From positions 124,001 through 188,000 of the forward strand of contig DASYCE010000007.1 in assembly GCA_036500345.1 (NCBI GenBank): DNA of 64,000 nucleotides, written 5' to 3'. Source of the DNA: Gemmatimonadales bacterium. GTDB lineage: Bacteria; Gemmatimonadota; Gemmatimonadetes; Gemmatimonadales; GWC2-71-9. Numbering within the stretch: the first letter of the stretch is position 1; each line of letters opens with the position of its first letter. Position numbers and translations under genes: made by a program. The notes beneath the pieces were generated by a model. It did not search any database and was not told the origin of the DNA. It worked only from the letters and a program-made list of their open reading frames with translations. Positions 1 through 64,000 of the stretch are shown piece by piece.

Positions 1-873
1 TTCGCGCATCGCGTCCTGCGCCTGCAGCGAGTCGCTGATCACCTCGGGGAGCGGTCCGTCGTCGCGAATCGATCCTGCCAGCACGAACGGGATGTCTCGT
101 GTCACGATCGCGTGCATGATCCCCGACTTGATCAACCCCGAGTCCACAGCTGCGCGGATCGAACCGGCCCGGCGGACCGCGTTGATCGCGCGCATGTGGA
201 GTCCGTGCCCGCCTTGCGTCGGACGCCCGCTGTTGTCCATGCCAAGCGTCGTGCCGAAGATCGCCGCCTCGATGTCGTGCACGGCGACGGCGTTCCCTGC
301 CAGCACCGCCTGCACGTACCCGTTCGCGATCAGCCATTCGAAGTCGTTGCGCGCCCGCGCGTGCACCAGCGCCGGTCCCGTGATCCAGATCAGGTAGCCG
401 CCGCGATCCTTCTCTTCCTGCACGCGCGCCGCGAGGTCGTCGTAGTTGACCGGCCGCTCGCGCGACACCTGCGTCCCCATGAACTGGAATTCGTTGGCGC
501 CATGGGTTTCGCCCAGAAATCCATCGGTCGAGACGACGACACCTTCGCCGCCATGCTCATCAAGTGCGGTGAGGACGAGGTCGCCGCTGCGGATCTTCCG
601 CATCTCGACCGTGTCGAGCACCTCTCCCCGCCGGACGATTGCGCAATCCATCCGCGGCCGGATCGGCGCCTGCCACCCGCTCTCGAGGCGAACGTAGGTC
701 GGCAGGTTCGACGTCGAGAAGAATCCGTCCGGGAGGACGCCGTCGCCCGGCGCCGCGACGAACGTCGCGATCGGCGCGGTAGCATACGGAGGTCGAGTGA
801 CATCGGGGAGCCAGGCCATCTGGGCGGAAAGGTAGGGCGCCTCGGTGCAGCGGCAAAGCCGACCGATTGCCAT
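1..873 (-). CDS. TIGR00300-family LOR/SDH (ornithine cyclodeaminase-type) protein, partial
   Basis: This minus-strand frame stays open to the window edge, so the C-terminus is missing. Translation shows the conserved blocks of the TIGR00300 (LOR/SDH) family: GGEGVVVSTDGFLGETHGAN, then GYVQAVLAGNAVAVHDIE, GGHGLHMRAIN and VLAGSIRDDGPLPEV. Known relatives carry an NAD-binding ornithine-cyclodeaminase activity, often fused to an arginine dihydrolase domain. The visible part here begins with the LOR domain and has no N-terminal dihydrolase. I place the start at the ATG at 873 because a GGAGGGGG tract lies 9 bases upstream; an in-frame ATG at 819 is the alternative. The gene is divergent from the TonB receptor, with only about 30 bases between starts. 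Family is confident; the exact reaction is an inference. Confidence 0.75.
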   Translation of the reverse strand, partial: MAIGRLCRCTEAPYLSAQMAWLPDVTRPPYATAPIATFVAAPGDGVLPDGFFSTSNLPTYVRLESGWQAPIRPRMDCAIVRRGEVLDTVEMRKIRSGDLVLTALDEHGGEGVVVSTDGFLGETHGANEFQFMGTQVSRERPVNYDDLAARVQEEKDRGGYLIWITGPALVHARARNDFEWLIANGYVQAVLAGNAVAVHDIEAAIFGTTLGMDNSGRPTQGGHGLHMRAINAVRRAGSIRAAVDSGLIKSGIMHAIVTRDIPFVLAGSIRDDGPLPEVISDSLQAQDAMRE

Positions 874-903
874 CCCGGCGTACCCCCTCCACGTTTCCCG
901 CCG

Positions 904-2985
904 ATGCGACTCTCCGCCACATCGTTTCCCCTTGCACTCTCGCTGATCGCGGCGCCACTGGTCGCGCAGAATCCCGATTCCGCCCGGACGATGCCGTCGC
1001 TCGAGGTGACCGTCACTCGCCAAGCGGCGCCCCTCTCCTCGCTCGGCGCCGCAGTCACGGTGATCGACTCCGCGAGCGTTCGGCGTGGGCGAATCGGGAC
1101 CGGGCTCGACGAGACCCTCGCCTTTGTCCCCGGCGTGGTCGCCGAGAATCGCTGGAACTACTCGGTCGACGAACGGGTTGCGATCCGCGGATTCGGCGCC
1201 CGCTCCAATTTCGGGCTGCGTGGCGTGAAGGTCCTCATCGACGGGGTACCGCAGACACTTCCCGACGGCCAGACCCAGCTCAACAACCTCGATCTCGGCA
1301 TCGTGTCACGCGTCGAGGTGATGCGCAGCGGAGCGTCCGCGCTGTACGGCAACGCCGGCGGCGGGGTCATTTCGTTCACCACAACGGCGGCGCCAGGCGT
1401 TCCGTGGGTGATCACGGCTGCGGGTGAAGGGGGAACGTTCGGCACGTCGAAGGAAGAGCTCACCGCCGGCGGACGCACCGGGCCCGTCGGCGCGACGCTG
1501 TCGCTGTCGAGGTTCTCGACCGATGGATCGCGCCAGCAGAGTGCTGCCGAACAGAAGCGGCTCAATTTCGGGCTCGACTGGGCCGCGTCGCCGAGGACCA
1601 CGGTGACCGTGCGCCTGAGTTCCGCCGACGATCCGCGGGCACAGAATCCCGGCGCGCTCACCGCCACTGAGCTCGCCCTCAATCCCGATTCCGCATCGGC
1701 GGCGAACATCCGCCGCGGCGCCGACAAGTCGATCACGCAGACGCAGCTTGCGTTCGGCATCCACCACGATGCGTCACATCTCCATCTCGACGCCACCATT
1801 TTCGGGCTGACCCGCAATCTGAACAATCCCCTGGCCACGCCGCCCCCGGCGCCCGCCGCAGCAAACGAGGGGACGTATGTCGGGATCGGGCGACTCCTCG
1901 GCGGCGCGCGCGCCAGCGCCACGGTCGATCTCGGCACGCTGTCGCTCACCGGCGGATTCGACGCGCAATCGCTGCGCGATAACCGCACCAATCGCAGGTC
2001 CGTTGGTGGTGTGGCGACCGACACCCTGATTCTCGATCAGACCGAACGCGTTGCCGAAGGCGCGGTCTTCGCACAGGGATCGATACCGCTCACCGCCCGC
2101 CTCACGGCGCGGGCCGGCGTGCGGCGCGACATCAATCACTTCTCCGTCGGCGACCATTTCCTGACCGACGGCGACGCCAGCGGCTCCCGCACGATGCAGG
2201 CGACCAGCGGCGACGGCGGAATCGCCTTCAGCGTCTCGCCCCATCTCACGGCCTGGACCGATATCGCCACGATCTTCACCACGCCCACCACAACCGAGCT
2301 CGCCAACCAGCCAAGTGGCGCCGGCGGGTTCAATCCCGACCTCAATCCGGAGCGGAGCGTCAATGTCGAGGTTGGAGTGCGCGGCGCAGCGTCAGCGTTG
2401 AGCTACGAGCTTGCCGCGTACCACACCACCACCAATGATGCGATCGTCCCGTTCAACGAGGTTGGTGGACGCACCTACTTCACCAACGCCGGGAGTACGC
2501 ACACGCGCGGCATCGAAGGATCGCTCACCTGGCAGGTACTACCGCGGCTAGCGCTTGTCGGCACGTGGACCGTCACCGACGATCGATTCGGTGAATACCG
2601 CGTCGTCAATCCGACATCGGTCGATACCCTCGACGGCAACCGCGTCGCGGGGATTCCGCAGGGCGTCGGCCGGATCGGGATCCGCGGATCGATCGGCCAT
2701 GGCTTCGCAATCGACGTTGACCAGGGTTTCACCTCGTCGATGTTCGCCGATGACGACAACACCATTAACGTCGCGAGTTGGGGCGCCGGCGTCACCGGCG
2801 CCAGGCTCAGCTGGCATGGGACCCTCGACGGACTCCGTGCCACGCCCTACATCGCCGCGCTCAATCTGTTCGATCGTCGGTATGTCGGGTCGGTTACCAC
2901 GGACGGCGCCGGCGGCCGCGTCTTCGAGCCGGCCGCCGGGCGGACGATCTACGTCGGAATGTCGCTCACTGCGTCTGCGAAATAG
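904..2985 (+). CDS. TonB-dependent outer-membrane receptor
   Basis: A 693-residue outer-membrane receptor. A signal peptide ends near LVAQ. A plug domain follows, with the typical order: the TonB-box-like LEVTVTRQ, then VDERVAIRGFGARSNFGLRG, VLIDGVPQTLPDGQT and a VEVMRSGASALYGNAGGGV block. The rest is a barrel with an NPDLNPERSVNVEVGVRG block and a C-terminal hydrophobic strand. These receptors import siderophores or other large solutes using TonB energy; the RGFGxR and VLIDGVPQ motifs resemble iron-receptor (FecA-like) plugs, but no substrate can be assigned. The start is the ATG at 904, which begins a convincing signal peptide; the frame is open far upstream, but that part is antisense to the neighbouring enzyme. 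No clear ribosome-binding site precedes it. Confidence 0.9.
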   Translation: MRLSATSFPLALSLIAAPLVAQNPDSARTMPSLEVTVTRQAAPLSSLGAAVTVIDSASVRRGRIGTGLDETLAFVPGVVAENRWNYSVDERVAIRGFGARSNFGLRGVKVLIDGVPQTLPDGQTQLNNLDLGIVSRVEVMRSGASALYGNAGGGVISFTTTAAPGVPWVITAAGEGGTFGTSKEELTAGGRTGPVGATLSLSRFSTDGSRQQSAAEQKRLNFGLDWAASPRTTVTVRLSSADDPRAQNPGALTATELALNPDSASAANIRRGADKSITQTQLAFGIHHDASHLHLDATIFGLTRNLNNPLATPPPAPAAANEGTYVGIGRLLGGARASATVDLGTLSLTGGFDAQSLRDNRTNRRSVGGVATDTLILDQTERVAEGAVFAQGSIPLTARLTARAGVRRDINHFSVGDHFLTDGDASGSRTMQATSGDGGIAFSVSPHLTAWTDIATIFTTPTTTELANQPSGAGGFNPDLNPERSVNVEVGVRGAASALSYELAAYHTTTNDAIVPFNEVGGRTYFTNAGSTHTRGIEGSLTWQVLPRLALVGTWTVTDDRFGEYRVVNPTSVDTLDGNRVAGIPQGVGRIGIRGSIGHGFAIDVDQGFTSSMFADDDNTINVASWGAGVTGARLSWHGTLDGLRATPYIAALNLFDRRYVGSVTTDGAGGRVFEPAAGRTIYVGMSLTASAK

Positions 2986-2988
2986 CCG

Positions 2989-3654
2989 CTAAAAATGCGT
3001 GGCCAGCCCGATCGTGACGAAAGTCGGATCGATCGTCAGGTGACCACCGCTGTCTCCATCTGCATTCTGCCAGCGGAACCCGAGATTCAATGCGACTGAC
3101 TTGCTGAGCCGTATGTCGGAACCGACGACAAAGCCCTTGGCGCTGAATACGTTCTTCGGCGTGTAGGAGAACGTTCCGGCGCTCGACGCGAAGCTCAAAT
3201 CGTGCGGATAGATCACGTACCCGATCTGCGGTCCGACCCAGATGTCGACCGCATCGGCGTGGACCAGATGCAGGTTGAGCGAGAGCAGCAGCGGCACCAC
3301 CGTCACGTGATCGGTGTCGACGGTGCCGGCTGCTGCGGTGGTGGTGAATTGCACCTTGAGCGAACTGTATCCGATCGCCCCATCGAGGCCGATCCAGCGG
3401 TTCATCCGCAGTTCGGCGTCGGCGCCGAAGCCGGGAGCTGACCCGGCCACCTGCAGCGACACCGTGCCGAATCCCGGCGAAGCAAACGCTTCATTGTCCG
3501 TCAACACATAACGACCCACAGCGCCACCCCAGATACGTCCGTGCAAGCCTGATGCAGCCACCTGCGCCGACGCAGCGCCCTGCCATGCCGCGAGGAGCAA
3601 CACCGCACCGATCGTCGCACGCAACGGGTGTGTCGTCTGACGCCCTTGTTCCAT
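2989..3654 (-). CDS. Outer-membrane beta-barrel protein
   Basis: 221 residues with an N-terminal signal peptide (hydrophobic AVLLLAAWQ, cleavage near SAQ). It is followed by alternating amphipathic strands rich in glycine and aromatics, and it ends in the phenylalanine (ATHF) typical of outer-membrane barrels. The pattern, with paired strands such as NRWIGLDGAIGYSS and SVALNLGFRWQNADGD, fits small eight-stranded barrels of the OmpW/OmpX type. No substrate or partner can be inferred. It converges on the TonB receptor with only three bases between the stop codons, and it lies 92 bases downstream of priA on the same strand. Confidence 0.7.
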   Translation of the reverse strand: MEQGRQTTHPLRATIGAVLLLAAWQGAASAQVAASGLHGRIWGGAVGRYVLTDNEAFASPGFGTVSLQVAGSAPGFGADAELRMNRWIGLDGAIGYSSLKVQFTTTAAAGTVDTDHVTVVPLLLSLNLHLVHADAVDIWVGPQIGYVIYPHDLSFASSAGTFSYTPKNVFSAKGFVVGSDIRLSKSVALNLGFRWQNADGDSGGHLTIDPTFVTIGLATHF

Positions 3655-3746
3655 TGGTTACCTCGTCACGCGAGTGAATGAACCACACCATCAGTGATTG
3701 CTCGGGTGACGACCTCGCGCTTGGCGCGCCGCACATCTGTTGCACG

Positions 3747-6167
3747 CTACATCAACGACACCGGATCACGATCGACGGAGATTCGCACACCGCCGCGCGG
3801 CACCGCCAGCCGGGGCGCCGCGCCGCGAATCCAGCGGCTCAGCGCACTCTGCGGACCCTTGAGGAGGAGATGCACCCGCCACCGATCCTTGATCCGCTCG
3901 ATCGGCGCGGGCGCCGGCCCCACGACGACCACCGGCAACGCGGCACGCGCGATGATTCGCTCGCACCACTCGGCGAGTGACGCGGCACGCTCCTGCACCG
4001 CCTGCTGATCGGTGCCGCTCGCCACGAGATGGATCAGCGAGACGTGGGGAGGATACGGCGGTGCCCGGCGGATCTCGCGCTCGAGGTCGAGAAATCCTTC
4101 GGCGTCGTGCTGCGACGCGGCAACGAGCGCGGGATGCTCCGGCTGCCGCGTCTGCACCAGGACCCGTCCTCCCTTCGGCCCGCGCCCCGCACGCCCGGCA
4201 ACCTGCGCCACGAGCTGGAAGGTCCGCTCTGCCGCGCGAAAATCCGGAAGGTGGAGCGATGTATCCGCGTCGACCACGCCGACAAGGGTGACGTTCGGGA
4301 AGTCGATTCCCTTCGCGATCATCTGTGTGCCGAGGAGCAGGTCGATCTCCCCCGACCCGACCTGCTCGAGGATCCGGTGATGCGCCCACCGTGTCGCCGT
4401 GGTGTCGAGATCCATCCTCGCCACGCGTGCCGTCGGGAACCGCTCCGCCATCAGTCGCTCCAACTGCTGCGTCCCCGCGCCGATCGATCGGGTCGTCTCC
4501 CCATTGCACGCGGCGCACCGCGTGGGGATCGCCGCGTGATAATCGCAGTAGTGGCAGCGCAGGCGATCGGGGTGCTTGTGCACCGTCAGCGAGATGCTGC
4601 AGTTGGGACACTGCACCACCGTGCCGCAGGCGGTGCACTGAACGAAAGCCGCCCATCCCCGCCGATTGAGGAGGAGGAGCACCTGATTACCCGCGGCCAG
4701 CGTGGCATTCACCGCGACATCGAGCGCTGCCGTCCAGGGCAATCCGGTGACCCCCTCCGCCTGCAGCTCGTGTCGAAGGTCCACCAGCTCCACCGGAGGC
4801 ATCGGCCGAGCCTCGATCCGCCGCGGCAGGCGGATCACCCGGTCGCGGGAGCTTGCGCGAGTCCAGCTTTCGAGTGACGGCGTCGCGGTGCCGAGGATGA
4901 GCGTCGCCCCGGCGAGGCGCGCGCGCATTGCCGCGACCTCGCGCGCGTGGTATCGCGGCGTCTCGCTGTTCTTGTAGCTCGATTCGTGCTCTTCGTCGAG
5001 GACGATCACGCCGAGCCGCTCCACCGGGGCGAAGATCGCCGACCGCGCCCCTACCACGATCGGTCGCTCACCACGACGTACGGTACGCCACGCGTCGGCG
5101 CGCTCGCCGTCGGTCAGGCCGCTGTGCAGGACGGCGACTTCACCCGGGAAGATCGCCCGGACGCGCCCAACCGTCTGCGGCGTGAGGGCGATCTCGGGGA
5201 CCAGGACGATCGCGCCCTCGCCCCGTGCGCGCGCCGCCTTGATTCGCTCGAGGTACACCTGCGTCTTCCCCGAGCCGGTCACGCCGAAGAGGAGCGCCGA
5301 CTCTCCAGCCGGCACCGCCTCGAGTGCAGTGAGTGCGGCCGACTGATCCGCCGTCAGTTCCCGCGCCGGCGCAGGCGGCGGTTCACCGGCGAATGGATCG
5401 CGCGCCGCCTCCACGTCGGTGATCGCGACCAGTCCGGCGCGTTCGAGCGCCTTGAGCGGGCCGTCGCTCGCGTCGGCGATGGCGAGAAGCTCGCGCACCG
5501 GGAATCGACCCCCGCGCTCTTCCAGCGCGCGATACACCGCCAGCTGCATCGGCGCCTTCCGGAACCGCTGCTCGCGTTCGCTGAGCGACAACGGCGTCCC
5601 GGTCATCTCGGCGATCCGCGTCGTCACCACACCACCGCCGGCGTCGGGAGGAACCACTTCGACGCGGATCAGGCCGACTCGCTGCAACCGATCGACCACA
5701 TCCCAGATCGGACGCCGCAGCGCCCGCGCCGCGGCAGCTGCAGTGGCGCGACCATCCTTCGCCGCGAGCCAGTCGATCAGCTGTCCCGCCGTCCCGCCGA
5801 TCTCGCGTGCCGCCCCCCCGTCGAGTGCGAGCATCAACGTCGAATGACCCCAGAGCGCGTTCGGCAGCATCGATCGAAGGACCATGCCGAGGGGCGAGCC
5901 GTAGTAGCGCACCATCTGATGCGAGAGCGTCAGCAGTTCGGTGGTGAGCGCCGGCGTCGGGTCCGGACAGGCGAGGATCTCCTTCGCCGCCATGAGCGGA
6001 GGTGCCACATCGACCGCGGTGACAATGCCGATCCACTCCTGACGACGCACCGGAACGACAACGCGCGCTCCGGGGAGCGCGCGATCGGTGAGGGACGCCG
6101 GGATCCGGTACACATAGGGGTCGGGCACCGGGAGCGGGAGCGCGACCTGGGCGAACCGGTCGGTCAT
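3747..6167 (-). CDS. priA: Primosomal replication restart helicase PriA
   Basis: 806 residues, the normal size for PriA, a 3'-to-5' DNA helicase that reloads the replisome at stalled forks. It has an N-terminal DNA-binding domain (VALPLPVPDPYVYRIP), then a Walker A GVTGSGKTQVYL near residue 300, a DEEH box (VLDEEHESSYK), and a zinc module of paired cysteines (CTAC, CPNC, CHYC, CAAC). Helicase motifs continue with LGTQMIAKGIDFPNVTLVGV and QVAGRAGRG. The ATG at 6167 overlaps the epimerase stop as ATGA, which fixes the start; a longer open frame upstream is only a shadow of the epimerase gene. Confidence 0.97.
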   Translation of the reverse strand: MTDRFAQVALPLPVPDPYVYRIPASLTDRALPGARVVVPVRRQEWIGIVTAVDVAPPLMAAKEILACPDPTPALTTELLTLSHQMVRYYGSPLGMVLRSMLPNALWGHSTLMLALDGGAAREIGGTAGQLIDWLAAKDGRATAAAAARALRRPIWDVVDRLQRVGLIRVEVVPPDAGGGVVTTRIAEMTGTPLSLSEREQRFRKAPMQLAVYRALEERGGRFPVRELLAIADASDGPLKALERAGLVAITDVEAARDPFAGEPPPAPARELTADQSAALTALEAVPAGESALLFGVTGSGKTQVYLERIKAARARGEGAIVLVPEIALTPQTVGRVRAIFPGEVAVLHSGLTDGERADAWRTVRRGERPIVVGARSAIFAPVERLGVIVLDEEHESSYKNSETPRYHAREVAAMRARLAGATLILGTATPSLESWTRASSRDRVIRLPRRIEARPMPPVELVDLRHELQAEGVTGLPWTAALDVAVNATLAAGNQVLLLLNRRGWAAFVQCTACGTVVQCPNCSISLTVHKHPDRLRCHYCDYHAAIPTRCAACNGETTRSIGAGTQQLERLMAERFPTARVARMDLDTTATRWAHHRILEQVGSGEIDLLLGTQMIAKGIDFPNVTLVGVVDADTSLHLPDFRAAERTFQLVAQVAGRAGRGPKGGRVLVQTRQPEHPALVAASQHDAEGFLDLEREIRRAPPYPPHVSLIHLVASGTDQQAVQERAASLAEWCERIIARAALPVVVVGPAPAPIERIKDRWRVHLLLKGPQSALSRWIRGAAPRLAVPRGGVRISVDRDPVSLM

Positions 6168-7183
6168 CGTCGCACGACACCAAGACCGGGCGCGTCGGGG
6201 ATCGTGACCTGGCCGCCCGGAATCGCGGCACCCACGAACGGATCGTCGCGCAGCAGCGCGCCGCCGTCGAGATCGACGATATCGACCAGCGGCGTGAAGT
6301 GCGCCGCCGCGGTGATGCCGAGCGACGATTCGATCATGCAGCCGACCATCACCGTCATCTGCAGCGACCGCGCGATCGCGATCATCCGCAGCGCTTCGCG
6401 GAGCGAGCCACATTTTGCCAGCTTGATGTTGATCCCGTCGACGCGCCCCGCCAGCCGCGGGATGTCGGCCGAGGTCACGCAACTCTCGTCGGCGATCAGT
6501 GGAATCCTCGCGTGGCGGCGGATCTGCGCGAAGCCGTCGAGATCCTCCGGCTGCACCGGCTGCTCCAGCACGGTGACGCCAAACTCCTCGAGGACCGGGA
6601 GCATCTTCACGGCGTGCGCCGGGGTCCACCCGCAGTTGGCATCGACGCGAATCTCGCGATCGGTTGCGCCCCGGAGCGTCTCGAGAATCTCCACGTCGTG
6701 ATCGCTGCCGAGCTTCACCTTGAGGATCGGATACTCCGACGCCTCCGCGACCTTCTTCCGCAGCATCTCCGGCGTGTCGATCCCGATGGTGAAGGTCGAT
6801 TTCGGCGCCGCCGCGCGGTCGAGCCCCCAGTACTTCCACAGCGGGACTCCCAGCCGCTTTCCCACGAGGTCGTGGAGCGCCGTCGAGATCGCCACGCGCG
6901 CGGCGGCATTCCGCCGCATCGTCAGTTCGAGGCGCCGCTCGATCGCATCGAGGAGGAACGGATCGTCGCCGAGCAGTGGAGCGTAGGTCGCCAGCGCAGC
7001 GGTGACGGTTTCGAGTGTCTCGCCGTAGAACTTCGTCGCTGCAGCCTCGCCCCATCCCTCCACGCCATCGTCATCGGTGATCTTCACCATCAGGGTGCGG
7101 TATTCGCTATTGCCGCCGCGCGCGATGATGAACGGATGCCGGGTATGCAGTGTGAGGATTTCGGTGCTGAGGCGCAGCGACAT
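6164..7183 (-). CDS. Dipeptide epimerase (L-Ala-D/L-Glu type), enolase superfamily
   Basis: 339 residues of the muconate-lactonizing subgroup of the enolase superfamily. Catalytic features are visible: the KxK motif in LKVKLG, metal ligands in RVDANCGW, VLEQPV and LIADES, and the second lysine in INIKLAKCGS. MVGCMIESSLGI and a DGGALLRDDPF C-terminus follow. This combination matches L-Ala-D/L-Glu epimerases, which recycle murein peptides, although related enzymes act on other dipeptides. The gene is translationally coupled to priA by a four-base overlap. Confidence 0.88.
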   Translation of the reverse strand: MSLRLSTEILTLHTRHPFIIARGGNSEYRTLMVKITDDDGVEGWGEAAATKFYGETLETVTAALATYAPLLGDDPFLLDAIERRLELTMRRNAAARVAISTALHDLVGKRLGVPLWKYWGLDRAAAPKSTFTIGIDTPEMLRKKVAEASEYPILKVKLGSDHDVEILETLRGATDREIRVDANCGWTPAHAVKMLPVLEEFGVTVLEQPVQPEDLDGFAQIRRHARIPLIADESCVTSADIPRLAGRVDGINIKLAKCGSLREALRMIAIARSLQMTVMVGCMIESSLGITAAAHFTPLVDIVDLDGGALLRDDPFVGAAIPGGQVTIPDAPGLGVVRR

Positions 7184-7222
7184 GAGCTCTCGCGGTGGAG
7201 ATGAGGTGAATCTAGCGACCGC

Positions 7223-8113
7223 TCACGACAGCGCGGTGACCGTCGCCACCACGCCCTCTGCGAGCCGGGCTGGCGCGTACCCGCCTTCCATCACCCCCAC
7301 GATCGGCGTCCCCGGGAAGCGCTCGCGCAGCCGCTCGGTCCAGGTCACGAAATCGCCGGGTTCGAGAGTGAACCCACCGAGCGGATCACCCCGCATCCCG
7401 TCGTAGCCGGCCGAGATCAGCACCAGATCCGGCCTCCAGCCGGTGGTCGCGCGTTCGATCGCGCGCCAGAGCGCAATGACGTAGGTCGCCGCCGGCAACC
7501 CCGCCGACATCGGGACGTTGAAGACATTCCCCACGCCGTGTTCATCAATGGCGCCACTCCCCGGATACCACGGCCACTGATGCATCGAGATGAATCGAAT
7601 GTCAGGATCGTTCTCGACCAGTGCCTGCGTGCCGTTGCCGTGATGCACGTCCCAGTCGACGATCAGCACCCGGCTCCGTCCCGCGCGCCGGGCGGCGTGC
7701 GCCGCGACGACGACGTGGTTCACCACGCAGAATCCCATCGCGCGGTTGTGGAGCGCATGGTGACCGGGGGGACGGATCGCCGCGAAGGTGTTCGCTCCGG
7801 TGGTCAGCGAATGATCGAGCGCTTCGAGCACAGCGCCGGTGGCGCCAAGGACGGCGTTCCAGCTCCACGGATTGAGGATGGTGTCGGGACCGAGTTCACC
7901 GCCGCCGTCGGTGCTGAGCGTGCGGGCGCGATCGAGGTATGCCGGATCGTGACAGCTGTGCAGTGCTTCGAGTGGCGCCGGGTACGCTTCGACGAGCTGG
8001 ATTCCGGGGCGCCCGTTCAGCGCTGCAAGCACCGTATCGAGCCGGATCGGTCGTTCGGGATGCCCGAAGCCGGGATCGTGCTGCAGCGCGGCAGCCGACG
8101 TGAAGACGCGCAT
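7223..8113 (-). CDS. Histone deacetylase family protein
   Basis: 296 residues of the arginase/deacetylase fold. The conserved active-site blocks are present: HPERPIRLD at the N-terminus, AIRPPGHHAL with the catalytic histidine pair, VLIVDWDVHHGNGTQ with zinc ligands, FISMHQWPWYPGSG and LVLISAGYDGMRGDPLGG. Bacterial members (acetoin utilisation AcuC, acetylpolyamine amidohydrolase, HdaH types) remove acetyl groups from lysines or polyamines; the substrate cannot be assigned. It is 39 bases downstream of the epimerase start on the same strand and probably belongs to the same transcription unit. Confidence 0.9.
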   Translation of the reverse strand: MRVFTSAAALQHDPGFGHPERPIRLDTVLAALNGRPGIQLVEAYPAPLEALHSCHDPAYLDRARTLSTDGGGELGPDTILNPWSWNAVLGATGAVLEALDHSLTTGANTFAAIRPPGHHALHNRAMGFCVVNHVVVAAHAARRAGRSRVLIVDWDVHHGNGTQALVENDPDIRFISMHQWPWYPGSGAIDEHGVGNVFNVPMSAGLPAATYVIALWRAIERATTGWRPDLVLISAGYDGMRGDPLGGFTLEPGDFVTWTERLRERFPGTPIVGVMEGGYAPARLAEGVVATVTALS

Positions 8114-8119
8114 CGCGCG

Positions 8120-8380
8120 TCAGCGAACCGGTGATCGGCGGCGGCGAAGGACGATCAGCCCCGCATCCGGCGGGATCCGCTCGTCGCCAATGGTTCGCGA
8201 CTCGTCGGGCAACTCCGCCCCGCGGAACTTCATCAGGTAACCACTTTCTGGCTGGACCACCTTCGCCGCATCGAGCGCCATCCGCTTGAGATCGCCGATC
8301 CGGGTCGACGGCTCGACGTGGAGCACGATCTCGTCCCACTCCTCCAGCACCCGCACGCGCACCACGAGGGTGTCGCTCAT
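8120..8380 (-). CDS. Small protein with ubiquitin-like character, unknown function
   Basis: 86 residues. The pattern VVRVRVLEEWDEIVLHVEP, then STRIGDLKRMALDAA, then LMKFRGAELPDESRTIGDE and GLIVLRRR resembles a beta-grasp, ubiquitin-like fold: a beta hairpin, a helix, and a closing strand followed by basic residues. It starts in a four-base overlap with the upstream 90-residue gene and ends six bases before the deacetylase gene, so it is translated with them. No specific role can be assigned. Confidence 0.6.
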   Translation of the reverse strand: MSDTLVVRVRVLEEWDEIVLHVEPSTRIGDLKRMALDAAKVVQPESGYLMKFRGAELPDESRTIGDERIPPDAGLIVLRRRRSPVR

Positions 8381-8649
8381 GGTGTCGACCCGGCGCCGTC
8401 CGGCAATGTCGAGAGAAAGCGATCGACCGCCTGATCAAAGAGGAGCGTCGACGCCCGCACGTGACTGCGGCCATCCCTGCTCATCACCGCGAGCGAGATC
8501 TCCTCGCCGCCCTGGCCGCGCAGCATCAGGAACGTCGCCCCTTCGCGTTCCGGAAACGCAGCGTTGTGCGGCACCCGTTCGGCAAAGAATTTCTTGGCCC
8601 GCGCAATGATCTCGGCCGCGCCGAGTGTGGTGGATCGCTCGAAGGTCAT
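8377..8649 (-). CDS. Conserved small hypothetical protein
   Basis: 90 residues, a mixed alpha/beta domain: a helical start (LGAAEIIARAKKFFAERVP), then strands with GATFLMLRGQGGEEISLAV and SHVRASTLLFDQAVDRFL. It is not recognised as a named family. The ATG at 8649 overlaps the end of the glycyl-tRNA synthetase gene by four bases. It in turn overlaps the ubiquitin-like gene downstream, so the three form a tightly coupled minus-strand operon. Confidence 0.6.
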   Translation of the reverse strand: MTFERSTTLGAAEIIARAKKFFAERVPHNAAFPEREGATFLMLRGQGGEEISLAVMSRDGRSHVRASTLLFDQAVDRFLSTLPDGAGSTP

Positions 8650-9980
8650 CGACTCCCCGCTCTGCCGCTGGTTGCCAGCCGTTCCGCAAGCCACCCCTTC
8701 ACCTGGTCGAGCCCCACGCGATCCTGGCTCATCGAATCGCGGTGGCGGATCGTCACGCTGCGACTCGCTGCCGTCTCGCCGTCGATCGTCACGCACCATG
8801 GCGTCCCGATCTCATCCTGCCGGCGATATCTCCGCCCGATCGCTCCGGCATCGTCGTAGTATGCGGAGAAATCGTGGTGCAGGTCGTGATACAGCTCCAT
8901 CGCGAGCTCCGGCATCCCGTCCTTCTTGACGAGCGGCAGGACCGCGGCCTTCACCGGTGCGACGTGCGGCGCAAATCCCATCACCACGCGCATCTCACCC
9001 TCGACCGTCTCTTCGCGATAGGCATCGGCCATCACCGTGAGTGTCACGCGATCGGCACCGGCGGCGGTCTCGACGACGTACGGCACGTAGCGCTCACCAC
9101 TCGCCTGCTCGAAATACTCCAGCTTCTTCCCGGAATATTCCTGGTGTCGCTTCAGGTCGAAGTCGGTGCGGTTGTGCACCCCTTCGATCTCCTGCCATCC
9201 GAAGGGAAACTCGTATTCAATGTCGTACGCCGCCTTGGCGTAGTGCGCCAGTTCGCCCGGACCGTGCTGGTGCCAGCGCAACCGTGATGGCTGCAAGCCC
9301 AGCGATTCGTGCCACGCCATCCGGATCACGCGCCACCGCTCGAACCATTCCTCGTCGGTTCCCGGCTTGACGAAGAACTGCATCTCCATCTGCTCGAACT
9401 CGCGAGTGCGGAAGATGAAGTTCCCCGGCGTGATCTCGTTGCGGAACGCCTTGCCGATCTGCGCGATGCCGAACGGAACCGTCTGCCGTGACGAGGTCAT
9501 CACGTTGAGGTAGTTGACGTATGTCCCCTGAGCCGTCTCGGGACGGAGATAGATCGTCGCGGCGGTCTCCTCCACCGGCCCCATGAACGTCTTGAACATC
9601 AGGTTGAACTGCCGCGCCTCGGTGAGCTGGCACGCGCTGTGTTGGCCCGGCGCCTTGCTCGGCTTCTGGGGACACTGCGCTTCGGCGAGCTTGTCGGCGC
9701 GGAAGCGCGCCTTGCAGGTGCGGCAATCGACCAGCGGGTCGGAGAACCCCGCCACATGCCCCGACGCTTCCCACACGCGCGGATGCATCAGGATCGCGGC
9801 ATCGAGCCCTTCGATGTCGTCGCGGCCGCGAACCATCGCGTGCCACCAGCGGTCCTTGATGTTCCGCTTGAGTTCCACTCCCAGCGGCCCGTAATCCCAC
9901 ACCGAGCCGAGCCCGCCGTAGACCTCGGAGGACTGAAAGACGAAGCCCCGGCGTTTGGCCAGGGAGACCAGTTTGTCCAT
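8646..9980 (-). CDS. glyQS: Glycyl-tRNA synthetase, single-chain dimeric type
   Basis: A class II aminoacyl-tRNA synthetase of about 444 residues that charges tRNA-Gly. It shows the eukaryote/archaea-like dimeric form: SSEVYGGLGSVWDYGPLG at the N-terminus, a cysteine pair in DCRTCKARF, the RPETAQGTYVNYLNVM block, FGIAQIGKAFRNEITP and REFEQMEMQFFV. The C-terminal anticodon-binding domain follows, ending in VTIRHRDSM. I place the start at the ATG at 9980 (MDKLVSLAKRRGF), because family members begin here; an in-frame ATG at 9998 would add six residues. It is divergent from the pilin operon. Confidence 0.95.
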   Translation of the reverse strand: MDKLVSLAKRRGFVFQSSEVYGGLGSVWDYGPLGVELKRNIKDRWWHAMVRGRDDIEGLDAAILMHPRVWEASGHVAGFSDPLVDCRTCKARFRADKLAEAQCPQKPSKAPGQHSACQLTEARQFNLMFKTFMGPVEETAATIYLRPETAQGTYVNYLNVMTSSRQTVPFGIAQIGKAFRNEITPGNFIFRTREFEQMEMQFFVKPGTDEEWFERWRVIRMAWHESLGLQPSRLRWHQHGPGELAHYAKAAYDIEYEFPFGWQEIEGVHNRTDFDLKRHQEYSGKKLEYFEQASGERYVPYVVETAAGADRVTLTVMADAYREETVEGEMRVVMGFAPHVAPVKAAVLPLVKKDGMPELAMELYHDLHHDFSAYYDDAGAIGRRYRRQDEIGTPWCVTIDGETAASRSVTIRHRDSMSQDRVGLDQVKGWLAERLATSGRAGSR

Positions 9981-10087
9981 TACAGATCCATCAGGCATCG
10001 GGCGATACTGGCTAAGGTGGAAGTCTGTCGCAGTGCGCCAAAACGTAACAAACCATTGTGTTTCTTGCCTATCCGGGCGGGACTGTC

Positions 10088-10657
10088 ATGATCAAGAACC
10101 GAGCCGTACGAACCGCGAGACCGGGCGAAATCCCGGGGCGGCGCGGTGTCACGTTGCTCGAAATGGTCATCGTGATCGTGATGATCGGCATCCTCTCCGC
10201 GATCGCGCTGAGCCGCCTCGACTGGCGCCGGTATCAGGCCGATGCCGCCGCGCGCGGGGCGATGGCTGAACTCGCCACTGCCCAGCGACTGGCACTGTCG
10301 CTTCAGACCAACACCGTCATCACCTTCCCCGACAGCGGACGGATGCAGATCCTCGAGGACGCCAACAACAATGGCGGCGCCGATGCCGGCGAACGGGTCC
10401 GCGTCGTGCCGCTCGACAACGGATTCTCCTACGGCCAGTCCACCGCGCCATCGATTCCGTCACCCGACGACGGCACCCCGGTCTCCACGGTGACGTTCCA
10501 TCGCGACGGCTCCGCCGACCACAGCGGCACCGTCTACGTCCACGGCCCGGGATACGATCCCAACTGCACTCACTGCCGCGCGGTCGCGATCGCACGCGCC
10601 ACCGGCCGTGTCGTCTGGTATTCCTATTCGACCGGCACCTGGAAGCGAGCCAATTGA
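10088..10657 (+). CDS. FimT/GspH-type minor pilin
   Basis: 189 residues with a class III prepilin signal: a basic leader, then RRG, then VTLLEMVIVIVMIGILSAIA with the +5 glutamate. The prepilin peptidase would cut after the glycine at residue 20. The soluble domain contains a DANNNGGADAGE loop that fits the 12-position EF-hand calcium pattern, and a CTHC pair near the C-terminus. It heads a four-gene plus-strand pilin operon. FimT-type minor pilins prime type IV pilus assembly and can bind DNA for natural transformation. Confidence 0.85.
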   Translation: MIKNRAVRTARPGEIPGRRGVTLLEMVIVIVMIGILSAIALSRLDWRRYQADAAARGAMAELATAQRLALSLQTNTVITFPDSGRMQILEDANNNGGADAGERVRVVPLDNGFSYGQSTAPSIPSPDDGTPVSTVTFHRDGSADHSGTVYVHGPGYDPNCTHCRAVAIARATGRVVWYSYSTGTWKRAN

Positions 10658-11049
10658 TGGCGAATCGCCGCGGCTTCACCATCGTCGAGATCCTCGTCGC
10701 GATCGTGGTCCTCACCGTCCTCGCCGTCGGCGTGGCGCGGTTCGCCGCCGTCTTCGGCAAGACCCTCGGGACCTCGTCGGTACGCGTGGTCGCCGCCGGC
10801 ATCGCCTCCGACCGGATGCAGCTGATCCGTGCCGACCCGCGTTACACCTCGCTCGTTGGCCTCTACAACGCCGGCGCCGGTGCCGACACCACCGGCTTTC
10901 CGGATTATCCCCGCATGCGACGGGTCACCACCGTGGTCCGCGACCAGTCGGGGAATCCTGCCCGCGATCTCACCACCATCACGGTGCGCATCATCGAGCC
11001 GAGCCTTCGGGATACCGTGTCGGTCACCTCCGTCGTGGCGAGTCCGTGA
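10657..11049 (+). CDS. PilV/GspI-type minor pilin
   Basis: 130 residues. The class III signal is MANRRG then FTIVEILVAIVVLTVLAVG, with cleavage after the glycine and the conserved glutamate at +5. A short globular domain follows. The start overlaps the previous stop (TGATG), and its stop overlaps the next ATG. Size and position in a FimT-PilV-PilW-PilX order support a PilV-like pilus-initiation subunit. Confidence 0.8.
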   Translation: MANRRGFTIVEILVAIVVLTVLAVGVARFAAVFGKTLGTSSVRVVAAGIASDRMQLIRADPRYTSLVGLYNAGAGADTTGFPDYPRMRRVTTVVRDQSGNPARDLTTITVRIIEPSLRDTVSVTSVVASP

Positions 11050-12236
11050 TGCGCACCTTCCGATCGGTCCGGCGGCGCGCCGGATTCACGCTGGTCGAAC
11101 TCCTCCTCGCGATGACGATGGCCGTCGCGGTGAGCGGCGCGGCGTTCGCGCTCTTCCACTCGCAGTCGACCTTCTTCGGGACCAACGAGCAGCGGTACGA
11201 CATGCTGCAGAACGCCCGCGGCGCGCTCGAAGACGCCGAACGGGTGGTCCGCACCATGGGCGCCGGCGTCCCGAACAATCAGCCGGTCCTCGTCTACGGC
11301 GACAGCGCCACACTGGCGTTCAATACTGATTACATCGAACGCGACACCGCCGACACGCGCTGGGCGGCGTACTTCAACGCCGAAACTCCCGACGCCGAGA
11401 CGATCGTGTGGGATGTCACCAATTCGTCGGTGATTCCCGGCACGTCGTACAGCTATCCTCCGACCACGTACGCCCTGGCGAGCGGTGACCCGTCGCCGGC
11501 CGAGACATACATCCTCTATTTCTCACCGGACTCGTCGACCGCACGAACCGACGACTACATCCTCTGGCAGCGGGTCAATAACGGCACGCCGACACTGGTG
11601 GCGCGCAACATCCTCCCGCACCCCAACGGCAAGCCGTTCTTCATGTACCTGCAGCGGCGCACGCTGACCACCGGCGACACGCTCATCGTCGAACCGGCCG
11701 CCAACCTTCCGCTCGAACGCCGGACGCTCATCGCGGGGATCACCCGCGCCGACAGCGCCTCCTACGTCCGCCCCGATTCGGTGCGCGCCGTCGAGCTGAA
11801 CATGCGATTCACCAACGGCCAGAGCGGCACCGACCAGCGCTTCCGCGACGTCCAGACCACGATCCAGGTGCCGAACAACGGGATCCCGATCCCGACCGTC
11901 TGCGGGCGCGCGCCGTTCTCCCCGACGTCGTTCACCGTGGTCGATACCGTCGCGGGGAGCGGGCGTCTCTGGCTCAGCTGGAACCGCTCGATTGATCAGG
12001 ACGCCGGCGAGCAGGATGTGCTGCAGTACATCCTCTACCGCAAGCTGCAGGGCGCCACCAGCTGGTCGGATCCGCTGGCGGTCGTCCGGCGCGTGCCCAC
12101 CCAGACGAGCTACACCGAAGAGATCTCCGACAACGTTCCCGGCACCGCGTACACCTACGGCATCTCGGCCCAGGATTGCACGCCGTCGGAGTCGACGATC
12201 ACGGTGTTGAACGTGACAGCATCGATCGCCCCTTGA
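11049..12236 (+). CDS. PilW-type minor pilin with a C-terminal fibronectin III-like domain
   Basis: 395 residues. The prepilin signal RRAG then FTLVELLLAMTMAVAVSGAA places the cleavage site near residue 12. A globular beta-rich region follows. From about residue 285, after a VCGRAPFSP stretch, the sequence has the strand pattern of a fibronectin type III domain (PTSFTVVDTVAGSGRLWLSW, YILYRKLQG, YTEEISDNVPGTAYTYGIS). Such domains often bind surfaces or other proteins. The gene is coupled to pilV and precedes the PilX-like gene by 14 bases. Confidence 0.8.
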   Translation: MRTFRSVRRRAGFTLVELLLAMTMAVAVSGAAFALFHSQSTFFGTNEQRYDMLQNARGALEDAERVVRTMGAGVPNNQPVLVYGDSATLAFNTDYIERDTADTRWAAYFNAETPDAETIVWDVTNSSVIPGTSYSYPPTTYALASGDPSPAETYILYFSPDSSTARTDDYILWQRVNNGTPTLVARNILPHPNGKPFFMYLQRRTLTTGDTLIVEPAANLPLERRTLIAGITRADSASYVRPDSVRAVELNMRFTNGQSGTDQRFRDVQTTIQVPNNGIPIPTVCGRAPFSPTSFTVVDTVAGSGRLWLSWNRSIDQDAGEQDVLQYILYRKLQGATSWSDPLAVVRRVPTQTSYTEEISDNVPGTAYTYGISAQDCTPSESTITVLNVTASIAP

Positions 12237-12250
12237 GCTGGAGGTCTCTC

Positions 12251-14260
12251 ATGCGAAGTGTGTCACTGGATCGCCGTGGCGCGGCGCTCTTCATGGCGAT
12301 GCTCATCGCGATTGCCATCGCCGGCATCGCCCTCGGCGGTGTCCTCCTGTCGTCGGGCGCCGATCTCTCGACGCGGTACAACGCCAAGGAAGCGCTGCTC
12401 CAGTCATCGGCGGACGGCGGCCTCGAAATGGTGCGCGATTCGCTCAATCGCGGGATCTTCGATTCGCTGCTGCCGCCGACCGGCTATACCACGCTCGCGT
12501 CGCATGTCCCCGTGCTCGACGCCCTCGGCAACGCCGAGCCGCGGATCAACCTCTCGCTCTACGTGGGACGCACCGGCGGGCGCACCGGTGGTGCGGCGAC
12601 CGCCGGCCAGTACGGCAGCAACTTCGCCAGCGCGCTGTCGATCATCAGCGACGTCCGCGGAGCGGTCACCGCGCGGCGGCTCCTCCTCACCCAGGAGTCG
12701 TGGGCGAAGTTCGCAGTCGCGATCAACAAGTGGAGCGGCAGCGCGATGTATGGCTGCGATGAATCGGTCAACGGACCGTTCTTCTCCAACACCAGCGTCA
12801 ATCTCCAGACCGGGTGCGGCGCGGGCAGCGGCACCCTGTTCACCTCGTCCGTGAACGTCGTCGGCTCGATTTCCGGCGTCGGATCAGGTCGCTTCGATCT
12901 CGGCTACAAGACCGGCGTTACCGCGATTCCGTGGCCGACTCCGGCCCGCATCGCGCTGATGCAGCAGTACGCGCAGGACGCCGACGCCGCCGGCGGAGAC
13001 TACGACCTCACCTCGATCACCAACGGATCGACGATCCCCGGCCTGCGCATCGAGTTCGTCACCATCGACGTGAACGGCAACGGTATCATCGACTGGGACG
13101 AAGGGTTCATGCGTGTCTGGGTTCCAGCCAATTCCAGCGATTCGGTTCTCGCCTACGCGACCGGCCGCAAGTGGCCGTCGGTGCCGTCCGGCACCACGCA
13201 GGCGAACGATCCCAACATGATTTCGCGGAACTGCGGCGGCGTGACCACGATCAACGGGACCAGCCAGTTCTTCACCGCCGACAGCGTCTACAGCGCCACC
13301 ACCGGCGGCGGCTCGGCACAGCGCACCGCCGTGCGCTCCCTGCTCAGCAGCTCGACCGATCAGCGCCGCTGCTATCTCGGCGGCGACCCGCACCTCTTCA
13401 CCGGGATCACGCACGACACGCTGACGCCGGATTCGACGATCACCAACCTTCCGATCGCGTCGAACAACTTCGGCTGGTGGAAGAAGCGGCGGTCCGGCGC
13501 GCTCTCCACACTCGCCGCTGTCCGCACCGGAGACGCCTCGTACCTCATCCCTCTCGGCGCCAACCCGAACTTCAAGGGCGTGATCTACGTCAACGGTGAC
13601 GTGGCACTCAGCGGCAAGCTCCGCGGCCGCGTCTCGGTCTTCGCCACCGGCAACATCGTCATGGCCGACGACCTGCTGTACCAGAATCCTCCGGGGACCA
13701 ACTGCAGCGCCACCGGCGACATCTTCGGCGCGATCGCGACCAGGGACGTGGTGATCGAGGACAACAACCTGCAGACGCCGTTTGCGGTCAACAGCAAGGT
13801 CTATGGCGGATTCGACGACACCAACGACGCCAACTACAACATGTTCCTCCTCGCGGCAGGCGACGGCGGGACCACCAACGGCAACTGGTACGGCGAAGGG
13901 GTCTCGTCGCCGTGGAACTACTACACGACGGCGTTCCCGGTCGCGAGTGCGGAACCGGGCACTGCGAATTCCAACTGGGATATCTCGGCGATCAACCAGA
14001 AGTGCGGTTCGGCGGTGAACGGCTGCGTCCGCGTGACCGGCGGCCTGGCGCAAGGACGCGTCGACGACGCGACCTACTACGGCTCAGGGTTCTATGGGTG
14101 GGCTGAAGCGCACACGTACGATGCCTGCGGTGGCGTGAATCCGCCGCCGTACTTTCCGACCACGGGGCGCTTCATCCCGAGCCGCTATTACGAGATCGAT
14201 CCGGTGTGGCTCAACAGCATCGGGATCGGGACGTACTTCACCCGCCTGCAGGCGCAGTAA
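12251..14260 (+). CDS. Large PilX-like pilus-associated protein with EF-hand-like loop
   Basis: 669 residues. A short basic leader RRGAALFMAM is followed by a membrane helix (AIAIAGIALGGVLLSSG) without the classical FTLIE glutamate, as in PilX/GspK-type proteins. The large extracellular part contains DVNGNGIIDWDE, a full EF-hand-type calcium loop, near residue 280. It also has a long glycine/asparagine-rich beta region (KGVIYVNGDVALSGKLRG, NIVMADDLLY) resembling the polymer-like C-terminal domain of pilus-linked proteins. A GGAGG lies just upstream of the ATG. It ends the pilin operon and converges on purA. A role at the pilus tip or in adhesion is an inference. Confidence 0.75.
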   Translation: MRSVSLDRRGAALFMAMLIAIAIAGIALGGVLLSSGADLSTRYNAKEALLQSSADGGLEMVRDSLNRGIFDSLLPPTGYTTLASHVPVLDALGNAEPRINLSLYVGRTGGRTGGAATAGQYGSNFASALSIISDVRGAVTARRLLLTQESWAKFAVAINKWSGSAMYGCDESVNGPFFSNTSVNLQTGCGAGSGTLFTSSVNVVGSISGVGSGRFDLGYKTGVTAIPWPTPARIALMQQYAQDADAAGGDYDLTSITNGSTIPGLRIEFVTIDVNGNGIIDWDEGFMRVWVPANSSDSVLAYATGRKWPSVPSGTTQANDPNMISRNCGGVTTINGTSQFFTADSVYSATTGGGSAQRTAVRSLLSSSTDQRRCYLGGDPHLFTGITHDTLTPDSTITNLPIASNNFGWWKKRRSGALSTLAAVRTGDASYLIPLGANPNFKGVIYVNGDVALSGKLRGRVSVFATGNIVMADDLLYQNPPGTNCSATGDIFGAIATRDVVIEDNNLQTPFAVNSKVYGGFDDTNDANYNMFLLAAGDGGTTNGNWYGEGVSSPWNYYTTAFPVASAEPGTANSNWDISAINQKCGSAVNGCVRVTGGLAQGRVDDATYYGSGFYGWAEAHTYDACGGVNPPPYFPTTGRFIPSRYYEIDPVWLNSIGIGTYFTRLQAQ

Positions 14261-14263
14261 CGC

Positions 14264-15544
14264 TCAGACTTCGATGATCTGATCGCGCCGGGTGCCGACG
14301 CTCACGTAGCGGATCGGTTGCCCGGCGAGATCCTCGAGGCGATCGAGATAGGCGCGCGCGGCTGGAGGCAGGTCGGCGAGCCGCCGCGCGGACGTCGTCG
14401 GTCGCTCCCATCCGGGAAGCACCTCATACACCGGCTCCACCCGCTCGAGCGCTTCCACGTCGCTCGGCACTTCCGCGCACTCCGATCCGTCCAGCCGGTA
14501 CGACACGCCCACCGGAATCTCGGCGAAGGTGTCGAGCACGTCGAGCTTCGTCACCGCGAGGCCGGTGAGTCCGTTGACTCGCGCCGAATAGCGGACCACG
14601 GTGGCGTCGAACCACCCGCAACGCCGCGGACGGCCGGTCGTGGCGCCGAATTCTCCGCCGAGTTCGCGGAGCCGCGATTCGAGGTCGCCGCTCGCCTCTG
14701 TGGGCAGCGGGCCGTTCCCCACCCGCGTCGTGTACGCCTTCACCACGCCGAGGACGCCGTCGATGTCGGTCGGGCCGATCCCCGCGCCGATGGCGGCACC
14801 GCCGGCGGTGGTGTTCGACGACGTCACGAACGGATAGGTCCCGTGATCGACGTCGAGGAGCGCGCCCTGCGCCCCTTCGAGCAGGACCCGTTGCGACGAG
14901 CGCAGCGCATTGTGGACCAGCAGGCCGGTGTCGGTGGCGAGCGGGCGAAGCTTGTTGCCGAGCCGCTTGAAGAGCTCGACGTGCGCATCGAGATCGGCGC
15001 CGGCGGCGGCGCCCATCAGGCGCAGCAGGGCGTTGGCGCGTTCGACGCGCGGCGTGAGAAAGTCGCGCGCATCGGCGTCGCGGCAGAGATCGGTGACGCG
15101 GACGCCGCGGCGGCCGATCTTGTCTTCGTACGCCGGCCCGATCCCGCGGCCGGTGGTGCCGATCTGCTGCTGCTTCTCGCTCGCCTGATCGAGGAGCTTG
15201 TGGTACGGCAGCACCACGTGCGCGCGATCGGAGATGAAGAGGCGACCGGTGACGTCGATCCCCTTCGATCCCAGCTGGTCGAGTTCGTTGAAGAACGTCT
15301 CGGGGTCGAGGACGACGCCGTTCCCGACGACGCATCGCGCCTGCGGATGGAGGATCCCCGACGGGATCTGGTGGAGCACCACCTGCTGTTCGCCGACCAC
15401 GACGGTGTGTCCGGCGTTGGCGCCCCCCTGATAGCGCACGACGAGATCGGCCTGCTCGGCGAGCACGTCGACGAGCTTCCCCTTCCCCTCGTCGCCCCAC
15501 TGGGCACCGACGACGACGATGCAGTTGTGCTTGCGGTCGAACAT
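14264..15544 (-). CDS. purA: Adenylosuccinate synthetase
   Basis: 426 residues, the normal length. It joins IMP and aspartate using GTP in the first committed step of AMP synthesis. Signatures include VVVGAQWGDEGKGKLVD at the N-terminus, the VRYQGGANAGHTVV block, QQIGTTGRGIGPAYEDK, EGAQGALLDVDHGTYPFVTS, TGRPRRCGWFD and the C-terminal YVSVGTRRDQ. The ATG touches the stop of the PilT-type ATPase gene (TGATG), so the two are translationally coupled. Confidence 0.97.
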   Translation of the reverse strand: MFDRKHNCIVVVGAQWGDEGKGKLVDVLAEQADLVVRYQGGANAGHTVVVGEQQVVLHQIPSGILHPQARCVVGNGVVLDPETFFNELDQLGSKGIDVTGRLFISDRAHVVLPYHKLLDQASEKQQQIGTTGRGIGPAYEDKIGRRGVRVTDLCRDADARDFLTPRVERANALLRLMGAAAGADLDAHVELFKRLGNKLRPLATDTGLLVHNALRSSQRVLLEGAQGALLDVDHGTYPFVTSSNTTAGGAAIGAGIGPTDIDGVLGVVKAYTTRVGNGPLPTEASGDLESRLRELGGEFGATTGRPRRCGWFDATVVRYSARVNGLTGLAVTKLDVLDTFAEIPVGVSYRLDGSECAEVPSDVEALERVEPVYEVLPGWERPTTSARRLADLPPAARAYLDRLEDLAGQPIRYVSVGTRRDQIIEV

Positions 15545-16551
15545 CAGCTCGGCTCTCGCGCGCCGTCACTGCGCGGGAAGAGTTCCGCCTTGCCGTCCTT
15601 CGCCGCCTTCTCGACGGCCCGGCGCAATGTCGGCGCATCGGCGCCGCCCGCGATGGCGTCGTGAATCGACGGCGTCATCTCGAACCACTCGATCACTACC
15701 TTGCGGCCGCCCCCCTTCCCCTTCGTCACCATCCGCTGCGCCAGCACGCCGCGCAGCACTTCGGCGAGACGGGTCCGCCCCACTTCGCGCTCCTCGGGAA
15801 GGAGCGTCGCGATCATCTGCTGAATGGCGGCGACGGAGTCGAATGCGGTGATCGAAGCGAGCACCAAGGCGCTCGATTCGGCGGCGCGAATGGCGCGATC
15901 GATCGCCATCGGCTCGCGCAGGTCGCTCAGGACGATCACGTCGGAATCCTGACGGCGGGCGGCTTGCAGCCCGGTCGCCACATCGTCGGTGTCGGTGCCG
16001 ATCTCGCGCTGCGAGATCGAACTCGACAGGTCGCGATGGAGATACTCGATCGGATCCTCGAGCGTCACGATGTGCCGCTTCTGGCCGCGGTTGATGTGAT
16101 GCACCATCGCGGCGATCGTCGACGTCTTCCCCGATCCGCCGGCACCGGTCACCAGCACCATTCCCGATTCGGTTTCGGCGAGGTGCGTGACGACGTCGGG
16201 AAGGCCAAGCCCCTCGGGTGTGGGAACCGAGAACGGAATCACCCGGAGCACCATCATGAACGACGACCGCTGGCGCAGCACGTTGATCCGGAACCGTCCG
16301 ACACCGGGGACGCCCCACGAGCAGTCGAAGTCGCGGATCGATTCGAGCCGCGCATCCTCTGGATCGAGTCCGGCGAACATCGCGGCGAGTGCGCGCGTCT
16401 GCTGCGGCGTGAGCCGCTGCTTGGTGAGCGGAACCAGTTCCCCCTCGACCCTCGCGCGAAAGACATCGCCAGCCTTGGCGTGCACATCCGATGCACCGCG
16501 CAGGACTGCCGCCTTGAGCACGCGCGCCAGCATCGGCGAGCTGTTGTTCAT
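15544..16551 (-). CDS. PilT/PilU-type pilus retraction ATPase
   Basis: 335 residues of the GspE/PilT secretion-ATPase superfamily. These cytoplasmic hexamers depolymerise type IV pili, which fits the minor pilin operon 1.3 kb away. Walker A is VTGAGGSGKTSTIAAM, the Asp box is HIVTLEDPIEYLH, and RGVLAQRMV corresponds to the family LRGVISQ block. The Walker B region reads DVIVLSDLREPMAI, with aspartate where most PilT proteins have the catalytic glutamate of GEMRD. At 335 residues it is near PilT size and lacks the long N-terminal region of PilB. Translation is coupled to trpS upstream and purA downstream. Confidence 0.85.
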   Translation of the reverse strand: MNNSSPMLARVLKAAVLRGASDVHAKAGDVFRARVEGELVPLTKQRLTPQQTRALAAMFAGLDPEDARLESIRDFDCSWGVPGVGRFRINVLRQRSSFMMVLRVIPFSVPTPEGLGLPDVVTHLAETESGMVLVTGAGGSGKTSTIAAMVHHINRGQKRHIVTLEDPIEYLHRDLSSSISQREIGTDTDDVATGLQAARRQDSDVIVLSDLREPMAIDRAIRAAESSALVLASITAFDSVAAIQQMIATLLPEEREVGRTRLAEVLRGVLAQRMVTKGKGGGRKVVIEWFEMTPSIHDAIAGGADAPTLRRAVEKAAKDGKAELFPRSDGAREPS

Positions 16552-17540
16552 CCGGCCTCCGGAAGAAAGCCCATGCGGCGCTTTACTTCGGTCAGGGTTG
16601 CCTTCGCCCGCGCCCGCACCTGGTCACGACCCGACGCCAGGACGCGATCGACCGCGCCGGGTGCGGCGGTCAATTCGCGCGCCCGCTCGCGAATCGGCGC
16701 GAGGGTATTGCTCATGTTATCGGCAAGAACGCGCTTGCAATCGATGCATCCCCACGCCGCGGTGCGGCACTTCACCGCGACTTCCTGCACCGTCGTGTCG
16801 GGCGAGAAATGCTTGTGCAGCGCGTAGAGGTTGCAGATCTCGGGCGTACCGGGATCCTGCTTCGTCTTCCGCGCCGGATCGGTCATGGCGGGACGGAGCT
16901 TCTGCCAGATCTCTTCCGGTGATTCAAGAATCCCGATGGTGTTCCCCAGCGACTTCGACATCTTCGCCTGGCCGTCGAGCCCGATGATCCGTCGTGCCGG
17001 CGAGAGGATCGGTTCCGGTTCGGGAAAGAACGGCTCGCCGGGCGAAAACATGTGGTTCCACCGGCGGGCGATCTCGCGGGTCAATTCGAGATGCTGCACC
17101 TGGTCTTCGCCCACCGGGACTCGTTCGGCGCGGTAGAGAAGGATGTCGGCCGCCATGAGAACTGGATAGGTCAGGATGCCGGCGGGGATCGCCTCGAACC
17201 GCTGCGCCTTGTCCTTGTACTGGGTCATCCGTTCCAGCTCGCCGACGTGCGCGATCGTGGTCAGGAGCCACGCCAGCGTGGCGTGCTCGGGGACGTGGCT
17301 CTGGACGAAGATCGGCGACCGTTCCGGGTCGACGCCGGCGGCGATCAGTCCGGTCGCCATCTGCCGGGTCCGCTCGGCGAGGGTGGCGGCGGCGTATGTC
17401 TGCGTGATGGCGTGCTGGTCGACGATGCAATAGATGCAGTCGTACTCGCCCTGCAGCGCTACCCAGTTCCGGATTGCGCCGAGCCAGTTGCCAATGTGGA
17501 TTTCGCCGGAAGGCTGGATACCAGAAAACACGCGGAGCAT
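16548..17540 (-). CDS. trpS: Tryptophanyl-tRNA synthetase
   Basis: 330 residues, a class Ic aminoacyl-tRNA synthetase that charges tRNA-Trp. The HIGH motif is in FSGIQPSGEIHIGNWLGAI and the KMSKS loop in DGQAKMSKSLGNTIGI. The CGxxDCK-like region reads AWGCIDCKRVLAD. The ATG at 17540 puts the conserved VFSGIQPSG block at the N-terminus; an earlier in-frame start adds twelve residues not expected in the family. The stop overlaps the start of the PilT-type gene. Confidence 0.96.
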   Translation of the reverse strand: MLRVFSGIQPSGEIHIGNWLGAIRNWVALQGEYDCIYCIVDQHAITQTYAAATLAERTRQMATGLIAAGVDPERSPIFVQSHVPEHATLAWLLTTIAHVGELERMTQYKDKAQRFEAIPAGILTYPVLMAADILLYRAERVPVGEDQVQHLELTREIARRWNHMFSPGEPFFPEPEPILSPARRIIGLDGQAKMSKSLGNTIGILESPEEIWQKLRPAMTDPARKTKQDPGTPEICNLYALHKHFSPDTTVQEVAVKCRTAAWGCIDCKRVLADNMSNTLAPIRERARELTAAPGAVDRVLASGRDQVRARAKATLTEVKRRMGFLPEAG

Positions 17541-17610
17541 TGGGCGCAAGTTACCCGGCCCTGCGAGGCTGGGCAATCAGATTACGAGGCCTGGTGAGCG
17601 CCCGCGGAGC

Positions 17611-18012
17611 CTACGGTCCGGCCGGCTCTTCGTTGGGGTAATTGAACAGGAGCTGGTTGCCATCGGGGTCGTCCACCACGAGCAAACGGTACCCCCATTC
17701 GCCATCCTTTACGGTGACGCCGTTCGCCTCCAGGTCAGCGCGCAATGCGTTGAGTGCGGCGGTCCCGGCGGCGGCGGTCGGTGGGTCGGTATTGAGCGAG
17801 ATGAAGACGACGGTCTGACCGACCTTGCCGGGCCAGCTCTTCGACAGGATCAGCGAACAGCCATCGCGGTCGACTTGAGCGACGAACGGCTTGCCGTCTT
17901 CGTCGAACGACCAGGGCGACGTGAAACCGAGGCGGTCGACGAAGAAGCGGAGCGAGGCCGCGACGTCGCGGACTGGGAGGATCGTTCGAGCGAACCATTC
18001 CGGACGTGGCAT
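17611..18012 (-). CDS. VOC-superfamily (glyoxalase/bleomycin-resistance-like) protein
   Basis: 133 residues with the paired beta-alpha-beta modules of the vicinal oxygen chelate fold: ARTILPVRDVAASLRFFVDR at the start, GCSLILSKSW in the middle, and the typical C-terminal RLLVVDDPDGNQLLFNYPN. These proteins act as dioxygenases, glyoxalases or drug-binding resistance proteins; nothing here distinguishes which. The start at 18012 is preceded by a GGAGGGGA tract. The upstream flank is the 21-bp repeat field. Confidence 0.85.
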   Translation of the reverse strand: MPRPEWFARTILPVRDVAASLRFFVDRLGFTSPWSFDEDGKPFVAQVDRDGCSLILSKSWPGKVGQTVVFISLNTDPPTAAAGTAALNALRADLEANGVTVKDGEWGYRLLVVDDPDGNQLLFNYPNEEPAGP

Positions 18013-18593
18013 CTCCCCTCCTTGCGGTCGGTACCGATCGCCTGCGGGCTGATACAAATATGACGGCTTGGGACGGGGTTCGGATGCCTGCCGATGCGGT
18101 TCGTCCGACTCCCGATACTCGTGGCCCGCGTTCGGGTACTGTCGAAGTGCTCGTCGGTACTGATCGCCCGCGAACCGACGGAGATGGACTGCTCGTGGGG
18201 ACCGAAAGTACGACGGCCGATCATCCGCGCACGACGGTCAATCATCGGCGCACGACGTCCAATCATCCGCGCACGACGTCCAATCATCCGTGCACGCGAT
18301 CCGATCCTCCGAGTCCGCCGCCAGGTCCTGGCGTAATGAATACAGATACGCACGACACGGCGATCAAACCACTGCGCACGCCCACCGATACGGTCCGCCT
18401 CCCCGCGAGACCAACCGGCACGCTGACGATCGGACAGCGGATGACTGCCGGTACAACGAGCCAGCAGGCCGGTACAACGAGCCTTGAGGCCAATACAGCG
18501 GAGACGGCGACCGATCATCCCGGGCCGGGAACGAATACTGAGTGGCCGGTGGCGAGTACTCCGCGTCCGGAAGCGATTCCCGCCCTAGTTTAG
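18006..18593 (+). CDS. Possible heptad-repeat protein encoded by the 21-bp field (doubtful)
   Basis: A plus-strand frame from a GTG at 18006 to a TAG at 18591 covers the whole repeat field and would give 195 residues in 26 heptads (for example GTDRPRT, DHPRTTV, NHPRTTS, GTTSQQA). The frame has no internal stop and ends right where the repeats end. The GTG overlaps the start of the divergent VOC gene and has no good ribosome-binding site. The minus strand is also open over much of the field, so the open frame may only reflect the 21-base period. Low complexity, rich in Thr, Pro and Arg; function unknown. Confidence 0.25.
   Translation: MASPLLAVGTDRLRADTNMTAWDGVRMPADAVRPTPDTRGPRSGTVEVLVGTDRPRTDGDGLLVGTESTTADHPRTTVNHRRTTSNHPRTTSNHPCTRSDPPSPPPGPGVMNTDTHDTAIKPLRTPTDTVRLPARPTGTLTIGQRMTAGTTSQQAGTTSLEANTAETATDHPGPGTNTEWPVASTPRPEAIPALV
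18030..18575. repeat. 26 contiguous degenerate 21-bp units
   Basis: Reading in 21-base steps from 18030, nearly every unit begins with a [G/A][G/A]T triplet, usually followed by AC, CA or CC, and many carry CGCACG near the middle. Adjacent copies at 18219, 18240, 18261 and 18282 are nearly identical (AATCATCCGCGCACGACGTC-like), as are those at 18450 and 18471 (GGTACAACGAGCC-like). The others are clearly diverged but keep the phase. The block fills almost all of the space between the VOC gene and the inositol-phosphatase-family gene. On the plus strand it reads as heptapeptide units beginning [G/D/N][T/H]. Confidence 0.85.
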
Positions 18594-18597
18594 AGAT

Positions 18598-19398
18598 ATG
18601 ACCGACGCCGCCCGCCTTGCACGACTCGCCGAACGTGCTGCAGCCGCAGCCACTTCATATCTCCTCAATGTCCCTCGACCAGATCCCGGCGCATGGGTCG
18701 TGAAGGGACATCGCGACTTCGTCACCAACGTCGACCGCACGGCAGAGGCGCTGATCCGCGACGATCTGCTGGCGGCCGAGCCCGATTCCCGCGTGCTCGG
18801 CGAGGAACTATCGGCGGACGCGAACGAGATGCAGGGGCTCGTCTGGGTTGTCGATCCGCTCGACGGCACGACCAACTTCCTGCACGGCTATCCGTGGTGG
18901 TCGGTGTCGATTGCCGCGGTGATCGACGGCGAACCGGTGGCGGGGACGGTGTGGCACGTCCCGATCCATCGCCGTTACACCGCGTGGCGCGGCGGCGGCG
19001 CGTGGAGCGGCGGGACGAGGCTCAAGGTGTCGCAGCTCACCGATCCGTCGCTCGCCCTGATCGGCACTGGCTTCCCGTTCAAGACGCCGGGCGATCTCGG
19101 CCCGTATCTGCCGCAATTCGAGCGGATCGTTGCTGCGACGAGTGGCGTAAGGCGCGCGGGCTCTGCGGCGCTCGATCTCGTCGCGGTGGCGGCGGGAGAG
19201 TTCGATGGATTCTGGGAGCTGACGCTGGCGCCGTGGGACAAGGCGGCGGGGATGGTGCTGATCCGCGAGGCAGGTGGCGTGGTGACAGGTGTTGATGGTT
19301 CACCTGCGCGAGTAGAGCACGGCGGGGTGGTTGCGGGGAATCCGGCGATGCATGCGTGGTTGCTGGAACAGATCAGCGAAGCAGATGCGGCGAGGTGA
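18598..19398 (+). CDS. Inositol monophosphatase family protein
   Basis: 266 residues of the lithium-sensitive phosphatase fold. Metal-binding motifs are in order: GHRDFVTNVDRTAE, LGEELS, WVVDPLDGTTNFLHG and LAPWDKAAGMVLIREAGG. Family members hydrolyse inositol-1-phosphate or related sugar phosphates (SuhB, CysQ, histidinol-phosphatase types). The RRAGSAALDL block is also typical. It starts five bases after the repeat-field frame ends. Confidence 0.92.
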   Translation: MTDAARLARLAERAAAAATSYLLNVPRPDPGAWVVKGHRDFVTNVDRTAEALIRDDLLAAEPDSRVLGEELSADANEMQGLVWVVDPLDGTTNFLHGYPWWSVSIAAVIDGEPVAGTVWHVPIHRRYTAWRGGGAWSGGTRLKVSQLTDPSLALIGTGFPFKTPGDLGPYLPQFERIVAATSGVRRAGSAALDLVAVAAGEFDGFWELTLAPWDKAAGMVLIREAGGVVTGVDGSPARVEHGGVVAGNPAMHAWLLEQISEADAAR

Positions 19399-19462
19399 AT
19401 CGAGTCACCGCGCCGCATGCCGGAGCGAGGCTGCTTTCAGGACACTCTACAGGCAATCGCTT

Positions 19463-19882
19463 TCATTTTCCTTTCCCGTACGCATCGGCGAAACCGCCAA
19501 CGAAGAAACCCCATCCCTTCTCATGGCTGCGCCCCGGATCGGTTGCCGGGAGGCCGGTGTGCACCAGCGTCATCCGCGTCCCGTTCCCTTCCTTGGCAAA
19601 GGTCACGGTCACCATCGATTCCAATCCCGCCGTGTTCGGTGACATCCAGGTGTGTTGCAGGCGCTCGCCGCGGGTGACTTCAGTGAAGCGGCCGAAGTGC
19701 GGAGTCGCGGAGGTCTTCCAGTAGAAGAGTCCATCGACGACGGGATTGAGGATCAGCTTCTCCGACATGCTCCATGGCGTGCCGGCGACCGCTGGATCGA
19801 GCCACGCGTCGAACACTTCCTTTGGTGGGGCGGGAATGGTGCGCTCGACCTTGACCTCGATTGTCTTTGCGGGCTCGCTCAT
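19463..19882 (-). CDS. AHSA1/SRPBCC-domain protein
   Basis: 139 residues of the START-like AHSA1 family: VERTIPAPPKEVFDAWLDP at the start, then strands with NPVVDGLFYWKT, HFGRFTEVTRGERLQHTWMS and VTFAKEGNGTRMTLVHTGLP. These cup-shaped proteins bind hydrophobic ligands. It overlaps the ArsR-type regulator by four bases, the common arrangement in which an autorepressor is co-transcribed with an AHSA1 gene. The ligand is unknown. Confidence 0.85.
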   Translation of the reverse strand: MSEPAKTIEVKVERTIPAPPKEVFDAWLDPAVAGTPWSMSEKLILNPVVDGLFYWKTSATPHFGRFTEVTRGERLQHTWMSPNTAGLESMVTVTFAKEGNGTRMTLVHTGLPATDPGRSHEKGWGFFVGGFADAYGKGK

Positions 19883-20214
19883 GACTTCCTTCTCCTGGTT
19901 GATTTGCGTGGCGTGAAATGTTTTTCGAAAAGATCGAGACGCTCGTTCCAGAACTTCTCATAGCCGTGCACCCATCCAGCGACCTCGCGCAGCGGCTCGG
20001 CGCGAAGCGAAATGCTCACGGTGCGGCCGAGGCGCTTTCGCTCGATCAGTCCGGCACGCTCGAGGAGCTTGAGGTGCTTGGTCACGGAGTTGAGCGCGGT
20101 GTCGAACGGCTCGGCGATATCGAGAAAGCCGGCGGGGCCCTGGGCCAGGCGCCCCATGATGGCGCGCCGAGTGGGGTGGGCGATGGCGGTGAGGACGGAC
20201 GAGAGTTGATCCAT
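19879..20214 (-). CDS. ArsR-family transcriptional regulator
   Basis: 111 residues. It is a winged helix with LTAIAHPTRRAIMGRLAQGP, then FDTALNSVTKHLKLLERAGL (recognition helix) and a wing around RKRLGRTVSISLRAEPL. No metal-binding cysteine pair is seen, so it belongs to the ligand- or protein-sensing branch often paired with AHSA1 genes. A perfect 7-bp inverted repeat sits 10 bases upstream of its start codon, suggesting autoregulation. Confidence 0.9.
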   Translation of the reverse strand: MDQLSSVLTAIAHPTRRAIMGRLAQGPAGFLDIAEPFDTALNSVTKHLKLLERAGLIERKRLGRTVSISLRAEPLREVAGWVHGYEKFWNERLDLFEKHFTPRKSTRRRKS

Positions 20215-20223
20215 GGGGATATG

Positions 20224-20241
20224 TTACACCCTTTGGTGTAA
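20224..20241. promoter_or_regulatory. Palindromic operator upstream of the ArsR gene
   Basis: TTACACC, four spacer bases, GGTGTAA: a perfect inverted repeat just upstream of the ArsR start. Its position fits an autorepressor operator overlapping the promoter. A second ArsR-AHSA1 pair near 52 kb has a similarly placed palindrome of different sequence. Confidence 0.7.
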
Positions 20242-20371
20242 TGTGTCAATGCCCCATGGCGATGGGGATTGGAAGGCGACTCGCAGTCCGGTTGCGACCG
20301 ATGTATTCTCGCCGCAGGGTGTATACCCTTCACCGCGCGTGGTGTGAATCCGGACGCTGGACCGGCCGAGA

Positions 20372-20874
20372 CGACCGGTTACCGTCTTGCCGGTGCTGGC
20401 GGTCGAGCCGTTGCGAGTGCATCTGGACCGGATTCGTGCGATAAATCACACCGATCTCGCCGCAGGGCGCGGCAACGTCGAACTTCCTGGAGCGCTGACG
20501 CGCAAATATCCGACAGCCGGGCGGAGCTGGCCCTGGCAATGGGTTTGTCGGCGCGGTCGCATCATCGCGAGCGCCGGGGCGGCGACTGGTATCGTCATCA
20601 CCTGCACGAGTCGGCGGTGCAGCGCGCCGTCACCGCCGCGGCACGCGCCAGCGGCGTCAACAAGTTCGCAACGTGTCATACCTTCCGGCACTCGTTCGCG
20701 ACGCACCTGCTGGAAGGCGGGGCGGACATCGGTACGGTGCAGGAGTTACTGGGTCATCGAGACGTCAGCACCACGACGATCTATACCCATGTCCTCAACC
20801 GGGGCGGGTTGGGCGTGCGGAGCCCGCCCGACGCCGCGGATTTTCTGCGGATCGACGCATCATTCACGGATTAG
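20372..20874 (+). pseudogene. intI: Integron integrase remnant, N-terminally truncated and frameshifted
   Basis: The C-terminal half of an IntI tyrosine recombinase. The first part ([18 protein letters not shown], then [20 protein letters not shown] and GRSWPWQWV) is in one frame. The rest ([58 protein letters not shown]) is in another, so there is a frameshift near 20543. Roughly the first 150-200 residues, including the first catalytic arginine, are absent. The HTFRH box and the nucleophilic tyrosine region remain. It points toward the cassettes, the reverse of class 1 integrons. It cannot encode an active recombinase. Confidence 0.9.
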
Positions 20875-20939
20875 GTAGACTTGCTGGCGCGGTGGGCGGA
20901 CGGACCGGGTGGGTTGCTGAGGTCCGATACTAGTTAGAC
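20875..20939 (+). other. Candidate attI recombination site
   Basis: Between the integrase stop and the first cassette gene is a core-like GTTAGAC at 20933-20939, matching the crossover consensus GTTRRRY. Cassette insertion would occur just after the G. The whole-site boundaries are assumed; only the core is visible. It lies next to the 3' end of the integrase remnant, as expected for reversed-orientation integrons. Confidence 0.6.
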
Positions 20940-20968
20940 AGCAGATCCTTTTTTTCCGGGTCAACGCG

Positions 20969-21637
20969 ATGAACGAGTGGGTGCAGCTAGGGCTCGGGGC
21001 GATCGGCGCCGGCAGCGGGACAGCGTTCGGGGCGTGGGCCGCGTTCCGCATTGAGCGGGCCGACAAGCGAGCCCGAGAACATGTTGCCCGAGGCGAAGCG
21101 CTGCGACGCTGCATGTTCGTCCTCCTCGCGCGGAGGACTGTACTCATGAACATTTCACGCCAGCACCTTTCGCACTTCGCCGATCATCCGCTGCGGCATA
21201 TTACTCTGCAGCCGTTCTTTGTTGCCGGCGACGAGCTGCCCTTGGAGCTGGACGCCTTGCTCTTCATCTTCGACTCGGCTGAAGCGAACCTTCTTAACCG
21301 ACTTCAAGTCCATAGTCGCCGCTACCGGACAATTCTATGGGCTATCGAATTCCGAAACCGCGTCCATCTTGAAGGTCAGGAAATCGCGGCGCAGCTGGCG
21401 AGCGCAACCGGGGAAACGGAGGGTACCGCAGAGCAATTCCGGATGCTCGTCGGCCCACATCGATGGGCACAGCTCAAGGACTTGACTGACTCGATCTACG
21501 AGAGCGTGACGGCGGCGATCGAGGAGATTGATAGCGACTACCGCGCAGTGGAGGCCGTCGCCGTAGCGATGTTCCCCGAGGTCAAGCTGTTCAAGGTGAG
21601 AGAGTTGGCTGCGCAGTCGATTGGGGATGCTGTCTAA
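20969..21637 (+). CDS. Cassette 1: membrane-anchored protein of unknown function
   Basis: 222 residues. One predicted N-terminal membrane helix (VQLGLGAIGAGSGTAFGAWA) is followed by a basic stretch and a helical cytoplasmic domain with no recognised family. It is the first gene of the array, 36 bases after the attI-like core. Its TAA stop lies inside the left core site of attC1. Confidence 0.6.
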   Translation: MNEWVQLGLGAIGAGSGTAFGAWAAFRIERADKRAREHVARGEALRRCMFVLLARRTVLMNISRQHLSHFADHPLRHITLQPFFVAGDELPLELDALLFIFDSAEANLLNRLQVHSRRYRTILWAIEFRNRVHLEGQEIAAQLASATGETEGTAEQFRMLVGPHRWAQLKDLTDSIYESVTAAIEEIDSDYRAVEAVAVAMFPEVKLFKVRELAAQSIGDAV

Positions 21638-21754
21638 CACCCGCTTGCTGCTGGCCGAGCGAAAGCGTGTCGGCGCGGCGCGGAGTATGATTCTTTGCTA
21701 AGGACTGCACCGCGCCGCCACTCGCCCCGCAGCAGAAGCGTAGCGTCGTTATGC
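21632..21754 (+). other. attC site 1
   Basis: Left core GTCTAAC, then CGCTTGCTGCTG; right half GCAGCAGAAGCG and right core GTTATGC. The arms are complementary around a TATGATTC...CTAAGGACTGC centre (long class, about 123 bases). The right core departs from GTTAGGC. Confidence 0.85.
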
Positions 21755-21774
21755 TCACCAACTAGGGCGGGTCC

Positions 21775-22536
21775 GTGACCGGTGAACGGGAGGTCCATCT
21801 TGATCCGCTGAGCGGCATTAGCCTCCTCGTACGGCCGATGTTCGGCGACACGAGGTTGAGTCAGGCGACTGGGTTTATCGTCGCGATAGGGCCGCAGCAT
21901 TATCTCGCGACAAACTCGCATGTAGTGACCGGACGTCACGCGGACACCGGTAAGGTGCTCGCAAAATCTGCGGCAGTTCCGGATCACCTTCAGGTCGTCT
22001 TCCACAGCAAGGCAGGAATCGGAAGTTGGGTTGTACGCGAGGTGCCGCTGTTCGATGAGACCGGGAACCACCTTTGGGTTGAACATCCGAAGGGTCGGAA
22101 AGTGGATGTGGTCATGGTCCCGATTCCTCTGGATCCGGTCGCGACGTATTACCCAATGGATCTTGCGCTCGCGCGCGCTGACGTGCTCGTCGGGGTGGCG
22201 ATGCCTGTCTCCATTATCGGATTTCCGCTCGGGCTCACGGCTCACGACGCTTGGCCAATATGGAAAACCGGGCACATCGCGTCTGAGCCAGAGATCGACG
22301 TTGATAACGTGCCCTGCTTCTTGGTGGACGCCACAACGCGTGAGGGGATGTCTGGTTCGCCGGTCATCCTCAGGTTTTGGGGCGGCTTTCCGAAGCGGGA
22401 CGGGTCACGTGTTCTCGGCGGAAGCGTCACTTCCTTTCTCGGTATCTATTCCGGGCGATTGCTCGCCGACTCCGAAGTGGGGAGGGTGTGGCGGCCAGAG
22501 GTCTTGACGCAGATTGCTGGTACAGCGGGAGCATAA
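21775..22536 (+). CDS. Cassette 2: trypsin-like serine protease
   Basis: 253 residues of the chymotrypsin-like fold. The catalytic histidine lies in HYLATNSHVVTG, a plausible aspartate in KVDVVMVPIPLD, and the serine in TREGMSGSPVILR, all in the correct order. There is no signal peptide, so it should act in the cytoplasm, where trypsin-like domains are known effectors in several phage-defence proteins. That role is an inference. The GTG start follows attC1 by 20 bases. The stop codon is inside the attC2 left core. Confidence 0.8.
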   Translation: MTGEREVHLDPLSGISLLVRPMFGDTRLSQATGFIVAIGPQHYLATNSHVVTGRHADTGKVLAKSAAVPDHLQVVFHSKAGIGSWVVREVPLFDETGNHLWVEHPKGRKVDVVMVPIPLDPVATYYPMDLALARADVLVGVAMPVSIIGFPLGLTAHDAWPIWKTGHIASEPEIDVDNVPCFLVDATTREGMSGSPVILRFWGGFPKRDGSRVLGGSVTSFLGIYSGRLLADSEVGRVWRPEVLTQIAGTAGA

Positions 22537-22596
22537 CACGCTCTTGCTGCTGGCCGGACGACAGGGGTCGGCAGCAGAAGCGCAGGGTCGTTAGCG
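22531..22596 (+). other. attC site 2
   Basis: Left core GCATAAC followed by a CTCTTGCTGCTG arm; right arm CAGCAGAAGCGC and core GTTAGCG. Short class, about 66 bases. Confidence 0.85.
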
Positions 22597-22621
22597 AGCG
22601 TCAACACTATGGAGTAGATGA

Positions 22622-23818
22622 TTGAACACGTTGTCTAGCACACTGCTGGAAGAGGTAGTTGGGGGAGTGACCGGGAATATCTTCCTGCGTGAGTTCTCGG
22701 TGACCTCGGGTAAACTACGTGTCCCCGCCGGTGAGATCGAGGTTGCCGATGTACTGGTCTTGCTTCGAGGCATGGCCCTGATCCTCCAAGTCAAAGACCG
22801 GCATGTCTCTGCAGATGCGAGCAGCGACGCTCTTGCAATATGGTTTCGCAAGAAGGTGCGGGGTCAGGCCGTTGGTCAGATCGCTGACACCTACCGGTAC
22901 CTTCAGGAACATGAGGGCCGTGTGGTCCAGAATGATCGAGGCCACGACACTATTCTCAGCAACCCAGATGCGGGCGCGGCGAGCTCGGTCGTGATCTATC
23001 GGGCACCGGGTACCCCCGATTTCCGTGGGGCTGCAGGAGCCAGAAGCAGCCGCGCTGGATTCGTACACTTCGTTGAGGCTGGTGACTATCTCAGCCTTTG
23101 CCAAGTGCTTCGCACGCCGCACGATTTGTCTCAGTATTGGAGGTTTCGTGAGAACACGTTGAAGCACGTCGTGCGTGGGTCGCACGTTGGTGAGAAAGCG
23201 CTGGTTGGGCAGTTCCTAGCGGACGTTTCTGGCCCACCGCACGAGCGGTATGCTGCAACGTTCGAGTCGTACTTGCCGTCACACTTGGACTATGACATCT
23301 CAGGTATTCTGCAGAACCTCGGTGATAGAGTAACCTACAGGAAAGGCGGTGAAGGTGACACCTCCCACTATCACATCCTCGAAGAACTGGCGCTGCTTCC
23401 GAGGATCGCATTGGCCGCGTTCAAGGAGCGACTCAAGCTTTGTGTTGAGACAGTGAAGGCCGGGGAGTTCCGGAATCCTAGCCACTTCGCTGTCCCCAAC
23501 ACAGACTGCGGGTTTCTCTTCGCTCCGTGGGATCGCGAGCTCAACATCCCACAGGAGAAATACCTCGAGACGCTGACACGACTATCTAAGTACACCTTTG
23601 GTACTCGGAGGCAGGTGGGACTAGCGGTCTCCGATGACGGAGACGGGTTCTTCATTCTATGGGCGTTCCTAGACGAGCCCCACACACAGAACCCAGATCT
23701 CGACGCAGCATTAGCTGCGCCGGGGAACCCACTACCGCCCACCAAGGAGAAGATTGTTCCGGCTTATTATTTTGATTCTTCTGGCCTCGAAAGAGTTCTC
23801 GGCCGTGGGCCCGAATGA
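22622..23818 (+). CDS. Cassette 3: candidate PD-(D/E)XK-type nuclease
   Basis: 398 residues. Near the N-terminus, GEIEVADVLVLLRGMALILQ followed by VKDR matches the core of a restriction-endonuclease fold (acidic residue, aspartate, then QxK). The remainder is unassigned, with an HFAVPNTDCGFLFAP block. The start is the TTG at 22622, three bases after an ATG-TAG region; the upstream context is weak. It lies between attC2 and attC3. A nucleic-acid-cleaving role is inferred from the motif only. Confidence 0.55.
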   Translation: MNTLSSTLLEEVVGGVTGNIFLREFSVTSGKLRVPAGEIEVADVLVLLRGMALILQVKDRHVSADASSDALAIWFRKKVRGQAVGQIADTYRYLQEHEGRVVQNDRGHDTILSNPDAGAASSVVIYRAPGTPDFRGAAGARSSRAGFVHFVEAGDYLSLCQVLRTPHDLSQYWRFRENTLKHVVRGSHVGEKALVGQFLADVSGPPHERYAATFESYLPSHLDYDISGILQNLGDRVTYRKGGEGDTSHYHILEELALLPRIALAAFKERLKLCVETVKAGEFRNPSHFAVPNTDCGFLFAPWDRELNIPQEKYLETLTRLSKYTFGTRRQVGLAVSDDGDGFFILWAFLDEPHTQNPDLDAALAAPGNPLPPTKEKIVPAYYFDSSGLERVLGRGPE

Positions 23819-23834
23819 CCTCAGGAACGGCGCT

Positions 23835-23957
23835 CGCTAACAAGCGCTTGCTGCTGGCCGGGCGAGGGCGCGTCGGCGCGGCGCGAGGCATGATGATTTG
23901 CGAAGGACTGCGCCGCGCCGCCACTCGCCCGGCAGCAGAAGCGCAGAGTCGTTAGCA
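23835..23957 (+). other. attC site 3
   Basis: Left core CGCTAAC and arm GCGCTTGCTGCTG; right arm GGCAGCAGAAGCGC and core GTTAGCA. The long class centre ATGATGATTTGC...AAGGACTGC is shared with attC1, 6 and 11. Confidence 0.88.
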
Positions 23958-23975
23958 GACAACCCGGAGTTTTTT

Positions 23976-24689
23976 GTGTCGCAGCGGCCGGCAATTCCGA
24001 AACAGATTCAGGCTGACGTTCTTGTCACCTCCAGACGCCGGTGCTGTGTGTGCTACGGTCTTGAGCACGATGAAGGGCAAAAGGCTGGTCAGATCGCCCA
24101 TCTGGATCATGATCCATCAAACAACGCCGTCGAGAACCTGGTATTCCTTTGCCTTGCCCATCACGATCAGTACGATAGCACAACAAGCCAATCAAAGGGC
24201 CTTTCGTTGGAAGAGGTTCGCCGCCACCAGTCACAACTCAGGCGTTTCGTCACCGAGTCCTTGCCATTGTCTGCGTCAGAGATTGTCCATCTGCTGCTTG
24301 CCTGCCTTGATCGCCCGGCCTTTAGGACGCCGTTCCATATGGAGAGTTCGTTGCCACAGTTTCGTACCGCGATTGCAGAGTCGATCAGAACGATCAATGC
24401 GGGAACGACGTCTGATGGCAAGCAGTTACCGTCAAAGTTCAGCATAGCCGATCCGAAGGTACGGAACGCACTTGATCAAATCGTGCAGCAGTTGGTCGCC
24501 ATCCGTGCGTTCTTTGACGAGCTGCTGAAATCGGGCGAGATCACACCATGTGGGTGCGGTAAGGAAGACTGTCACACGTTTATGTTCACCGATATGGCGG
24601 TGGCGAAGATGGATAGCGCCCGCCGCGTACTGCTCACGCAGGCGAACGCTTTAGACCACGGTTTCCCGTCGGAGATGTACACGTCGTAA
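23976..24689 (+). CDS. Cassette 4: HNH endonuclease-like protein
   Basis: 237 residues. An N-terminal HNH-type module reads RRRCCVCYGLEHDEG, then AGQIAHLDHDPSNNAVENL and LCLAHHDQYD, so a CxxC pair, the catalytic LDHD histidine, the asparagines and the terminal HH are present. The C-terminal part is helical with a CGCGKEDCH cluster. The start is the GTG at 23976, preceded by GGAG; longer open frame upstream is the attC site. HNH proteins are often restriction or defence nucleases. Confidence 0.8.
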   Translation: MSQRPAIPKQIQADVLVTSRRRCCVCYGLEHDEGQKAGQIAHLDHDPSNNAVENLVFLCLAHHDQYDSTTSQSKGLSLEEVRRHQSQLRRFVTESLPLSASEIVHLLLACLDRPAFRTPFHMESSLPQFRTAIAESIRTINAGTTSDGKQLPSKFSIADPKVRNALDQIVQQLVAIRAFFDELLKSGEITPCGCGKEDCHTFMFTDMAVAKMDSARRVLLTQANALDHGFPSEMYTS

Positions 24690-24696
24690 TGCCGCT

Positions 24697-24805
24697 GCCT
24701 AACCCGCGCTTGCTGCTGCCCTGGCCAAGCGCCTGGGCCGCAGCGCATAGATCGAACGAGAACCGCTGCGGCCAGGCCCGGCAGCAGAAGCGCACGGCGT
24801 TAGGC
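24697..24805 (+). other. attC site 4
   Basis: Left core GCCTAAC, arm GCGCTTGCTGCTGCC; right arm GGCAGCAGAAGCGC and core GTTAGGC. The CATAGATCGAA centre belongs to the second centre class seen at attC13, 16 and 17. Confidence 0.88.
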
Positions 24806-24824
24806 CGCACAGAGGTGGATCAGG

Positions 24825-25805
24825 ATGTCGGTTGACGATGACCATTTGCGGAGCCTTCGCCAGCCCCTGTTCAAGTTAAGGGGCGTTCGCTACGCCAGGT
24901 GTTTCGCACCAGGCCCAATGTGCAAGCGCCCTGCAATCCGCGCGCATTCTGTTCAGAATGCGCGGTGCCTCGACCTGCTGGTGGACTCTGGCCACGTCAT
25001 TGCCCTGACACATCGACTTAATATGGACGAAGGCGTTTTGATCGATTTCGCCAAAGTTGGTCGCAACAAGGCAACAACATTCGCCGGCCTCTGCGAGAGC
25101 CATGATCGGGAACTATTTGCTCCCATCGAGACTCAGCCACTTGCGCTGGACGATTCTTCGCAACTCTTTCTGCTCGCGTATCGGGCAGTGTTGTTTGAGC
25201 TTCATGCCACGTGTGCGGCAGGCGCCCTTCTCCACGCGGCGTATGCGAAGCGAGTAGAACTCGGCATCGACCCTAAAGGCAAGCTGTCACCCGCCGGGCA
25301 ATACGCTACCGAGAGAATGGCGATCGCGTTCGAAACCAACCTCTACAAGTTGAGGTTTGACCAGGCCCTCACATCCGGGGACACGGCCTTCCTCCTCCAT
25401 GATGTCAGCCTCCTCGAGGTATCGCGTCCAACTGTCGCAGCTTCGGCCCTCATTAGTCTCGACGGCGTCGCGAACGACGAAGGCGATGTGGTCAGAATCT
25501 GCCTGACTGTTCTTCCAGTTGACCAGACGCGAATCGCTGCTGTGTTGTCATATCTCCCAGAGGATGCTCCACTGGCGCGCGTTCACCTAGACCGGATCAT
25601 CACAACGAGGGGTGCCCACCAGATGTATGAGTTATCGCGCCGAATCATCAACCACTGCTCGAACTTCGTCATCGCCCCACACTACTTCGATTCTTGGGCG
25701 CAGCGGAAGCGAGATACAATCCGGGAATACTTTGTCCGAACCATTCGCGTCGGAGATCTCGCAGTTGAGGATCCTGACTTGATGCTTTTCGAAAGTGCGG
25801 CATAA
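24825..25805 (+). CDS. Cassette 5: Cys/His-rich HNH-like protein, unknown function
   Basis: 326 residues. The N-terminal region has CFAPGPMCKRPAIRAHSVQ and later TFAGLCESHDRELFAPIE, a spaced Cys-Cys-His-Cys-His set that looks like a zinc-bound treble-clef/HNH-like module. The remaining two thirds are helical and unassigned. It carries an ATG at 24825, 20 bases after attC4, and its TAA is part of the attC5 core. A nuclease role is only a possibility. Confidence 0.55.
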   Translation: MSVDDDHLRSLRQPLFKLRGVRYARCFAPGPMCKRPAIRAHSVQNARCLDLLVDSGHVIALTHRLNMDEGVLIDFAKVGRNKATTFAGLCESHDRELFAPIETQPLALDDSSQLFLLAYRAVLFELHATCAAGALLHAAYAKRVELGIDPKGKLSPAGQYATERMAIAFETNLYKLRFDQALTSGDTAFLLHDVSLLEVSRPTVAASALISLDGVANDEGDVVRICLTVLPVDQTRIAAVLSYLPEDAPLARVHLDRIITTRGAHQMYELSRRIINHCSNFVIAPHYFDSWAQRKRDTIREYFVRTIRVGDLAVEDPDLMLFESAA

Positions 25806-25914
25806 CAAGCGTTGCAGTTGACGGGGCCAAGCGATGCTGGGGCGGCCCACGATGGCCCGACATGGATGGGCCGCCCCAGCCGAGGCCCCGCAACTGAAAC
25901 GCAGCACGTTAGGC
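25800..25914 (+). other. attC site 5
   Basis: Left core GCATAAC and arm AGCGTTGCAGTTG; right arm CAACTGAAACGC and core GTTAGGC, with an inner GGGGCGGCCCA/TGGGCCGCCCC stem. The arm sequence differs from the other sites but the fold is the same, so this cassette probably came from another source. Confidence 0.82.
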
Positions 25915-25934
25915 GGTCCCAGCGGAGGTTGATG

Positions 25935-26543
25935 ATGGGTGACTTGGATCGTTTGCCGGCCGTTCGACGTGACGGAAGCGAACCGTTTCGCGCCGGAGGC
26001 GCCGACATTGGCGCGATTCTTTTGGATTTCTGGCAATGGTCGGTCTCCGACTTGGTTAGCAACGCTACGCGCGGGCGCCTCGCTGAGTACATCGTGGCCA
26101 AGGGCATCGGAGTTTCTACCGCTGGCGTGCGTGACGAGTGGGCCGCTTGCGACCTCTGCACTTCCGCAGGAGTTCAGGTCGAAGTCAAGTCCGCGGCGTA
26201 CTTGCAGAGTTGGCATCAAAAGGACTATTCGACGATCCAGTTCAGCGTCCGCAAGGCAAGAGAGTGGAGCTCCGAGACGAACGTCGTTGGAACTGAACCC
26301 GTTAGGACCGCGCACGTCTATGTCTTCGCACTTCTCTTCCATAAGTCCAAAGCAACGCTCGATCCGCTAAACCTGGATCAGTGGCAGTTCTTCGTGCTGC
26401 CGACCCGGACGCTCGACGAACGCGAGCGCAGTCAATCCTCGATCACGCTCGCGTCTTTGGAAGGATTGGTACAGGCCATTCCGTTCGCAGGGTTGAGGCA
26501 CGCGGTTGAAGCAGCAAGTCTCGTTGCGCGCGGGGCTACCTAA
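25935..26543 (+). CDS. Cassette 6: restriction-endonuclease-like (PD-(D/E)XK) protein
   Basis: 202 residues. The pattern LLDFWQWSVSDLVSNATRGR, AEYIVAKGIG, DEWAACDLCTSAG, VQVEVKSAAYLQSWHQKDYS shows the aspartate and the ExK of a PD-(D/E)XK core, with a helix before it. This domain is familiar from genomic islands and cassettes but has no fixed name. Start: the ATG at 25935 lies six bases after GGAGG; the adjacent ATG at 25932 would be too close. The stop is in the attC6 core. Confidence 0.7.
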   Translation: MGDLDRLPAVRRDGSEPFRAGGADIGAILLDFWQWSVSDLVSNATRGRLAEYIVAKGIGVSTAGVRDEWAACDLCTSAGVQVEVKSAAYLQSWHQKDYSTIQFSVRKAREWSSETNVVGTEPVRTAHVYVFALLFHKSKATLDPLNLDQWQFFVLPTRTLDERERSQSSITLASLEGLVQAIPFAGLRHAVEAASLVARGAT

Positions 26544-26656
26544 CACGCGCTTGCTGCTGCCCGAGCGAAGGCGTGTCGGCGCGGCGCGATGTATGATTTA
26601 TCTAAGGATTGCGCCGCCGCCACTCGCCCGGCAGCAGAAGCGCAGCGTCGTTAGAC
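26538..26656 (+). other. attC site 6
   Basis: Left core ACCTAAC, arm GCGCTTGCTGCTGCC; right arm GGCAGCAGAAGCGC and core GTTAGAC. Long class centre TATGATTTATCTAAGGATTGC. Confidence 0.88.
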
Positions 26657-26696
26657 CGCTAGACAGAATCGCCAATCCGTCTCCGGGACGAAAGAA

Positions 26697-27548
26697 ATGG
26701 ACATCAGCATAGTTGCTGCCCTGATCGGCGTGGGTGGGAGCGTGGTCGGCGCGGTGTTGGGCTCCTGGTTTTCGTACCGTTTGACGAAGCCACGACTCGC
26801 CAGAGCTGAGCTACGAGTCATCGAATCTCAGGATGCCCTTGTAAAGGCCGAGGGTGCCGCCCTCGATGCGGGGCACAGCCCTGAATACCAGCTGCTTGCC
26901 GCGCTTAAGGTCGATGCACACGAAGTTGAATGGTCGTTCGACGACGCAGGCAGGGGACTCAAAATTCTCAAATTCCTTGGAGTCCGGCCGCTTCAAGTCG
27001 TCCAAGATCTTCGAATCCCGTTCTATGATGATGTTAGCCGAGAAGGCCGAGGGCACCGGTATCCTGAGGTTGCCGCGCTTGGTGGGACATCTCGACTGAT
27101 ATCTCTCGATGAAGCGCATCTCGGCTTTAGTGACCATACGGTGCATGGTCACGTGGTTATACATGGCCTGTTAACACCCGAGTCGAAGGCCGAAAGCTTC
27201 TTGGTACGCATTCCCTTTGACGGCATCTTCTTTCTTACTCTGCCCGAAGCTGAAGCTGCGTTCGTCAACGACGCGTGGCAGGAAGACTACGGTCGCATTG
27301 CAGTTCATTGCCCATTGGGCCGATTGCGGCTAACGGTTACGTTCCCTCCGAGTTTTGCGGCGATGACCTCGAAACCGAAGCCTGTGGTATTCTACGCACA
27401 TACTGAAACCGTGCACGAAATCGCGACGCGACGCCTTGACGCTGATTCGTCCTGCTTCACTTATCGTGACTTGACTGCACAGCTTGATGTCGTCGCGCCT
27501 GCAATCGGCTTGTCCTACGGAATCTCGTGGCTGCCGCCAGTGGTGTGA
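26697..27548 (+). CDS. Cassette 7: membrane-anchored protein of unknown function
   Basis: 283 residues. An N-terminal membrane helix (IVAALIGVGGSVVGAVLGSW) leads into a basic, helical segment and a beta-rich domain without recognisable motifs. The layout of one short N-terminal helix plus a soluble domain resembles cassette 1, though no sequence similarity is evident in the soluble part. It ends 48 bases before attC7. Confidence 0.55.
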   Translation: MDISIVAALIGVGGSVVGAVLGSWFSYRLTKPRLARAELRVIESQDALVKAEGAALDAGHSPEYQLLAALKVDAHEVEWSFDDAGRGLKILKFLGVRPLQVVQDLRIPFYDDVSREGRGHRYPEVAALGGTSRLISLDEAHLGFSDHTVHGHVVIHGLLTPESKAESFLVRIPFDGIFFLTLPEAEAAFVNDAWQEDYGRIAVHCPLGRLRLTVTFPPSFAAMTSKPKPVVFYAHTETVHEIATRRLDADSSCFTYRDLTAQLDVVAPAIGLSYGISWLPPVV

Positions 27549-27596
27549 GCGCTATCTTGTCGCATACGGTGCCGATGCTTAGCAGAGGATGACGCG

Positions 27597-27656
27597 GTCT
27601 AACCCGCGCTTGCTGCGGACGGGCCACCTCGGCCGCAGAAGCGCAAGGCGTTAGAC
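27597..27656 (+). other. attC site 7
   Basis: Left core GTCTAAC, arm GCGCTTGCTGCGG; right arm CCGCAGAAGCGC and core GTTAGAC. Short class, 60 bases. Confidence 0.87.
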
Positions 27657-27697
27657 CGACGAGGGCCTTCCCAACCTCAACCCTTGGATTGTTGCCG

Positions 27698-29293
27698 ATG
27701 GCCACCATAACGCGACTGTCGGTCCGAAACTTCAAGATGCTGCGCGAGTTCGACTTGGAGCTCGATAGCACTTTGAACATCTTGGTAGGCAAGAACGACT
27801 CTGGGAAGTCAACCATACTGGAAGCCGTCAACCTAGCGCTTACCGGTCGGCTAAATGGGCGCCCGTTCGCCCAGGAGCTCTCGCCGTACCTCGTCAACTC
27901 CGGCGCGGTCGCCGATTATGTCGCCGCCCTCAAGACAAACCCGAAGGCGACCCCACCAGAGGTGATCATCGAAGTCGAGTTTGCCGATGACGACAGCACG
28001 GCATTCCTTCGCGGCATGAACAACCTGAGAGGCGCCGATGCCTGCGGTATCCGCATTTGTGCCTCGATGTCGGTTGCATTTATCGATGAGTACTCACGGC
28101 TGGTCGCAAGCCCAGGCGAAGTCAGACTGGCTCCGACTGAGTACTATACGGTCGATTGGCTTGGCTTCAATGGCAATGCCATTGGTTCGCGAAGTGTGCC
28201 TGTGCGAGTGTCGCTAATTGACGCTTCTGCCATTCGAGCCCAATCCGGCATCGATCAGCACCTGCAACAAGCAGTGCAGGCATTCCTCGACCCGGCCGAG
28301 CGCGTGGAGCTGTCGCGAGAATATCGAAGTCTCAGGGAGCAGTTCAGCGAAAAGGCGCCGGTCCGAGCCATCAACGAAAAGCTTCAAGCGACCAGCTCAG
28401 GGGTTAGTGACCGCGCACTTACGATGGCCCTTGATCTCTCCCAACGTAGTACGTGGGAGACGAGCATCGTCGCCCACCTCGATGAAATACCGTTTGCACT
28501 CATCGGGAAGGGCGAGCAGAATGTCCTCAAGATTCTCTTCGCACTTGTTCAACGGGCAGCGACCTCGAACGTGGTGCTGATTGAGGAGCCTGAAGCGCAT
28601 CTCTCCTTTGCATTGCTCAACGTGTTGATGCGTCGCATTGGAGACAATGCGGGTGCGAAGCAACTGATCGCTTCAACCCACAGTACTTTCATCGCAAACA
28701 AGCTCGGACTAGAACACCTAGTGTGTCTCGGTGGCTCACACCCAACCCGCTTGCACGCCCTTGAGGATGGCACGGTGCAATTCTTCCGGAGACTGCCGGG
28801 CTATGACACCCTTAGGCTCGTCCTTGCTTCAGGTGCACTCCTCGTAGAGGGCCCATCAGACGAGCTGGTCGTGCAGCGGGCGTATCTGGACAAGCACGGC
28901 AAGCTTCCCCTAGAGAATGGGATTGACGTCATTAGCGTCGGGTTGTCCCACAAGCGCTTCCTCGAGCTTGCAATCCCGCTCCAGCGACGAGTGTGGGTCA
29001 TCACTGACAACGATGGAAAGACACTCAGTGAAGTCGGAAGGCGATTTGAAGGCTACCTGAACACGCACATCACGCTTCACACTTGTGACGATCCGGCGCT
29101 CAGGACACTCGAGCCTGCAATTGTGGCCGCAAACAGCTTGGGTGACCTCAACGCGGTACTCTCGTGCGACTTCAGCACCAAGGAGGAAGCATTGGAGTAC
29201 ATGAGCGAGAACAAGACTGAAGGCGCCCTGGCGATCTTCGCAGCCGAGGCATCGCTCGTCATGCCCGCCTACATCGCATCTGCGATTGCCTGA
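27698..29293 (+). CDS. Cassette 8, gene A: OLD-family ATPase/TOPRIM nuclease (GajA-like)
   Basis: 531 residues. An N-terminal ABC-type ATPase has Walker A VGKNDSGKST near residue 33, a GKGEQNVLKIL signature and Walker B VVLIEEPEAHLS, then the STHST switch region. A C-terminal TOPRIM domain follows with LLVEGPSDELVV (glutamate) and VWVITDNDGK (DxD). This is the class 2 OLD layout, which occurs beside UvrD-like helicases and includes GajA of the Gabija anti-phage system, a DNA-nicking enzyme regulated by nucleotides. It is slightly shorter than the well-studied GajA. The ATG at 27698 is preferred over a TTG nine bases upstream because it begins the conserved ITRLSVRNFK strand. It overlaps the helicase gene by eight bases. 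Confidence 0.88.
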   Translation: MATITRLSVRNFKMLREFDLELDSTLNILVGKNDSGKSTILEAVNLALTGRLNGRPFAQELSPYLVNSGAVADYVAALKTNPKATPPEVIIEVEFADDDSTAFLRGMNNLRGADACGIRICASMSVAFIDEYSRLVASPGEVRLAPTEYYTVDWLGFNGNAIGSRSVPVRVSLIDASAIRAQSGIDQHLQQAVQAFLDPAERVELSREYRSLREQFSEKAPVRAINEKLQATSSGVSDRALTMALDLSQRSTWETSIVAHLDEIPFALIGKGEQNVLKILFALVQRAATSNVVLIEEPEAHLSFALLNVLMRRIGDNAGAKQLIASTHSTFIANKLGLEHLVCLGGSHPTRLHALEDGTVQFFRRLPGYDTLRLVLASGALLVEGPSDELVVQRAYLDKHGKLPLENGIDVISVGLSHKRFLELAIPLQRRVWVITDNDGKTLSEVGRRFEGYLNTHITLHTCDDPALRTLEPAIVAANSLGDLNAVLSCDFSTKEEALEYMSENKTEGALAIFAAEASLVMPAYIASAIA

Positions 29294-30380
29294 ACGCAAG
29301 GCAATTCTCGCCACAGCGGGAGCTGGCAAGACTACGGAAGTCATCCAGCGCGCACTTGGTGCGACTGGCGGGCGCGTCGTTCTCCTGACCTTTACGGCCG
29401 AGAACCAGCGCCGGCTCGACACTCATCTCCGTGCTGCTGCTGGTGCGCTTCCACCGCAGATTCGTGTCATGGGCTGGTTTTCCTTCTTGATCAACGAATG
29501 TATCAAGCCATATCAAGCCGCTCTTACCGGAGTCCCCTTTGCCGTGCGGGGGCTGAACTTCACAGGTGAGGCACCGCGCTATGCAAGGAACGAGAGTGTT
29601 GAGCGCTATCTAGATGGGAATCTCGATGTCTACCGAGACCGTGTCGCACAATGCGCAGTACATCTGAATACCCTTACGAATGGTTTGGTCGCACGGCGGC
29701 TTGAACGCTGCCATTCTCATGTCTTCCTGGACGAAGTGCAGGACTGCGCAGGCTACGACATGGAAGTGCTGGACCTACTCTTTGGTACGTCCATCAATGT
29801 CGTGGTTGTTGGCGACCCGCGACAAGCCATCATCACTACCAATCACGGCCCACTCAACAAGAAGTACCGTGGGCATGGACTCTGGGACTGGGTCAAAGAG
29901 CGCTCCAGCCTCATCGCTCTTGAGGAGCGCAACACGAACTATCGTTGCCACGCGGAGATTTGCACGCTTGCCAATAGCGTGTTCCCGGTCTTGCCAGCCG
30001 CCACTTCTGGACTCGCCACTTCTTCAGGGCACGACGGGGTATTCTTCGTCTCCAACAAGGACCTCGAATGGTATCTTGCCACGTATCCACCAGATATCGC
30101 ATTGCGGCAGACGAAGGCGACAGAAACCCATGACCTTCCTGCAATGAACATCGGGGTTGCAAAGGGGGATACCTTCAACCGCGTTCTCGTCTTTCCGACC
30201 AAACCCATGAGAGACTTTCTCCTGAGCCGAGACCCCGGGCCCCTTCGCTCACCGGAGCATCTTTACGTTGCGGTGACACGGGCGCGCTACAGCGTCACCT
30301 TTGTCGTGCCGGAGGATGAGTGCTCAGCCTACACCAGTGCAGGGCCCGGAACGTGGGCTCGGCCGGAGGATGCCGCCTAA
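29286..30380 (+). CDS. Cassette 8, gene B: short UvrD-like helicase (GajB-like)
   Basis: 364 residues of superfamily 1A, shorter than typical GajB. Motif I is ATAGAGKTTEV, motif II VFLDEVQDCAGYDM, motif III VVVVGDPRQAI, then NTNYRCHAEIC, VAKGDTFNRVLVFP and motif VI YVAVTRARYSVTF. Start is a TTG within the end of the nuclease gene (overlap TTGCCTGA), so the two are translated together. Together with the OLD-TOPRIM protein this makes a complete Gabija-type gene pair. Its TAA lies in the attC8 left core, which shows that both genes share one cassette. Confidence 0.87.
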   Translation: MPERKAILATAGAGKTTEVIQRALGATGGRVVLLTFTAENQRRLDTHLRAAAGALPPQIRVMGWFSFLINECIKPYQAALTGVPFAVRGLNFTGEAPRYARNESVERYLDGNLDVYRDRVAQCAVHLNTLTNGLVARRLERCHSHVFLDEVQDCAGYDMEVLDLLFGTSINVVVVGDPRQAIITTNHGPLNKKYRGHGLWDWVKERSSLIALEERNTNYRCHAEICTLANSVFPVLPAATSGLATSSGHDGVFFVSNKDLEWYLATYPPDIALRQTKATETHDLPAMNIGVAKGDTFNRVLVFPTKPMRDFLLSRDPGPLRSPEHLYVAVTRARYSVTFVVPEDECSAYTSAGPGTWARPEDAA

Positions 30381-30435
30381 CCAGCGTTTGCTGCGGTGTG
30401 CCCCCCATGTGCCTCGCTGGAGAAGCGCGGGGCCG
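30375..30435 (+). other. attC site 8, degenerate (right core lost)
   Basis: Left core GCCTAAC and arm AGCGTTTGCTGCGG are clear, and a right arm GAGAAGCGC is present, but no GTTRRRY core follows. Without it the crossover cannot occur here. Confidence 0.65.
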
Positions 30436-30468
30436 GGCCTGTCCACCTCTCTATCATTGGGAGTCGTC

Positions 30469-30957
30469 GTGCCACAGATGACAGATCCGATGGATGCATT
30501 TCGCACCCTCCAACCGGCAATCGACAGCGGTGACGTCCAGTTGGAGCCGTGTGAGATCTTTGACCACCTCAAGGTCATCGTAGACCACCCTATGGGGGAA
30601 TTGCGCCTAACGTATGTATCAATGTCTGGCGGGCAGGCCGCTGGGATCGTCCAGTTCGTAAAGGCAGACCCTTTCAACAACTTGCCCTGCTTCAGTATCG
30701 GATACGCTGTCCATGAGTCACTTCGCAAGCAAGGGTTGGCCACACGCATTGTTGCAGACGCTCTTGCTGAATTGGAGAATGGGCTTCGCGGCACGTCATT
30801 GAAGAGGTATTACGTTGAGGCCGTTGTTTCTACCTCCAACGAGGCCTCAAAGCGGATAGCCAGCCGCTTCATTTCAGATGCCCCTGTCAGTATCACCGAC
30901 GAGTTCTCGGGAGAGCCGGCACTTCAGTACATGAGACTGTTCCCTCGTTCGGGGTGA
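30469..30957 (+). CDS. Cassette 8/9: GNAT acetyltransferase
   Basis: 162 residues with GNAT fold features: a substrate-side strand, then QAAGIVQFVKADPFNN, IGYAVHESLRKQGLATRIVA (the RxxGxA acetyl-CoA loop) and a helix before YYVEAVVSTSNEASKRIASR. The GTG at 30469 has a GGGAG five bases upstream; an ATG at 30478 is the alternative. It sits between a damaged attC8 and a damaged attC9, so it appears locked to the Gabija-type genes. Acetyl acceptor unknown. Confidence 0.75.
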   Translation: MPQMTDPMDAFRTLQPAIDSGDVQLEPCEIFDHLKVIVDHPMGELRLTYVSMSGGQAAGIVQFVKADPFNNLPCFSIGYAVHESLRKQGLATRIVADALAELENGLRGTSLKRYYVEAVVSTSNEASKRIASRFISDAPVSITDEFSGEPALQYMRLFPRSG

Positions 30958-30963
30958 GCGGTA

Positions 30964-31081
30964 GAAGCAGCCGCGCTTGCTGCTGCCGAGGCCAAGACGG
31001 CTCGGCCGCCGCGATGTATGCTTTATCTGAGGAATGCGGTGGCCTCATCTGGCCTCGCAGCAGAAGCGCAGATCGTTAGGC
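30964..31081 (+). other. attC site 9, degenerate (left core lost)
   Basis: The arms GCGCTTGCTGCTGCC and GCAGCAGAAGCGC and right core GTTAGGC are intact, but the left core position reads GAAGCAG instead of RYYYAAC. Long class centre TATGCTTTATCTGAGGAATGC. Confidence 0.75.
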
Positions 31082-31100
31082 CGATTTGGCGGAGGAACCC

Positions 31101-31727
31101 TTGGACGTGTTTGAGCAGGCGTTACGCCTGCAGGATATGGCTGTCCGAATCGGAATGGCAGTTTGGCATTGCCAGGAACTCGAAACGGCGTTGTCCACAT
31201 ATCTCGTAGTTTGTGTCCAGCCGAAACCGGGAATTGGAATGACGAAGGGATCTGCCCTCACCGCTAACGCCGAGAGTAAGCCGATGGGCGTACTCTTGAA
31301 GGAGCTCAATAAGGCTGGAGTAGTGCCGCACGCTCGTGCAGTCAGGCTCAACGCCGCTCTTGAAGAGCGAAACTGGATGGTGCATAGAATCTCGAGGCAA
31401 CACCGAGGCGTCCTGCATAAAGACGCTGTGTACACCGAGGTCATCGAGAGAATCGACGCTTTAGCTGCCGAAGCGCTGGCTCTTCAGAAGGCGACTGGCA
31501 AAGAGGTTGAGTCTTATGTCAGTACGCATGGCTTAAGTCGGGCGTACGTTGACAGAGAAGCAGCGAAGCTTCTTTCGAAGTGGCACCCGATATCGAAGGC
31601 GAAACCACAGCCTAACCCGCGCTTGCTTCTGACGCCTCCTAAGCGCCTCGGCTGGCGCCGATGTGGTAACATTGCTAAGGATGGCGACAGCCTCGGCAGG
31701 CACCGCAGCAGAAGCGCAGGCCGTTAG
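31101..31727 (+). CDS. Cassette 10: HEPN-like protein, reading through its attC
   Basis: 208 residues. The helical N-terminal domain has GMAVWHCQELETALSTYLV and later ALEERNWMVHRI, where RNWMVH matches the RX4H catalytic motif of HEPN ribonucleases. HEPN proteins are common toxins and abortive-infection effectors; the activity here is an inference. A GGAGG at 31091 sets the TTG at 31101 as the likely start (an in-frame TTG at 31086 overlaps that site). The frame has no stop before attC10, runs through the entire site and ends at the TAG of its GTTAG core, adding about 38 residues. Confidence 0.6.
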   Translation: MDVFEQALRLQDMAVRIGMAVWHCQELETALSTYLVVCVQPKPGIGMTKGSALTANAESKPMGVLLKELNKAGVVPHARAVRLNAALEERNWMVHRISRQHRGVLHKDAVYTEVIERIDALAAEALALQKATGKEVESYVSTHGLSRAYVDREAAKLLSKWHPISKAKPQPNPRLLLTPPKRLGWRRCGNIAKDGDSLGRHRSRSAGR

Positions 31728-31729
31728 AT
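31610..31729 (+). other. attC site 10
   Basis: Left core GCCTAAC, arm GCGCTTGCTTCTG; right arm GCAGCAGAAGCGC and core GTTAGAT. The centre has GTAACATTGCTAAGGATGGC, close to the long class. It is fully inside an open reading frame. Confidence 0.83.
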
Positions 31730-31750
31730 GGCACGACCTTTGGAGGGTAC

Positions 31751-32449
31751 GTGGCTTTCACATTCGTAGACGTAAGTGGGCGGCGATTGAGCAAAGATCG
31801 TGACCCGACGAAGTGTCCGCAGTGTCATCACGCGATTACACCGGACGAGGTCGATTGGAGATTAGTTAAGCCACTCTCAGCTCTCCGCCCGAAGCTAGCA
31901 ATCATCTATCAGTGTCCAGCAATCGATTGCAAGAGGCTGTTCATCGCTACGTATGAATGGGAAGACGTCCCGTCCTACCGGGGAACTGAACCCCAGTTCC
32001 AGCTACGTTACCTCGCGCCGCGGGCGATCCAATCCCCAACATTTCCGAAGGAAATCGCGGAAGTCTCTCCCACATTCGTGGAGGTGTTCGTTCAGGCAAG
32101 TGCAGCCGAGCAATATCAGCTCGCTCAGGTCGCAGGCCCAGGATGCAGAAAGTCGCTTGAGTTTCTCGTCAAGGACTACTGCATCAGCGTACATCCCGAC
32201 AAGCGCGACACGATCATGGCTACCCTCCTTGGGCCGTGTATCCAGACCTATGTGGACGACCAGAACATCAAGGATTGCGCGCGAATGGCGGCGTGGTTAG
32301 GCAATGACGAAACACATTACGAGCGCCGGTGGGTCGACAAAGACATTTCTGATTTGAAAACACTGATCGAGCTCACGACCAACTGGATTCGGAATCATGT
32401 ACTGACAAGACGGTATCTCGAAGGGATGCCGAAGCAGGGTGCCATCTAA
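31751..32449 (+). CDS. Cassette 11: DUF4145-like protein
   Basis: 232 residues. The N-terminal zinc-ribbon-like part has KCPQCHHAI and a YQCPAIDC pair. A helical domain follows with FVEVFVQASAAEQYQLAQVA, GCRKSLEFLVKDYC and a later NDETHYERRW, the layout of DUF4145 proteins, which are HEPN-like and linked to defence islands and restriction loci. The GTG start follows a GGAGGG. The TAA is inside the attC11 core. Confidence 0.65.
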   Translation: MAFTFVDVSGRRLSKDRDPTKCPQCHHAITPDEVDWRLVKPLSALRPKLAIIYQCPAIDCKRLFIATYEWEDVPSYRGTEPQFQLRYLAPRAIQSPTFPKEIAEVSPTFVEVFVQASAAEQYQLAQVAGPGCRKSLEFLVKDYCISVHPDKRDTIMATLLGPCIQTYVDDQNIKDCARMAAWLGNDETHYERRWVDKDISDLKTLIELTTNWIRNHVLTRRYLEGMPKQGAI

Positions 32450-32565
32450 CACGCGCTTGCTGCTGGCCGGGCGAGAGCGTGTCGGCGCGGCATGGGATAT
32501 GATTCTTGGCTAAGGACTGCGCCGCGCCACCACTCGCCCGGGAGCAGAAGCGCAGGTCATTAGCC
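32444..32565 (+). other. attC site 11
   Basis: Left core ATCTAAC, arm GCGCTTGCTGCTGGCC; right arm GGAGCAGAAGCGC and core ATTAGCC, where the first G of the crossover GTT has become A. Long class centre TATGATTCTTGGCTAAGGACTGC. Confidence 0.8.
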
Positions 32566-32586
32566 AGCACATCGTGGAGGCCGCCA

Positions 32587-33090
32587 ATGACCCGTGCCTA
32601 CAGAGTTCACGGCGAGCAGTTGCAGATCGGTGGCACAGTACCACCCAGCACGGTGTTTAGCGCCGCGGCACTGAAAGATGACCGCGGGCCGATCGAGAAG
32701 CGATTCGAAGAGCTTCGGCCAGCTAATAGGCCCACCCGACAATCAGCAGTGTTCGTGTTCGAGTCCGTCGATGAGGCGAAGCGCTTCGTTGCTTCCAAAG
32801 GGAATCACTTCCTTTACGAGGTCGACGTCGGTGATCCACCTCGACATCGAGGCGATTGGACGTGGCTCAATAAGGCACGACAGTCTCCGGTGATAATCGA
32901 CGAATGTGCGCACTCCTACTGGGCAGGGAACGCGACAGAGTCGCCCGTGTGGGAGTGGATCGTTAGGGAAGCGGTCGCTACGCAGGACTTGAGCCCTACG
33001 GCTCAGGAACGGGACGAACTGCGGAAGCAGCACTATGGTCTGTCAACGGGCCAGGAGATCGCTGATTCCCTCCGACGCTGTGCTGGCTAA
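32587..33090 (+). CDS. Cassette 12: unknown protein, possibly ADP-ribosyltransferase-like
   Basis: 167 residues. The order YRVHGEQLQIGGTVPPSTV, then EKRFEELRPANRPTRQSAVF, a helix with SVDEAKRFV, HFLYEVDV and DWTWLNKARQS recalls DUF2441-type domains that resemble ADP-ribosyltransferases, but I cannot confirm a catalytic triad. The ATG at 32587 lies six bases after GGAGG. The TAA is inside the attC12 core. Confidence 0.5.
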   Translation: MTRAYRVHGEQLQIGGTVPPSTVFSAAALKDDRGPIEKRFEELRPANRPTRQSAVFVFESVDEAKRFVASKGNHFLYEVDVGDPPRHRGDWTWLNKARQSPVIIDECAHSYWAGNATESPVWEWIVREAVATQDLSPTAQERDELRKQHYGLSTGQEIADSLRRCAG

Positions 33091-33154
33091 CCCGCGCTTG
33101 CTGCTGACGATGCCAAGCGGTTCGGCCTCGCCGCAGAAGCGCAAACCGTTAGAT
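33085..33154 (+). other. attC site 12
   Basis: Left core GGCTAAC, arm GCGCTTGCTGCTG; right arm CGCAGAAGCGC and core GTTAGAT. Short class, about 70 bases. Confidence 0.85.
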
Positions 33155-33180
33155 CGCTAGCTTTCCACTCGGAGGGATTC

Positions 33181-33897
33181 GTGCGGCGGCTCTACGTTCC
33201 GACTTTCGGGCCGACGGACTGGCGGCGCTTGCTCGCAGATCCCGAAACGCAATGGGAGCCGAAGAAGTCGGCCCTCGAGATGGCCGTGTGTTGGGAGGCA
33301 GCATGTAGCAGCGCTCGCGGATTGCCGCCCGAGGTCGCCGCCGCAATTGATGGCAACTCCGACTTGGCGGGAGCGTATTTGGTCTTGGGCCTTCCTGAGC
33401 ATCAGGTAGCAATTCCGGGTGGCGGCCATTCATCTCAGAACGACCTTTGGGCGCTTTTGCGTCGCGGTGACGACTTGGTCTCGGTCGCGATTGAGGCCAA
33501 GGCTGGCGAGTCGCTCGACGCCCTCGTCAAGGATTGGTTGCGGACCCCCAATCCGCGTACCCGAAAGCCGGAACGTCTCGCGGCGCTGCAGGGTCACCTG
33601 GACATCGACGGTCACGACGTATCTGAGCTGCGGTACCAGCTACTGCACCGGGCCGCATCAGCGCTCATCGAAGCCGATAGGTTCCGTGCCAAGTTCGCGG
33701 TCCTTCTCGTTCAGTCGTTCAACAGACAGGCTGATGAGGGCAGTTGGAATGACTGCTGCCGTTTCGGCGAAGTGCTCGGTGCCAAGGTATGCGAGAACCA
33801 GATTGTGGCGACCACGGTGCGGACCGTGATACCGTTGTACATCGGCTGGATATCGTCGTCTCCGGCGAACGAGGATCGGCTGCGAACGGCGGTCTAA
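33181..33897 (+). CDS. Cassette 13: candidate PD-(D/E)XK-fold protein
   Basis: 238 residues. The core VAIPGGGHSSQNDLWALLRR followed by VSVAIEAKAGES has an aspartate and an ExK suited to a PD-(D/E)XK nuclease. The helical start (SALEMAVCWEAA) and the LRYQLLHRAASALIEADRF block are also typical of a conserved family of unknown role. The GTG start follows GGAGGG. The stop is inside the attC13 core. Confidence 0.6.
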   Translation: MRRLYVPTFGPTDWRRLLADPETQWEPKKSALEMAVCWEAACSSARGLPPEVAAAIDGNSDLAGAYLVLGLPEHQVAIPGGGHSSQNDLWALLRRGDDLVSVAIEAKAGESLDALVKDWLRTPNPRTRKPERLAALQGHLDIDGHDVSELRYQLLHRAASALIEADRFRAKFAVLLVQSFNRQADEGSWNDCCRFGEVLGAKVCENQIVATTVRTVIPLYIGWISSSPANEDRLRTAV

Positions 33898-34002
33898 TCC
33901 GCCCTTGCTGCGGACGGGTCGCGCTCGGCCACCGCAGGCATAGATTCGATTCGACGGAGCGGCGGCCTCAGCGCCTCCGCCGCAGAAGCGCACGGCTTTA
34001 GC
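33892..34002 (+). other. attC site 13
   Basis: Left core GTCTAAT (last base changed), arm CGCCCTTGCTGCGG; right arm CCGCAGAAGCGC and core TTTAGCT, with the crossover G lost. The centre GCAGGCATAGATTCGATTCGA defines the second centre class. Confidence 0.75.
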
Positions 34003-34021
34003 TGGCAGAGAAGGAGGCCCG

Positions 34022-35113
34022 GTGGGTTTCTATATTCGAAAAGCTATTAAAGTGGGACCTCTTCGTTTCAATCTCTCGAAGTCCGGTGTCGGTGTATCCG
34101 CTGGGATCAAAGGATTGCGCTTCGGAACCGGCCCTCGCGGCAACTATGTGCACATGGGTCGGGGCGGACTGTACTACAGGCAGAGTCTTGGCAATTCTAG
34201 GTCACCGAATACGCCTTCGCCAGTCCGAGAAACCGGACACGCGTACTCTGTGGATCCAACACTTGGGCCGATGATTGACATCGAGAGTGGTCCCGTTTCC
34301 CACATGGTCGATTCCAGTGCTGCGGATCTCCTCGCCGAGATGAACGCTAAGAAGCATCGCGCGCGATTCGCGGGATGGGTTGCCGCAGCCTCCTTGGTCA
34401 TTCTCGCTTCGTCGGTAAGCGCTGGCGATCGTCCAGTGCAGACCATCGTTGCTAGCGCCGTCTGCATTGGGCTAGTGTGGTACGTGCACCAACGCGACGT
34501 GCTGCGGAAGTCAACCGTGCTTTTCTACGACTTCGCCGACGGCGCCGAATCTCGGTTTCAGGGAATCCACGATGCATTTGGGACGTTGGCGGAAGCCCAA
34601 CGCGCATGGCATGTGGAGAGCCATGCGGCAGTATATGACAAGCGGTACCACGCAGGTGCTTCCGACTCGATACGTCGGACAGTGATTCGGCCAACGATCG
34701 GTCTGCCTCCCGGGATTCGTGTGAACGTCGATATTCCCATGCTGAAGGTGGGACAGCAGCTCTTGGCCTTCATGCCAGAACGGGTCTTGGTTTTCGACGA
34801 CGGGCAGGTTGGTGCGATCGCCTACCAAGACATACTGGCCGAAGTGTCAACAACGCGCTTTATCGAATCGGAGGGTGCGCCGTCGGACTCACAGGTCGTC
34901 GGGCGCACGTGGAGATTTGTGAATAAGGACGGAAGTCCAGACCGACGTTTCAACAACAATCGCGAGCTTCCGATTCGTCAATATGAAGCCCTCCGCCTGA
35001 CAAGCCAGTCCGGACTAAACGAACTCATTCATTTATCGAAGACAGGCAGCAGCCGGCCGCTCGCGCTCGCGATAATTTCGCTTTCACATATTCGGAGCCC
35101 TGCTGCCACCTAA
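34022..35113 (+). CDS. Cassette 14: DUF4236 membrane protein
   Basis: 363 residues. The N-terminal 50 residues are a clear DUF4236 domain (IKVGPLRFNLSKSGVGVSAG, then LRFGTGPRGNYVHMGRGGL). Two membrane helices follow near residues 115-160 (WVAAASLVILASSVSAG, TIVASAVCIGLVWYV), then a soluble C-terminal domain. DUF4236 has no known activity. The GTG at 34022 follows AAGGAGG. The stop lies inside attC14. Confidence 0.75.
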   Translation: MGFYIRKAIKVGPLRFNLSKSGVGVSAGIKGLRFGTGPRGNYVHMGRGGLYYRQSLGNSRSPNTPSPVRETGHAYSVDPTLGPMIDIESGPVSHMVDSSAADLLAEMNAKKHRARFAGWVAAASLVILASSVSAGDRPVQTIVASAVCIGLVWYVHQRDVLRKSTVLFYDFADGAESRFQGIHDAFGTLAEAQRAWHVESHAAVYDKRYHAGASDSIRRTVIRPTIGLPPGIRVNVDIPMLKVGQQLLAFMPERVLVFDDGQVGAIAYQDILAEVSTTRFIESEGAPSDSQVVGRTWRFVNKDGSPDRRFNNNRELPIRQYEALRLTSQSGLNELIHLSKTGSSRPLALAIISLSHIRSPAAT

Positions 35114-35225
35114 CGCGCGCTTGCTGCTGGCGAGGCCAAGACGGCTCGGCCGCCGCAATACATGCTTTGCCTACGGACTGCGGCGGCCTCACCTGCCCTC
35201 GCAGCGGAAGAGCAGGGCGTTAGTT
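35108..35225 (+). other. attC site 14
   Basis: Left core ACCTAAC, arm GCGCTTGCTGCTGGC; right arm GCAGCGGAAGAGC (two changes) and core GTTAGTT. Long class centre ATACATGCTTTGCCTACGGACTGC. Confidence 0.8.
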
Positions 35226-35234
35226 AGCCTCACG

Positions 35235-35585
35235 ATGCATACTGAATCTGAAGACACGACCTATTTTGGATTGTGGTCGGCCAACCAGCGCCTTCGAGTT
35301 GTGGAGCTACTTTCTTCACTCGGAGTGCGTTTCCATTTCGTCGACGCACGTGAATCGGAGGATCGCCTTCGCGCATGGGAAGCTTGGGACGAGTCCTCTG
35401 CCGGTACTTTGACGGGGTACGAGCTGTTTGTCCGAACAGCGGATCTCGACAAACTCAGTATGAGGCTGGTTGAGATGTTCCCGAAAGGAAGTTCGGGTCA
35501 GCATGAGTTGGGTCGGCTACCTAATACGCGCTTGCTGCGGGCGAGGCTAACACAGGTCGGCCGCCGCGATGTATGCTTTATCTAG
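35235..35585 (+). CDS. Cassette 15: small unknown protein ending inside its attC
   Basis: 116 residues: strands and helices (RLRVVELLSSLGVRFHFVDA, GYELFVRTADLDKLSMRLVE) resembling small alpha/beta domains; no family recognised. The ATG at 35235 lies ten bases after attC14. No stop occurs before attC15. The frame enters the site and ends at the TAG in its central TATCTAGGGAATG, so the last 20 or so residues are attC-encoded. Confidence 0.5.
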   Translation: MHTESEDTTYFGLWSANQRLRVVELLSSLGVRFHFVDARESEDRLRAWEAWDESSAGTLTGYELFVRTADLDKLSMRLVEMFPKGSSGQHELGRLPNTRLLRARLTQVGRRDVCFI

Positions 35586-35634
35586 GGAATGTGCCGGCCT
35601 CACCTGTCCTCGCCGCAGAAGCGCGCTGTTAGGC
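35519..35634 (+). other. attC site 15
   Basis: Left core ACCTAAT (last base changed), arm GCGCTTGCTGCGGGC; right arm CGCCGCAGAAGCGC and core GTTAGGC. Long class centre TATGCTTTATCTAGGGAATG. Confidence 0.82.
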
Positions 35635-35713
35635 AGTCGCAAGGGACGGCGTCCGCCCGGGTCGGTGTCGAAGAACTCGTCGCCTTACCATTTCATCCGT
35701 GGATTGGAAACCG

Positions 35714-36220
35714 ATGCACGACGACTCATTCCGATTGTCAACAGACGAGGAGTTGGCGGCGCGGATCAAACGAGCAATGGACGGCTGGGACACGAAGCCG
35801 ACCGCTGAGGACTGCGAACGCGTCACGGCCGAGTTTATAGCAGCGCAGCGAGCGTGGGAGCGAAAGCTTGCGGCACTACCGCCCGAAGAACGCGCGCGGG
35901 TTGCCGCCCAAGACGCGGATGAGGCCCAGGCCGAACTTGCAGCCAGGAAGCGCGGCCTCACAAGAGCGGAAGCAGCACGCTTGCACTTAGCGCAACTGGA
36001 GTTGGAAGGGGCACGCATTCTCAAGCGCGCCGAGGCACGGATTATCGCGCGCTCTTCGCCAGTTATGAGCGGTGACGAGATCGACGCCCTTAGGCGCGAC
36101 GAGGTGGAGTTGGCGGAGGCCGAGTTACAGGCATGGCTTGCCGCAAACCCACCGCCAACGCTGGCAGACGACGAACGGGCAATCCAAGCCCTAATCGGTG
36201 ATGTCCGGACTGACAACTAA
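35714..36220 (+). CDS. Cassette 16: charged helical protein, unknown function
   Basis: About 168 residues, almost entirely alpha-helical and very rich in Ala, Glu and Arg (ELAARIKRAMDGWD, AEFIAAQRAWERKLA, DADEAQAELAARKRGLTRAE), probably coiled coil. No domain recognised. The ATG at 35714 is one start; a GTG at 35699 would add five residues. It ends 33 bases before attC16. Confidence 0.5.
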   Translation: MHDDSFRLSTDEELAARIKRAMDGWDTKPTAEDCERVTAEFIAAQRAWERKLAALPPEERARVAAQDADEAQAELAARKRGLTRAEAARLHLAQLELEGARILKRAEARIIARSSPVMSGDEIDALRRDEVELAEAELQAWLAANPPPTLADDERAIQALIGDVRTDN

Positions 36221-36253
36221 ATGGCGCAGTGCAATGTGCGGTCGGCCAGGGCT

Positions 36254-36364
36254 GCCTAACCCGCGGTTGCTGCGGATGGGTCGCGCTCGGCCAACGCAGG
36301 CATAGATTCGATCCGATCGTGCGGTGCCTCGGTGCCTCCGCCGCAGAAGCGCCGGTCGTTAGGC
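36254..36364 (+). other. attC site 16
   Basis: Left core GCCTAAC, arm GCGGTTGCTGCGG; right arm CCGCAGAAGCGC and core GTTAGGC. Centre GCAGGCATAGATTCGATCCGA, the same class as attC13 and attC17. Confidence 0.86.
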
Positions 36365-36403
36365 ATCCGTTCTCGATCTAGACACTAGCGACGGAGAGAC
36401 GGC

Positions 36404-37186
36404 GTGGAACGGAGTGACTGGAAAACCGAATTCACGCGAGAGAGCAAGCTTCCGTGGCTTTGCCCTGCCTGCAACGGCGCTCGACTCAGCCTTGTCGGCG
36501 GATCACTCTGCACAGGCCAGACGAGTGAATCGGCTGCCTCAATGAATCATGAAGCGTCCGAACCAGAATGGATCGATGGTCGCTTCTCATGCTTGCTCCA
36601 GTGCGCACATTGTGATGGCCGCGTCGCGCTCGCTGGGAAATACCGCGTTCAGGACAACCGCCGCTATGGGCCGCACGGCGAAGAAGGCGACTACGAGGAA
36701 TACTACACCCCACTCTTCTTCGCCGATGTGCCACAGATCGTCCAGTTGCCTGCCAGAACACCAAGCGCGATTGTCGAGCGACTGAAGAGATCCTTTAGCT
36801 TGTATTGGTCGGATCCTGAGGCCTGCGTCAATGCCATTCGGGCTGCTGTCGAAGTTCTGCTTACGGCTCGGCGTGTTCCTCAGACCCACCGACTGAAGCC
36901 CGGCGCGCCGCGTCGGTCCATGTCACTGCATAGACGCGTGGAGCTATTCAGCGCCACCGACAGGATCAACGGCGACCTTTTGCTGGCGGCAAAGTGGATC
37001 GGAAACGCTGGCAGTCATTCGCGATCGATTACTCACGACGATGCACTCGACGCTTATGAATTGGTTCTGCTCGTTCTAGAGCAATTGTATGACGATCGTC
37101 GCGCTCGCGTGCAAGCGATATCTCGTCGAGTGATTCGAAGAGAAGGTCCCCGCTCCCGACGGCGTGGACGCGGACCCGAGGCCTAA
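36404..37186 (+). CDS. Cassette 17: DUF4145-like protein
   Basis: 260 residues. A zinc-ribbon start (WLCPACNGARLSL, then LLQCAHCDGRV) is followed by a helical HEPN-like domain with CVNAIRAAVEVLLTARRV, LHRRVELFSAT and LLLAAKWIGNAGSHSRS, the WIGNxGSH block characteristic of DUF4145. Proteins of this family occur with restriction systems and abortive-infection genes. A GTG follows GGAGAG, and the stop is part of the attC17 core. It is the second DUF4145-like cassette here, only distantly like cassette 11. Confidence 0.72.
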   Translation: MERSDWKTEFTRESKLPWLCPACNGARLSLVGGSLCTGQTSESAASMNHEASEPEWIDGRFSCLLQCAHCDGRVALAGKYRVQDNRRYGPHGEEGDYEEYYTPLFFADVPQIVQLPARTPSAIVERLKRSFSLYWSDPEACVNAIRAAVEVLLTARRVPQTHRLKPGAPRRSMSLHRRVELFSATDRINGDLLLAAKWIGNAGSHSRSITHDDALDAYELVLLVLEQLYDDRRARVQAISRRVIRREGPRSRRRGRGPEA

Positions 37187-37290
37187 CACGCGCTTGCTGC
37201 GGAGGGCGGCACTCGGCCACCGCAGGCATAGATTCGATGCAATCGGGTGGTGGCCACGGCGCGCCGCCGCAGAAACGCAGAGGGTTCGGC
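37181..37290 (+). other. attC site 17, last of the array
   Basis: Left core GCCTAAC, arm GCGCTTGCTGCGG; right arm CCGCAGAAACGC and core GTTCGGC (changed from GTTAGGC). Centre GCAGGCATAGATTCGATGCAA. No attC is seen after this point. Confidence 0.8.
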
Positions 37291-37326
37291 GGCTTACGCC
37301 TGTTCCACTGAATCGAGGGTGTACAC

Positions 37327-37560
37327 ATGATCGCTGAGTCGCACTCCTGCTACCGCTGTCAGGGCACCTCCACTCTCGGGATGCTGGTCGAGCACGATCC
37401 TCCGCATCAGGTGCGCTGGGTCTCGGGCACCCCCCGCAGCGGCATGGCGGGGCACTTCTTCACTGAGGGCAGCGGCGGCGACCGCGAGCGGTATCGCGTC
37501 GTCACTTACCGCTGCACGCGGTGCGGCGCGCTCGAATCCTTCGCCCACGAGCCGGAATAG
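37327..37560 (+). CDS. Small zinc-ribbon protein
   Basis: 77 residues with paired cysteines near each end (SCYRCQG and YRCTRCGAL), forming a likely four-cysteine zinc site. No family is recognised. It lies just after the last attC and may be the terminal cassette or the start of the chromosomal flank. Confidence 0.55.
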   Translation: MIAESHSCYRCQGTSTLGMLVEHDPPHQVRWVSGTPRSGMAGHFFTEGSGGDRERYRVVTYRCTRCGALESFAHEPE

Positions 37561-37607
37561 CCGCCGTTGGGACCGCCGCCGAACGAATCGTTGCAACTGA
37601 GGTGGGG

Positions 37608-38132
37608 ATGCTTGACGATCTCTTCATGGATGGGCTTCGGCTCGTTGTGTGTGGGACAGCTGCGGGGCGCGCATCAGCGTTGGTGGGGCACTACTACGCC
37701 GGCCCCGGCAACAAGTTCTGGCGCACCTTGGCTGAAGTGGGCCTCACACCACGCCGCCTTGAGCCTTCAGAATACAGACTCCTTCCCGACTATGGCATCG
37801 GTCTCACCGACCTGGTCAAGGCCCAATTCGGCGGGGACCACGAGATCACGTTTGCCCTGAGCGGTCGCGAGATTCTGCACGCGAAGATCGAACGCCATCA
37901 ACCACGTGTCTTCTGTTTCAATGGCAAGCGCGCAGCAAAGGAATTCTACGGGGTAGACGAAGTGTCGTTCGGTATGCAGCCGGCTTTGATCGGCCGGACG
38001 AGAGTGTTCGTCGCTCCTTCGACGAGCGGCGCGGCGAATGGCTCGTGGGACCATGAAGCGTGGCGGCAGTTGGCCGGACATGTGCTGGGGGGCCAGACTA
38101 CGTTCGAGCGACCAACCCAGGCGCGGGAGTAG
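37608..38132 (+). CDS. Mug/TDG-type uracil-DNA glycosylase
   Basis: 174 residues of the UDG superfamily. LRLVVCGTAAGRASALVGHY followed by AGPGNKFWRTLAEVGLTP matches motif A of Mug-like enzymes, and VFVAPSTSGAANGSWDHEAW matches motif B. Such enzymes remove uracil or thymine from G:U or G:T mismatches in base excision repair. The first motif reads GTAAG where E. coli Mug has GINPG, so the catalytic detail may differ. The ATG at 37608 follows a GAGGTGGGG. Confidence 0.8.
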   Translation: MLDDLFMDGLRLVVCGTAAGRASALVGHYYAGPGNKFWRTLAEVGLTPRRLEPSEYRLLPDYGIGLTDLVKAQFGGDHEITFALSGREILHAKIERHQPRVFCFNGKRAAKEFYGVDEVSFGMQPALIGRTRVFVAPSTSGAANGSWDHEAWRQLAGHVLGGQTTFERPTQARE

Positions 38133-38160
38133 CGCCTCGCACACTTCCCAAGAGGAATCA

Positions 38161-38802
38161 ATGATCCGACGAATTGCCGGGTTGATCGGACTCTGCGTCA
38201 TGACGGCCGCGCGCCTCAACGGTCAGATATCGGTCAGTGCCGTCGCCGGATTGGTGTCGTTGAACTGGTCGTTCAGCACCGGCTGCCAGGATTGCCAGCA
38301 CGCCCTGGGCGGTCTCGCCGCTGGAGGTGCATTCAACTTCCCAATGGGCAGGAGGCTCAGCTTCGCGCCTGAGCTGCTGTACGTGCGGAAGGGCTCGGGT
38401 CTCGATTATCCAGCCGATGTCAGGATCGAGTATCGGGTCGGCTACGTGGAAGTGCCGCTTCTCCTGCGATATGTGGCGCGGACGAGCGGAGAGGTACGTC
38501 CCTACATCATCGCGGGCCCGGAATTCGGAATCACCGCCACCTGCTCAGCAAAGGCAATCAACAGTCCGGCGAACGGCAGTACCGTCTTCGTCGTTCCCTG
38601 CACCACCGGTGAAGCGGGTATATCCGAGGACCAGCCGGACCCTTTGGACTTCGGCGTGATCGTCGGCGCGGGCGTCACCTTCCACCGTTTGTCGGCATCG
38701 GTACGCTACGATCGAGGACTAACCGACATCTACAGCAGATACACGGGATCCGGGACTGTACACAATACGGCCTGGCTCGTCCTGATCGCCGCTCGTCTCT
38801 AA
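38161..38802 (+). CDS. Outer-membrane beta-barrel protein
   Basis: 213 residues. A signal peptide (MIRRIAGLIGLCVMTAARLN, cleavage near NGQ) is followed by strands typical of PorT/OmpA-like barrels: GAFNFPMGRRLSFAPELLYV, VGYVEVPLLLRYV, RPYIIAGPEFGI and SVRYDRGLTDIYS. Paired cysteines (CQDCQ; CSAK with PCTT) could form disulphides. Function unknown. Confidence 0.7.
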   Translation: MIRRIAGLIGLCVMTAARLNGQISVSAVAGLVSLNWSFSTGCQDCQHALGGLAAGGAFNFPMGRRLSFAPELLYVRKGSGLDYPADVRIEYRVGYVEVPLLLRYVARTSGEVRPYIIAGPEFGITATCSAKAINSPANGSTVFVVPCTTGEAGISEDQPDPLDFGVIVGAGVTFHRLSASVRYDRGLTDIYSRYTGSGTVHNTAWLVLIAARL

Positions 38803-38905
38803 TCTCATGCAAAGGGAACCGGAGCCTTCGTGCCGTCCCGCGCTCGATGCCGGTAGCCATCCCCGTCCGCTCACCGCGCCTGCTCTCACCAGGAGGTCGT
38901 AGCCC

Positions 38906-39316
38906 ATGAATCTCACGCGTGTACTTGTAGCCGCCGTCGCCGCCTTTGTCGCGTACTTCATTCTGGGCGGCGCGATCTTCACCAGTCCGGCGATGCGGGC
39001 CGAGTTCGCGCGATACGGTATTGTGTATCGCACCCAGGAATCGATGAAGTCGGTCATGCCGCTCGGCATGCTGGGCATGTTGCTCTCGATGATCGCACTC
39101 GCGATACTGTTCGCCATGATTCATCCGGTCGGCGCGGGCGTTGTCGCAGGGCTGCAGTTCGGTCTCCTCATCGCGGTATATGCCCTGGGCTCGTTTGTCT
39201 TGCACAACCATGTCAATCTCAACATTGGCTGGCGGTTGACGACAGCTCAAGCCGTTGCCTACACTGTCGAGTGGCTCGTGGTCGGCGTCGTGATCAGTCT
39301 GGTGTATCGAGCCTGA
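38906..39316 (+). CDS. Four-helix inner-membrane protein, unknown function
   Basis: 136 residues with about four membrane helices (VLVAAVAAFVAYFILGGAIF, MLGMLLSMIALAILFAM, VVAGLQFGLLIAVYALGSF, YTVEWLVVGVVISLVY). It is preceded by AGGAGGT at 38890. No enzymatic motif is visible. Confidence 0.65.
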   Translation: MNLTRVLVAAVAAFVAYFILGGAIFTSPAMRAEFARYGIVYRTQESMKSVMPLGMLGMLLSMIALAILFAMIHPVGAGVVAGLQFGLLIAVYALGSFVLHNHVNLNIGWRLTTAQAVAYTVEWLVVGVVISLVYRA

Positions 39317-39363
39317 GCGGCCCGTTCCTCCCCACTGCAACTCTTCACCAGGCGAGGGTGTAT

Positions 39364-39735
39364 ATGGATCGATCCAGCGCGATAGCGTGTTACGACAGAC
39401 TCATCGCTACGAATCCCGCCGTCGAACGAAAGGGCGACACCGTTCCCTATACCTCGCTCAACGGACATATGTTCAGCGCATTGCACAAGGACAACACGGT
39501 GGCGCTGCGTCTACCCGAAAAGGAGCGGGCAGCGTTCCTCAAGAAGTACAAGACGTCGCTGGCTGCACATTACGGCGTCGTTCAGCCAGAGTACGTGGTC
39601 ATTCCCGACACATTGTTGGCCAATACGAAGAAGCTGCAGCCCTACTTCGCCGCGAGCTATGAGTACGTCGCTGGCATGAAGCCGAAGGCGACGGCGAAGA
39701 AATCAGGACGCTCGAAAGTGCCGCGCAGGAAATAA
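39364..39735 (+). CDS. Small conserved protein, TfoX-N-like
   Basis: 123 residues. NPAVERKGDTVPYTSLNGHM, then VALRLPEKERAAFLKKY, then YVVIPDTLLANTKKLQPYF resembles the TfoX N-terminal/YjbR-like fold, with a basic lysine/arginine-rich tail. The role is unknown; the family assignment is tentative. Confidence 0.5.
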   Translation: MDRSSAIACYDRLIATNPAVERKGDTVPYTSLNGHMFSALHKDNTVALRLPEKERAAFLKKYKTSLAAHYGVVQPEYVVIPDTLLANTKKLQPYFAASYEYVAGMKPKATAKKSGRSKVPRRK

Positions 39736-39779
39736 TCTCGGCGCGGCGCCATCCGCGATCGCGCTTTCGGGATGAGGGA

Positions 39780-40397
39780 ATGAACGAACTTCTGCCTTTC
39801 GAAGTCTATGAACGCCCATTTGTGGGTCCGGCCTGGCGGCCGGTGCTCATGATGGCCGCTCTCTGGGGCGTGCCGATGACGGCACTGTTTGTCTTCATGA
39901 CCTACCGCACCGTCGGAGTGGCCGTGCCGCTCGTTGCCGGGGCTTTGGGCGGGCTGGCCTTTGGATTCCTCTTGACCCACTCGTCCAGGCGCCGGATGCG
40001 GCGACTCATGCGCCGCTTGTACGACGCAGATCCGGCTCTGGTGCCCGCTCCCCCTCCCGGCCCGTTCCGTTGTCGGGTCGCCTGCAGCCTCATGCTATCG
40101 GGCCGATTCGCCGTTGGCGGGCACCTCTATGCCGGGCCAGGCGACTGGGCGTTCGTGCCGCATAAGCGAAATCTTTCGCGGCATCGAGCGCCGACGGTCC
40201 TTCCCGTCTCGACGGATCTCACGCTCACACCGCGCGCAAGCGTCCCGAGCGGAGTGGTGCGATTTCTGACCAGTGCGATGATCCAGACTCTGGAGTTGAG
40301 CAGCGGAGGGCAGACGGTGCGGTTGCTCGTCCCCGAGCCACAGCTGGTCGCGGCCAAGCTGCTGGAGTGCGCCGGGAAGTCACCGGGCACGCCCTGA
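39780..40397 (+). CDS. Membrane protein of unknown function
   Basis: 205 residues. Two N-terminal membrane helices (VLMMAALWGVPMTALFVFM, VAVPLVAGALGGLAFGFLL) and a basic turn (SRRRMRRLMRRLYD) precede a beta-rich cytoplasmic domain (CSLMLSGRFAVGGHLYAGPG). No family recognised. Confidence 0.5.
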   Translation: MNELLPFEVYERPFVGPAWRPVLMMAALWGVPMTALFVFMTYRTVGVAVPLVAGALGGLAFGFLLTHSSRRRMRRLMRRLYDADPALVPAPPPGPFRCRVACSLMLSGRFAVGGHLYAGPGDWAFVPHKRNLSRHRAPTVLPVSTDLTLTPRASVPSGVVRFLTSAMIQTLELSSGGQTVRLLVPEPQLVAAKLLECAGKSPGTP

Positions 40398-40444
40398 CAC
40401 GCGCACCTGCCGACTAAACCACGCGGCACGCGGAGCAAGTATCT

Positions 40445-40867
40445 ATGGAGACATATTCACGTTGGCCGGTCGTTCGGGACGTTGAGACCCCCTGTGCGGG
40501 CGTCGATTTGCAGCTGACTGACGGGCGCTTGTCCCTCCGATTGCTCTTCTCACACATGGCCGGCGGCATGAAGCACGACCTGCTGCTGGTGTTCAACCAG
40601 CCAATCGCGGTAACCTCGTTCAATGAATTCCAGCATCCGTGGCAACTTGAAACTGGAAGCGACGTGCCCTTGCTGACTGGCCAGTGGGCGAGTTATTGCT
40701 ATCCTCTGCTGGCAGTAACGGGTTCGACCTGGATGCGGATCGCCGAAGAGAGCGGCCACCCCATGGAGGGTATCGCGCACCTGCGCATCGTGACACTCGG
40801 AGACACCGTAGATGTCCTCGGTCGCGATCCCGAGTCGATTTCATGGGAGCGGGGTCAGCACAAATGA
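40445..40867 (+). CDS. Hypothetical protein
   Basis: 140 residues of soluble, beta-rich sequence (VDLQLTDGRLSLRLLFSHM, HDLLLVFNQPIAVTSFNEF) with no recognised family. It overlaps the methyltransferase start by four bases (ATGA), so the two are co-translated. Confidence 0.5.
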   Translation: METYSRWPVVRDVETPCAGVDLQLTDGRLSLRLLFSHMAGGMKHDLLLVFNQPIAVTSFNEFQHPWQLETGSDVPLLTGQWASYCYPLLAVTGSTWMRIAEESGHPMEGIAHLRIVTLGDTVDVLGRDPESISWERGQHK

Positions 40868-41694
40868 ATCACGGCACAATGACAAGTCCTCGCGACGACT
40901 CCAGATTCGCCGGGTCCATTCCTGAAATTTACGACGAATACCTCGTCCCTCTCATCTTTCAATCCTACGCCAATGACCTGGCGACCCGGGCTGTTCGAAC
41001 ATCAGACAACTCCATCCTCGAATTGGCCGCCGGCACTGGCGTTCTAACCCGAGCTCTCGCAGCAACGCTCCCGACCAGTACCACGCTCGTCGCCACCGAT
41101 CTCAACCCGGAAATGATCGACCGAGCCCGGCAGCGCGGCACAGCGCGTCCGGTCGAGTGGCGCCAGGCAGACGCACTTCATCTCCCCTTCCCCGAAGCGT
41201 CCTTTGACACCGTCCTCTGTCAGTTCGGCGTGATGTTTTTCCCGGATCGCGTTGCAGGGTTTCGCGAGGCACGCCGAGTCCTTCGACCGCGGGGCTGCCT
41301 CATCTTCAGCGTGTGGGACCGAATCGAGGAGAATGACTTCGCGGCCGTCACGACGGAGGCTCTGGCGACGTTGTTCCCGGATGCTCCCCCGCGATTCATG
41401 GCCCGGATACCGCATGGCTACCACGACAAGGCCGAGATTGAGCGCGACCTGGTGCAGGGCGGCTTCGATCGTGGCGTCGCGATTGATACCGTGTCAGCTC
41501 GGAGCCTGGCTGAGAGCCCACGCATCCCTGCGGTCGGCTACTGCCAGGGGACCCCGCTTCGCAACGAGATCGAAGGACAGGGAGGGCGGCTTGGAGAGGC
41601 TACCGACTACGTCGAGCAAGCGCTTGCCCGGCAGTTCGGTTCAGGCGCGGTCGATGGAAAGATTCAGGCGCACATCGTCGTGGTGGAATCGTGA
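40864..41694 (+). CDS. Class I SAM-dependent methyltransferase
   Basis: 276 residues. The SAM-binding motif I is ILELAAGTGVLTRALA, followed by VATDLNPEMIDRARQ (motif II acidic residue) and QADALHLPFPEASFDTVLCQ, then EARRVLRPRGCLIFSVWD. The UbiE/MenG-like arrangement suggests a small-molecule substrate, but none can be assigned. Coupled to the upstream hypothetical gene. Confidence 0.85.
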   Translation: MNHGTMTSPRDDSRFAGSIPEIYDEYLVPLIFQSYANDLATRAVRTSDNSILELAAGTGVLTRALAATLPTSTTLVATDLNPEMIDRARQRGTARPVEWRQADALHLPFPEASFDTVLCQFGVMFFPDRVAGFREARRVLRPRGCLIFSVWDRIEENDFAAVTTEALATLFPDAPPRFMARIPHGYHDKAEIERDLVQGGFDRGVAIDTVSARSLAESPRIPAVGYCQGTPLRNEIEGQGGRLGEATDYVEQALARQFGSGAVDGKIQAHIVVVES

Positions 41695-41720
41695 AGCGAA
41701 CGGTGTCGTTCCCGACTTGA

Positions 41721-42266
41721 TCATTGCGCTGCTTCGTGACCGGCCATTGGCCGCGCCGTCTTCGCCATCCCGCCGCGTCGCGCGAGCACTGCGTCCAGGC
41801 CGAACATTCTGCCGCTCGGCACGAGAATGTGCACCGCGGAGAGCGCCGCCATCATGCTGTCGGGAAGCGTCAGCAGGCCGCCATGGTATTCGTGGAACGC
41901 ATAGTTGAACGGTGCGTAACAGAGCGCGACCGCCAGGCCGATCGCGCCGCCGAGGCGGCTCCGGAAACCGAGCAGCAGGAGCAAGCCCGCGGAGAGTTCG
42001 CCGAACCGGGCAAGCTCCGCCCACACCGCCGCATGCGGCAGGATGACGTGCTCGAGAATGGCCCGCGTTGCGCCCGTGGCATTCCTGGCACTCGCCTGGG
42101 CGAAGCTTATCATGTAGCCCGATGGAGGGAGGTAGCGTTCGCTGCGCGCGAACTTCGGCCACGCGTACCAGAGCCAGGTCGCGCCGACGTGCACCCGAAG
42201 CAGCGCGATGCCGATTCGCCACGCCGTCGGCTCAGGCGTCGCCGGCGCGTACTGCCGATCCAGCAT
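41721..42266 (-). CDS. DoxX-family membrane protein
   Basis: 181 residues with four membrane helices and the DoxX pattern: IGIALLRVHVGATWLWYAWP, a lysine/phenylalanine turn (KFARSERY), then WAELARFGELSAGLLLLLGF and LAVALCYAPFNYAFHE. DoxX proteins are inner-membrane proteins linked to quinone or thiol redox roles. It lies downstream of a block of 11-bp direct repeats and the LytT-type regulator. Confidence 0.75.
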   Translation of the reverse strand: MLDRQYAPATPEPTAWRIGIALLRVHVGATWLWYAWPKFARSERYLPPSGYMISFAQASARNATGATRAILEHVILPHAAVWAELARFGELSAGLLLLLGFRSRLGGAIGLAVALCYAPFNYAFHEYHGGLLTLPDSMMAALSAVHILVPSGRMFGLDAVLARRGGMAKTARPMAGHEAAQ

Positions 42267-42361
42267 CGTCGCGACCGTCAACTGAAAGCCCCTTTGGAGT
42301 GATGGATGCAGGGTACGGAGAGTCGGGCAACGCTTCAAGCCCGAACGGCAGATCTGCCTAC

Positions 42362-42405
42362 CTCCCGCACATCTCCCGCACCGCTCCCGCACCGTTCCCG
42401 CACGA
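42362..42405. repeat. Four 11-bp direct repeats upstream of doxX
   Basis: CTCCCGCACAT, CTCCCGCACCG, CTCCCGCACCG and TTCCCGCACGA follow one another directly, in the 148-base gap between the response-regulator stop and the DoxX start. Direct repeats are a common form of LytTR binding site, but whether this spacing is bound is unknown. Confidence 0.7.
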
Positions 42406-42414
42406 CAGCCGGCA

Positions 42415-43179
42415 CTACTCCCGCAGCAGCGCCTGCAGTTCCTTGCTGTGACCGCGGCTCGAGGTCAGCCGGGTTCCGTCCTCCAGCATGATGAGGTACT
42501 CGCCGTGGCCGCTCGGCTCGAGCCGCCGGATGCGGTCCACGTTCACGATGACCGAGCGATGCACGCGCACGAATCGGTCGGGCGGGAGTTTCGACGCGAT
42601 CGCTTTCAGCGTGTCCCGCACCAGATGGGCGCGCCCGCCGATGTGGAGGCGCACGTAGTTGGAGGCGCCGTCAAGCCATTCGATCTCCGCGGCCTTGACG
42701 AAGTAGAGGTGCTTGGCGGCGCGGACCAGGAACCGTTCAGGATAAAGATGCCGGGCCTTGACCTGTTGCAGGAGCACCTTGAGCGCGGGCTCGAGTGCCG
42801 CACCTCCTCCGCCCTGCAGCCTGACCTCTGCGCGCGCCAGCGCGGCGGCAAAACGCTCGGCGTCGAACGGCTTGAGGAGATAATCCACCGCCCCCACGTT
42901 GAACGCCTTCACGGCATACGCGTCGTGCGCGGTCACGAAGATCACCGCGGGCGGAGTCGCCACCTCGTCGAGTGCCGCGAGCACCTCCAGCCCGTCGAGT
43001 CCCGGCATCCGGATATCGAGGAACACGATCTCGGGCCGGTGCGCGAGGATCCCTTCCACCGCTGAGGGACCGTCGCCGCATTCGGCGACAATGAGGTAGC
43101 CGGCGTCGGCGCCCAACATGATGCGGATGCGGTCGCGCGACAGTGGTTCGTCGTCGGCGACCAGCACCCGGCGCGTCAC
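42415..43179 (-). CDS. LytTR-type response regulator
   Basis: 254 residues. The receiver domain has RVLVADDEPLSRDRI, the phospho-acceptor in IVFLDIRMPGLDGLEVL and the lysine in DYLLKPFDAERF. The C-terminal LytTR DNA-binding domain has LVRDTLKAIASKL, RFVRVHRSVIVNVDRIRRLE and a GTRLTSSRGHSKEL end. It overlaps the sensor kinase gene by four bases. Confidence 0.93.
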   Translation of the reverse strand: MTRRVLVADDEPLSRDRIRIMLGADAGYLIVAECGDGPSAVEGILAHRPEIVFLDIRMPGLDGLEVLAALDEVATPPAVIFVTAHDAYAVKAFNVGAVDYLLKPFDAERFAAALARAEVRLQGGGGAALEPALKVLLQQVKARHLYPERFLVRAAKHLYFVKAAEIEWLDGASNYVRLHIGGRAHLVRDTLKAIASKLPPDRFVRVHRSVIVNVDRIRRLEPSGHGEYLIMLEDGTRLTSSRGHSKELQALLRE

Positions 43180-44252
43180 GCGGCAGGCCCGCTGACGCGC
43201 ACCGGCAGCGACACGGTCACGCGGGCACCGCCGCCCGGGCCGGCGGCGGCGAGCGTGAGTTCCCCCTCGTCGCCGTAGAGTTGAGCGAGCCGAGCGCGGG
43301 TGTTGGCCATGCCGATGCCGCCAGCGGTCGGCGCTGCACCGTCGGGTCCGGGGCCGTCGTCGGTGATGGTGATGCGCAGGCGGTCGTCCTCGCGAGTGAC
43401 CCGCACCTCGACGCGGCCCGGTCCCGGCTTCGCTTCGATGCCGTGCTCCAGGGCATTTTCGACCAGCGGTTGCAACAGGAATTGCGGCACCAGTCCGGGA
43501 CGCGCGGCAGGATCCACCACGACCACGGCGGTGAGGCGGTCGCGAAAGCGCATGCGCATGATCGCGAGGTAGCGCTCCAGCAGGTCCAGCTCGTCGGTGA
43601 GCGGGATCTCCTGCGGACCGCCCGGCGTGAGTGTGGCGCGGAGCAAGTCCGACAATTGGGTGAGCATCCGGTCGGCGGCCGGGACATCGGTGTGCATGAG
43701 CGTCGCGGCGCCGTTCAGAGTATTGAAGAGGAAATGCGGGTGCAGCTGCGAGCGCAGCGCCTCGAGTTGCGCGTGGGTCAGCCGCTCACGCAGCTCCACC
43801 GCCTGGCGCTCGCGCTCCATTGCCCGGCGGTAGAACTCGATCGCCTGGGCCACGACGACAATGCCCCACATGTCGTACATCGTGCCGAAAATGTGCGACG
43901 CGAACCCCGCGCCCAGCGGCCAGACCAGCGCTTCGACTCGTTCGACGACTTCGCACTTGAGCATGACGAACACGAACGTGGCGGCGAGCAGGATGACCGC
44001 GCTGCTCTTCCAGTGTATCCGGTCGAGGGGGAAGCGGCGCACCAGGAGGACGATGGCGGGCACGAAGCCCGCGTAGCCGTAATTGTCGAGCAGGCGATCG
44101 CCGGTGAGCGTGACCCAATCCACGCCCTGCCCCGCGCGCAGCAGGTTCACGCCGTTCTGGATCGCAGACATGAGGCCCAGCGCCGTGAACGCCGCAAAGC
44201 CCCATGCCCAGAGGATGAGCCAGCGTCGCCAGATCGGTGTGGTGGCCGTCAT
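43176..44252 (-). CDS. LytS-type (His_kinase family) sensor histidine kinase
   Basis: 358 residues from the ATG at 44252. Four N-terminal membrane helices form the sensor, then HPHFLFNTLNGAATLMHTD holds the phospho-accepting histidine, and QPLVENALEHGIEA, DDGPGPDG and GGIGMANTRARL form the ATPase domain. It lacks a separate extracellular input domain. It is transcribed with the response regulator and divergent from the DUF5916 gene. An upstream in-frame start at 44318 is possible. Confidence 0.9.
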   Translation of the reverse strand: MTATTPIWRRWLILWAWGFAAFTALGLMSAIQNGVNLLRAGQGVDWVTLTGDRLLDNYGYAGFVPAIVLLVRRFPLDRIHWKSSAVILLAATFVFVMLKCEVVERVEALVWPLGAGFASHIFGTMYDMWGIVVVAQAIEFYRRAMERERQAVELRERLTHAQLEALRSQLHPHFLFNTLNGAATLMHTDVPAADRMLTQLSDLLRATLTPGGPQEIPLTDELDLLERYLAIMRMRFRDRLTAVVVVDPAARPGLVPQFLLQPLVENALEHGIEAKPGPGRVEVRVTREDDRLRITITDDGPGPDGAAPTAGGIGMANTRARLAQLYGDEGELTLAAAGPGGGARVTVSLPVRVSGPAA

Positions 44253-44363
44253 GCGGGGAAAGCTACGCGCGGGCGGCGTTGGTGCACGTGGGTTGATCCC
44301 CGCAGACGGCCGGGTCATCCCTTGATGGCTTGTCCCCTCCGGCTCAGCGACGAATCATGACGC

Positions 44364-46892
44364 ATGCTGATCCTGGGTCTGCTCCTGGTCCAAGCCACCA
44401 CCTCGGCCGCGCCGTCCCCACTGCCAACGTCGGGTCGGGCAACGCGGCCCACCATCGTGGCCACGCGCGCCCTGACGGCACCCGTCATTGACGGCCGCGA
44501 TGACGACGAGGTGTGGCGAGCGGCGCCGCTGATCGAGGGTTTCCGCCAGGAGGTGCCGAGGGCGAACGCCGACCCCACGTTTCGCACCACCGGGCGCGTC
44601 GCCTACGACGCGAACAACCTGTACGTGTTCCTCCGCGCGTACGATCCGCACCCGGACAGCATTGAGGCCGCCCTGGCGCGGCGCGACCAGGACTCGCGAT
44701 CGGACCTCATGGGCGTGCTGGTGGACGGGTACCGCGACCGGCGCACTGGCTACGAGTTCGACTTCAATCCGAAGGGCGTCAAGCTCGACTTCACCTTTCG
44801 CGACGACGGCGGGTCGTTCGATGACGCCTGGGACGGCGTGTGGGATGTCGCGACCCGCATTGACTCGCTGGGGTGGACCGCCGAGGTGCGGATCCCGCTG
44901 TCGCAAATCCGCTACCCCAACGCGCCGAGCGACACGTTCGGCATCTACCTGTGGCGGTCGGTCAAGCGATTGGGCGAGGGGATGACCTGGCCGTTCCGCA
45001 ATCTTCAGATTCCGGGGCTCGCGTCGCAGTTCGGCGATGTGACGGGACTCGATAGCCTGGCGCCGCCTCGTCATGGCGAGTTCGTCCCTTACCTGGTGAC
45101 CAGGAACGTGACGGTGCCGTCTGCCACCGGGTCGAGGCATGAGACCGGGGCGTCGCTGGGTGCCGATCTCCACTATGCACTCGCATCCAACGTGACGCTC
45201 AGCGCGACGGTGAACCCGGACTTCGGGCAGGTGGAAGCCGACCCGGCGGAGTTGAACCTCACGCAATTCGAGACGTTTTTCGCCGAGCGGCGGCCGTTCT
45301 TTGTCGAGGGAGCGAGCCTCTTCTCGTACGACATCAACTGCGCGCTCTATTCCTGTTTCCACGAGGGATTGTTCTACTCGCGGCGCATCGGCCGTGCACC
45401 GCAGCTGGCGGAGATCAACGGAGACTCGACGTCGCCGGGCGCCACCAGAATCCTGGGCGCCGGCAAGCTGGTCGCGCGCCTGGGCCACCTCGCGATCGGC
45501 GCTTTGGGATCAGCGACCGAGCGTGTGGACGGCTCCTCGGGACTCGCCATTGAGCCTTCGGCCCGTTACGGGGTGCTCCGTGCCACGCAGGACTTCCGCA
45601 ATGGCGAGACCGGCATCGGCCTCACGTTCACCGCGGTCGATCGCGACCTCGACACGTCATCCGCCGCGTACCTCCATCGGTCGGCGTACGCGGGCGGACT
45701 CGACGCGCGAAGTCGTTGGGGAAAGGAGTACCAGTTGCACGGCTCGGTGCATTGGAGCCGGGTCGAGGGGACACCGGCCGCGATTACCGCAACGGAACGC
45801 GACCCGATTCACAACTACCAGCGCCCCGATGGCGCGCTCGTGGTGGACAGCGCCGCAACCAGCTTGAGCGGTGACGACGAGCAGGTCGCGTTCGACAAGA
45901 CTGGAGGCGTGGTCCGCTTCCAGATGATCTATATGCGCAGCTCGCCCGGATTCGAGGTGAACGACGTCGGATTCCTGCGCCAGGCCGATCAGCAGCAGGC
46001 ATATGGGTGGCTCAACCTCACGCTCAACCGGCCCACTAGCTGGTATCGCAGTGTCGTGTGGAACGGGAACGCATGGTGGCAGGCGACCACTGCGGGCCTC
46101 GTCACGGACCGCGCCGTGAATACCAACGTGCATCTCACGCTCCACAACCTGTGGACGCTGGGTGCGTGGGGCGTGGTCGATGGGCTGGGCACCACCTTCT
46201 GCGATCGTTGCGCTCGCGGCGGACCAGCGCTCCGACAGGACCGCTCGCTGGGGACCTGGTGGGACGTGACCGGCGACAGCCGTAACGCGGTCGTGCCCGA
46301 GGTCACGGTCACGACGTCGCGCGCCGACGAGGGGCGATCCCACTCATTCAGCGTGACGCCCACCTTCACGATCAATGCGTCGAGCCGGTTGTCGGCGAGC
46401 CTTGGTGGCGCAATCACCACCGCGCAGAACGATCGGCAGTGGCTGGCGAACCCGGTCGATTCGGCCGGCGTCACCCATTTTACCTTCGCCCATCTCGATC
46501 AACGGACCGTGGCGATCACCGCGCGCCTCAATTACACCCTCTCAACCACGCTGTCGCTCCAGGGGTATCTGCAGCCCTTCGCGAGCTGGGGGGCCTATAC
46601 CGACGTGCGCGAACTCGCCGACCCGCGCGCGGCGGCGTACGCGGATCGGTTCAAGCCGTACGCCCCGGCGACCGACCCCGGCGGTGTCAACGCAAAACAG
46701 CTCAATGCCAATGTCGTACTGCGGTGGGAATACCACCCCGGATCCACCCTCTTCGCGGTGTGGACCCAGGGGCGCCAGGACTTCACCAGCACGCCGGGCA
46801 CTGGGAGCGCGTTCGACAACTTGCGAAGCATCCTCGACGTGCCCGCTCAGAATACCTTCCTGATCAACGTCTCCCACTGGTTCAACTGGTAG
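44364..46892 (+). CDS. DUF5916 protein with CBM9-like domain
   Basis: 842 residues, a secreted or outer-membrane protein typical of Gemmatimonadota and related phyla. A signal peptide ends near TTSAA. A CBM9-like ligand-binding domain follows (APVIDGRDDDEVWRAAPLIE, VAYDANNLYVFLRAYDP). After it comes the long DUF5916 barrel-like region (FFAERRPFFVEGASLFSY and C-terminal strands ending in SHWFNW). Function is unknown; the aromatic terminus suggests outer-membrane insertion. No strong ribosome-binding site is seen before the ATG. Confidence 0.85.
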   Translation: MLILGLLLVQATTSAAPSPLPTSGRATRPTIVATRALTAPVIDGRDDDEVWRAAPLIEGFRQEVPRANADPTFRTTGRVAYDANNLYVFLRAYDPHPDSIEAALARRDQDSRSDLMGVLVDGYRDRRTGYEFDFNPKGVKLDFTFRDDGGSFDDAWDGVWDVATRIDSLGWTAEVRIPLSQIRYPNAPSDTFGIYLWRSVKRLGEGMTWPFRNLQIPGLASQFGDVTGLDSLAPPRHGEFVPYLVTRNVTVPSATGSRHETGASLGADLHYALASNVTLSATVNPDFGQVEADPAELNLTQFETFFAERRPFFVEGASLFSYDINCALYSCFHEGLFYSRRIGRAPQLAEINGDSTSPGATRILGAGKLVARLGHLAIGALGSATERVDGSSGLAIEPSARYGVLRATQDFRNGETGIGLTFTAVDRDLDTSSAAYLHRSAYAGGLDARSRWGKEYQLHGSVHWSRVEGTPAAITATERDPIHNYQRPDGALVVDSAATSLSGDDEQVAFDKTGGVVRFQMIYMRSSPGFEVNDVGFLRQADQQQAYGWLNLTLNRPTSWYRSVVWNGNAWWQATTAGLVTDRAVNTNVHLTLHNLWTLGAWGVVDGLGTTFCDRCARGGPALRQDRSLGTWWDVTGDSRNAVVPEVTVTTSRADEGRSHSFSVTPTFTINASSRLSASLGGAITTAQNDRQWLANPVDSAGVTHFTFAHLDQRTVAITARLNYTLSTTLSLQGYLQPFASWGAYTDVRELADPRAAAYADRFKPYAPATDPGGVNAKQLNANVVLRWEYHPGSTLFAVWTQGRQDFTSTPGTGSAFDNLRSILDVPAQNTFLINVSHWFNW

Positions 46893-46932
46893 TAGTCACC
46901 GTTTGCGAGCCGTATGTTCTATTTTCTGACGG

Positions 46933-47517
46933 ATGATCTGCCAGGGTTTCGAAACCACGGATCCAATCACCGGGACACGGCTTGTCGTGTTGAAGGGAGC
47001 CCGGGAAACAGGTGGCCGGGGCTGGGTGACCGAGGTCCATTGTCCCGAGGGCGCAGGACCGTGGGGCCCGGCGCACGTGCATCGGGTCTGGACAGAAACA
47101 TTTGAGGTGGTCCAGGGAACCGCGAGCTACCGCCTGGGTAAGGAAGTGCGGACGCTCCAGCCGGGCGAGACGATCGTGATGCCGCCGGGCGTGCCACACC
47201 TGCATCCATGGAATACCGGGTCGGGCATCATGGTCTTTCGGCACACCAACGATTTCGGCGCGACGACTCCCGAGGCGGTGCATGACGTGCTCGGTGCGTT
47301 TGCCACGATCAACGGACTCGCCGGTGAGGGGCGGGTCGGCACGAACGGCGTGCCGAAGAACCCGCTGCAGGTCGCGGCGACGATACGGTTGCTGACGAAG
47401 CACGGCGGGTTCGATGCCACGTTGCCGATTCCGCTCCAGCTGGCCGTCAGCGCTACCTTCGGACGGCTCGCTGAACTCCTCGGATATCGAGCGATCTACG
47501 ATCGGTACCTTGAGTGA
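46933..47517 (+). CDS. Cupin-fold protein
   Basis: 194 residues. A cupin beta-barrel is visible from GPWGPAHVHRVWTETFEVVQ (the HxH-E metal motif) through ASYRLGKEVRTLQPGETIVM and PPGVPHLHPWNTG (second histidine motif). The C-terminal part is helical. Function unknown; no signal peptide. Confidence 0.75.
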   Translation: MICQGFETTDPITGTRLVVLKGARETGGRGWVTEVHCPEGAGPWGPAHVHRVWTETFEVVQGTASYRLGKEVRTLQPGETIVMPPGVPHLHPWNTGSGIMVFRHTNDFGATTPEAVHDVLGAFATINGLAGEGRVGTNGVPKNPLQVAATIRLLTKHGGFDATLPIPLQLAVSATFGRLAELLGYRAIYDRYLE

Positions 47518-47569
47518 GGGAAAAGGTGGAGTGGCCAGCACGCGAGAACTCGATGTCTGGAGAAGTCGC

Positions 47570-48931
47570 ATGAACCGATTCCGCCTCCTCCTCGCCACTG
47601 GCACCGTCCTCGCCCTTCCCGCCACGCTCGCCGCGCAGCGCGCCTCCCTCGAGATCTGCAATCACGGCAAGTTCACGGTCGACGTCGCCTACGCCCAGCG
47701 GATTCAGCTGCTCATCACCGGCTACCGGTGGTCAACGGAAGGCTGGTATCCCGTCGACGCCGGCACCTGCAAGACGGTGTACGACGAACCGTACGACGCC
47801 GCCGGCCCGATCACGCCGCAGAGCGGTGCGCGCATCGCACTCATCGCGTTCACCGAGAACAAGTGGCGCACGCTGCTGCCCAACAACGGCGATACGCTGG
47901 GCTGGATGAAGCCCGGCCGCGGCAAGATCTGCATCGATCTCAAGTCGCAGGGATTCACCTATGACGAGCCGCAGGGCGATCCGGCGGCCAATTGCGGCGT
48001 CATGGCTGTGCCAGCCACCTGGGATTTCTTCCCGGACGACCCCGGCCAGTACAGCTATGGCATCAACTGGGAGGCCGGAGCGGTATCGACCGTCATCGCC
48101 GGCGACGACAAGTCCGCACCCGGGTCGATCTCCTACTTCTGTTCGTCGACCGACAAGCGGCCGGTGGTCTATTTCAGCGACATCTTCGATCAGCCAGATG
48201 CCGGCTCGGATGCCGACAACTTCCTCACCTACGAACGCGACATCTTGAGATTCGAGGCCTATCTCACGGAGCACTACGGCTTTCCGGACAAGGAAGGCCT
48301 GGTGGAATGTGTCCACATACCGACCACCGCCAGCACGGCGGGAGGTATGGTCGCGGGGAAGCAGAAGCTGAAGGCGATGGTGATCGCTGCCGGGAAGAAG
48401 GCTGTCGAGACGAGCTGGAACTACGTCACCACGGATGAAACCGACACCAGCAACGCCGACGTGACCCGCGGCGATGTCGAGACGCTGACGCCGAGAGGAC
48501 GTGCGGCGCTCTTCAACTGGATACAGGCGGACGTTGCGACCTACCTCGCCGCATCGAAGACCGGTTTCAACGGCTACAAGAGCGGCGATGTCATCCTGCA
48601 GCAGGGACTTCGCATGTGGACGTCGAGCGAGAAGCCGGCGCTGGCGCGCGGATGCTGGGTGGTGCAGGGCGATTCGACCACGACATTGTCGTGCACCATG
48701 CCGATCGAGAAGGAACTGGAACGAGGGTACTACGACCTGCTGGTGGAGGATGTCGCCGCGGCACTTCCCGCCGGCTGGAGTGCCGGTCCCCCGAATCCGT
48801 TCGGCGGGTCGCTGCCGAGCTCGGAGTTCGTGTCGACGACCGGCGCGCACGCGGAGATCTGGCTCACCGAACCGCAGGACGACGTGTATGAGCTGAGCTT
48901 CGAGCTCGTGTCGGCGCCGGTGCGGCACTAA
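47570..48931 (+). CDS. Secreted protein with N-terminal DUF1036-like domain
   Basis: 453 residues. A signal peptide (RLLLATGTVLALPATLAAQ) precedes a domain with ASLEICNHGKFTVDVAYAQR and EGWYPVDAGTCKTVY, characteristic of DUF1036, which binds no known ligand. The remaining 300 residues have no recognised family. Start at 47570 because the signal peptide begins there. Confidence 0.7.
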   Translation: MNRFRLLLATGTVLALPATLAAQRASLEICNHGKFTVDVAYAQRIQLLITGYRWSTEGWYPVDAGTCKTVYDEPYDAAGPITPQSGARIALIAFTENKWRTLLPNNGDTLGWMKPGRGKICIDLKSQGFTYDEPQGDPAANCGVMAVPATWDFFPDDPGQYSYGINWEAGAVSTVIAGDDKSAPGSISYFCSSTDKRPVVYFSDIFDQPDAGSDADNFLTYERDILRFEAYLTEHYGFPDKEGLVECVHIPTTASTAGGMVAGKQKLKAMVIAAGKKAVETSWNYVTTDETDTSNADVTRGDVETLTPRGRAALFNWIQADVATYLAASKTGFNGYKSGDVILQQGLRMWTSSEKPALARGCWVVQGDSTTTLSCTMPIEKELERGYYDLLVEDVAAALPAGWSAGPPNPFGGSLPSSEFVSTTGAHAEIWLTEPQDDVYELSFELVSAPVRH

Positions 48932-48965
48932 TCGCGACTCCCTTGCGACCGCCGATCGATAAAAG

Positions 48966-48980
48966 TATCGTTGTACGATA
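48966..48980. promoter_or_regulatory. Palindromic operator before the toxin-antitoxin pair
   Basis: TATCGT, a three-base spacer, ACGATA: an inverted repeat 20 bases upstream of the antitoxin ATG. AbrB/MazE-type antitoxins usually repress their own promoter through such a site. Confidence 0.65.
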
Positions 48981-49000
48981 TCGTCATCGATGAGGTCGCG

Positions 49001-49207
49001 ATGTCCGTCGTCACCGTGTCGCCGAAGTTCCAGGTCGTCATCCCCCTCGCCATCCGGGAATCGCTTGGCCTGCAGCCCGGGCAGAAGGTCCAGGCGCTGC
49101 AGTACCAGAACCGCATCGAATTCATTCCCGTGCGCTCGATGCGTTCGATGCGTGGATTCCTGAAGGGAATCAACACGACGGTGGTGCGGGACCGGGACCG
49201 GGTATGA
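49001..49207 (+). CDS. AbrB/MazE-type antitoxin
   Basis: 68 residues. A swapped-hairpin DNA-binding domain reads VTVSPKFQVVIPLAIRESLG followed by LQPGQKVQALQ; the C-terminal SMRGFLKGINTTVVRDRDRV would bind and block the toxin. The ATG at 49001 begins the conserved domain; a longer in-frame start exists at 48971. It overlaps the PIN toxin gene by four bases (ATGA). Confidence 0.88.
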   Translation: MSVVTVSPKFQVVIPLAIRESLGLQPGQKVQALQYQNRIEFIPVRSMRSMRGFLKGINTTVVRDRDRV

Positions 49208-49581
49208 ACGTCGTCGACTCCTCGGCGTGGCTCGAGTACTTCGCCGGAGGAGCCCACGCCGGGCGGTTTGCGGCGGTGATCGAGTCACCGGACGACCTGC
49301 TCGTGCCGTCGATCGTCGTCCTCGAGGTCACCCGCCGTGTCATGCAGCAGCGCGGCGAGGACGCGGCGCTTCAAGCGGCGGCATTGCTGCATCAAGGCGA
49401 AGTGGTCCCGCTTGATAGCGGCCTGGCACTTGCCGCCGCGAAGCTTGGCCTGGAGAACAAGTTGCCATTGGCGGACAGCATCATCTTTGCAACGGCGCAG
49501 CAGTTCGATGCGACGCTCTGGACGATGGATGCCGATTTCGATGGCCTGCCCAAGGTGCGGTATATCGCGAAGCAGCGATAG
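49204..49581 (+). CDS. PIN-domain ribonuclease toxin (VapC type)
   Basis: 125 residues. PIN-fold acidic residues are in MNVVDSSAWLEYF (first aspartate), VPSIVVLEVTRRV (glutamate), LPLADSIIFATAQ and LWTMDADFDGL. VapC toxins cleave initiator tRNA or rRNA when freed from the antitoxin. It is translationally coupled to the antitoxin. Confidence 0.9.
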   Translation: MNVVDSSAWLEYFAGGAHAGRFAAVIESPDDLLVPSIVVLEVTRRVMQQRGEDAALQAAALLHQGEVVPLDSGLALAAAKLGLENKLPLADSIIFATAQQFDATLWTMDADFDGLPKVRYIAKQR

Positions 49582-49614
49582 CTCATCGACCACAACCTTC
49601 GGTTGGGAAGGGCC

Positions 49615-50172
49615 ATGCCGCTCACCGTCGCTCCTGACATCACCTTGTCGCCGCTCACTTCCGACGATGCCGGCGCATTGCTCGCCATTCTCGGCGCCGA
49701 TCGCGAGACATTCGATCGGTGGCTGCGCTGGTCGAGCACGATTCAGTCGGTCGAGGATGCGCGACGCGTCATCGAGGATGCAGCGGAACGCGAACGAGCC
49801 GGACGAGGCTTTCACTGGGGATTGCGCCGCGACGGACAATTGATCGGTGGAGTCGTCTGCTGGTCAATTGACCCGGTTCATCGCGTTGCAGAACTGGGAT
49901 ACTGGCTGTCGGCGAACACTCGAGGCCGCGGCCTCGTGACACGAGCTACGCGCATGGTCGCGGATCACCTCTTCGCCGCCGGTCAGGTCAACCGGGTAGA
50001 GTTCCAGTGCCGGACCGAAAACGGTCCGTCACGACGGGTTGCTGAGCGCGTTGGTGGCCAGTTCGAGGGAATTCGTCGACAGTCCCATCTGGTCGCAGGA
50101 GCATTCCGCGATCACGCGGTGTACGCGATACTTGCTGGAGATCCGCCCCCCGGCGCTGGCCCGGTTCTCTGA
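49615..50172 (+). CDS. GNAT acetyltransferase, RimJ/RimL type
   Basis: 185 residues. ITLSPLTSDDAGALLAILGA, then GGVVCWSIDPVHRVAELGYW, LSANTRGRGLVTRATRMVAD and RVEFQCRTENGPSRRVAERV are the ordered blocks of the RimJ/RimL-like GNAT group. Likely substrates are protein N-termini or small molecules; unassigned. Confidence 0.88.
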   Translation: MPLTVAPDITLSPLTSDDAGALLAILGADRETFDRWLRWSSTIQSVEDARRVIEDAAERERAGRGFHWGLRRDGQLIGGVVCWSIDPVHRVAELGYWLSANTRGRGLVTRATRMVADHLFAAGQVNRVEFQCRTENGPSRRVAERVGGQFEGIRRQSHLVAGAFRDHAVYAILAGDPPPGAGPVL

Positions 50173-50234
50173 GCCGCTCTACCTTCCCGTTCTCCGCCCC
50201 GTCGAAGTCCCGGGCCCAATCCCAGAGAGAGACC

Positions 50235-50999
50235 ATGCCTGCCCAACGATTCGCCGCACCGGTACTGTGGGCTCTAGCACTCCCCTTCCTCTCCCCGTCC
50301 ATTGCGGCGCAGGCTCCCACGCCGCCTGCCGTGACCTTTGGACAGTTGCCCGCCGAATGGGCGGTCCAGCAGAATGTGATGGACCCGATCTGGAAGTCGC
50401 TCGGCATGCAAGGCGTCAACTACTACGCCTTTGGCGCTCCCGTGGCCCCGAACGACTTCTCGGCGCGGTCCGACCCCACGTCACACCTGTACCAGGCATG
50501 GCTCGGCGCGTATGTCGTGGTCGGCGCGCTCGACTCGGTGTCGGCCAACGATGAAGCGCGCCAACGCGAGATGATCACGCACCTGACAGAGAACGACCAG
50601 CGCGCCTGGTTGTCGGCAATGGGCGACCCGGCTCCCCTGGCAGAAGTGATCGGGCAACTTCGCCGGTCGCAGATCACCATCGACGGCAGCGTCCGACCGC
50701 TCTACGTCGGCGAGATGCGGAGTCACAGCGATTTGAGCGCGGGGTCGACCCCGCTGGCGCACAGCCTCGGAATGCCGCCGACCACGGCTTGGCAGACCGA
50801 CCTCGTTCCGTACCACGACGTGTTGCTCCACGTGCAGGCAGCGGTGTGGTATGATGCCACGCGCCATGTGACCGTCGTGGTATACAGCGCATCCTCCGCG
50901 TTCGATACCAAGGCACATGTGACGCATGACAACGGCCCGGTGCTCAACGATTCACTGCGAACGCTCATGACGCAGGCGCATGTCGTTGATCGCCCCTAG
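50235..50999 (+). CDS. Secreted hypothetical protein
   Basis: 254 residues with a signal peptide (LWALALPFLSPSIAAQ). No conserved domain is recognised. Features seen include an aromatic-rich segment (VMDPIWKSLGMQGVNYYAFG) and HVTVVVYSASSAFDTKAHVT near the end. Function unknown. Confidence 0.5.
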   Translation: MPAQRFAAPVLWALALPFLSPSIAAQAPTPPAVTFGQLPAEWAVQQNVMDPIWKSLGMQGVNYYAFGAPVAPNDFSARSDPTSHLYQAWLGAYVVVGALDSVSANDEARQREMITHLTENDQRAWLSAMGDPAPLAEVIGQLRRSQITIDGSVRPLYVGEMRSHSDLSAGSTPLAHSLGMPPTTAWQTDLVPYHDVLLHVQAAVWYDATRHVTVVVYSASSAFDTKAHVTHDNGPVLNDSLRTLMTQAHVVDRP

Positions 51000-51041
51000 C
51001 GTGGCGGCCGCGGAACATCGGCATCGAGTGACATTGCCGCA

Positions 51042-51209
51042 ATGACCAGCAAATCGATCGCCTCGCTCTATCTCGTCGTGATGATCTTCGTGATCATCGC
51101 GACTGATATGCTCTTCTTCCGGAATCGTTTCTGGGAACGGTTGGCGGTCAACGTCGGAATCGTCCTGATCTTCGGAGCATTCTACTTCCGCTTCCTCAAG
51201 CGGCCGTGA
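51042..51209 (+). CDS. Small membrane protein of 55 residues
   Basis: An ATG at 51042 gives a 55-residue protein with two hydrophobic helices (SLYLVVMIFVIIATDMLFF and AVNVGIVLIFGAFYFRFL) joined by a basic turn (RNRFWERL). It ends by overlapping the GTG of the next gene (GTGA), which supports that it is translated. Function unknown. Confidence 0.6.
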   Translation: MTSKSIASLYLVVMIFVIIATDMLFFRNRFWERLAVNVGIVLIFGAFYFRFLKRP

Positions 51210-51925
51210 CCCCCAAGCCCGCCATTGTCCTCGGCGCGTCAGGCTCGGTCGGCCGCGCACTCGTCAAGGAACTGATCGGCAACGGCGGATTCGCTCCGAT
51301 CGTGACCCTCGTCCGTCGGCCGCAACCCGATCAGCTCGCCGCCGCCAACAGCGCCGGAGTCGAGTTGCGGGAGATCATTGTGTCGACGATGGATCCCGCC
51401 TCGCTCGAGGCTGCGACGCTCGAAGCGATCGGCTCGCTCGATGGCGATGTCGCCTCCTTCTCCGTGCTCGGCATCGGCGCGGGAACTGGGCACCTGACAA
51501 TGGACCAGCATCGTGCCGTCGACGTCGAGCTGAATGCGGCTTTTGCCCGCGCCCTCCGCGCGTCGGGACGGGTGAAGCACCTCGCCTTCATGTCCGCCGT
51601 CGGATCCGATGCGACCGCGGCCGCGAGCGGTTCCGGTGCCGCGGGGATGGCACGGTACCGCCGAGTGAAGGGAGAGGCGGAGATCGCGGTCCAGGAGAGC
51701 GGACCACCGGTCGTGAGCATCTTCCGGCCGGCGCTGATCATCGGCTCGGACCACACGCCGCGGTTGCTCGAGAAGGTGCTCCCGATCTTCGCGTTCGCCA
51801 CGCCGGCGAAATGGAAATCGATCACCGTCGAGCAGATCGCCAGGGCGATGATCGCAACAGCGCTGCAGCCGCCGGCGGATTCGGCGCTCTACCACTATCC
51901 CGAGATGGTGGCGCTGAGTCGGTGA
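51206..51925 (+). CDS. Atypical SDR / NAD(P)H-binding protein
   Basis: 239 residues with a Rossmann nucleotide-binding motif AIVLGASGSVGRALVKELIG at the N-terminus. Blocks typical of NAD(P)-dependent atypical SDRs follow (FMSAVGSDATAAAS, YRRVKGEAEIAVQESG, SIFRPALIIGS). The YRRVKGEAE stretch carries the YxxxK pair. No substrate can be named. A GTG start overlaps the preceding small membrane protein. Confidence 0.85.
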   Translation: MTPKPAIVLGASGSVGRALVKELIGNGGFAPIVTLVRRPQPDQLAAANSAGVELREIIVSTMDPASLEAATLEAIGSLDGDVASFSVLGIGAGTGHLTMDQHRAVDVELNAAFARALRASGRVKHLAFMSAVGSDATAAASGSGAAGMARYRRVKGEAEIAVQESGPPVVSIFRPALIIGSDHTPRLLEKVLPIFAFATPAKWKSITVEQIARAMIATALQPPADSALYHYPEMVALSR

Positions 51926-51993
51926 TCCTGCACCAATCCTGACGCGGGATGGGGCGCTGGACCAGGTCCCTTGCGCACCGTTCGTCGCGGCCA

Positions 51994-52019
51994 TATACTG
52001 AACCACATGGTTCAGTATA
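51994..52019. promoter_or_regulatory. Palindromic operator overlapping the start of the second ArsR gene
   Basis: TATACTGAACC, a four-base spacer, GGTTCAGTATA: a perfect 11-bp-arm inverted repeat that contains the ATG at 52007. A repressor bound here would block its own transcription and translation start. Confidence 0.8.
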
Positions 52020-52372
52020 GCAGTACACATCTCGACGCTTCCTTTGCCGCGCTCGCCGACGCCACCCGGCGCGGTGTGCTGGAACAGCTCGGACGGTCGG
52101 ACGCATCGGTCAGCGAGCTTGCGGGAAGGTTCCGCATGACGCTCACCGGGATGAAAAAGCACATCGGAGTCCTGGAGGACGCAGGGCTGGTCATCACGGA
52201 GAAGGTCGGGCGGGTGCGGACCTGCAAGCTTGGCGACCAACCGCTCGGCGACGCGGCGGCGTGGATCGAACAGCACCGCCGGCTCTGGGACGCACGCTTC
52301 GAGGCACTGGACCAGGTCATCGACGAACTCAAACGGAAGGAGAAGCGCCATGAACGCAGACGGAGCAGGTAA
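52007..52372 (+). CDS. ArsR-family transcriptional regulator
   Basis: 121 residues. FAALADATRRGVLEQLGRSD is the first helix pair, MTLTGMKKHIGVLEDAGLV the recognition region, TEKVGRVRTCKLGD the wing. No metal-site cysteines are seen. The ATG at 52007 is inside a perfect palindrome. It overlaps the AHSA1 gene downstream, mirroring the ArsR-AHSA1 pair at 19.5-20.2 kb, although the two regulators differ in sequence. Confidence 0.92.
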   Translation: MVQYSSTHLDASFAALADATRRGVLEQLGRSDASVSELAGRFRMTLTGMKKHIGVLEDAGLVITEKVGRVRTCKLGDQPLGDAAAWIEQHRRLWDARFEALDQVIDELKRKEKRHERRRSR

Positions 52373-52874
52373 ATCGGCCTCGACGAGGAAGACTACGCAG
52401 GTACGCCAATCGGATCGTGAGCTGGTCGTCACCCGGCAGTTCGACGCGCCGGCGCGCCTCGTGTTCAAGGCGTGGACCAGCGCCGACCTATTCAAGCAGT
52501 GGTGGGCGCCGAAATCGTTCGGCATCAACATGGTCTCGTGCGAGATCGACGCGCGCACCGGCGGGGGCTACAAAATGGTCTTCTCCCATCCTGCCAGCGG
52601 CGAGCCGATGGCGTTCTTCGGCAAGTACATCGAAGTGACGCCGCCATCGCGGCTGGTCTGGACCAATGAGGAAGCTGGCGACGCCGGGCAGGTCACCACG
52701 GTGACGTTCGAAGCGCAGGGCGGCAAGACGCTGGTCGTCGTGCGCGAGCTCTTCCCCTCGAAGGAAGCGCTCGACGAAGCGATTGCTTCGGGGAGTGTCA
52801 ATGGATGGAGCGAGCAGTTCGTCCAGCTCGACGAGTTCCTCGCGACCCAGGGCGAAGCCGCAGCATCGGCGTGA
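52350..52874 (+). CDS. AHSA1/SRPBCC-domain protein
   Basis: 174 residues. ELVVTRQFDAPARLVFKAWT, then LFKQWWAPKSFGINMVSCEI and DARTGGGYKMVFSH, then YIEVTPPSRLVWTNEEAG: the typical AHSA1 order. A helical C-terminal end (GWSEQFVQLDEFLAT) closes the cup. Regulated by, and translated with, the ArsR gene it overlaps. Confidence 0.9.
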   Translation: MNADGAGKSASTRKTTQVRQSDRELVVTRQFDAPARLVFKAWTSADLFKQWWAPKSFGINMVSCEIDARTGGGYKMVFSHPASGEPMAFFGKYIEVTPPSRLVWTNEEAGDAGQVTTVTFEAQGGKTLVVVRELFPSKEALDEAIASGSVNGWSEQFVQLDEFLATQGEAAASA

Positions 52875-53005
52875 GACGGTGCCCGGGCCGCCCTCGATGG
52901 ATGGAGGGCGGCTCGCGAGCGGACTGACCGGGAGATGAGGTATCATTTGAGTCGGCGCTTCTCCGCGCCTCCCTCGTCATTCGTCCGTGTCCACCGGGAG
53001 TTCCG

Positions 53006-55243
53006 ATGAAGTGCGCATTCCTCCTTGCGTTCGCGATCGCTCCGTTCGCCGCTGCATCCGCCGGCGCCCAGCAGCCGGTCACCGCCGCTGATTATGCGCG
53101 GGCCGAGAAGTTTCTTGGCCCCGGGATGAACGGCCTGGTGATCGGCGGAAGCGTCGCGCCAAACTGGATGCCGAATGACCGCGACGACCGATTCTGGTAT
53201 CGGTCGACGACCGCCGCGGGAACGCAGACGTACATGGTCGACCCGGTGAAGAAGACCCGCACCGCCGTCGCGGATACCGCCGGCCTCCCGGTGACGGCCT
53301 CGGCAGGACGGGGCGGACGCGGCGGCGGTGGTGGAGGGCGTGGAGGGCGCGGTGCCGGCCCGATGGCGTCGAAAGGGGAACCGCTCCTGCTCTCCCCCGA
53401 CCGCACCCGTGGCGCATTCGTGCGCGACTGGAATCTCTGGGTCCACGATATGTCGAGCGGAGCGGAACGCCAGCTGACACACGACGGCGTCGAGGACTTC
53501 GGCTACGCGACCGACAACGCGGGCTGGGCCGGCGGCCCAGATGCAATGGCGGTCTGGTCTCCCGACTCGAAGCGCCTTGCGACGCAGCAGCAGGACGAGC
53601 GGAACGTCGGCAAGATGTACCTCGTCTCGACTCCGACAGGCGGCGCGTTCAGCGCCAACGGGCGCCAGGGCGGCCATCCGGTGCTTCGCCAGGTGCCGTT
53701 TCCCCTCCCGGGCGACAGCGTGGTGACGATGATGTATCGCGTCATCGTCGACGCAGACAACGGCAACGTGCTGCGGCTCAAGATGCCCGCCGACTTCCAT
53801 CGCGGCACCCGCGAAGACAACATCGAACTCAGCGACACCAAGTGGAGTCCCGACGGATCGCAGCTGGCGATCGCGTCGATGTCGCGCGACAACAAGCACG
53901 TCTGGATCTCCGTCGCCAACGCCTCGACCGGCGACGTCCGCCACGTCTTGGACGAGACCGAGAAGACACAGTACAAGGCGCCGACCGGGTGGCAGGTGCT
54001 CTGGTCCACCAACGAGATCATCTGGTATTCCGATCGGGACGACTGGGGGCAGCTCTACCTTTACGACCTGGCGACCGGCCAGCTCAAGAACCGGATTACC
54101 AGCGGCGACGGCCCGGTGATGCAGATCCTGCGCGTCGATCCGGCGATACGCACGCTGTGGTTTGCCGCCAACGGGAAGGAAGCGGAACAGGATCCGTACT
54201 TCTCGCACATCTACCGCGTCAATCTCGATGGCACACACCAGACGTCGCTAACGCCGGACGTCGGCACGCACACCGCCGAGATCTCACCCGACGGCAAGTA
54301 TGTCGTCGACACGTATTCGCAGCCCGACGTGCCGCCGGAGGTCGCGCTGCGCAACGGCACAGACGGCCATCTCATCCTGCCACTCGAGAAGGCCGACATC
54401 TCGAAGCTGCTCGCCAGCGGATGGAAGCCGCCGATTCCGGTCAGGATGATCGCGCACGACGGGAAGACGGCGATCTACGGAATGATGTTCGTCCCGACCC
54501 ACCTCGATTCGACGAAGAAGTATCCGATCGTCAACAACATCTATCCCGGCCCGCAGAGCGGAAGCGTCGGCAGTCGCGCCTTCACGGCGGTCCGCGGCGA
54601 TCGGCAGGCTCTCGCCGAGCTCGGCTTCGTGGTGGTGACGATCGACGGAATGGGGAATCCGGGCCGCTCGAAGTCATTCCAGGACTCCTATTACGGTGCG
54701 ATCGGGCGTGACAATACCCTTCCCGATCAAGTCACGGGGATGAAGCAGCTGGCCGACCGGTACAAGTTCATCGACCTCGACCGGGTGGGGATCTGGGGAC
54801 ACTCCGGCGGCGGCTTTGCCACGGCCGACGCGATGTTCCGCTATCCGGAGTTCTTCAAGGTCGGGATCGCCGAGTCGGGGAATCACGACAATCGGCAGAA
54901 CGAAGATGACTGGGGCGAGCGGTATCAGGGGTTGGTGGTGCGAAACGCCGACGGCACCGACAGCTACACCGCCGAGGCGAATGAGAACTTTGCGCAGAAC
55001 CTGACGGGGCATCTGCTGCTGGCGCACGGTTCGATGGACACGAATGTGCCGCCGTACTCGACGTTCCTCGTGGTCGATGCCTTGATCAAGGCCAACAAGG
55101 ATTTCGACCTGCTGATCCTGCCGAACAACAATCACGGCTACACCGCGTCGCAGTACATGATGCGGAAGCGCTGGGACTATTTCGTGCGCTGGCTGCTGAA
55201 CACCGACCCGCCGAAGGAGTTCACCTTCGGCGCGGCGAATTGA
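53006..55243 (+). CDS. Secreted S9-family (dipeptidyl-peptidase-like) serine peptidase
   Basis: 745 residues. A signal peptide (FLLAFAIAPFAAASAGAQ) is followed by a propeller region and then the alpha/beta hydrolase domain with the nucleophile in VGIWGHSGGGFATA, the aspartate in AHGSMDTNVPP and the histidine in LPNNNHGYT. A glycine/arginine tract (GRGGRGGGGGGRGGRG, residues about 100-118) interrupts the propeller region. Family S9 enzymes cleave dipeptides or oligopeptides after proline or basic residues in the periplasm. Confidence 0.9.
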   Translation: MKCAFLLAFAIAPFAAASAGAQQPVTAADYARAEKFLGPGMNGLVIGGSVAPNWMPNDRDDRFWYRSTTAAGTQTYMVDPVKKTRTAVADTAGLPVTASAGRGGRGGGGGGRGGRGAGPMASKGEPLLLSPDRTRGAFVRDWNLWVHDMSSGAERQLTHDGVEDFGYATDNAGWAGGPDAMAVWSPDSKRLATQQQDERNVGKMYLVSTPTGGAFSANGRQGGHPVLRQVPFPLPGDSVVTMMYRVIVDADNGNVLRLKMPADFHRGTREDNIELSDTKWSPDGSQLAIASMSRDNKHVWISVANASTGDVRHVLDETEKTQYKAPTGWQVLWSTNEIIWYSDRDDWGQLYLYDLATGQLKNRITSGDGPVMQILRVDPAIRTLWFAANGKEAEQDPYFSHIYRVNLDGTHQTSLTPDVGTHTAEISPDGKYVVDTYSQPDVPPEVALRNGTDGHLILPLEKADISKLLASGWKPPIPVRMIAHDGKTAIYGMMFVPTHLDSTKKYPIVNNIYPGPQSGSVGSRAFTAVRGDRQALAELGFVVVTIDGMGNPGRSKSFQDSYYGAIGRDNTLPDQVTGMKQLADRYKFIDLDRVGIWGHSGGGFATADAMFRYPEFFKVGIAESGNHDNRQNEDDWGERYQGLVVRNADGTDSYTAEANENFAQNLTGHLLLAHGSMDTNVPPYSTFLVVDALIKANKDFDLLILPNNNHGYTASQYMMRKRWDYFVRWLLNTDPPKEFTFGAAN

Positions 55244-55279
55244 ACGGATCACGTTGAGAATGACGGCGGGGGAACTCGC

Positions 55280-56026
55280 CTGACAGACTTCAGTCCGCAC
55301 AATGTTGTCGTCAGGCTCTGCTTGCAGGGAATGGCGGCGGAAGATGCAGGCCACTCCGACGAGGCGAGGCAACTCTTCCTTCGGGCCTGGCACGAAGCGA
55401 CGAACGACTTCGAGCGGTTTCTCGCGGCTCACTTCGTCGCGCGACAGCAGCACGACGCAGGGGAAAGGTTGCGGTGGCTCGAGACCGCCGTGATGCATGC
55501 GTCGCGAGTCGATGACGACACGATCAGGAGCGCGTATCCGTCGCTGTACTCGAACATTGCCGCGTGCCATGAGCTGCTCGGCGACCGCGCGCGGGCGGCG
55601 GAGAACCGGGCGTTGGCGGCATCGTTTCAGGGGATACCATCGGACCGGGGACCTTTCTATCACGGCACGAGGGCAGATCTGTCCGCTGGTGATCTGCTGA
55701 CACCGGGCGGCTCCTCCAACTACAAGGCGGGGCTGACGATGAATCACATCTATTTCACGGCGCTCATGGATGGGGCGGGATTGGCAGCGGCGTTGGCGAG
55801 CGGCAACGGGGGCGAACGGGTGTATGTCGTGGAACCGACCGGCGCGTTCGAGCACGACCCGAACGTCACCGACAAGAAATTTCCAGGGAATCCGACCCGC
55901 TCGTATCGGTCGCTCGCACCGCTGCGCATTGTTGGCGAAGCAACCGACTGGGTGAGGCAGACGCCGGACCAGATCGCGGAATGGCGTCGGAGGTTGGGCA
56001 ACAGCAAGGGTGACATCATCAACTGA
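55280..56026 (+). CDS. arr: Rifampin ADP-ribosyltransferase (Arr) with N-terminal helical domain
   Basis: 248 residues. The C-terminal 120 residues are a clear Arr domain: PFYHGTRADLSAGDLLTPGG (catalytic histidine), MNHIYFTALMDGAGLAAALA, VYVVEPTGAFEHDPNVTDKK (aspartate) and FPGNPTRSYRSLAPLRIVGE. Arr inactivates rifamycins by ADP-ribosylation. The N-terminal half is helical and TPR-like (EARQLFLRAWHEATNDFERF, YSNIAACHELLGDRARAAEN), not found in classical short Arr. The CTG at 55280 follows a GGGGGA and includes an apparently conserved SPHNVVVRLCLQGM segment; a TTG at 55322 is the conventional alternative. Confidence 0.88.
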   Translation: MTDFSPHNVVVRLCLQGMAAEDAGHSDEARQLFLRAWHEATNDFERFLAAHFVARQQHDAGERLRWLETAVMHASRVDDDTIRSAYPSLYSNIAACHELLGDRARAAENRALAASFQGIPSDRGPFYHGTRADLSAGDLLTPGGSSNYKAGLTMNHIYFTALMDGAGLAAALASGNGGERVYVVEPTGAFEHDPNVTDKKFPGNPTRSYRSLAPLRIVGEATDWVRQTPDQIAEWRRRLGNSKGDIIN

Positions 56027-56051
56027 CGGCCCGGACCGGAATGGAGCACGA

Positions 56052-57188
56052 ATGATGCGATGGCTCGCCTCGCTCGCGGCAGTGTCGCTCCTCCTCGCCG
56101 GGTGTGGCGCACACGACGATCCGACGCAGCGCCACTTGCCGCCGTCCACCCGTGGCCCCACTGTCACCGTCGTCGATTCCATCACGATCGCCGAACCCGA
56201 TTCCCTTCCCCTCGGCGAATACGCTTCGTACATCGCCCGGAGCGGACGCGGCGACCTCTTCGTTGCCGACGCAGGGCTGCGCAAGGTGCTCCATTTCGAC
56301 GCCGGCGGCCGATTCCGCGGTGTCCTGGGTCGGGCAGGGGACGGGCCCGGAGAGCTCCGCACGCCAGCATCGATTGGATTGCTTCCGGGCGATTCGCTTC
56401 TCGCAGTCACTGACGTCAATCGCGCCCGGATCGTCGTCTTCGGTGCTGACGACGCAGTTCTGCGCCGCGAGATCGGGACGCCACCGATGCAGTTCGTCAG
56501 TCAGGAATGGTCGCGCCGTGATGACACCGTCGTCTTCGGTTTCACCGCGGCACGCGCAGCGCTCGGCAAATGGGCGTGGCACGGCGATTCGATCGTACCG
56601 AGCGGGCGCACGCCGAGGCGGGCCCAACTTGCAGGGATTGCCTACGGCGAAAGCTCCATCGTCGCGACCGATTCCGGATACGTGGCGCTCTTCCCCACGG
56701 AGCCTGGGCTCTTCGTGCTCAATCGCGACGCGGTGCCGACCGGGTTCGTCCGGATTCCCGTGGCGCGGCGGCGTGGCGAACCGGGTGACTTGATGGACAA
56801 GCGCAAGAAGTTGGCGGCGAAGCAACCCGGTGCGCTCGCCGGCTCGATGGCGCTCGGCGTGCAGCGACTGGCGTCCGGGGAGTGGCTGGTGATCTCCGGT
56901 GATGTCGACGTCAGCCGCAGCGGTGAACAGACCCGCGGCGTCAACATGCGGTACTACGTGTCGGTCGTCTCGGCAAACATGCAGAAAGTATGCGTCGATG
57001 GGAAGTTTCCGCTGACCACAGATGTCCTCTCCCGGCCGATTTTGTCCGCCGACACCGTCTTGCTCCTGACGCGCAATGTCGAGAGCGCGGGTACCCGTAA
57101 CCGGCTGCTGTCGATGGTCGTGAGCACGGCGGGATGTGACTGGCAACCGACCGGTGGCGTCGAGCCCCCGCCGCGCGATTCGTTGTAG
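56052..57188 (+). CDS. Six-bladed beta-propeller lipoprotein
   Basis: 378 residues. A lipoprotein signal (AAVSLLLAGCG, lipid attached to the cysteine) is followed by NHL-like propeller repeats: GDLFVADAGLRKVLHFDAGG, FRGVLGRAGDGPGEL and NRARIVVFGADDAVLRRE. Such six-bladed lipoproteins are common in Gemmatimonadota and Bacteroidota; function unknown. Confidence 0.8.
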   Translation: MMRWLASLAAVSLLLAGCGAHDDPTQRHLPPSTRGPTVTVVDSITIAEPDSLPLGEYASYIARSGRGDLFVADAGLRKVLHFDAGGRFRGVLGRAGDGPGELRTPASIGLLPGDSLLAVTDVNRARIVVFGADDAVLRREIGTPPMQFVSQEWSRRDDTVVFGFTAARAALGKWAWHGDSIVPSGRTPRRAQLAGIAYGESSIVATDSGYVALFPTEPGLFVLNRDAVPTGFVRIPVARRRGEPGDLMDKRKKLAAKQPGALAGSMALGVQRLASGEWLVISGDVDVSRSGEQTRGVNMRYYVSVVSANMQKVCVDGKFPLTTDVLSRPILSADTVLLLTRNVESAGTRNRLLSMVVSTAGCDWQPTGGVEPPPRDSL

Positions 57189-57306
57189 GTAGAGGCTGGT
57201 TCGCCTGCGGTCGTCCTCATCTGACGCGCACCGCGCGAAGCGCGAGCGAGCTAGGAGCGACACCATCCCGGTCGCGCCCCCGCTGCTGCTCCGACTGTGG
57301 ATCGCG

Positions 57307-57963
57307 TTGGCAGGCGGTGCGCTCTTTCTCGCCATCACGACTGTCCAAGGGATTATCCGCGACGGCTTCGACCCCTGGCAGCAGGCGATGAGCGCCCTGA
57401 GTCTCGGCCCGGGCGGCTGGGTCCAGATGATCAACCTGATCGGCCTGGGCGTGGTGATGCTGAGCACCGTTCCGACCTGGCGCCGGATTCTTGCCGGCGG
57501 GACGGGACACACTGCGTATCCAGTCCTCACCGCGATCGTCGGTGCCAGCTTCGTCGTGGTCGGTATGGTTCGGCAGGATCCGGCGCCCGGCTACGATCCT
57601 GCCGGCCTTGCACTGACGTCGCCGACACCGCTCGGCCTGGTGCATCTCGCCGTTGCCGGCGTGGCTGCACTCGCTTCGGTGGCTTCCCTCGCCGTGATGG
57701 CCGTTCGCTTCCGTGGCGATCCCGCGTGGCGCAGGTGGTCGGTCTGGTCGTGGGTGGCGGCGTTTGCCGTCGTCGGCTGCGTCGTGGTGTACGGCATCTG
57801 GAGTGTCAGGTCGCACGGCTACGCGGGGACGTTCGAGCGCGCGGCAGTGGCCGTGCCTCTGGTGTGGATGTTCGCGTTGCTTCGGCGGTTGAGCGCGGGG
57901 ACGCCGTTCATGCTGTCCGAGCAGACGACGCTATTGCGGACCTCTTCCGGAACGAGGAGATGA
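57307..57963 (+). CDS. DUF998 membrane protein
   Basis: 218 residues with about six membrane helices (FLAITTVQGIIRDGFDPWQQ, AMSALSLGPGGWVQMINLIG, VVMVRQDPAPGYDPAGL-like region, VWSWVAAFAVVGCVVVYGIW). DUF998 proteins are uncharacterised inner-membrane proteins. The TTG at 57307 is the first start seen in frame. It overlaps the convergent transpeptidase gene at its 3' end. Confidence 0.7.
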   Translation: MAGGALFLAITTVQGIIRDGFDPWQQAMSALSLGPGGWVQMINLIGLGVVMLSTVPTWRRILAGGTGHTAYPVLTAIVGASFVVVGMVRQDPAPGYDPAGLALTSPTPLGLVHLAVAGVAALASVASLAVMAVRFRGDPAWRRWSVWSWVAAFAVVGCVVVYGIWSVRSHGYAGTFERAAVAVPLVWMFALLRRLSAGTPFMLSEQTTLLRTSSGTRR

Positions 57964-58602
57964 CGCGACGCTCGACTCGCCGATGATCTCCATCGGAATG
58001 GGCCGCGACAGACGCACGGTCCGGGTGATGGTACGGGTCCGCAGCACGCTGGCGTACCATCTGGCAGTGTGATGCGCGCCACCGTGTTCCATGAGCGTTC
58101 GGCCGAGGCGATAGGCGTCCATCGGTTCCATGCGGATACAGCCATGCGATAGTGCATATCCGACGCTACGTGGCTCGTTGCTGCCGTGGATGTAGTACGA
58201 CGGCTCCCGGAAGAAGATCTTGACGAGCCGCATCGGATTGGTGCGAGCGCCTGGCTGCTGCGGGGTCTTTTCTGCAGCCCAGTCTTCCTCGGGCGGGGTC
58301 CATTTCGGGTTCCAGACGATCCGCGAGATGCGGAACCGGCCGGCAGGGGTCGGATGCGCCGAGTCACCGATGGCGATGGTGTACGCTCTCGCGGTGTCGC
58401 TTCCGGAAATCACGTAGAGTTTGCGTTGCGCGAGATCGGCGACGAGATGTACTGGAGGTACGCGTCGCGCTCGCGCGCGGGCGCGGACCTGGGCCGGAAG
58501 CGCGCCCACCGTCAAGGCGATCGCGGCAAGGGATGCCATCACGAGCCACATTGCGGCCCGGACCCGGCGGCTCAGGGACGTCCGATTGTCCTCGATCATC
58601 AT
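57931..58602 (-). CDS. L,D-transpeptidase (YkuD family)
   Basis: 223 residues. A membrane/signal helix (MWLVMASLAAIALTVGALPA) precedes the YkuD domain: HLVADLAQRKLYVISGSDTA, TPAGRFRISRIVWNP and the catalytic YALSHGCIRMEPMDAYRLG with its HGCxR cysteine. These enzymes make 3-3 crosslinks in peptidoglycan or attach lipoproteins in the periplasm. The last 33 bases overlap the convergent DUF998 gene. Confidence 0.9.
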   Translation of the reverse strand: MMIEDNRTSLSRRVRAAMWLVMASLAAIALTVGALPAQVRARARARRVPPVHLVADLAQRKLYVISGSDTARAYTIAIGDSAHPTPAGRFRISRIVWNPKWTPPEEDWAAEKTPQQPGARTNPMRLVKIFFREPSYYIHGSNEPRSVGYALSHGCIRMEPMDAYRLGRTLMEHGGAHHTARWYASVLRTRTITRTVRLSRPIPMEIIGESSVASSPRSGRGPQ

Positions 58603-58682
58603 TCACTCCGGTATGATCTTTGTGGCTCTCTACCGGTTGACGATGCCCTGGCAGGTTTGAACACGGAAGGAGATCGAGACGG

Positions 58683-59228
58683 ATGGCACAGGTGGTCTTC
58701 CTGAGAGGGATCAACGTGGCCGGTCACCGCCGCTTTCGCCCGGCCGTGCTCGCGAAGCAACTGAAGCACCTGGACGTGATCAACGTCGGCGCGGCCGGGA
58801 CGTTCGTGGTTCGGCAATCGATTTCCCAGGCGAGGCTTCGCGTTGAACTGGCGCGCCGGCTCCCCTTCGATGCCGAGATCATGATTTGCACCGGGCGAAA
58901 GATCGTCGAACTGGCGGGTGGGGATTTCTTTGCGGGCCAACGGGCACGGCCCGACATCGTACGATTCGTCAGCGTGCTCTCGCGACGTCCCGGTGTCGCC
59001 TTGCAGGTTCCTGCGAGCCTCCCCTCCCGCGGCAGGTGGATGGTGAAGGTTCTCGCGCACGATGACCACTTCGTCGTCGGACTTTACCGGCGTGAAATGA
59101 AGGTCATCAGCCACCTTGGCTCGTTGGACCAGATCTTCGGAGCACCTGTCACCACGCGGAACTGGAACACGATCGCGGCTATCGCCAGGAAGCTGGATAC
59201 CCGATCAGATCGGCAGCCGTCAACTTGA
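58683..59228 (+). CDS. DUF1697 protein
   Basis: 181 residues. VVFLRGINVAGHRRFRPAVL at the start, then DVINVGAAGTFVV and a conserved end (VTTRNWNTIAAIARKL) are the hallmarks of DUF1697, a family of unknown function. It is divergent from the L,D-transpeptidase with an 80-base gap. Confidence 0.85.
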   Translation: MAQVVFLRGINVAGHRRFRPAVLAKQLKHLDVINVGAAGTFVVRQSISQARLRVELARRLPFDAEIMICTGRKIVELAGGDFFAGQRARPDIVRFVSVLSRRPGVALQVPASLPSRGRWMVKVLAHDDHFVVGLYRREMKVISHLGSLDQIFGAPVTTRNWNTIAAIARKLDTRSDRQPST

Positions 59229-59329
59229 TCGCCGCGATTGAGCGCCTTCACACGCGCGACGACGAGGCCGAACAGGGGTTGAATCCTCCCCTTGCCGGCC
59301 CATGATGCTGCCGCGACCTGAACTGCGGG

Positions 59330-59728
59330 CTATGCCTGAAGCGGTGTCGACACGCCGAGCTTGAATCCATCGGGATCGCGGAGCTGGAACATGCGGGCGC
59401 CCCACGGCCGATCTGCCGGCTCGCTGAGTAGAGTGCCGCCGGCGGCGCGGACCCGGTCGGCGGCCGCGTCGACATCGGCGGGGCCTTCGACGTTGAGCTG
59501 CAGATAGAACCCCTGCCCCTTGATCCGGTCCCAGCCGAGCTTGCCATCGTCCTGATTGAGGACGATCCGGATGTCGCCGGCACTGATGATCGCACCGACC
59601 AGCTTGCCGTCGCGCTCGAACGGCATCGCAACGGTAAAGCCGAGGACATCGCGGTACCATTGGACCGAGGTCTCGACGTTCTTGCACGTGAGGGAACAAC
59701 CGAGCGTGGTGGCGCGGAATGCGGGCAT
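59330..59728 (-). CDS. VOC-superfamily protein
   Basis: 132 residues with the glyoxalase/bleomycin-resistance pattern: SLTCKNVETSVQWYRDVLGF, GAIISAGDIRIVLNQDDGKL, and the C-terminal ARMFQLRDPDGFKLGVST. The start at 59728 puts the conserved strand at the N-terminus. Confidence 0.85.
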   Translation of the reverse strand: MPAFRATTLGCSLTCKNVETSVQWYRDVLGFTVAMPFERDGKLVGAIISAGDIRIVLNQDDGKLGWDRIKGQGFYLQLNVEGPADVDAAADRVRAAGGTLLSEPADRPWGARMFQLRDPDGFKLGVSTPLQA

Positions 59729-59807
59729 GGCGGATCCTGGCAGAGGTTTGATGAGGGGCCAATAATAGCGGGAAGGGTAGGTATGATTGAAGGACGGGGG
59801 TGACGTG

Positions 59808-60515
59808 ATGAAACCGCAGTCGGCAACGATTCTCGTCGCGTGGCTCGCGCTCCTGATCGTCGGAACGCCATCGTTTGCCGTCGCGCAATCGTCGGCCCCC
59901 AATTGCAGGAATGCCGCCTTCTATCTTCGCTGCGGACTCAAGGCGGCTGGCATTCCGGAATTGAGCGCAACGCAGCTCCCTTCCGGCGAGCGGGAGATCC
60001 GGTTCTGGGTGACGAGTGGCAACATGATGCCAGATCGACTTCTCATATTGCGCCAGAGTGGTGGTCGCACCTCCGGCCGCCTCTTCCTGCTCTGGATCGG
60101 CACGACGGTGAATTCGCCGCAGGCAGACACCCTCTGCCTCGAGCGCTGGTCGAATGGAGCCGGTGGGTTATGCGATGCCCGCACCCTCCAGGATCACGAC
60201 TGGGCCGCGATCGTTCGACGACTCGACTCGACCGGTCTTGGTGATCTTCCGACGGCTCCAGTCGCGGAGCGGCACTGCGACGATCACTTCACACCGTCAC
60301 CGGTGCCGGGGAGGCTCCCGGTTGATCGCATCTGTCAGCTGATGGTTGACGGGTTCACCTACGCGATCGAAGTGCGGGGGGGGAACGACTACTGGCGCTA
60401 TGGATTTCCTCGCGACCCCGACCAGAGCTCGCCGTGGCTGAGGCGTGATGAGCAGCTTCTGGGGATACTCGCCTGTGCCGCACGGACGGCCAGTGACAGG
60501 ACGTGCGATCAGTGA
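59808..60515 (+). CDS. Secreted hypothetical protein
   Basis: 235 residues with a signal peptide (ATILVAWLALLIVGTPSFAV, cleavage near AQSS) and six or more scattered cysteines (CRNAAFYLRC, TLCLERW, LCDART, RHCDD, RICQL), suggesting disulphides. No family recognised. The ATG at 59808 is the first that starts a signal peptide. Its stop overlaps the next gene. Confidence 0.5.
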   Translation: MKPQSATILVAWLALLIVGTPSFAVAQSSAPNCRNAAFYLRCGLKAAGIPELSATQLPSGEREIRFWVTSGNMMPDRLLILRQSGGRTSGRLFLLWIGTTVNSPQADTLCLERWSNGAGGLCDARTLQDHDWAAIVRRLDSTGLGDLPTAPVAERHCDDHFTPSPVPGRLPVDRICQLMVDGFTYAIEVRGGNDYWRYGFPRDPDQSSPWLRRDEQLLGILACAARTASDRTCDQ

Positions 60516-61684
60516 CGCATCGAGGATCGCGAACGATTACAGCAATCGCCTTCGCGCTTGGATTCGCGGGTCGCATACAACCGTCGGGAGCGCAACAGCC
60601 GACGCGACGGTGGGATGATTCAACGTCGGCGGCGCCCGAGGCCCAGGTGTACCGCACCTGGCAGGCGTATTTCCAGTCGAAGGGCGGCGACCTTGCCGAC
60701 GGGGCAGGAACGCCGTCGCCGCTGTGGGTTGCCAACGAACAGGCACAGTGGCCGATGTACGATCTCGCAGGATTCTACGTACCTGCCGGCGCCATTCCGC
60801 ACGTCGTGAACATCCGGCGCGTCCAAGGCAGGGATCCGGTTGCATATGAGATCGTTGTCCGATTCACCGAGCCGCGCCTGGTCCGGGCAACGGATTCCGC
60901 GCGGACGCGGATAACGGCGACGTGGATCGTCGAACAGCGCGCAGGAAGGTGGTTGCTGGCGAACGTCTTGCCGCAAAGAACGCGGAACTGGCACACGGAG
61001 CGAGTGGGGCAGATCCGGTATTTCGTCGCGCCATTGCTCACCTTCAACCGCACGCGGGCGATCGCAGCGGCGAAGTTCGTCGACTCGCTAACCGCAGCGT
61101 TTGACCTTCCCCGCCTCGATGCACTGGACTATTACGTCGTCCCCACGGTCGACGCGGCGCTGGACGCCCTCGGCGTCGACTCTCCGACGCGGTATGGGCC
61201 CAGCGGAGGGTTTTCCAAGCCGGTGAATCATCAGTTGTTCGCTGGCATCCCCATGTGGGGAGAGAACTATCGGCACGAATTGACCCACGTCGTGCTCCTG
61301 CCACTGTACCGGTCGGGACCCCTGACGATTGTCGGCACCGAAGGGGTTGCCACGTGGCTGGGCGGCACATCCGGGATGACGTGGAAGGAATCGGTCAGAT
61401 CGCTGCGGACGTTTTTGCGATCCCATCCGACTGCGACGCTCGATTCGGCGATCACGCAAGGGAGCATTCCGCAAACTGACACCTACGCTGCTGGTGCCGT
61501 CCTCTGTGACATCGTCTTTCGTCGAGGTGGCACTCCTGCGGTGCGGGCATTTCTCACCGCGGGGCCCGGGCCCAACCAGGTGCGAGCAGAGCTGTTGCGT
61601 CTCTTCGGTGCATCGTGGGAGCGGATCGCAAGAGAGTGGCGAGCGGCAGTGGACACGATCGCGGCGGAAGGAGGGCCGGCCTGA
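60512..61684 (+). CDS. Secreted HExxH (peptidase MA-like) metalloprotease
   Basis: 390 residues. A signal-like start (ITAIAFALGFAGRIQPSGAQ) is followed by a region of unknown fold and, near residue 260, YRHELTHVVLLPLY with the HExxH zinc site, then TEGVATWLGGTSG supplying a third glutamate ligand. This matches gluzincin-type peptidase-MA-like proteins. A GTG start overlaps the previous gene by four bases. Confidence 0.75.
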   Translation: MTHRGSRTITAIAFALGFAGRIQPSGAQQPTRRWDDSTSAAPEAQVYRTWQAYFQSKGGDLADGAGTPSPLWVANEQAQWPMYDLAGFYVPAGAIPHVVNIRRVQGRDPVAYEIVVRFTEPRLVRATDSARTRITATWIVEQRAGRWLLANVLPQRTRNWHTERVGQIRYFVAPLLTFNRTRAIAAAKFVDSLTAAFDLPRLDALDYYVVPTVDAALDALGVDSPTRYGPSGGFSKPVNHQLFAGIPMWGENYRHELTHVVLLPLYRSGPLTIVGTEGVATWLGGTSGMTWKESVRSLRTFLRSHPTATLDSAITQGSIPQTDTYAAGAVLCDIVFRRGGTPAVRAFLTAGPGPNQVRAELLRLFGASWERIAREWRAAVDTIAAEGGPA

Positions 61685-61713
61685 CGTCGCTGACCTGACA
61701 GGCACCGGACCTG

Positions 61714-62463
61714 CTACTTCGTCAGAATTCTCGCTTCACCGTCGGTGATCAGCACCGTGTGCTCGAAGTGCGCCGACAATGATCCATCCTGCGTCACGAC
61801 AGTCCATTTGTCCTTGAGGGTGCTGATCGCCGGCTTTCCGATGGTGATCATCGGCTCGATGGCGAGCGTCATCCCCGGCCGCAACGCTGCACCGCGCTTG
61901 GGATTGCCGAAGTTCGGAACCTGCGGCTCCTCGTGAAAGCGCGTCCCGATTCCGTGACCCACCAGCTCGCGCACCACGCCGAACCCCGCCCCCTCCGCGA
62001 CCCGCTGCACCGCGTAGCCGATGTCGCCGACGTGATTGCCGGCCACCGCCGCAGCAATTCCGGCTTGAAGCGAGCGTTGCGTCACGTCGAGGAGTCGCTG
62101 GACTTCCGGCTCGATCGTGCCGACCGGAATCGTCGTCGCGGAATCGGCGTGCAATCCCCCCATCTGCACACCCACGTCGACTGACACGATCGATCCTTCG
62201 TGAAGCACCCGCTTGGTCGACGGAATGCCGTGGACGATTTCCTGGTCGATCGACGTGCAGAGCGTCTTGGGGAAGTCGTACAGTCCCTTGAACGACGGCG
62301 TTGCGCCGGCATGTGAGCGGATGAACGCTTCCGCCTCGCGATCGAGATCCTCGGTCGTGATCCCGGGCCGCACGATCCGGCGCATCAATTCAAGGGTCTC
62401 GAAGACGATCCGCCCCGCGGCCGCCATGCTCTCGACTTCGCGCGGCGACTTGATCGTGATCAC
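61714..62463 (-). CDS. map: Methionine aminopeptidase, type I
   Basis: 249 residues. It removes the initiator methionine from new proteins. Metal-binding residues are present in VSVDVGVQMGGLHADSATTI (two aspartates), VGHGIGTRFHEEPQVPN (histidine), LAIEPMITIG and AHFEHTVLIT (glutamates). The GTG at 62463 overlaps the adk stop (GTGA) and begins the conserved ITIKSPREVESM start; a longer in-frame start would add 31 residues in the adk end. Next to adk and secY, the usual spc-operon order. Confidence 0.95.
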   Translation of the reverse strand: MITIKSPREVESMAAAGRIVFETLELMRRIVRPGITTEDLDREAEAFIRSHAGATPSFKGLYDFPKTLCTSIDQEIVHGIPSTKRVLHEGSIVSVDVGVQMGGLHADSATTIPVGTIEPEVQRLLDVTQRSLQAGIAAAVAGNHVGDIGYAVQRVAEGAGFGVVRELVGHGIGTRFHEEPQVPNFGNPKRGAALRPGMTLAIEPMITIGKPAISTLKDKWTVVTQDGSLSAHFEHTVLITDGEARILTK

Positions 62464-63026
62464 GGGCGCGCCACGGCTTCCTGCACGCGCGCCGACACCT
62501 CGTCCACCGTGCCGACCGCTTCGATCCGGGTGACGCCACCGTGCTTCTCGTACCATGAGATCACCGGCGCGGTCTGGGCACGATACGCGGCGAGCCTGGT
62601 GGCCACCGCCGCGGGATCGTCGTCGGCACGGCCTTCGATGGCGCGCCGACCGGCGAGGCGACGGACCAGCTCGGCATCCGCGACGTCAAAGAAGAGAACG
62701 TGGTCGATCTTCCGCCCCATGGACCGGAGCACCTCACCAACTCCTTCGGCCTGCGGGATGGTCCGCACCACTCCGTCGAAGATCACGCCGCCTGCGGCTG
62801 CAGGCTTCGAGAGCTCTTCGCGGATCACGCCGAGGATGATTTCATCGCTGACGAGGTGGCCGGCGTCCATCACCGCCTGGGCCTGGCGACCGAGTGGTGT
62901 TCCCTGCTTCACCGCGTCGCGGAGGAGGTCACCGGTGGCAAAGCGGGGGAGTGAGAGCGCCTTGGAGAGGAGTTCGCCCTGGGTGCCCTTGCCGGCACCC
63001 GGCGGTCCGAGGAGGAGGATGTCCAT
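62460..63026 (-). CDS. adk: Adenylate kinase
   Basis: 188 residues, the short form without the zinc/lid insertion. Walker A is LLLGPPGAGKGTQGELLSK; FATGDLLRDAVKQGTPLG, GVIFDGVVRTIPQAEGV and RAEGRADDDPAAVATRL-like blocks follow the order of bacterial Adk. Balances AMP, ADP and ATP. It is 97 bases from secY and overlaps map. Confidence 0.95.
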   Translation of the reverse strand: MDILLLGPPGAGKGTQGELLSKALSLPRFATGDLLRDAVKQGTPLGRQAQAVMDAGHLVSDEIILGVIREELSKPAAAGGVIFDGVVRTIPQAEGVGEVLRSMGRKIDHVLFFDVADAELVRRLAGRRAIEGRADDDPAAVATRLAAYRAQTAPVISWYEKHGGVTRIEAVGTVDEVSARVQEAVARP

Positions 63027-63096
63027 ACGGGAAATTTAGTTGATTCGAGCAGATCCTTCGACTTCGCGGCCGCGAAGCCGCCGCTCCGCTCAGGAT

Positions 63097-63124
63097 GATT
63101 CCGGCGCCTCAGGGCGCCGGAATC
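63097..63124. terminator. Perfect 12-bp hairpin at the secY stop codon
   Basis: GATTCCGGCGCC, a TCAG loop, GGCGCCGGAATC: a perfect palindrome overlapping the last bases of secY and its stop codon. On the minus strand it lies between secY and adk. No T-run follows, so it may act as a processing or attenuation site rather than a classical terminator. Confidence 0.5.
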
Positions 63125-64000
63125 ACATCCCGAACCGGCTCTGCCGTCCGCGGAACTTGATCCGTCCCGACTTCATGAAGCCATCGTACTTGCGCAGCTG
63201 GCGGTGCTGCTCGATCTGCGCGATGGTGTCGAGGAGTACGCCCACCACGATCAGGATCGACGTGCCGCCGAACTGGAACTGCTGGATTCCGACTCCCGCC
63301 GCGACCGCGATCGGCACGATCGCCACCACGGCAAGGAAGAGCGATCCCGGGAAGGTGATCCGGCCGAGGACGCCGTCGATGTAGTCGGCGGTCGCGGCAC
63401 CGGGCTTCACACCCGGAATGAACGCGCCCTGCTTCTTGAGATTCTCCGACAGGTCGACCGAGTTGAAGACGATCGACGTGTAGAAGTAGGAGAAGACGAC
63501 GATCAGGAAGGCGAAGAGAATGTCGTACGCCATGCCGCCCGGCGTGAGGAACTGGGCGATCCCCTGCAGCGCGTCGATCCGGGTGAACTGCGCCACCGTA
63601 GCGGGGACGATGATGACCGTCTGCGCGAAGATGATCGGCATCACGCCGGCAGTGATCAGCCGGATCGGAATGAACGTCTTCTGCCCTTCGCGAATCCGCC
63701 CTCGCCCCATCACCTTGCGCGGGATCTGGATCGGGATGCGGCGGGCGGCAAGGGTCATCGCGACCACTGCGGTGATCATCGCCAGGAGGACGATCAGCAG
63801 CACCACCACGCCGCCGAGGGTCACCACGCCATCGCGGACGTAGCCGATCGTCGTGATCGCCGACGGCCAGACCCGTTCGAGAATCGCGACGGTGATGAGC
63901 AACGACATGCCGTTGCCAATGCCGCGTTCGGTGATCTGTTCACCGAGCCACATCACGAAGATCGCGCCGACGGTCAGCGTGGTCACCATCACCAGTCGCG
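63123..64000 (-). CDS. secY: Protein translocase subunit SecY, partial
   Basis: The C-terminal 290 or so residues; the N-terminus lies beyond the window. Conserved blocks include MWLGEQITERGIGNGMSLLI (after TM5), RRIPIQIPRKVMGRG, IPIRLITAGVMPIIFAQTVI, FSYFYTSIVFNSVDLSENLK and GGTSILIVVGVLLDTIAQIE. It is the core channel of the Sec system. With adk and map it marks the end of an spc-type operon. Confidence 0.97.
   Translation of the reverse strand, partial: RLVMVTTLTVGAIFVMWLGEQITERGIGNGMSLLITVAILERVWPSAITTIGYVRDGVVTLGGVVVLLIVLLAMITAVVAMTLAARRIPIQIPRKVMGRGRIREGQKTFIPIRLITAGVMPIIFAQTVIIVPATVAQFTRIDALQGIAQFLTPGGMAYDILFAFLIVVFSYFYTSIVFNSVDLSENLKKQGAFIPGVKPGAATADYIDGVLGRITFPGSLFLAVVAIVPIAVAAGVGIQQFQFGGTSILIVVGVLLDTIAQIEQHRQLRKYDGFMKSGRIKFRGRQSRFGM

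Follow-up and report, generated by a model that had tools for sequence, protein, structure and literature searches.

The window analysed here, a stretch of 64,000 nucleotides, contains an intergenic array of 26 contiguous 21-bp units. This array belongs to a genome-wide, partly gene-linked family of period-21 arrays and sits in an insert; both points had escaped the initial annotation of this DNA. There is direct support for the 21-bp period and for its recurrence in arrays whose units are unrelated, for a link to one gene family, for unit types common to gene-linked and orphan arrays, for a lack of coding constraint and for the small number of indels. We put at roughly one in two the probability that the window stretch is an orphan copy of dispersed, non-coding, multivalent protein-binding arrays that are phased at 21 bp and would each be bound by an array-specific partner.

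The window array and its insert

A tandem repeat, or minisatellite, consists of head-to-tail copies of one unit that match above chance, and such copies were found across the window array (Table 1). The match is 0.51 at lag 21 and 0.41-0.48 at lags 42-126, with a mean of 0.27 over lags 1-129. The initial annotation had divided the stretch into 26 contiguous 21-bp units, and the split proved exact, with both ends where it had placed them. An autocorrelation check outside the near-identical copies had also been named beforehand: with both arrays reported by Tandem Repeats Finder masked, lag 21 gives a match of 0.44 and lags 42 and 63 give 0.46, and the 21-base signal persists. A cyclic 21-state model scored 292 bits on the window array with no indel events, and four shuffles scored 21-49 bits. 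Deviations from the consensus occur at 233 of 546 positions, and because most units are about half alike, Tandem Repeats Finder detected only 18210-18311 (4.9 copies) and 18452-18497 (2.2 copies). The earlier description of the unit itself did not hold: not every unit starts with [G/A][G/A]T (position 3 is T in 20 of the 26), and CGCACG, said to be present in many, occurs in five.

Table 1 Features at the trpS/IMPase junction of the window
Feature	Position	Strand	Remarks
Remnant of the old trpS/IMPase junction, from the trpS start codon	17538-17577		Read by eye against six relatives
Segment of ~1.02 kb absent from relatives (glyoxalase gene and array)	17578-18597		Edges judged by eye
Glyoxalase-superfamily gene	17611-18012	-	Pfam PF00903; ATG at 18012; an upstream TTG would give 17611-18057
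Orphan array, 26 x 21-bp units, non-coding	18030-18575	+	Consensus GATACTCCGCGCACGCCGGCC; 0 indels
Four near-identical units, recent local amplification	18219-18302	+	
Two near-identical units, second local duplication	18450-18491	+	
Inositol monophosphatase family (IMPase) gene	18598-19398	+	Pfam PF00459, ORF; start codon 22 bp past the array

A CRISPR array was considered and rejected, as the 21-bp units are contiguous and do not alternate between a constant part and spacers. No Rfam match was found at the window array at E<=1, and no sigma70-like promoter or terminator was found there between the genes. Elsewhere in the window, an 11-bp tandem repeat of 3.8 copies occupies 42362-42403.

The position of the array was compared with the IMPase loci of relatives. 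In all 29 of these loci trpS adjoins the IMPase gene, and no glyoxalase homologue is present at the junction in any of them; a period-21 array is likewise absent from the orthologous locus. Since the junction is intact in 29 of 29 relatives and a remnant of it is retained in the window, the ~1.02-kb segment was inserted or grew in the window genome. The neighbours of the array are ordinary genes, which counts against its being a docking site for protein.

Arrays elsewhere and a linked gene family

At least 15 further period-21 arrays are present in the window genome (16 are listed, including that at 80.6 kb of contig C11 and leaving the window array apart). The C11 array (~80571-81011) was found with a degenerate pattern, has the same unit type as the window array and comprises 22 units without indel events under the cyclic model. 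A period scan of ~1.26 Mb of the genome recovered arrays at C7 (37.3-38.0 kb, hereafter C7:37k), C32 (~160 kb), C11 (19.5 kb, hereafter C11:19k) and C15 (99.3 kb). DNA searches added arrays on C26, C21, C1, C4, C10 and C16 and at 178.7 kb of C11, and reading upstream of the genes described below added those on C12, C25 and C30, with one on C28 lying downstream. In a contrast scan of periods 18-27, eight of ten hits in a sample of the own genome fell at period 21, one of these eight being a coding coiled coil and two being pieces of the same array; the 0.8 Mb scanned in relatives gave four hits, all at period 21, of which two are 7-bp microsatellites and one touches masked bases. Searches of relatives with array DNA or with an 84-column sequence model (R1) returned nothing notable outside the own genome, and the relatives' loci fetched for hits of the array searches hold no period-21 array. 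No description of such arrays was found in the full-text literature covered, which excludes subscription journals and preprints.

The C11 and C21 arrays stand before paralogous genes of one unnamed family of helical proteins, which has seven copies in the window genome. A one-protein query found members in 11 of 61 genomes, an alignment query recovered them from 35 of 395 Gemmatimonadota genomes, and one is present in a relative of the same genus (G009). The family has no informative match in Pfam, NCBIfam, PADLOC or PHROG, where hits are scattered and confined to single members, and no match to the PDB by sequence; no homologue of the linked protein was found in plasmids and phages. An AlphaFold model consists of long helices (mean pLDDT 87.7). 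The best rows of a fold search are helical sensor domains (McpS) and other helical bundles, and alignment to 2yfa with VIA-align gave Z 10.9 and an rmsd of 3.8 over 181 residues, where the guide value for helical bundles is ~13. No DNA-binding domain was recognised in the linked protein, a point against protein docking at the arrays. An N-acetylmuramidase gene (PF11860) follows two of the seven paralogues (L209:2302-3147 and L230:2271-3134).

The family loci scanned for period 21 are a subset, as family matches outnumber them; six fragmentary matches (L217, L218, L219, L224, L225 and L227) were left out before counting, and the only one of them scanned, L217, has a best period other than 21. 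Of the 39 loci kept, two have too little upstream DNA, leaving 37. Among periods 13-33, period 21 is best upstream of 32 of 37 members and downstream of 8 of 39. By a margin of 0.05, set after these best-period counts were known and with one member exactly on it, period 21 leads every other period upstream of 28 of 37 members, or 26 of 35 when the discovery loci C11 and C21 are excluded, and in 0 of 153 flanks taken as controls (57 at IMPase genes and 96 at chance hits; Fisher p 5e-26). The same margin is reached in 2 of 520 tiles from relatives and in 8 of 821 tiles from the own genome, the latter including four arrays already counted here and one coding coiled coil. Nine of the 37 members have no clear upstream array, which speaks against the proposed binding. 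At the C28 family gene (L229), the period-21 array is downstream and not upstream.

Promoter-like elements were also observed at these genes. TGGCAC-N7-GC, which we read by its consensus as a sigma54-type (-24/-12) promoter, lies 106-144 bp upstream of the matched start in 16 of 27 members from bacterial family f1, whose 420-bp flanks contain one further match elsewhere (expectation ~0.001 per member), and in 0 of 11 members from bacterial family f2. An inverted repeat, TGTCC-spacer-GGACA (no more than one mismatch and a spacer of 7 or 8), is found 182-335 bp upstream in 11 of 12 members from the window genus; when spacers of 5-11 are allowed, 17 of all 38 members have it, where shuffling gives 4.3. 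At the loci read, the 21-bp array lies still farther upstream than both elements. The gene-linked f1 loci resemble sigma54-controlled units with upstream activator sites, having a -24/-12 type element at a near-constant distance from the gene and, in one genus, TGTCC-N7/8-GGACA upstream of it. In contrast to the parts of such units, the array differs between paralogues and occurs without these elements too. The window array has neither element, which weakens the case for protein docking there, and neither was seen at the orphan arrays examined, except for a one-mismatch inverted repeat with spacer 5 near the C26 array.

The exact inverted repeat occurs at 14 sites in the genome, five of them at family genes, and is thus not private to the helical-protein family. 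Exact TGTCC-N7/8-GGACA copies outside the family include C6:69845 (L267), C11:203217 (L269) and C31:196659-196696 (L275). A good sigma54-type element lies 70-220 bp from those on C6 and C11, and on C31 there are two inverted repeats in a row. Other genes controlled by the same activator may lie at such sites.

In type III toxin-antitoxin systems, a tandem-repeat RNA is encoded upstream of a toxin gene. The arrays could by analogy be transcribed, their repeat RNAs pairing with or neutralising the linked protein. As in ToxIN and its relatives, a tandem array stands directly upstream of one gene, and between array and gene lies a promoter-like element that belongs to the linked gene. However, the units here are 21 bp long, only ~50% alike and present in 10-35 copies, and many orphan arrays are dispersed without such a gene. 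The linked protein matches no toxin family, and the window array, which lacks an Rfam match as well as a sigma70-like promoter or terminator, is followed by the IMPase gene and not by a known toxin gene. We consider an RNA of this kind improbable.

Shared unit types and a proposed binding mode

To compare units between loci, the profiles of 17 arrays were tested pairwise against each other, 136 times in all, with column permutation as the control. The seven highest-scoring pairs all lie inside the window genome and form three groups, each with a gene-linked array: C11 with the window array (z 7.5) and C32 (z 5.1), C21 with C7:37k and C26 (z 8.8 each), and C12 with C15 (z 7.6). The window array is thus an orphan of the type found beside the C11 gene. 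Searches with the C30 gene array match orphans on C1, C4, C10 and C16, and those with the C12 gene array match one more orphan on C11, so that four of five gene-linked arrays have orphans of the same unit elsewhere in the genome. Five orphans were found without recourse to unit similarity (window, C7:37k, C32, C11:19k and C15), and four of them have a gene-linked partner at z >=5. For C15 and C11:19k, a match to one of the gene arrays still left had been posed as a question beforehand; C15 gave one and C11:19k did not. Neither C11:19k nor the C25 gene array has a partner at z >=5, which is evidence against the proposed binding. At that level gene-linked arrays are unrelated to each other and to those from other species (best z 3.7). 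Homologous blocks were seen in one pair, the orphans C7:37k and C26, and never between a gene-linked array and an orphan, so the orphans did not arise as recent whole copies of gene-linked arrays.

Unit sequences thus vary between array types and the 21-bp period is constant, which suggests that the geometry is selected and the letters are set locally. A repeat of two helical turns fits proteins arranged side by side, and a specificity that follows the unit would fit the sharing of types. In such an arrangement, each unit would be the site for one protein, and 10 to 35 copies could be bound along one face of the DNA. The partner would be specific to the array, the simplest candidate being the product of the linked gene. 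A gene-linked array would serve its own promoter and orphan arrays would be further targets in trans. New units would arise by slippage or unequal exchange, which would explain the local near-identical blocks. It is possible, and we advance it tentatively, that these parts make up a bacterial cis-trans system of a new kind in which paralogous helical proteins, each with a 21-bp code near its promoter and orphans as targets, co-diversify with their arrays. If type sharing reflects recognition, this would be a chromosome-wide addressing system, so far undescribed, from a phylum that has been little studied; each member of the gene family would have a 21-bp code to itself, and copies of that code would stand next to housekeeping genes.

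Some known systems share parts of this arrangement. Iterons and plasmid centromere-like arrays are direct repeats with a cognate DNA-binding protein, and like the present arrays they have many repeats at whole-helical-turn spacing near one gene. The present arrays differ in being chromosomal and highly degenerate, with many unit types per genome, orphans beside ordinary genes and a linked protein without a recognised DNA-binding domain. RAYT genes, which have flanking REP sequences and many orphan repeats elsewhere, are also comparable, but here the repeats are long arrays of direct units and not single palindromes, and the linked protein is not of transposase type, matching no transposase model.

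Phase, substitution and coding

If the phase of the arrays is maintained, homologous arrays are expected to differ by substitutions more than by indels. Aligned in register, the orphans C7:37k and C26 are 70% identical over 338 bp, a figure that falls to 47-52% if one array is shifted by a unit; they differ there by 101 substitutions and no indels, and a later net gap measures 21 bp. Neutral sequence typically shows 5-20 substitutions per indel, and under this range the probability of zero indels in the pair is 2e-9 to 0.006. Mismatches in the window array are spread unevenly over the columns of the unit (p 0.0002), and column conservation correlates with that in the C11 array (Spearman 0.66); common descent or mutation bias could account for part of this. 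The phase constraint is not absolute, since as many as six indel events occur in other arrays. The earlier suggestion that the sites share one helical face gains weight from the scarcity of indels, the uneven columns and the recurrence of period 21 with unrelated units; it loses some because no 10.5-bp half-period was found within the unit, and the binding itself is a step that we infer.

The main rival is a functionless bacterial satellite without a bound protein, spread by slippage, unequal exchange and occasional copying. Gene-linked arrays would then be source copies or tolerated sites, and period 21 a by-product of unit multiplication. Degenerate tandem units, local homogenisation and multi-unit blocks are indeed shared with minisatellites and with eukaryotic satellites that have higher-order repeats: near-identical units cluster locally, a five-unit block is repeated about four times in the C1 array (as judged by eye), the C7:37k and C26 arrays are block-homologous, unit similarity drops as the distance between units grows, and array types are genome-specific. 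However, a neutral array should collect short indels, which are missing from the C7:37k/C26 pair, and should decay uniformly, whereas the columns of the window array are uneven. Unlike satellites, the arrays have few indels and keep their period while the unit changes, and both the retention of period 21 by types with unrelated units and the presence of arrays at one gene family in 28 of 37 cases are left unexplained by neutrality. We therefore regard a satellite as rather unlikely. Were it correct, bacteria would offer a satellite DNA whose period is fixed, which forms higher-order blocks and which is tied to one gene family, and satellite evolution would become tractable in them. On either account, a protein that binds the C11 unit should bind the window array too.

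Twenty-one base pairs also equal seven codons, and the array had been described as an uninterrupted heptapeptide-repeat frame on the plus strand. That frame is open as described (18006-18593), but so is a minus-strand frame across the array, and the variable positions of the window array point to that minus frame. An encoded heptapeptide-repeat protein is nevertheless very improbable. The sister array on C11 breaks the same frames, and no Pfam match was found. Substitutions between the homologous C7:37k and C26 arrays fall at the three codon positions 32/29/40, without a clear third-position excess, so coding does not explain the constraint on this pair. Third positions give a weak signal when 29 arrays are taken together, and on both strands the frames that it would imply are interrupted by stops. 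With no codon-position constraint and no conservation of frames, a protein-coding repeat was rejected, and the preferred reading of the window stretch is as non-coding DNA that proteins would bind.

Other repeats were recorded in the course of the scans. In one relative (G029, L207), two period-21 arrays with unrelated units are adjacent, and one of them has a near-palindromic core. Another relative (G004) carries long intergenic 7-bp microsatellites at L156:10444-10530 and 12020-12285. In the window genome, an intergenic 62-bp direct repeat with a 31-bp signal is present on C3 (L135:18293-18447), and a 37-bp tandem repeat of 2.6 copies on C11 (L115:15428-15522) overlaps a weak 21-bp signal.

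Follow-up and report, generated by a model that had tools for sequence, protein, structure and literature searches.

The window analysed here, a stretch of 64,000 nucleotides from a Gemmatimonadales bacterium, carries a Gabija system with a short GajB helicase. Very probably, this system was taken up by a sedentary chromosomal integron as a single cassette of two genes and has since become fixed in that place. Its origin as an integron cassette is well supported, because the attC site in front of the pair (attC7) is intact, the stop codon of gajB lies within the R'' box of the following site (attC8), and strand and base composition are those of the other cargo. The gene pair and its surroundings comprise the following features.

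27597-27656, plus strand: attC7, intact; R'' GTCTAAC and R' GTTAGAC pair at 7/7 positions; bottom-strand fold z -4.4
27698-29293, plus strand: gajA, OLD-type ABC ATPase and TOPRIM nuclease, 531 amino acids, ATG start
29286-30380, plus strand: gajB, short UvrD-like helicase, 364 amino acids, TTG start
30375-30438, plus strand: attC8, decayed; R''/L'' left half intact (26.2 bits), right half 8.9 bits
30472-30957, plus strand: next cargo, a GNAT-type acetyltransferase gene (Pfam Acetyltransf_3, E-value 1.9e-6, above the cut-off)
30963-31081, plus strand: attC9, R'' box lost; right half 31.5 bits, left half 12.6 bits

The initial annotation had described two open reading frames overlapping by eight bases, and both were recovered with that overlap (29286-29293). 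ATG 27698 is the best start for gajA, and TTG 29286 was taken as the start of gajB because the Met-Pro that follows it aligns with the starts of relatives. Relatives (Streptomyces, Xanthomonas, Agrobacterium, Klebsiella, E. coli and Pantoea plasmids) share this gene order, their two genes overlapping by 8-23 nt. The overlapping genes described here are probably co-translated. Expression of this cargo is uncertain, since no sigma-70-like promoter was found by a promoter scan on the plus strand upstream; results of the promoter and terminator scan were at chance level or below. An Rfam search of the array returned zero matches.

The assignment to Gabija, which the initial annotation had proposed, is borne out by profile matches near full length and by conservation of the mapped nuclease and nucleotide-sensing residues. 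GajA matches the PADLOC profile PDLC00102 (E-value 8.2e-181, positions 2-529 of 532) and GajB matches PDLC00148 (E-value 1.5e-96, positions 4-360 of 369). The Pfam domains AAA_15, AAA_21 and OLD-like_TOPRIM, the last above the cut-off, were detected in GajA, and UvrD-helicase in GajB. GajA residues H328, E384, D437 and D439 align with H320, E379, D432 and D434 of Bacillus cereus GajA, and E384, D437/D439 and H328 are invariant in an alignment of 11 sequences. Nine sequences were used to build a profile for the C-terminal half of GajA; searched against PDB chains, it matched only solved GajA chains at E-values below 1e-5. Between the C-terminal part of GajA and the solved chain there was no alignment, and for the equivalents of D511 and K541 the invariant residues E472 and K506 are no more than candidates. 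In GajB, superfamily 1 motifs I-VI are present and conserved (Walker A, DEVQD, GDPRQ, NYRC, KG..F..V and VAVTRA), and the best PDB match of the family profile is the solved B. cereus GajB (E-value 4e-12, over GajB 13-248 and 421-481). AlphaFold models of both proteins, from 8-sequence alignments, are of low confidence (mean pLDDT of 52.1 and 46.9). Neither the absence of a GajA or GajB profile match nor the loss of an essential catalytic residue, the two outcomes that had been named as counting against the assignment, was observed. Together, these sequence comparisons support identification of the pair as Gabija, with a predicted anti-phage activity.

GajB comprises 364 amino acids, compared with 494 in B. 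cereus GajB, and in the profile alignment only some 40 residues correspond to the stretch between B. cereus residues 249 and 420. In B. cereus GajB, the C-terminal accessory subdomain lies between residues 313 and 417 (PMC10681800). Since the alignment gap spans these residues, the short GajB is predicted to consist of two RecA cores that lack the C-terminal accessory (2B-like) subdomain; the long B. cereus-type architecture, in which each of the two RecA cores carries an accessory subdomain within 494 amino acids, is not matched here. The remark that this helicase is shorter than a typical GajB thus holds against the B. cereus type but not within its own subfamily, where 364 amino acids is typical: PADLOC models short GajB within Gabija, with profiles of 365 and 369 positions. 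Searches of plasmids with tblastn returned 1731 records covering at least 80% of GajB and 1665 covering at least 80% of GajA, and the same short pair occurs on Bacillales chromosomes (L009-L015) and viral contigs (L034-L047). Short GajB adjoins GajA in every complete relative examined. Identity to the relatives in the protein alignments is 38-49% for GajA and 29-43% for GajB. At the DNA level, a plasmid search recovered only short pieces of 70-76% identity. The short helicase is therefore a trait of a widespread subfamily and not an oddity. Shrinkage of the helicase driven by integron packaging was considered and rejected, the same short form being found on plasmids, chromosomes and viral contigs. 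Relatives of the gajA-gajB pair are present in hundreds of enterobacterial plasmid records, and in Klebsiella and E. coli the pair directly follows vapBC on plasmids of IncF type (L059:1638-4207 and L060:3448-6020).

The array in which the pair resides, together with the integrase remnant in front of it and the lesions within it, is as follows.

20378-20874, plus strand, as the cassettes: intI remnant, lacking approximately the N-terminal half and frameshifted beyond it
20933-20939, plus strand: probable attI crossover GTTAGAC from sequence, start of cassette 1
21632-37290, all on the plus strand: attC array, 17 sites of a single type
32559-32565: lesion in the core triplet or beside it, attC11
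33892-33898 and 33997-34003: two such lesions, attC13
35519-35525: such a lesion, attC15
37284-37290: such a lesion, attC17, GTTCGGC

The probable attI crossover at 20933 is the exact reverse complement of the attC1 R'' box GTCTAAC at 21632. Across the genome, near-exact matches to the left core all fall in one array and on one strand, apart from one chance match elsewhere. Gabija forms cargo 8, which is by far the largest unit, with 2782 bp between crossovers compared with 409-1361 bp elsewhere; the median cargo size in the array is approximately 0.85 kb, against 2.8 kb for Gabija. The cassette at 21775-22536 encodes a trypsin-like peptidase domain (Pfam E-value 1.2e-7) and is in addition matched by PDC-S45, a candidate defence family of PADLOC (E-value 8e-18). 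In the protein encoded at 23898-24689, an HNH-like stretch is present (CxxC ... HLDHDP ... LCLAHHDQYD), and PADLOC gives a weak match to PDC-M68A (E-value 9e-4); the protein encoded at 33181-33897 is a full-length member of DUF6946 (E-value 3e-63). Just past the last attC lies a gene of the uracil-DNA glycosylase superfamily (37521-38132), followed by an outer-membrane beta-barrel gene.

The sites that flank Gabija differ in their state of preservation. In attC7, the crossover GTTAGAC lies at 27650-27656, so that the Gabija cargo begins on its left side at G27650^T27651; gajA starts 47 nt past this crossover. At the other end, the TAA stop codon of gajB is within the attC8 R'' box GCCTAAC (30375-30381), and other genes of the array likewise end in R'' boxes. 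The right half of attC8 retains L' GAAGCGC, with GCCGGGC in the position where other sites have GTTRRRY, and its bottom strand has no attC-like fold (z -0.1, arms unpaired). It scores 8.9 bits, whereas the right halves of the others score 13-33 bits; attC15 is also low on the ungapped matrix, owing to a shorter spacing, with its GTT intact. In attC9, the R' box GTTAGGC is intact (31075-31081) and the arms fold, with the R box unpaired on the bottom strand. In leave-one-out position weight matrices, the left and right halves of attC7 score 31.5 and 28.7 bits and the left half of attC8 scores 26.2 bits, values attained, with both strands of the window counted, at just 6, 6 and 15 positions, in each case no more than the count of real attC sites. 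On these ranks, the attC halves are not chance matches. The placement of attC7 before the pair and of a left half of attC8 at the helicase stop is thus as initially annotated, and in attC8 the left half alone is intact. The acetyltransferase gene is not separable from gajAB at attC8.

The integrase has decayed as well, and the remnant is the only intI-like sequence near the array. It matches TIGR02249 at positions 162-218 in one frame and 221-313 in another, with zero match before, and it aligns with the intact 370-residue IntI of a congener only from residue 207 (58% and 70% identity). No protein of the genome, which is 96% complete, scored over the TIGR02249 integron-integrase cut-off. Among the 61 genomes searched, 26 contain an integron integrase above the cut-off, including two of the same genus. 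In one congener (G006), one attC site of the same type lies downstream of intI in the same orientation; a congener's intact intI was located at L030:1366-2478, with attC of the same type downstream. The intact congener IntI and shared attC type, set beside the remnant in this genome, indicate an integron that is native to the lineage and dead in cis here. Further core triplets are altered in attC11 (ATT), attC13 (AAT and TTT) and attC15 (AAT). These lesions fit relaxed selection on the array and decay following integrase loss.

Very probably, gajAB was captured by attC recombination. Later losses then removed the N-terminal half of the integrase and disrupted its reading frame, and took away the crossover triplet of attC8 and the R'' box of attC9; through this decay, gajAB would now be left without an exit site of its own. 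The description of the pair as packaged in an integron cassette therefore stands for its origin, in view of attC7 and the R'' box at the gajB stop, and not for a present-day cassette, since the attC8 crossover is gone. An excisable cassette has an intact upstream attC, which is present, and its own downstream attC with a G^TT crossover, which is absent. Likewise, the array has the related attC sites in one orientation expected of an active sedentary chromosomal integron and lacks a functional intI. The suggestion that the whole operon could move as one cassette is accordingly not sustained for the present sequence, because attC8 has no crossover, intI is a pseudogene and no other integron integrase was found in the genome.

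Mobility could nevertheless be provided in trans, with an integrase using attC7 and attC9 to excise a 3.4-kb composite of gajA, gajB and gnat (27651-31075). We regard this as unlikely: attC7 is intact, attC9 keeps its R' box GTTAGGC and a folding arm, and two congeners have an intact IntI, but the R box of attC9 is unpaired on the bottom strand, the genome has no functional integrase, and none of the other genomes searched in the phylum carries the same GajA. An extended version, in which the compact pair travels as a single cassette, loss of attC8 fused the acetyltransferase gene to it as a trans-mobilisable three-gene composite, and the acetyltransferase is an added defence part, is very improbable. 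A different account is that gajAB was never a cassette and arrived by plasmid or transposon insertion or by homologous recombination, coming to lie between attC halves by chance. Damage to attC8 would be compatible with such an arrival, as would the occurrence of relatives (L009-L019) on plasmids and chromosomes with no attC of this type nearby; yet the gajB stop sits inside an R'' box like that of other cargo in the array, the pair extends from just past the attC7 crossover to a good left attC half, and its strand and base composition fit the array, making this account quite improbable. Entry as one two-gene cassette followed by fixation remains the preferred reading. The base composition of gajAB is that of the other cargo and not that of the flanks, and this GajA occurs in 1 of 395 genomes of the phylum, which together speak for horizontal gain. 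No second copy of this GajA was found in 60 relatives or in the 394 other genomes of the phylum.

The function of the pair may be considered by analogy with characterised Gabija systems, in which GajA cuts DNA under nucleotide control and GajB engages DNA ends and hydrolyses nucleotides (PMC8136825, PMC12342005). In B. cereus GajA, the E379A substitution abolishes nuclease activity and H320A partly relieves inhibition by ATP (PMC8136825). By this analogy, the two proteins would form a complex in which the TOPRIM site of GajA nicks or cuts phage DNA once freed from nucleotide inhibition, with control exerted by the nucleotide-sensing ATPase domain, and GajB would act as a superfamily 1 ATPase at DNA ends, with nucleotide hydrolysis. 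With both RecA cores kept in the short GajB, ATP-driven DNA engagement is expected to remain, and unwinding may differ. According to a proposal made in a preprint, Gabija prevents linear phage DNA that lacks RecBCD from circularising (PMC12407980). That the OLD-UvrD pair instead serves a non-defence function, for example in plasmid competition or DNA repair, seems unlikely to us. The literature search returned no activity data for the short-GajB subfamily, and enterobacterial relatives adjoin vapBC on IncF plasmids; against this, the PADLOC profiles matched over their full length are specific to Gabija subfamilies, and the solved Gabija proteins are the best PDB matches of both the helicase profile and the GajA C-terminal profile.

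Defence genes are already known as integron cargo, having been established in integron cassettes by papers of 2025 covered in a review (PMC12409362); that review describes integron defence systems as small, with larger systems of more than two genes absent. With its two genes, the case described here ranks at the upper end of cassette sizes, and the array that holds it has lost mobility. No paper naming Gabija as integron cargo was found in the literature search, in which the primary integron-defence papers were known through the review and reference lists. The pair exemplifies a known defence operon of two genes that reaches the limit of size for integron cargo, in agreement with the reports of small defence systems, and it shows the fixation of cassette cargo once the integrase and attC sites decay. 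Short-GajB Gabija is itself widespread (more than 1,700 plasmid records) and, judging from the search, apparently unstudied; it bears on whether the accessory subdomain of GajB is needed.

Like the Gabija of B. cereus VD045, the system encodes an OLD-type ATPase with a TOPRIM nuclease followed by a UvrD-like helicase, and it retains the equivalents of H320, E379, D432 and D434; it differs in the length of GajB (364 versus 494 amino acids, with 249-420 reduced as described) and in that sequence similarity is remote. Protein lengths, gene order and the small overlap are those of the short-GajB subfamily (PADLOC PDLC00102/00098 with PDLC00148/00140), more distant members of which are frequent on enterobacterial IncF plasmids beside vapBC. 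The pair is set apart from that subfamily by its location in an integron array; none of the GajA relatives L009-L019 has an attC of this type nearby. It resembles the defence cassettes described for integrons, both chromosomal and mobile (Darracq 2025, Getz 2025 and Kieffer 2025, via PMC12409362) in that defence genes are carried as cargo, and differs from those reported in being a known two-gene system of 2.8 kb, held in an array that has lost its integrase.
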